A DNA stretch of 13,726 nt from Xanthobacteraceae bacterium (lineage in GTDB: Bacteria; Pseudomonadota; Alphaproteobacteria; Rhizobiales; Xanthobacteraceae). Position numbers and translations under genes: made by a program. The stretch is taken from the NCBI GenBank assembly GCA_030043285.1, contig JASHXZ010000797.1:1-13726 (forward strand), read 5' to 3'. This document shows positions 1 through 13,726 of the stretch, one piece after another (the first letter of the stretch is position 1; every line of letters begins with the position of its first letter). A model generated the notes under the pieces. The model saw nothing but the letters and a program-made list of their open reading frames with translations, was not told the DNA's origin and searched no databases.

Positions 1-104
1 GAAAGTTGGCATGAGGCTAAGGGCGGCTTGTGACACTGACGTGAATACGACTGCCGCGGCAGGTGCGGCGAAGCGTCATGGGGCGTTCGTCATTCATGGG
101 GGTT

Positions 105-122
105 CCGTCATTAAAGCGTCAT
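105..122 (+). promoter_or_regulatory. Candidate Pho box upstream of phnA
   Basis: The sequence CCGTCAT-TAAA-GCGTCAT forms two 7-mers 11 bp apart, the geometry of the PhoB operator (consensus CTGTCAT-N4-CTGTCAT/C). Each half matches the consensus at 5 or 6 of 7 positions. Two further CGTCAT hexamers lie just upstream at 74-79 and 88-93 but at 14 and 18 bp spacing, so they do not extend the array in phase. The box ends 43 bp before the phnA start. No convincing -10 hexamer follows it. PhoB control of the phosphonate operon is inferred. Confidence 0.5.
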
Positions 123-154
123 CGTGCCGGGTGCTGATCGATCGCTTCAAATTT

Positions 155-159
155 GGAGG
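155..159 (+). promoter_or_regulatory. Ribosome binding site fixing the phnA start
   Basis: GGAGG sits 6 nt before the ATG at 166. It favours this start over the upstream in-frame ATG at 124, whose extra 14 codons show no family similarity. Confidence 0.75.
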
Positions 160-165
160 TTTGCC

Positions 166-1458
166 ATGGCCACGTCTGCCGCGAGAACGAGTCCTGCTGC
201 AGACGTGACGGTCGAGGTCAATGGCCGCACTTATGCGGCGCCTAAACGTCCGACCGTCGTGATCGTCGTCGACGGCTTCGACCCGGCGTATCTCGACCAT
301 GGTTTCGCCAACGGCACGCTGCCGACGCTGAAATCGTTTCGCGAGCGCGGCTTTGTCGGGGTCGCCGACTGTTCGATGCCGAGTACGACAAATACCAACA
401 ACACGTCGATCGTGACCGGCGTGCCGCCCGCGGTGCACGGCATCAACGGCAACTACTATCTCGAAGCCGAAACCGGCCGGGAAATCATGATCACCGACGC
501 GAGCCGTTTGCGCGCCGACATCATTCTTGGCGCGTTCAGCCGCGCCGGCGTGCAAACCGCGGTCGTCACCGCCAAGGACAAGCTGCTCAAGGTATTGGCG
601 CACGGCATGACCGGCATCGGCTTCTCCGCCGAATACGCCGGCCGCGCCAATAGTGCGGATAATGGCATCGCCAATGTCGAGCAAATGGTCGGGCGGGCGC
701 AGCCCGACCAGTATTCGGCCGATCTCTCGTTGTTCGTGCTGGATGCCGGCGTGAAAATCCTGTCGTCTTACCGGCCGCAGCTCATGTATCTCTCCACCTC
801 CGACTACGTGCAGCACAAGCATGCGCCCGGCGAGCCGGAAGCGGATGAGTTTCACCACGCCGTCGACCGCCGCATTGCCGAGCTGATCGCGCTCGGCGCC
901 ACGGTCGCCGTGACGGCCGATCACGGCATGAACGACAAGGCCGCGACCGACGGGACGGCCAACGTGATCTATCTCGAGGAAGAGCTGAACGCGCGCTTCG
1001 GCGCCGCGACCGTGCGCGTGATTTGTCCGATCGCCGATCCGTTCGTACGCCACCACGGCGCGCTGGGATCGTTCGTGCGCGTGCACCTGCGCCAGCCGGC
1101 GGACGTCGCCGCCATGATGGCGTTTGCCCGGACGCTGCACGGCATCGAACTCGTCCTCGATAAGCGGCAAGTTTGCGCCCAGTTCGATCTGCCGCTCGAC
1201 CGAGAGGGAGATTTCGCCGTCTTCAGCGACCGCGATACCGTCGTCGGGGCGCGACGCGAGGACCACGACCTGAGCCAGCTGGCCGGGCACCGCCTGCGCT
1301 CGCATGGCGGCCTTGCCGAGCAAGAAGTTCCGTTCCTGCTGTCGCGGCCGCTCAACGCCGCGTACCGCAAGCGCGCGAACGAACAACGCTTGCACAACTA
1401 CGACATCTTCGATTTTGCCCTCAACGGCGTCGCCCAAGACGCGCGCACGCATCGCTAG
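166..1458 (+). CDS. phnA: Phosphonoacetate hydrolase
   Basis: This 430-residue protein belongs to the alkaline phosphatase superfamily. It should hydrolyse the C-P bond of phosphonoacetate to acetate and phosphate in the cytoplasm using two metal ions, normally zinc. The family's metal and catalytic residues are all visible: D36 in VVDGFDP, nucleophile T75 in the TNTNN loop, D213 and H217 in SDYVQHKH, D252-H253 in TADHGM and H380 in LRSHGG. The D36-to-T75 distance equals that of characterised PhnA. Length is normal and there is no signal peptide. It is the first gene of a plus-strand operon with two dehydrogenases, which would supply its substrate. A candidate Pho box lies upstream, whereas some pseudomonad PhnA enzymes are substrate-induced. 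The related nucleotide pyrophosphatase/phosphodiesterase family is the main alternative, but the TNxNN and VQHKHAPG signatures point to PhnA. Confidence 0.93.
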   Translation: MATSAARTSPAADVTVEVNGRTYAAPKRPTVVIVVDGFDPAYLDHGFANGTLPTLKSFRERGFVGVADCSMPSTTNTNNTSIVTGVPPAVHGINGNYYLEAETGREIMITDASRLRADIILGAFSRAGVQTAVVTAKDKLLKVLAHGMTGIGFSAEYAGRANSADNGIANVEQMVGRAQPDQYSADLSLFVLDAGVKILSSYRPQLMYLSTSDYVQHKHAPGEPEADEFHHAVDRRIAELIALGATVAVTADHGMNDKAATDGTANVIYLEEELNARFGAATVRVICPIADPFVRHHGALGSFVRVHLRQPADVAAMMAFARTLHGIELVLDKRQVCAQFDLPLDREGDFAVFSDRDTVVGARREDHDLSQLAGHRLRSHGGLAEQEVPFLLSRPLNAAYRKRANEQRLHNYDIFDFALNGVAQDARTHR

Positions 1459-1474
1459 ACGGACCCAACGGCAA

Positions 1475-2578
1475 ATGCGCAAAGCCCGAGCCGCTGTTTA
1501 CGAAGCGCCGAATACGCCGTTCGTTCTCAAGGAATTTCCGGTTCGTCCGGCACGGCGCGGCGAAGTGCTGGTGCGGGTCACCATGTCGACCATCTGCCGC
1601 TCGGATATCCATTCTTATGAGGGCCGGCGGCCCAATCCATGTCCGGGTATTCTCGGCCACGAGATCATCGGCGTCATCGAGGAAATCGGGGAGGGGGTCG
1701 ATACCGATATGCGGGGCGACCCGCTCAAGGTCGGCGATCGCATCACCTGGAGCGAATATTTCTTCGACGGCCAGTGCTACTACCGCGAAGTCCTCGACAT
1801 GCCGCAGAAGTGTCACGGCGTGCGCAAATACGGCCATGATCTCGCGGACCAGGACCCGCACTTCCTCGGCGGCTTTGCCGAATACTGCTACATTCTTCCT
1901 GGCACCTGGATCCTGAAACTCCCCGACGAACTAACCGACGAGGAGGCCACCCCGCTCAATTGCGGTGTGGCGACGATGGCGTCAGTGACCGAAGCTGCGG
2001 AAATCGCCCTTGGCGACGCGGTCGTCGTTCAAGGCTTGGGCCTTCTTGGTCTGTACGGCGCGGCGATGGCGAAGGTCCGCGGCGCGCGCTGCGTCATCGG
2101 TCTCGATGCTGTGGCGAGCCGCCTCGAGATCGCGAAAAGATTCGGCGTCGATCACGTCATCGATATCGCGCGCGTTCCAGCGCAAGCCGTCATTGATCAA
2201 GTGCGCAAGCTTTGCCGGCCCGATGGCGCCGACGCGGTGATCGAAGTTTGCGGGGTGCCGGATGTCATCCCGCAGGGTCTGGCGATGTTGCGCACTGGCG
2301 GTCGCTATGTGCTCGGCGGCCTGGTCAATCCCGGCGCCGACGTGACGATCGACGCCAACATGCTGGTCAAGCGCTGGATCACGCTCCGCGGCATTCACAA
2401 CTATCATCCACGGCATCTGATCCAGGCGCTCGACTTCGTTATGACGAACCGCACGCGCTTCCCGTTCAAGGACGTCGTCGATTCGAAATTTGCGTTGGCC
2501 GACCTCGACGCTGCGTTCAAGCGAGCCTCGGAGCGCACCGTGCTCCGCGCCGCCATCGTTCCCGCGCTGGCAGGATAA
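1475..2578 (+). CDS. Zinc-type alcohol dehydrogenase associated with phosphonate catabolism
   Basis: This 367-residue medium-chain dehydrogenase should oxidise an alcohol to an aldehyde with NAD(P). The N-terminal GroES-like domain carries catalytic-zinc residues C41 and H62-E63 (GHE). The Rossmann fold has GLGLLG, and the aspartate ending the second strand (VIGLD) suggests NAD. The stretch GDRITWS...PQKC...KYGH resembles the dehydrogenase group found beside phosphonate genes. Oddly, the structural-zinc lobe, normally four cysteines, keeps only C101 and C113: D98 and an arginine or nearby residue replace the others. The start at 1475 lies 16 nt after the phnA stop and only a weak Shine-Dalgarno is visible; longer in-frame starts would run deep into phnA. 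Given the neighbours, 2-hydroxyethylphosphonate is a plausible substrate, but this is inferred. Confidence 0.85.
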   Translation: MRKARAAVYEAPNTPFVLKEFPVRPARRGEVLVRVTMSTICRSDIHSYEGRRPNPCPGILGHEIIGVIEEIGEGVDTDMRGDPLKVGDRITWSEYFFDGQCYYREVLDMPQKCHGVRKYGHDLADQDPHFLGGFAEYCYILPGTWILKLPDELTDEEATPLNCGVATMASVTEAAEIALGDAVVVQGLGLLGLYGAAMAKVRGARCVIGLDAVASRLEIAKRFGVDHVIDIARVPAQAVIDQVRKLCRPDGADAVIEVCGVPDVIPQGLAMLRTGGRYVLGGLVNPGADVTIDANMLVKRWITLRGIHNYHPRHLIQALDFVMTNRTRFPFKDVVDSKFALADLDAAFKRASERTVLRAAIVPALAG

Positions 2579-2581
2579 CGC

Positions 2582-4033
2582 GTGCAGTCTCCGGCGCTCA
2601 ATTTCCGTCCGCGCGGCCTTTACATCGGCGGCCGTTGGGTCGCGCCGGCCGGTGGCGGAACGTTTCCTTCGATCAATCCATCAAACATGGAAAAACTCGC
2701 GGATATTCCGTCCGCCGGCGAGGTCGATGTCGATCTGGCAGTCCAAGCCGCCAAAGCCGCTTTCAAGGAGTGGTCGCGCGTGCCGATCAAGGAACGCGCC
2801 CGCTGCCTCACGCTGTTGGCCGAGCGCATCGAGCAGAACGCCGACGAACTCGCGCTGTTCGACGCGGTCGATTCCGGCAATGCCATCGTCGGCATGCGCG
2901 GCGACATGATCTGGACCGCCGAGTGGCTGCGCTATTGCGCCGGCCTCGTCACCGAAATCAAGGGCGAGACGTTTTCGCAAGGTGACCGCCATCTCAATCT
3001 GACGCGCCGGCAGCCGTTCGGCGTCGTCGCCAAGATCAACCCGTTCAACCATCCGTTTCGGTTCTGCGCCGAAAAGGCGGCGGCGCCGCTCGCCGCCGGC
3101 AATACGGTCGTGATCAAGGGCTCGGAGCAGGCGCCGCTATCCAGCCTTCGCCTCGGCGAATTGTGCGACGGACTGTTTCCTCCGGGCGTGGTCAACATCA
3201 TTGCCGGCGACGGCAAGGTCGGTTCGGCGCTGGTGCGGCATCCCGATGTGCGGCGGATCGGCTTCGTCGGCTCGGTGCCCACCGGCCGCGTCATCGCCCA
3301 GGAGGCGGCGGTCGGCCTCAAGCGCGTCAGTCTGGAACTGGGCGGCAAAAATCCGATCGTGATTTTTCCCGATGCCGATCCCACGACGGCAGCGGCAGCA
3401 GCCATCAAGGGCATGAACATGAACCGGCAGGGGCAATCGTGCAGCTCCACATCGCGGGTTTTCGTGCACGCAGCGCTGCACGACGAGGTCGTCGCCGAGC
3501 TCGTGGCGCTGGCGGACGCGCTGCCGATCGGCCTGCCGTGGCTCAAGGAGAACGACGTCGGGCCGATCGTCTCGCAGCGCCAATTCGACCGCGTCAAGGG
3601 CTTCATCGAATCGGCCAAAGCGGAAGGCGCGCAATTGCTCACCGGCGGCGGCAAACCGTCCGATCCGGCACTCTCGGCCGGCCTGTTCATGGCGCCGACC
3701 GTATTCGATCAGGTCACGCCGGCGATGCGGATCGGCCGCGAAGAAATATTCGGCCCGGTCATGTCGGTGATGATCTGGGACGATTACGAAGACATGCTGG
3801 CGAAGGTGAACGGCGTCGAATACGGCCTGACCGCGGCCATCGTCACCAACGATCTCGCCAAAGCGATGGAGACCGCGGAGCGGATCGAAGCAGGCTACGT
3901 CTGGATCAATTCCAGCGGCCGCTATATCGGGGCGCCGTATGGCGGTTGGAAGCAAAGCGGCATCGGCGAGGAAGAGTGCTTCGACGAGATCCTCAGCTAC
4001 ACGCAGGTCAAGAACATCAACATGCGATGGTGA
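2582..4033 (+). CDS. NAD(P)-dependent aldehyde dehydrogenase, possibly for phosphonoacetaldehyde
   Basis: This 483-residue protein is a complete aldehyde dehydrogenase, oxidising an aldehyde to the acid. Visible elements are N156 in NPFNHP, the nucleotide-binding turn GFVGS near 227-231, the general base E252 in LELGGKNP and the nucleophile C287 in GQSCSS. The start is a GTG 3 nt after the preceding stop, with AGGA 6 nt upstream at 2572-2575, so translation is probably coupled. The sequence looks more like betaine-aldehyde-type enzymes than the PhnY phosphonoacetaldehyde dehydrogenase described from Sinorhizobium. Because PhnA needs phosphonoacetate, conversion of phosphonoacetaldehyde to phosphonoacetate is the best contextual guess. 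The family is certain; the substrate is not. Confidence 0.88.
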   Translation: MQSPALNFRPRGLYIGGRWVAPAGGGTFPSINPSNMEKLADIPSAGEVDVDLAVQAAKAAFKEWSRVPIKERARCLTLLAERIEQNADELALFDAVDSGNAIVGMRGDMIWTAEWLRYCAGLVTEIKGETFSQGDRHLNLTRRQPFGVVAKINPFNHPFRFCAEKAAAPLAAGNTVVIKGSEQAPLSSLRLGELCDGLFPPGVVNIIAGDGKVGSALVRHPDVRRIGFVGSVPTGRVIAQEAAVGLKRVSLELGGKNPIVIFPDADPTTAAAAAIKGMNMNRQGQSCSSTSRVFVHAALHDEVVAELVALADALPIGLPWLKENDVGPIVSQRQFDRVKGFIESAKAEGAQLLTGGGKPSDPALSAGLFMAPTVFDQVTPAMRIGREEIFGPVMSVMIWDDYEDMLAKVNGVEYGLTAAIVTNDLAKAMETAERIEAGYVWINSSGRYIGAPYGGWKQSGIGEEECFDEILSYTQVKNINMRW

Positions 4034-4064
4034 GCTTTGCCTGACCGATGCGTGCTCACATCGA

Positions 4065-5486
4065 TCAAGCGCTCATCGCCCGCAGCCTCTGGCGCGGCAT
4101 TTGGAGGGGAACGGCTGCGTGTGCCGAGCGGCCGAGCGCTACATAGCGAAACTCGGCCCGCTTCATATGCTCGATGTCGTAAATGTTGCGCAGATCGACG
4201 ATCAGCGGCTGGGCCATCACGCGCCTTAAGTGAACGAGATCGAGCGTGCGGAATTGCTGCCACTCGGTGGCAATGACCAGAGCCTCGGCGCCATCAGCGG
4301 CGGCGTAAGCGCTGTCGCAATATTCGACGGCGGGCAGCGCCAGCTTCGCCTGCTCCATACCGGCCGGATCGTAAGCGCGCACCGTGGCGCCGAGATCCTG
4401 CAGGCCCGCGATCAGCGCGGTTGCCGGCGAATCGCGCGTATCGTCGGTGTCCGCCTTGAACGTCAAACCAAGCACGCCGATGGTCTTGCCGCTGACCGAC
4501 CCGTCAAGCGCCGCGGCGACCTTGCGCGCCATGGCATGCTTGCGGGCTTCGTTCACCGCACACGCCGTCTCGATCACGCGCAACTGCATGCCGTGATCAT
4601 GCGCGGTCTTGATCAGCGCCAGCCCATCCTTGGGCAGGCATGAGCCGCCGATACCGGGGCCGGCGCGTAGGAATTTCGGACCGATGCGTTCATCGAGGCC
4701 GATACCGCGGGCGACGTCCTGGACATCGCCACCGACACATTCGCACAGATCGGCTATTTCGTTGATGAAGCTGATTTTGGTGGCCAGAAAGGCGTTGGCG
4801 GCGTATTTGATCAGCTCCGCGTTGCGACGACCGACATGGACGAACGGCGCCACGTCAAGGAGCGGCCGGTAGACGTCGGCGAGCACGGCGCGGGCACGCG
4901 CGTCGTCGGTGCCGATGACGACACGGTCGGGATGCTTGAAATCCTTGATCGCGGTGCCTTCGCGGAGAAATTCCGGGTTGGAAACCACAACGATATCCGC
5001 GTTCGGCCGGCGCGCGCGAACAATGCGCTCGATCTCGTCGCCGGTGCCGACCGGAACCGTGGATTTGGTGACCAGAATCGCCGTGTCGGCGAGCAGCGGC
5101 GCTATGTCTTTGACCGCCTCATAAACAAAGCTCAAATCGGCGTGGCCGTCGCCGCGACGCGATGGCGTGCCGACCGCGATCAAGACGACATCAGCTTCGG
5201 CAATAGCGGCCGAATCCGCCGCGAAAGTAAGACGGCCCTGGCGGACATTCGCCTCCACGAGCGCGTCGAGGCCTGGCTCGAAGATCGGAATCTCACCTCT
5301 GTTGAGGGCCGCGATGCGGCGGCTGTCCTTGTCGATGCAGGTGACATGATGGCCAAAATCGGCAAGGCAGACCCCGGATACAAGGCCGACATATCCGACG
5401 CCAATCACGGCAACGCGCAGCCTGGTGTCGCCGTTGCGAAGATAAGGGCCGCTCTGCGGAAGCGCCTTTGCGGGATCGCGCCACAT
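4065..5486 (-). CDS. ugd: UDP-glucose 6-dehydrogenase
   Basis: This 473-residue enzyme oxidises UDP-glucose to UDP-glucuronate with two NAD. The N-terminal Rossmann motif is GVGYVG (29-34), the central helix carries K227 and N231 (ELIKYAANAFLA), and the catalytic cysteine is C283 in GGSCLPKD. A C-terminal UDP-binding domain follows (GLTFKADTDDTRDSP). The ATG at 5486 is chosen because GAGGAG lies 8 nt upstream (5495-5500). This leaves about 20 residues before the Rossmann strand, more than usual, but no nearer ATG or GTG is evident. It is convergent with the aldehyde dehydrogenase gene (31 bp gap) and transcribed alone. UDP-glucuronate serves capsule and LPS sugars. In some rhizobia it also serves glucuronosyl-diacylglycerol made under phosphate starvation, which would fit this neighbourhood but is inferred. 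A GDP-mannose dehydrogenase is the less likely alternative. Confidence 0.93.
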   Translation of the reverse strand: MWRDPAKALPQSGPYLRNGDTRLRVAVIGVGYVGLVSGVCLADFGHHVTCIDKDSRRIAALNRGEIPIFEPGLDALVEANVRQGRLTFAADSAAIAEADVVLIAVGTPSRRGDGHADLSFVYEAVKDIAPLLADTAILVTKSTVPVGTGDEIERIVRARRPNADIVVVSNPEFLREGTAIKDFKHPDRVVIGTDDARARAVLADVYRPLLDVAPFVHVGRRNAELIKYAANAFLATKISFINEIADLCECVGGDVQDVARGIGLDERIGPKFLRAGPGIGGSCLPKDGLALIKTAHDHGMQLRVIETACAVNEARKHAMARKVAAALDGSVSGKTIGVLGLTFKADTDDTRDSPATALIAGLQDLGATVRAYDPAGMEQAKLALPAVEYCDSAYAAADGAEALVIATEWQQFRTLDLVHLRRVMAQPLIVDLRNIYDIEHMKRAEFRYVALGRSAHAAVPLQMPRQRLRAMSA

Positions 5487-5790
5487 TCGATCAGCTCCTC
5501 TTGTTTGGTCCGGGGCCGTACAAGCTCTGCAGCAACGCCGAGCGGGACAAACGCCGCCAGTCGGACATCGGCCCGCAATGCGCAACGTAACGGTCCAGTG
5601 CCGAAGCGCTGCTCTCGTCGCCCAGGCTTTTAGCCCGCGGCACGTGACGGCGGTGTGACTCTGAGGGGTGCTTCGTTCAAAAAATGTTCAAAAAAATGCC
5701 GACACGGTCTGTCCAACAACAAGTCTCGGTCCGCCCGAAGCCGAATCCGTCCTTCGCCGCGTAACAATAGTGTCGTAGATCGATGGGAGA
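5487..5790. other. Divergent intergenic region between ugd and the membrane-protein gene
   Basis: About 300 bp without a convincing gene. Short open frames here lack ribosome sites and family similarity. It should hold the promoters of ugd (minus) and the UPF0104-like gene (plus). No clear -35/-10 pair or Pho box was found. The only notable structure is the A-rich direct repeat at 5676-5698. Confidence 0.6.
5676..5698 (+). repeat. Tandem A-rich direct repeat
   Basis: TTCAAAAAATG is followed immediately by the same unit with one extra A. The two A-tracts are about 12 bp apart, roughly one helical turn, in otherwise GC-rich DNA. This could bend the DNA or act as an UP-like element or operator for either divergent gene. 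The function is not known. Confidence 0.6.
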
Positions 5791-6969
5791 GTGCGGCAGC
5801 GAATCACCGCGCCGTGCTGGAGCAGCATCACCTTGGATGGCGCCTCGAATGTGCTGAGCGCCATCGCGACGGCGGCCCGCAAGCGAATTGGATGGAGTAC
5901 CCTTACCGGCGCCGCCAGCCTCGCAATTGTCGCGGTATCCACGGTCGCACTGTACAAGCTGCTGCACGGCATCGACGTTCAAATTTTTGTTGCTGCTCTG
6001 AGAGCTCAGTCGCCCCGGGGCCTGCTGCTGGCGGGCGGGTTTGTCATCGCCAGCTATTTTATGCTGACGTGCTACGACGTATTTGCTTTACGCGCGATCG
6101 GCCGCAACGCCATACCGTATCGGGCGGCCGCCTTGGCGAGCTTCACGAGCTACACGATCGGACACAATGTCGGCGCGACCACCTTTACCGCTGGCGTCAT
6201 CCGTTATCGTGTTTATGCTTTCTGGGGCTTACGGATTCGCGATATCGCCGCTATCGCCTTCATTACCAGTCTCACCTACTGGCTCGGCAACGCACTTGTG
6301 CTTGGTTTCGCATTGCTGGCGGCGCCGGACGCAGTCGGCAGTCTCGATCGGTTGCCGATGCCGGGCAACCGCCTGATCGGGTTGGCGCTGCTGATCGGCC
6401 TTGCCGGCTATTTCCTGTGGCTTCTCTCCAGTCCACGCCGCCTCGGTACGTCGAACTGGCAAATTATCGTCCCCGGGCCGCGGTCGACGCTTGTGCAGCT
6501 AGCCATCGCCAGTCTTGACCTCGTGTTCGTCACCCTGGCGATGTATGTGCTGCTGCCGCCGCAGCCGGCGCTCGATTTTCCGCATTTGCTGACGATTTTT
6601 GCCACCGCCTTGCTGATCGGCGTCGCCAGTCATGCGCCGGGCAGTCTCGGCGTGATGGAAGCCGTCATGCTTCTCGGTCTGCCGCAATTCCAAAAGGAGG
6701 AATTGTTGGCTTGCCTCCTGACCTTTCGTCTCCTTTACTTTGTCCTGCCATTTGCCATCGCGGTGCTTTTGTTGGGTCTGCGTGAATGTCGCAAGGTGTT
6801 AGGCGGAGTTCGCTCGAGAAGGCGCCTGCTGTCGTCGCTTTATGTCTTGCGCAGGACTGTGAGACGGCCGCCGGCCGAAAGAGGCCGCAGCTTGGCCCGG
6901 GCGCATTCTGAACTTGGGCAGCGCGGCCACAGGAGAGCACGTGAAGAGACTTTATACGGCGACCGTTAA
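5791..6969 (+). CDS. MprF-like/UPF0104 integral membrane protein
   Basis: This protein of up to 392 residues has about eight hydrophobic segments, near residues 37-57, 77-99, 113-130, 152-177, 195-213, 233-255, 265-285 and 305-330. The motifs GHNVG (124-128), RYRVY (139-143) and HAPGSLGVME (281-290) fit the lysyl-phosphatidylglycerol synthase transmembrane family, the flippase half of MprF. The soluble aminoacyl-transferase half is absent, as in many stand-alone members. An arginine-rich tail of about 60 residues follows the last helix. The start is uncertain: GTG at 5791 has a purine run directly abutting it, while GTG at 5851 has only a weak GGATGG. The 3' end overlaps dgkA by 29 bp, so the two are probably co-translated. 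A role in lipid translocation is inferred from the family. Confidence 0.78.
   Translation: MRQRITAPCWSSITLDGASNVLSAIATAARKRIGWSTLTGAASLAIVAVSTVALYKLLHGIDVQIFVAALRAQSPRGLLLAGGFVIASYFMLTCYDVFALRAIGRNAIPYRAAALASFTSYTIGHNVGATTFTAGVIRYRVYAFWGLRIRDIAAIAFITSLTYWLGNALVLGFALLAAPDAVGSLDRLPMPGNRLIGLALLIGLAGYFLWLLSSPRRLGTSNWQIIVPGPRSTLVQLAIASLDLVFVTLAMYVLLPPQPALDFPHLLTIFATALLIGVASHAPGSLGVMEAVMLLGLPQFQKEELLACLLTFRLLYFVLPFAIAVLLLGLRECRKVLGGVRSRRRLLSSLYVLRRTVRRPPAERGRSLARAHSELGQRGHRRAREETLYGDR
6931..6935 (+). promoter_or_regulatory. Ribosome binding site fixing the dgkA GTG start
   Basis: AGGAG lies 5 nt before the GTG at 6941, inside the end of the preceding gene. It favours this start over the in-frame TTG at 6914. 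Confidence 0.7.
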
Positions 6970-7300
6970 CTCACTGCGCGGGCTGCGCTATGGCTTGCGC
7001 CACGAAACCGCCCTGCGTGAAGAGCTGATCGTGCTTGCGGCGGCTGTACCGCTCGGCATCCCGATCGCCCCGACCTGGGTCTGGTACATCGCCATGATCG
7101 GGGCGCTGCTCGGCCTTCTGAGCGTCGAGTTGTTGAATACGGCCATAGAGAAGCTCGCCGACCATACGACCCAAGAGCGCCATCCCCAGATCGGGATGAT
7201 CAAGGATTATGGCTCGGCCGCGGTGTTGTGCATGCTGTGCGTCGCGGCGCTGATATGGATCGCGGCAATTGCCCTGCGTCTTGGCCTGTTTTCACCATGA
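6941..7300 (+). CDS. dgkA: Diacylglycerol kinase (prokaryotic DgkA type)
   Basis: This 119-residue protein is close to the E. coli DgkA length of about 122. It is a small three-helix membrane kinase that phosphorylates diacylglycerol to phosphatidate at the inner membrane. The family's active-site signature is intact: E63 and N66 in VELLNTAIE, E70, D74, then K88-D89 in IKDYGSAAVL. Helices fall near residues 29-45, 46-64 and 92-114. The GTG start overlaps the end of the membrane-protein gene by 29 bp, indicating an operon. A PlcP-like phospholipase C, which would release diacylglycerol, follows 94 bp downstream, so DgkA could return unused diacylglycerol to phospholipid synthesis. An undecaprenol kinase role is possible but typical of Gram-positive homologues. 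Confidence 0.93.
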   Translation: MKRLYTATVNSLRGLRYGLRHETALREELIVLAAAVPLGIPIAPTWVWYIAMIGALLGLLSVELLNTAIEKLADHTTQERHPQIGMIKDYGSAAVLCMLCVAALIWIAAIALRLGLFSP

Positions 7301-7332
7301 CTGCGTCAATTGCTAATGCGCGTTAACCGATA

Positions 7333-7350
7333 GTGTCATTGTGCTGCAAT
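7333..7350 (+). promoter_or_regulatory. Candidate degenerate Pho box upstream of plcP
   Basis: GTGTCAT-TGTG-CTGCAAT has the 7-4-7 geometry. The first half matches CTGTCAT at 6 of 7 positions and the second at 5 of 7. It lies in the 94 bp between dgkA and the phosphoesterase gene, 44 bp before the start codon. No good -10 follows. The plcP genes of rhizobia are known PhoB targets, which makes the site more credible than its match alone. Confidence 0.42.
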
Positions 7351-7394
7351 GGAACGCAATTACGCAGCATGCGGGCAACAAATAGGCGTGATTC

Positions 7395-8216
7395 GTGGAA
7401 TTTGAGCACGGCACGATCGGGTTCCGCACGCTCTTCATTTCCGACGTTCACCTCGGTGCGCGCGGTTGCCAGGCCGAGCGCCTGCTCGATTTCCTGCGCT
7501 ATCACGACGCCCACACCATCTACCTGGTTGGCGATATCGTCGACGGCTGGCAGCTGCGCTCGGGCTGGTACTGGCCGCAGGACCACAATGACGTAGTGCA
7601 GAAGCTGCTCCGCAAGGCCCGCAAGGGCACCCGCGTCATTTATCTTCCCGGCAATCACGACGAGTTCCTACGCCAATATTACGGCACCCACTTCGGCGGC
7701 ATCGAAGTGGTGGAGACGGCCATTCATCAGTCGGCCGACGGCCACCGCTATCTGGTCGTGCACGGCGATATGTTCGATCTCGTGGTCAAGCACGCGCGCT
7801 GGCTCGCGCTGCTCGGCGACACGGCCTACGATTTCGCGCTTTTTGTCAATCGCTACTTCAATGCGATTCGCCGACGCCTGGGATTTTCGTACTGGTCGCT
7901 GTCGCAATGGGCCAAGCATAAGGTCAAGAACGCGGTGAATTACATCGGCGCGTTCGAGCAGACCCTTGCCGCCGAGGCGCAGCGCCACAAGGTCGACGGC
8001 GTGATCTGCGGTCATATCCATCATGCCGTAATCCACGACCATTTCGGCATCCGCTACATCAATTGCGGCGATTGGGTCGAAAGCTGCACCGCGGTTGCCG
8101 AGCATGCGGACGGACGCTTCGAGATCATCACCTGGACTGGAGAGCAAGACGTCGCCGGCCCGCCTGCCCAGGCGCCCAGCCCCGGGCTCAAGCAAGAAAC
8201 CGGAATGGCGGCCTAA
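7395..8216 (+). CDS. plcP: Metallophosphoesterase, probable PlcP phospholipase C
   Basis: This 273-residue calcineurin-like phosphoesterase is of the COG2908/LpxH-like group. All metal ligands are visible: D17 and H19 in SDVHLG, D47 in GDIVDGW, N87-H88-D89 in GNHDE, H123 and D125 in HGD, and H207 and H209 in GHIHH. Homologues of this length in Sinorhizobium and marine alphaproteobacteria are PlcP, which cleaves phosphatidylcholine and related lipids to diacylglycerol and a phospho-head group under phosphate limitation. The GTG start has a weak AGG 8 nt upstream. Features supporting PlcP over UDP-diacylglucosamine hydrolase LpxH are that alphaproteobacteria generally use LpxI, the candidate Pho box, and the neighbours dgkA, phoU and pmtA. 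No signal peptide is seen. The residues after about 250 are a proline-rich, variable tail. The substrate is inferred. Confidence 0.8.
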   Translation: MEFEHGTIGFRTLFISDVHLGARGCQAERLLDFLRYHDAHTIYLVGDIVDGWQLRSGWYWPQDHNDVVQKLLRKARKGTRVIYLPGNHDEFLRQYYGTHFGGIEVVETAIHQSADGHRYLVVHGDMFDLVVKHARWLALLGDTAYDFALFVNRYFNAIRRRLGFSYWSLSQWAKHKVKNAVNYIGAFEQTLAAEAQRHKVDGVICGHIHHAVIHDHFGIRYINCGDWVESCTAVAEHADGRFEIITWTGEQDVAGPPAQAPSPGLKQETGMAA

Positions 8217-8250
8217 GCGCACGGCGACGGCACGCAAGTGCAAGCCGGCG

Positions 8251-8517
8251 TCAACCGTGCCGGATTTTCAGAGCGAGAATTGCGGTCGTTATTGCCAACG
8301 TGGCGGCGCTTGAACCGATCAGCGGGGCGTCCGCGATGGCGAGGCCGTAGATGAGCCAGAGCAGGACGCCTGCAACGCAGAGTAGCGTCCCCGACATTGA
8401 AATGGCCCGCGCTTCGCGACTGCGAAGGATTTTCAGCGCTTGCGGTACCCAGCACAACGTCGTCATGACGGCGGCAGTTGTGCCGATGGCATCGACCAAA
8501 GCTGGAGTCTCAAGCAT
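8251..8517 (-). CDS. SemiSWEET-type PQ-loop transporter
   Basis: This 88-residue protein has three predicted helices, near residues 8-26, 38-58 and 64-83. It carries the PQ-loop signature in helix 1 (CWVPQALKILRSREA) and the following S-x-S-G segment (ISMSG), matching bacterial SemiSWEET sugar transporters that work as dimers. Length is typical. The ATG at 8517 has only an AGGA one base upstream, so translation initiation looks weak. It is convergent with plcP (34 bp gap) and divergent from phoU. The substrate is unknown; characterised members carry sugars such as glucose or sucrose. Confidence 0.85.
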   Translation of the reverse strand: MLETPALVDAIGTTAAVMTTLCWVPQALKILRSREARAISMSGTLLCVAGVLLWLIYGLAIADAPLIGSSAATLAITTAILALKIRHG

Positions 8518-8628
8518 GTCCTGTTTCGTCGAGCGAATCGGTGCGATTGCGCCTTATCGACCCATTCCATGTGGCTCTCATGACAAGCGGCATCGACGGG
8601 CATGTGCATTGAGGGGAAATCGGCCCTG

Positions 8629-8646
8629 CTGTCATCAGGCAGTCAT
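8629..8646 (+). promoter_or_regulatory. Strong candidate Pho box upstream of phoU
   Basis: CTGTCAT-CAGG-CAGTCAT pairs a perfect consensus half with one matching 6 of 7, exactly 11 bp apart. The -10-like TAGAAT at 8657-8662 begins after a 10 bp gap, the arrangement of PhoB-activated promoters in which the box replaces the -35. Confidence 0.72.
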
Positions 8647-8656
8647 CAGTAAAGCC

Positions 8657-8662
8657 TAGAAT
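8657..8662 (+). promoter_or_regulatory. -10 element of the phoU promoter
   Basis: TAGAAT matches TATAAT at 5 of 6 positions. It predicts transcription starting near 8669, downstream of the A of the in-frame ATG at 8668, so translation should begin at 8704 instead. Confidence 0.55.
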
Positions 8663-8703
8663 CATCAATGCGTTGCGACAGACGCCGGAAAGTGCGGCAA
8701 ATC

Positions 8704-9438
8704 ATGATTGTATCCGATCACACCACCAAGGTGTTCGACGCCGATCTGATCAAGCTCACCCAAAAAGTCGCCGAGATGGGCGGCTTCGCCCAGCGGCAGG
8801 TCATCGACGCCATGGACGCGCTGGCGCGGCGCGATTCGGTTCTCGCCCAGCAGGTCATCGCGGCGGACGGAACGGTCGATGAGTTCCAGCGGCAGATCGA
8901 GCAAAGAGCCGTCGAGACGATTGCGTTGCGCCAACCGATGGCGGTCGACTTGCGCTCCCTGGTTGCGATCATGCGGATAGCCAACGACCTCGAGCGGATC
9001 GGCGATTTGGCGAAGAATATCGGCAAGCGCGCGATCGCCATGCGCAACGAATATCCGGCGCGAACCCTGGCGCGCGGCCTGCACCACATGACGACGCTTG
9101 CCGTCGCCCAGCTGAGCGTGGTGCTCGACAGCTTCGTCGGTCGCAGTGCGCCGAAAGCGCTCAAGGTTTGGGAAGACGACAGGAACATCGATGCGCTTTA
9201 TGTATCGCTGTTTCGCGAATTGCTTACCTACACGATGGAGGACCCGGGTTCGATTTCGATCTGCATTCACCTTCTGTTTTGCGCCAAGAACATCGAGCGG
9301 ATCGGCGATCACACGACCAATATCGCCGAGGCGGTTCACTACATGGTCGAAGGCCACGCCATTGCCGGCGAGCGGCCGAAGGGCGACCCGTTCGGCTTTG
9401 CGGGGGAAGCACGCGGCAGCCTTGTCGTCACCGCCTAG
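8704..9438 (+). CDS. phoU: Phosphate signalling regulator PhoU
   Basis: This 244-residue all-helical protein has the two repeated metal-binding motifs of PhoU: ANDLERIGDLAKNI (93-106) and AKNIERIGDHTTNI (194-207). It is a cytoplasmic peripheral protein that links the PstSCAB transporter to the PhoR/PhoB system and represses the Pho regulon when phosphate is ample. Length is full. The ATG at 8704 has a weak GGAAAG 11 nt upstream. In most relatives phoU closes the pst operon, but here it stands alone between the transporter gene and psd, with its own strong candidate Pho box. It may be a second, locus-specific copy or a relocated sole copy. It is convergent with psd (14 bp gap). Confidence 0.95.
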   Translation: MIVSDHTTKVFDADLIKLTQKVAEMGGFAQRQVIDAMDALARRDSVLAQQVIAADGTVDEFQRQIEQRAVETIALRQPMAVDLRSLVAIMRIANDLERIGDLAKNIGKRAIAMRNEYPARTLARGLHHMTTLAVAQLSVVLDSFVGRSAPKALKVWEDDRNIDALYVSLFRELLTYTMEDPGSISICIHLLFCAKNIERIGDHTTNIAEAVHYMVEGHAIAGERPKGDPFGFAGEARGSLVVTA

Positions 9439-9452
9439 TCGCGCGGGCGTTG

Positions 9453-10313
9453 TCACGGCATTCGCATCAGCGGCTGGCCGAATCGAATCATCGCGCCGTT
9501 CTGGACATTGTCGCAGAGCGAGAAGCTGCCCGGCGCGAACACGATGATCGTCGAGCCGTGCTCGAACCACCCCAATTCGTCGCCCTTGCGGAACTCGGCG
9601 CTGCAAAAGGCCGTCCCACCGCCGTTGCTCTTGAGGCGTTCGAGGTCGAAGAAATTCAGGCGGATGCCGGAAACCAGGATGGCTCCGACCGGCACCAGAC
9701 TGATGGCATCACCGGTCGCGAGCCTGGCGTGCAGCACGGCGCGCTCGTTCTTGCAATAGAGTTTGTCGACGCGCCGCAGCGCGGCCGGATTGACGTTCCA
9801 GCTGTCCCCCGCAATGTAACCGACCCGCTCGATGCGGCAGTCGTGAGGAGCGTGGAACCGGTGATACATCGCCGATGTCAGACGCAGCGTCACATAGCAG
9901 CCGTCGCGATGCGATTCGACGAGCCTTCGATCGCAGAGGAGCTCCGTCAGTGCGTAGCTTCTGCCCTTGATCTGATAGAGCTTGGTGCCGCAGATTCGCC
10001 CATGCGCGCCGACAATGGCGTCGCATGGGCTGACCAGAACGTTTGCCGCCGGGTCGATCGGCCTCGCTCCGCGCTTTAATCGACGCGTGAAGCAATCATG
10101 CATGCTGCGGAATTCGGCGCTGTCGGCCTCGCTCAAATCGAGGCCGGAGAAATAGCGCCACAGGCCGATCGACACGTCCCGGACCAGCGGCTGCTCGATG
10201 CGGCTGAACCAGCCGACGAATCGGCTCAACGACCGGCGCGGCAGACGGTTGGTGACCAGGAAGTTGACGTCGTCCTGGTGCAAAATCCGCAGCAGGCGGC
10301 TCTTGACTGTCAT
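9453..10313 (-). CDS. psd: Phosphatidylserine decarboxylase proenzyme (long, E. coli type)
   Basis: This 286-residue enzyme decarboxylates phosphatidylserine to phosphatidylethanolamine at the inner membrane. The self-cleavage motif is GST at 253-255 (FEHGSTIIV). Cutting between G253 and S254 would give the alpha chain with a pyruvoyl group. The catalytic acid and histidine are visible as D98 (SPCDA) and H154 (YHRFHAPHDC). No transmembrane helix is evident. The ATG at 10313 is preferred over 10370, which would overlap the divergent gene; GGGAG lies about 11 nt upstream. No pssA is beside it, although alphaproteobacterial psd genes often adjoin pssA and are of a shorter type. It could therefore be a second decarboxylase. 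Its product is the substrate of the nearby PmtA. Confidence 0.9.
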   Translation of the reverse strand: MTVKSRLLRILHQDDVNFLVTNRLPRRSLSRFVGWFSRIEQPLVRDVSIGLWRYFSGLDLSEADSAEFRSMHDCFTRRLKRGARPIDPAANVLVSPCDAIVGAHGRICGTKLYQIKGRSYALTELLCDRRLVESHRDGCYVTLRLTSAMYHRFHAPHDCRIERVGYIAGDSWNVNPAALRRVDKLYCKNERAVLHARLATGDAISLVPVGAILVSGIRLNFFDLERLKSNGGGTAFCSAEFRKGDELGWFEHGSTIIVFAPGSFSLCDNVQNGAMIRFGQPLMRMP

Positions 10314-10324
10314 GTCGGTGTAAA
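10307..10324 (+). promoter_or_regulatory. Candidate Pho box upstream of the aminotransferase gene
   Basis: CTGTCAT-GTCG-GTGTAAA has a perfect first half and a second half matching 4 of 7, 11 bp apart. Its CAT is also the complement of the psd start codon, so bound PhoB would sit on the psd start. A TATAGC hexamer begins after a 10 bp gap, the same distance as at phoU. Confidence 0.5.
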
Positions 10325-10334
10325 CTCCCCGCGC

Positions 10335-10340
10335 TATAGC
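10335..10340 (+). promoter_or_regulatory. -10-like element of the aminotransferase promoter
   Basis: TATAGC matches TATAAT at 4 of 6 positions. It predicts a transcription start near 10347, at or within a few bases of the ATG at 10349, hence a leaderless or nearly leaderless message. This agrees with the lack of a Shine-Dalgarno. Confidence 0.45.
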
Positions 10341-10348
10341 CTGATTCG

Positions 10349-12037
10349 ATGGATTGGCACGGCCTGACATTGGCCACTTGCGGCGTCAGCACGGCCGTTC
10401 TGGCGGCCTCGCTGGCGACGGTGAAGCGCGGCGTGTGGCCCGGCGCCGGCAAACATCCGTCGCTCGCCGGACACGTCCGTTTCGCGAAACGCATTGCGTC
10501 GCTGGTACGCTTTTACGAATACGATGAGAGCCGGTTCTTTTGCGCGGACGATGCGCCGCCGCAAGTCGCCGCCTGCCGTCGCGCCGGCTTCATGCGGCTT
10601 GCCGCGCTTTATCAGACGCGTTTTGCCAAGACCGCCGCGCTTGGCGCCGAGGCGCAGAGCGGCATCTCCGATTTGCAGTTTACCGCGGCCTATCGCGTGC
10701 CATTCCAGTTCAGCGGCTTCGTGCGCCGGCATCTCAAAATTGGAACTTTCGTGCAATCGTCCGCGGGCGTCACCGTGGAGGATATCGACGGCAATCGCTT
10801 CTATGATTTGACCGGTTCCTACGGCGTCAACGTCCTTGGCTATGATTTCTACAAGGGAGCGATCGCGCGCGCGGTCGAGCGCGTGCAGACGCTTGGTCCA
10901 GTGCTCGGAGCCTACCATCCGATCGTTGTCGACAATGTGCGGCGGCTGCAACAGATTTCCGGACTCGACGAGGTCTCGTTCCACATGTCCGGAACCGAGG
11001 CGGTCATGCAAGCGGTGCGGCTTGCGCGCTATCACACCAAGCGGCCCACCCTCGTGCGTTTTGCCGGCGCCTATCACGGCTGGTGGGGCGACGTGCAGCC
11101 CGGCATCGGTAACCCGTTGCCGGCCCAGGACACTCTTACGTTGCGGGATCTTTCGGAAGGGGCGTTGCGCGTTCTGAAACGGCGGGGCGATATTGCCTGC
11201 GTTCTGGTGAATCCGCTGCAGGCGCTGCATCCCAATGCGAATGCGCCGACCGATTCGGCGCTGCTCGACAGCGCACGCAGCGCGGATTTTGACAGAGAGG
11301 CCTACGCCGAGTGGCTGCGGCGATTGCGCGCCGTATGCAGCGAACAGAACATCGTGCTGATTTTCGACGAGGTGTTTGTCGGCTTCCGGCTGGCACTCCG
11401 CGGCGCCCAGGACTATTTCGGGGTCGCCGCCGACCTCGTCACCTATGGCAAGACGGTCGGCGGCGGCTTGCCGGTCGGCGTCATTTGCGGCCGCAAGGAG
11501 CTGATGAGGCGCTTCCGCGACGATCGGCCGGCCGACATCTGCTTCGCCCGCGGCACGTTCAACTCGCACCCCTACGTCATGGCGGCGATGAACGAATTTC
11601 TTCGCTACATCGACACGCCGCAGGCGCGCGAGCTTTATCGCGATCTCGACGCGACCTGGAACCACAGGGCGTCGCGGCTCAACGGACGGCTGGCGGAGCA
11701 GGGCTTGCCGGTGCGGGTCGTCAACATGTCCTCGATCTGGACGGTCTGCTATACGCAGCCGAGCCGATACAATTGGATGCTGCAATATTACCTGCGTGCC
11801 GAGGGTTTGGCGCTGGCATGGATCGGCACCGGCAGGCTCATTTTCAGCCTCAATTATACCGATGCCGATTTTGATGCGGTGGCCGATCGCTTTGTCGCTG
11901 CCGCCAAGACGATGAACGAAGACGGTTGGTGGTGGTGCGACCCGGCGATGACGAACGGCTCGATCAAACGCGCGATCTTCAAGGAGATGATCGCGCATCG
12001 CTTCCTGCCCGAGCCTCGCAAGCGCAAAGCCGCGTGA
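10349..12037 (+). CDS. Membrane-anchored class III aminotransferase (glutamate-1-semialdehyde aminomutase-like)
   Basis: This 562-residue PLP enzyme has a hydrophobic N-terminal segment (about 5-24) followed by positive residues, predicting a single anchor with the enzyme in the cytoplasm. A linker of unknown fold (about 30-130) comes next. The fold type I domain (about 131-540) shows SGTEA (214-218), the YHG stretch (242-244), the cofactor-ring pair D340-E341 and the PLP lysine K368 (TYGKTVGGG). The catalytic part most resembles GSA aminomutase and the aminotransferase domains of lipopeptide/polyketide synthases, but it is over 100 residues longer than the roughly 430 of HemL. It is therefore unlikely to be the haem enzyme. 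It is divergent from psd with 35 bp between start codons and convergent with the DUF962-like gene (7 bp gap). No Shine-Dalgarno is seen. An amino-lipid or lipid-aldehyde substrate is only a guess. Confidence 0.85.
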   Translation: MDWHGLTLATCGVSTAVLAASLATVKRGVWPGAGKHPSLAGHVRFAKRIASLVRFYEYDESRFFCADDAPPQVAACRRAGFMRLAALYQTRFAKTAALGAEAQSGISDLQFTAAYRVPFQFSGFVRRHLKIGTFVQSSAGVTVEDIDGNRFYDLTGSYGVNVLGYDFYKGAIARAVERVQTLGPVLGAYHPIVVDNVRRLQQISGLDEVSFHMSGTEAVMQAVRLARYHTKRPTLVRFAGAYHGWWGDVQPGIGNPLPAQDTLTLRDLSEGALRVLKRRGDIACVLVNPLQALHPNANAPTDSALLDSARSADFDREAYAEWLRRLRAVCSEQNIVLIFDEVFVGFRLALRGAQDYFGVAADLVTYGKTVGGGLPVGVICGRKELMRRFRDDRPADICFARGTFNSHPYVMAAMNEFLRYIDTPQARELYRDLDATWNHRASRLNGRLAEQGLPVRVVNMSSIWTVCYTQPSRYNWMLQYYLRAEGLALAWIGTGRLIFSLNYTDADFDAVADRFVAAAKTMNEDGWWWCDPAMTNGSIKRAIFKEMIAHRFLPEPRKRKAA

Positions 12038-12044
12038 TCGGCTC

Positions 12045-12686
12045 TCAACTCGCCCGGGGCAATTCCTCGGCGGTCTCCTCGTCCCATTCGCTGCCGATGC
12101 CGGGATCGATCAGCTCGCCGCGCAGCAGCGCCAGCGGCGCCTTGTGATAGAGCTTGATGTCATGGAACGGGTCGGTGAGAATCTTGGTGGCCCAGACAAG
12201 TCCGGTCTGCACGTCCTTGATGAGGAATAATTGGACAGTGCGGAATAGGACGCCGCCGACGCCGAGGCCGAGCCAGATCATTCCGACCTGGCGGACGAGC
12301 TCGGTTTTGCTGGTGGCGGGCGAAAATAAGCCGAAAAAAGTCGGATTGAAGTAAAGCGACAGCGGCGACAGCGCCCAGATCGTCAACAGCACGACCTTGC
12401 GCTGCAGATTGTAGCCGACCTTGATTTCCTCCTTGTATTCGTGGCTGGCGTCGTTGACCTCGTCATAACCCTTCGGCTCGAAGAAGAAATGCCCGGTCTG
12501 CCGCGTCGTCATCGCGACCAGCCAGCCGGCCAGCGCCGACACGGCGGGATCCTTGAACAGCATTACATAAGAAAACAGGAAGCTCAGCGCGCTGACGAAA
12601 TGCAGCGATTGATTGACCCTGCTGTGATGATAATAGCGATGATCATCCCATCGCTGGATTCGCAGTGTTTCAAGAAAGCCGGCCAT
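12045..12686 (-). CDS. His-rich multi-pass membrane protein with DUF962/Mpo1-like motifs
   Basis: This 213-residue protein has hydrophobic segments near 27-43, 46-61, 98-115 and 134-153. Conserved-looking polar residues cluster at membrane edges: H16, H20-H21, N25, H29, then GHFFFE at 65-70 and H82. The pattern YxHHxxxNxxLH plus GHxxFE recalls DUF962/Mpo1, membrane Fe(II) dioxygenases that alpha-oxidise 2-hydroxy fatty acids in yeast, but the match is by eye and distant. The ATG has GGAGG 6 nt upstream (12693-12697). The acidic tail is soluble. It is convergent with the aminotransferase and has a candidate Pho box upstream, separating it from pmtA. A role in fatty-acyl or lipid chemistry is inferred. 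It may otherwise be an uncharacterised membrane protein. Confidence 0.72.
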   Translation of the reverse strand: MAGFLETLRIQRWDDHRYYHHSRVNQSLHFVSALSFLFSYVMLFKDPAVSALAGWLVAMTTRQTGHFFFEPKGYDEVNDASHEYKEEIKVGYNLQRKVVLLTIWALSPLSLYFNPTFFGLFSPATSKTELVRQVGMIWLGLGVGGVLFRTVQLFLIKDVQTGLVWATKILTDPFHDIKLYHKAPLALLRGELIDPGIGSEWDEETAEELPRAS

Positions 12687-12732
12687 AAGTGCCCTCCACG
12701 TTAAGGTCGTCGGGCAACGCTATGGCGATTCG

Positions 12733-12750
12733 ATGAATCCAGCATGACAG
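12733..12750 (-). promoter_or_regulatory. Candidate Pho box upstream of the DUF962-like gene
   Basis: Read on the minus strand, CTGTCAT-GCTG-GATTCAT has a perfect first half and a second half matching 4 of 7 (core TTCAT), 11 bp apart. It points at the DUF962-like gene, whose start is 46 bp away. Only a weak -10 (TAGCGT) falls 10 bp downstream. Confidence 0.42.
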
Positions 12751-12764
12751 TCCCGAATCGGGAC
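12750..12764. promoter_or_regulatory. Perfect 15-bp palindrome beside the Pho box
   Basis: GTCCCGA-A-TCGGGAC has seven complementary pairs around one central base. It overlaps the first base of the candidate Pho box, in the gap between pmtA and the DUF962-like gene. No T-run follows on either strand, so an operator for a dimeric regulator is likelier than an intrinsic terminator. A weak terminator for pmtA remains possible. Confidence 0.6.
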
Positions 12765-12846
12765 AATTCCAGCAGTGAAGAGACGATGGAAAACGTATGC
12801 GTCTAGGCAGCCGGCACGCGGTTGCGGTAGCAAGCCGGGCGCGAGC

Positions 12847-13548
12847 TCACGCAACGGCGCGCGTCGGCGTTGCCGTGTCTTGCCCGCTGGAGGCGCCATC
12901 GCCTTTGGTGAAGCGGATCAGCGAGAAATGACCGAACGGCGGCATGGCGCGGCGCTCAATGAGCTGCACGCCGTTGGTCTTTTCCGCCCACTGGGCATAG
13001 CGCTGGAACGAAAATTCGGTGCGCCAGCCGAGCTTCCGCGCCGCCGGCGCAAACCACTTCTCGAGCGCCCGCCGCAAGCCGGCCTCGGCGCCGACGCGGC
13101 TCACCAGGACGATTTCGCCGCCGGGGCGGAGCACGCGGGCGAATTCGTCAAGGGTCGCTTCAGGATTGGGCACCGTGGTGATGACGTACTGCGCCACGAT
13201 GACGTCGAACGAAGCGTCGGGGAAATCCAGATGCTCGGCATCCATGACCAGCAGCGCTTCGACGTTGGCCAAGCCCAGCTCGGCCACGCGCTGCTGCGCC
13301 TTGCGCAGCATCGGTTCGGAAATATCGACGCCGCAGATGCGCAGGTTCGGCGAGTAATACGGCAGCGATAATCCGGTCCCGACTCCCACTTCGAGGACCC
13401 GGCCGCCGACGCGCTCGGCGGCGGCGATCGCGGCGTGGCGTCCCTGTTCGAACACGGCGCCGAACACGAGGTCGTAAAGCGGTGCCCAACGTGCGTACGC
13501 CTTGGTGATGGTCTCTTTGTCGAGTTCGGCGTGCAGCGCGTCAGTCAT
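12847..13548 (-). CDS. pmtA: Phosphatidylethanolamine N-methyltransferase (Rhodobacter type)
   Basis: This 233-residue class I SAM-dependent methyltransferase shows YARWAPLYD near the N-terminus (18-26), SAM motif I VLEVGVGTGL (51-60), an acidic loop GVDIS (73-77) and the post-motif region FDVIVAQYVITTVPNP. The YARWAPxYDxxFG opening is characteristic of Rhodobacter-type PmtA, which methylates phosphatidylethanolamine to mono-, di- and trimethyl forms (phosphatidylcholine). AGAGGA lies 6 nt before the ATG. The gene starts 34 bp after the stop of an upstream glycosyltransferase and is probably co-transcribed with it. The last 20 residues are low-complexity. UbiE/COQ5-like quinone methyltransferases are the alternative, but they lack the YARWAP signature. 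Confidence 0.85.
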   Translation of the reverse strand: MTDALHAELDKETITKAYARWAPLYDLVFGAVFEQGRHAAIAAAERVGGRVLEVGVGTGLSLPYYSPNLRICGVDISEPMLRKAQQRVAELGLANVEALLVMDAEHLDFPDASFDVIVAQYVITTVPNPEATLDEFARVLRPGGEIVLVSRVGAEAGLRRALEKWFAPAARKLGWRTEFSFQRYAQWAEKTNGVQLIERRAMPPFGHFSLIRFTKGDGASSGQDTATPTRAVA

Positions 13549-13582
13549 GGCGTGTCCTCTCGTTCTGTCGGTCTCAATTCAA

Positions 13583-13726
13583 TTAGCCGAGCGCCTGACC
13601 GGGCAACTCGACGGCATTCGCAACGCGAACATCGGCGGTGGCGACCTTGCGGACATGCCCGATGAATTGTCGGGCGCTGTTCTCCCAGGAATATTGCAGC
13701 GCGAAGTCGCGGCACGCCTGGCGTGA
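13583..13726 (-). CDS. Partial glycosyltransferase, C-terminus (family 4-like)
   Basis: The last 47 codons of a minus-strand gene are open from the window edge to a TAA. The visible peptide includes ACRDFALQYSWENSARQF, the typical C-terminal helix of GT-B family 4 glycosyltransferases, where the chain crosses back to the N-terminal domain. The start and active site lie outside the window. pmtA follows after 34 bp in the same direction. Because lipid glycosyltransferases (Agt) use the diacylglycerol released by PlcP, this may be the missing sugar-transfer step, but capsule or LPS synthesis is equally possible from 47 residues. Confidence 0.7.
   Translation of the reverse strand, partial: SRQACRDFALQYSWENSARQFIGHVRKVATADVRVANAVELPGQALG

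Follow-up and report, generated by a model that had tools for sequence, protein, structure and literature searches.

Bacteria of phosphate-poor soils and waters exchange phospholipids for lipids free of phosphorus. Some lipids and genomes are left unexplained by the routes described so far, PlcP with Agt or BtaAB. Lipid remodelling by PlcP and Agt under phosphate limitation has been described (PMC9239053), as have putative Pho boxes at plcP clusters (PMC4796936). The window analysed here, a whole contig of 13.7 kb from a MAG that is 65.7% complete, resembles the PlcP–Agt clusters of Methylosinus trichosporium, Pelagibacter and Agrobacterium in its PlcP-like phosphoesterase, its candidate Pho boxes and, among relatives, a GT4 glycosyltransferase. 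It differs from them in having psd2, AT3, DUF962 and PmtA as a core, with a box shared at the junction, and neither paper uses the word ‘aminotransferase’ in its main text. With the Proteobacteria Pho regulon the locus shares the repeat consensus, the 11-bp period and the promoter position, as well as a box-to-(−10) spacing equal to that of the genus's own pst promoters; here, however, several boxes occur in one locus, and they lie at a second phoU, an uncharacterised aminotransferase gene and a DUF962 gene. Two PhoU proteins per genome, as in the published accounts of Mycobacterium, Staphylococcus and Streptococcus that we compared, are also found in the genus, although here the second PhoU is encoded away from the pst operon, in a lipid locus, with its own conserved candidate Pho box.

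We consider it highly probable, judging from sequence and its conservation, that the locus is a PhoB-controlled membrane-lipid remodelling cluster in which the box at phnA is a chance match. The theme shared by the genes, phosphorus in the preliminary description, is better given as membrane-lipid remodelling than as phosphorus in general. On the forward strand, a phosphonoacetate hydrolase gene, phnA (166–1458; TIGR02335, 659 bits, cut-off 408), adjoins a Zn alcohol dehydrogenase gene (1475–2578) and has an aldehyde dehydrogenase gene (2582–4033) in its neighbourhood, a trio also present in another locus of the genus (L228). UDP-glucose 6-dehydrogenase is encoded on the minus strand (4065–5447, open frame to 5585; TIGR03026, 455 bits, cut-off 190). 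Forward genes then encode an MprF-like membrane protein (5791–6969; PF03706, 26.8 bits, under the cut-off of 33.4), a DgkA-type diacylglycerol kinase (6914–7300; PF01219, 95.6 bits) and a metallophosphoesterase (7395–8216; PF00149, 52.8 bits) for which the name PlcP is inferred, and which falls below the cut-offs of both LpxH models (56 bits against 134, and 52 against 190). A SemiSWEET gene (8251–8517, minus strand; NF037968, 80.4 bits, cut-off 80) is followed by phoU2 (8704–9438, forward, open frame from 8668; TIGR02135, 226 bits).

Further minus-strand genes encode a longer-type phosphatidylserine decarboxylase, psd2 (9453–10313, open frame to 10370; PF02666, 172 bits), a DUF962/Mpo1-like membrane protein (12045–12686; PF06127, 22 bits, just under the cut-off of 24) and a PmtA-like methyltransferase (12847–13548; NF045882, 163 bits, cut-off 390). 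Of 27 aligned members, 25 match PF06127 at E ≤ 0.01; a fold search of solved structures gave no meaningful match for this protein (best E 0.94). Divergent from psd2 lies the forward gene for the class III aminotransferase AT3 (10349–12037; PF00202, 127 bits), which has the class III PLP fold of glutamate-1-semialdehyde aminomutase and MycA-type aminotransferases but differs from them in an N-terminal helix; its nearest solved structure is the MycA aminotransferase domain, at 27% identity. The name given by a database source, glutamate-1-semialdehyde aminomutase, was rejected (191.9 bits, cut-off 398).

Repeats of two 7-mers separated by 4 bp are enriched in the window. Exactly five matches to CTGTCATNNNNCTGTCAT with up to 3 mismatches were found, at the positions first reported (105–122, 7333–7350, 8629–8646 and 10307–10324 on the forward strand, and 12733–12750 on the minus strand), compared with 0.70 expected from shuffled windows, one of 200 of which reached five. 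Genome-wide, the same pattern matched 141 times in 4.17 Mb, or about 0.46 per 13.7 kb, and the control pattern, read backwards, 52 times. As had been claimed, every one of the five sites precedes a start codon and is oriented towards it, with the qualification that 10307–10324 is partly coding, at the start of psd2. The observation that exact CTGTCAT occurs three times, always within one of the sites, was borne out (shuffle mean 1.09), but this count is weak on its own because 15/200 shuffles also reach three.

The window was also scored with a PhoB matrix. It was derived from 21 pst-region boxes of the same genus, none from this locus, which score 18.4–26.0 bits against it; as these were selected by a match of at least 11/14 letters to the CTGTCAT consensus, the matrix depends on that consensus, though not on the locus. 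Six window sites scored at least 9.7 bits, against a mean of 1.13 in shuffled sequence (1/300 shuffles reached six), and none of 500 column-permuted matrices reached six. The phoU2 site ranked first, followed by plcP and AT3 and then by phnA, SemiSWEET and DUF962. In 106 kb of the same genome without a plausible promoter, sites scored as high as 18.7 bits; most of these stretches had been retrieved for containing a pattern hit, which biases the sample upwards. Within the genus, the plcP, phoU2, AT3 and DUF962 sites are conserved at their positions. Among homologous loci, the best upstream site reached at least 9 bits in 10/14 for plcP, 14/16 for phoU2, 56/81 for AT3 and 37/76 for DUF962, where permuted matrices gave means of 0.13–1.4. 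Counts were low for PmtA (3/47), for psd in its own direction (5/81) and for DgkA (0/5); PmtA, DgkA and the MprF-like gene (2/10) were accordingly rejected as separately boxed genes. The proposal of a local PhoB regulon finds good support, in matrix scores and conservation in relatives, at plcP, phoU2, AT3 and DUF962, and is not supported at phnA.

The highest-scoring candidate Pho box in the window (8629–8646, forward, CTGTCAT-CAGG-CAGTCAT, 19.5 bits) precedes phoU2, with a −10 hexamer, TAGAAT, at 8657–8662 after a 10-bp gap. The phoU2 gene is a second PhoU paralogue, not linked to pst, a status overlooked in the preliminary description: orthologues (70–92% identity) occur in 13/19 other genus genomes, and 12 of these 13 genomes list a further PhoU at 55–58% identity; no second PhoU turned up in the window's MAG, which is incomplete. 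Within 200 bp upstream, 12/13 genus orthologues have a box of at least 9 bits, and in the thirteenth (L070) the SemiSWEET–phoU2 spacer has a box facing phoU2 at another position. The candidate plcP box (7333–7350, forward, GTGTCAT-TGTG-CTGCAAT, 16.6 bits) is in place at 16.5–18.1 bits in all seven genus orthologues with upstream DNA, and 3/7 loci outside that group reach 9 bits.

The third candidate box (10307–10324, forward, 14.0 bits) lies at the psd2/AT3 junction. Its first 7-mer is the start of the divergent psd2 (ATGACAG on the minus strand), and since this half contains the psd start (ATG AC), conservation of the site is partly coding; the aligned psd start is ATG in 58/72 junctions. A −10 hexamer, TATAGC, lies at 10335–10340 and the AT3 start at 10349; the AT3 mRNA is predicted to be leaderless. 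In five genus relatives the box scores 3.8–12.2 bits and is weak in some, whereas across all loci the 56/81 count compares with a mean of 1.4, and a maximum of 35, for 200 permuted matrices. After crude removal of similar junctions, 19/43 scored at least 9 bits at the psd/AT3 register. PhoB would be expected to activate AT3 from this site and may occlude psd2, which would not stop PE synthesis, as another, shorter-type psd is present in 18/20 genus genomes (it was not found in the window's incomplete MAG).

The candidate DUF962 box (12733–12750, minus strand) scores 9.8 bits, its second half, GATTCAT, matching poorly. The −10-like hexamer at a 10-bp gap, originally remarked on at the two best sites, holds here too (TAGCGT, 12722–12717, minus strand), as at phoU2 and AT3. 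The stretch is conserved in all seven genus rows; the window and four relatives match the consensus in 10–11 of 14 letters, L066 and L067 in fewer. The permuted matrices give a mean of 1.4 and a maximum of 13 for the 37/76 upstream count. Two weak candidate sites had escaped the preliminary description. One faces SemiSWEET (8569–8586, minus strand, TTGTCAT-GAGA-GCCACAT, 10.2 bits), with GATAAG 10 bp downstream; 3/13 loci reach 9 bits (permuted mean 0.24, maximum 7), and similar sites of 4.9–14.6 bits occur in 10/13. The other precedes the UDP-glucose dehydrogenase gene (5644–5661, minus strand, GAGTCAC-ACCG-CCGTCAC, 4.4 bits with its −10), with CTAAAA 10 bp downstream; it is in place in L064 and L066, 0/2 loci reach 9 bits, and in L069 its motif precedes a GT21 glycosyltransferase gene.

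The phnA site (105–122, forward, 10.4 bits), which has no clear −10 at 10 bp, is probably a chance match. Taken alone it is at chance level, with 0.8 sites that good per shuffled window; in none of 29 other phnA loci of the family does a site on the strand of the gene reach 9 bits (best 6.5), and one of these loci, from the same genus and with 80% identity, scores 3.6 bits. Lacking a conserved box at those 29 loci, phnA was rejected as a Pho-regulon member.

Under the PhoB reading, exhaustion of phosphate would lead PhoR to phosphorylate PhoB, which, bound to the boxes, would replace the −35 element and recruit RNA polymerase. PlcP would convert phospholipids to diacylglycerol, UDP-glucose dehydrogenase would supply UDP-glucuronate to the neighbouring GT4 for phosphorus-free glycolipids, and AT3, DUF962 and PmtA may make or modify an amine-bearing lipid. 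PhoU2 would lower PhoB activity as feedback, and PhoB occupying the psd2 start codon would activate AT3 and hinder psd2. PhoB is able to bind sites without effect (PMC10294691).

The lack of conservation at phnA would also suit an account in which only the phoU2 and plcP boxes are real and the remainder are coincidences of GTCA-rich intergenic DNA. Shuffles yield about one site of the roughly 10 bits seen at DUF962 and SemiSWEET in the window, and some members of the genus have a weak box at AT3. Set against this, orthologues of AT3 and DUF962 across classes also have such sites upstream, in numbers far exceeding the permuted mean, and the register of the AT3 site and its spacing to the −10 are both fixed. 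We regard coincidence as an unlikely explanation. Slightly less likely still is that the psd2/AT3 box is the psd start codon context beside a divergent promoter of another kind, as the overlap of the first 7-mer with that codon might suggest: the second half-site lies beyond psd coding and, outside the genus, scores 0.0 bits in register, whereas 17 other offsets give −9 to −16 (rank 8 among 5040 permutations), a sharp 11-bp register, and the TA of the −10 is found exactly 10 bp downstream in 40/45 scoring junctions there.

The least likely of these alternatives, by a little, holds that the repeats are bound by a different regulator of the OmpR family, one recognising 7-bp direct repeats of a similar kind. 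Tens of related regulators are present per genus genome (27–77 matches to the PhoB model, nearly all of those listed below cut-off). PhoB above the curated cut-off was found in 18/20 genus genomes and not in the window's own MAG, probably because the latter is 65.7% complete. The matrix, however, derives from pst promoters, which are the classic targets of PhoB; the sites have the box and −10 spacing of those promoters, and the genes are lipid genes of the type linked to phosphate limitation. Control by PhoB is the reading we prefer.

The core of psd, AT3 and DUF962 recurs in 80 loci (psd in 79, DUF962 in 76) from alpha-, beta- and gammaproteobacterial records. A GT4 glycosyltransferase gene, inferred to be Agt, is present in 68/94 loci, genus relatives included, where it follows the PmtA-like gene; the window's contig stops before that position. 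No site of 13 bits was found at the GT4 gene in the five genus loci with upstream DNA. Among the titles and beginnings of abstracts returned by searches of open-licence literature, no description of the core module was found. It is possible, though rather doubtful, that psd2, AT3, DUF962 and the PmtA-like gene form an undescribed Proteobacteria-wide pathway making a phosphorus-free amine- or betaine-type lipid under phosphate starvation, with one PhoB site over the psd2 start as a two-way switch (AT3 on, psd2 down). With their candidate Pho boxes, psd2, AT3 and DUF962 point to an unstudied enzyme set in the phosphate-limitation response, and carriers of the module include genera with cultured strains: Bradyrhizobium, Nitrobacter and Polynucleobacter.

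A separate observation concerns GANTC, the CcrM methylation motif, which is genus-conserved at the boxed promoters and occurs there nine times in 1266 intergenic bp, compared with about 4.4 from the window's expectation.

Comparison of sequences supports the prediction that the window carries a conserved PhoB-type regulon centred on lipid remodelling. The preliminary description had proposed a local regulon of five candidate Pho boxes, 7-4-7 direct repeats lying upstream of phnA (105–122, plus strand), plcP (7333–7350, plus), phoU (8629–8646, plus), an aminotransferase gene, here AT3 (10307–10324, plus), and a DUF962 gene (12733–12750, minus); four of the five are supported, phnA being the exception. 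The repeats themselves were recovered in full: CTGTCATNNNNCTGTCAT, with up to 3 mismatches, matched at exactly these five positions and strands, whereas 200 shuffles averaged 0.70 matches (five being reached in 1/200), and the three exact occurrences of CTGTCAT all fell inside these sites, as had been noted. Genome-wide, the same pattern gave 141 matches per 4.17 Mb, or approximately 0.46 per window length; the window is an entire contig of a metagenome-assembled genome (MAG) of 65.7% completeness.

To avoid circularity with the locus under study, scoring relied on a matrix trained on the genus's own pst promoters. A search of 20 pstC loci retained sites that agreed with the consensus at 11 or more of 14 letters; 4/20 loci had no such site with a −10 hexamer at a 10-bp gap. 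The matrix comprised 21 boxes (16 pst, 5 divergent) that had this hexamer, none from the window locus and all verified as present in the pstC loci. Within the window, the phoU site ranked first (19.5 bits), followed by plcP (16.6 bits), AT3 (14.0 bits), phnA (10.4 bits), a new site facing SemiSWEET (8569–8586, minus; 10.2 bits) and DUF962 (9.8 bits). These six sites scored at least 9.7 bits, against 1.13 expected in shuffled sequence; six were reached in 1/300 shuffles and with 0/500 column-permuted matrices. Beyond the original five there is one moderate candidate, facing SemiSWEET, and one weak one, facing UDP-glucose dehydrogenase (5644–5661, minus). A high score alone is no proof, since stretches of the same genome (106 kb, mostly chosen for pattern matches) included sites scoring as high as 18.7 bits that lacked a plausible −10. 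The top Pho-box match of those stretches (locus L076, 6460–6477; 26.0 bits) is not at a known phosphate gene; it is flanked by frames that we take to be FTR1-like permease and outer-membrane-protein-like. Upstream of pstC, five genus genomes, the window's own among them (loci L080–L083 and L085), carry a second conserved box, CTGTCATNAAACTGAAAT, divergent from the pst box.

The window encodes PhnA (TIGR02335), a zinc alcohol dehydrogenase, an aldehyde dehydrogenase, UDP-glucose dehydrogenase, an MprF-like membrane protein, DgkA, a PlcP-like phosphoesterase, SemiSWEET, PhoU, phosphatidylserine decarboxylase (psd), AT3, an Mpo1-like/DUF962 protein (slightly under the Pfam cut-off) and a PmtA-like methyltransferase. 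Its PhoU is a second paralogue (phoU2): orthologues with 70–92% identity occur in 13/19 other genus genomes searched, 12 of which hold a further PhoU (55–58% identity), and none besides phoU2 was found in the window's own 65.7%-complete MAG. The window's decarboxylase belongs to a longer type; the shorter type, present in 18/20 genus genomes, was likewise not found in this incomplete MAG.

Conservation in relatives, a prediction of the original reading, held for plcP, phoU2, AT3 and DUF962 and failed for phnA. Among 13 genus loci, the plcP box was kept in all 7 relatives having upstream DNA, and the phoU2 box, with its −10 TAGAAT, in 12/13; in the thirteenth (L070), a box sits at another point of the spacer. 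The AT3 site aligned in 7 relatives at variable strength (3.8–12.2 bits in the five scored), the DUF962 stretch was kept in 6, its second half a poor match, and the UDP-glucose dehydrogenase box appeared, weakly, in 2. A wider sample, anchored on AT3, took 80 named loci of the 546 encoding a relative (5/80 contigs also in the genus set). AT3 was accompanied by psd in 79 of the 80, DUF962 in 76, PmtA in 46 and PlcP in 12. The best site within 200 bp upstream reached at least 9 bits in 56/81 loci for AT3, 37/76 for DUF962, 10/14 for plcP and 14/16 for phoU2; counts were 3/13 for SemiSWEET, 2/10 for the MprF-like gene, 3/47 for PmtA, 5/81 for psd in its own direction, 0/2 for UDP-glucose dehydrogenase and 0/5 for DgkA. 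Permuted matrices (n=200) gave means of 0 to 1.4, with single-permutation maxima of 35 (AT3), 13 (DUF962), 12 (PmtA), 10 (psd) and 7 (SemiSWEET).

The phnA box was rejected as a member of the regulon, being absent from 29/29 other phnA loci of the family, where top scores were 6.5 bits on the gene's strand and 8.3 bits on the opposite strand (34/198 genomes had a match; 30 loci, including the window, were examined). phnA and the two dehydrogenases (166–4033) had no match above 60 bits at the 13 genus cluster loci, several of them incomplete. Among 12 genus genomes listed, phnA occurred only in the window's and one other (G001).

The most telling site of the set is the junction between AT3 and the divergent psd. 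Among loci from outside the genus that have this gene pair (n=72), a box in register, overlapping the psd start, scored at least 13 bits in 34 and at least 8 bits in 46. Its second half-site, which lies outside psd coding sequence, averaged 0.0 bits in register against −9 to −16 at 17 other offsets tested, and ranked 8 of 5040 column permutations; TA stood exactly 10 bp downstream of the box in 40/45 junctions scoring at least 9 bits. With similar junctions removed, 43 were left, 19 at 9 bits or above and 11 at 13 or above; in 11 failing junctions of this reduced set the register may be misplaced, because a codon other than ATG aligns at the psd start. AT3 starts 23–24 bp past the box end in the window and in Bradyrhizobium loci (23 bp in the latter); in the window its start codon is 8 nt beyond the −10 hexamer (10335–10349), a spacing which suggests a leaderless AT3 mRNA. 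With the psd start codon serving as the first half-site, PhoB, if bound there, would occupy DNA that must be transcribed for psd expression; a single site could act on both genes as a two-way switch. A precedent is Sinorhizobium meliloti orfA-pit, where a box immediately precedes the start of translation and phosphate starvation represses pit (PMC3131613).

AT3 belongs to the class III PLP enzymes and has a predicted N-terminal helix; its closest solved relative by sequence and predicted fold is the aminotransferase domain of mycosubtilin synthase. K368, presumably the PLP lysine, is among the residues invariant across 29 sequences. The database name of its relatives, glutamate-1-semialdehyde aminomutase, was unsupported by the AT3 score; from the neighbouring genes, our guess would be an amine-bearing lipid as the associated product. 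A fold search with the DUF962 model (mean pLDDT 84.6) matched no solved fold.

Two queries, from loci L164 and L175, placed a GT4 glycosyltransferase (30–100% identity) in the cluster in 68/94 loci (13 genus, 80 named and the window, five contigs double-counted). An upstream site of at least 13 bits was present in 28/66 loci with enough upstream DNA, and in 0/5 distinct genus loci. PlcP with GT4 resembles the published PlcP–Agt pair of phosphate-limitation lipid remodelling: a Methylosinus plcP-agt mutant loses glucuronosyl-diacylglycerol (PMC9239053), Pelagibacter Agt in Escherichia coli yields monoglycosyl- and glucuronosyl-diacylglycerol, and putative Pho boxes at plcP clusters are already described (PMC4796936). 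At locus L069 (11415–11457), a GT21 (HpnI-like) glycosyltransferase divergent from plcP has a box of the same GAGTCAC type as that facing UDP-glucose dehydrogenase in the window; frames similar to GT21 are also divergent from plcP in L068 and L071.

GANTC motifs, which we take to be CcrM methylation sites, were observed at boxed promoters (7390, 8659, 10343, 12727 and 12735) and are conserved in the genus; those at DUF962 form the palindrome GATTCATCGAATC, overlapping the box end and extending toward the −10.
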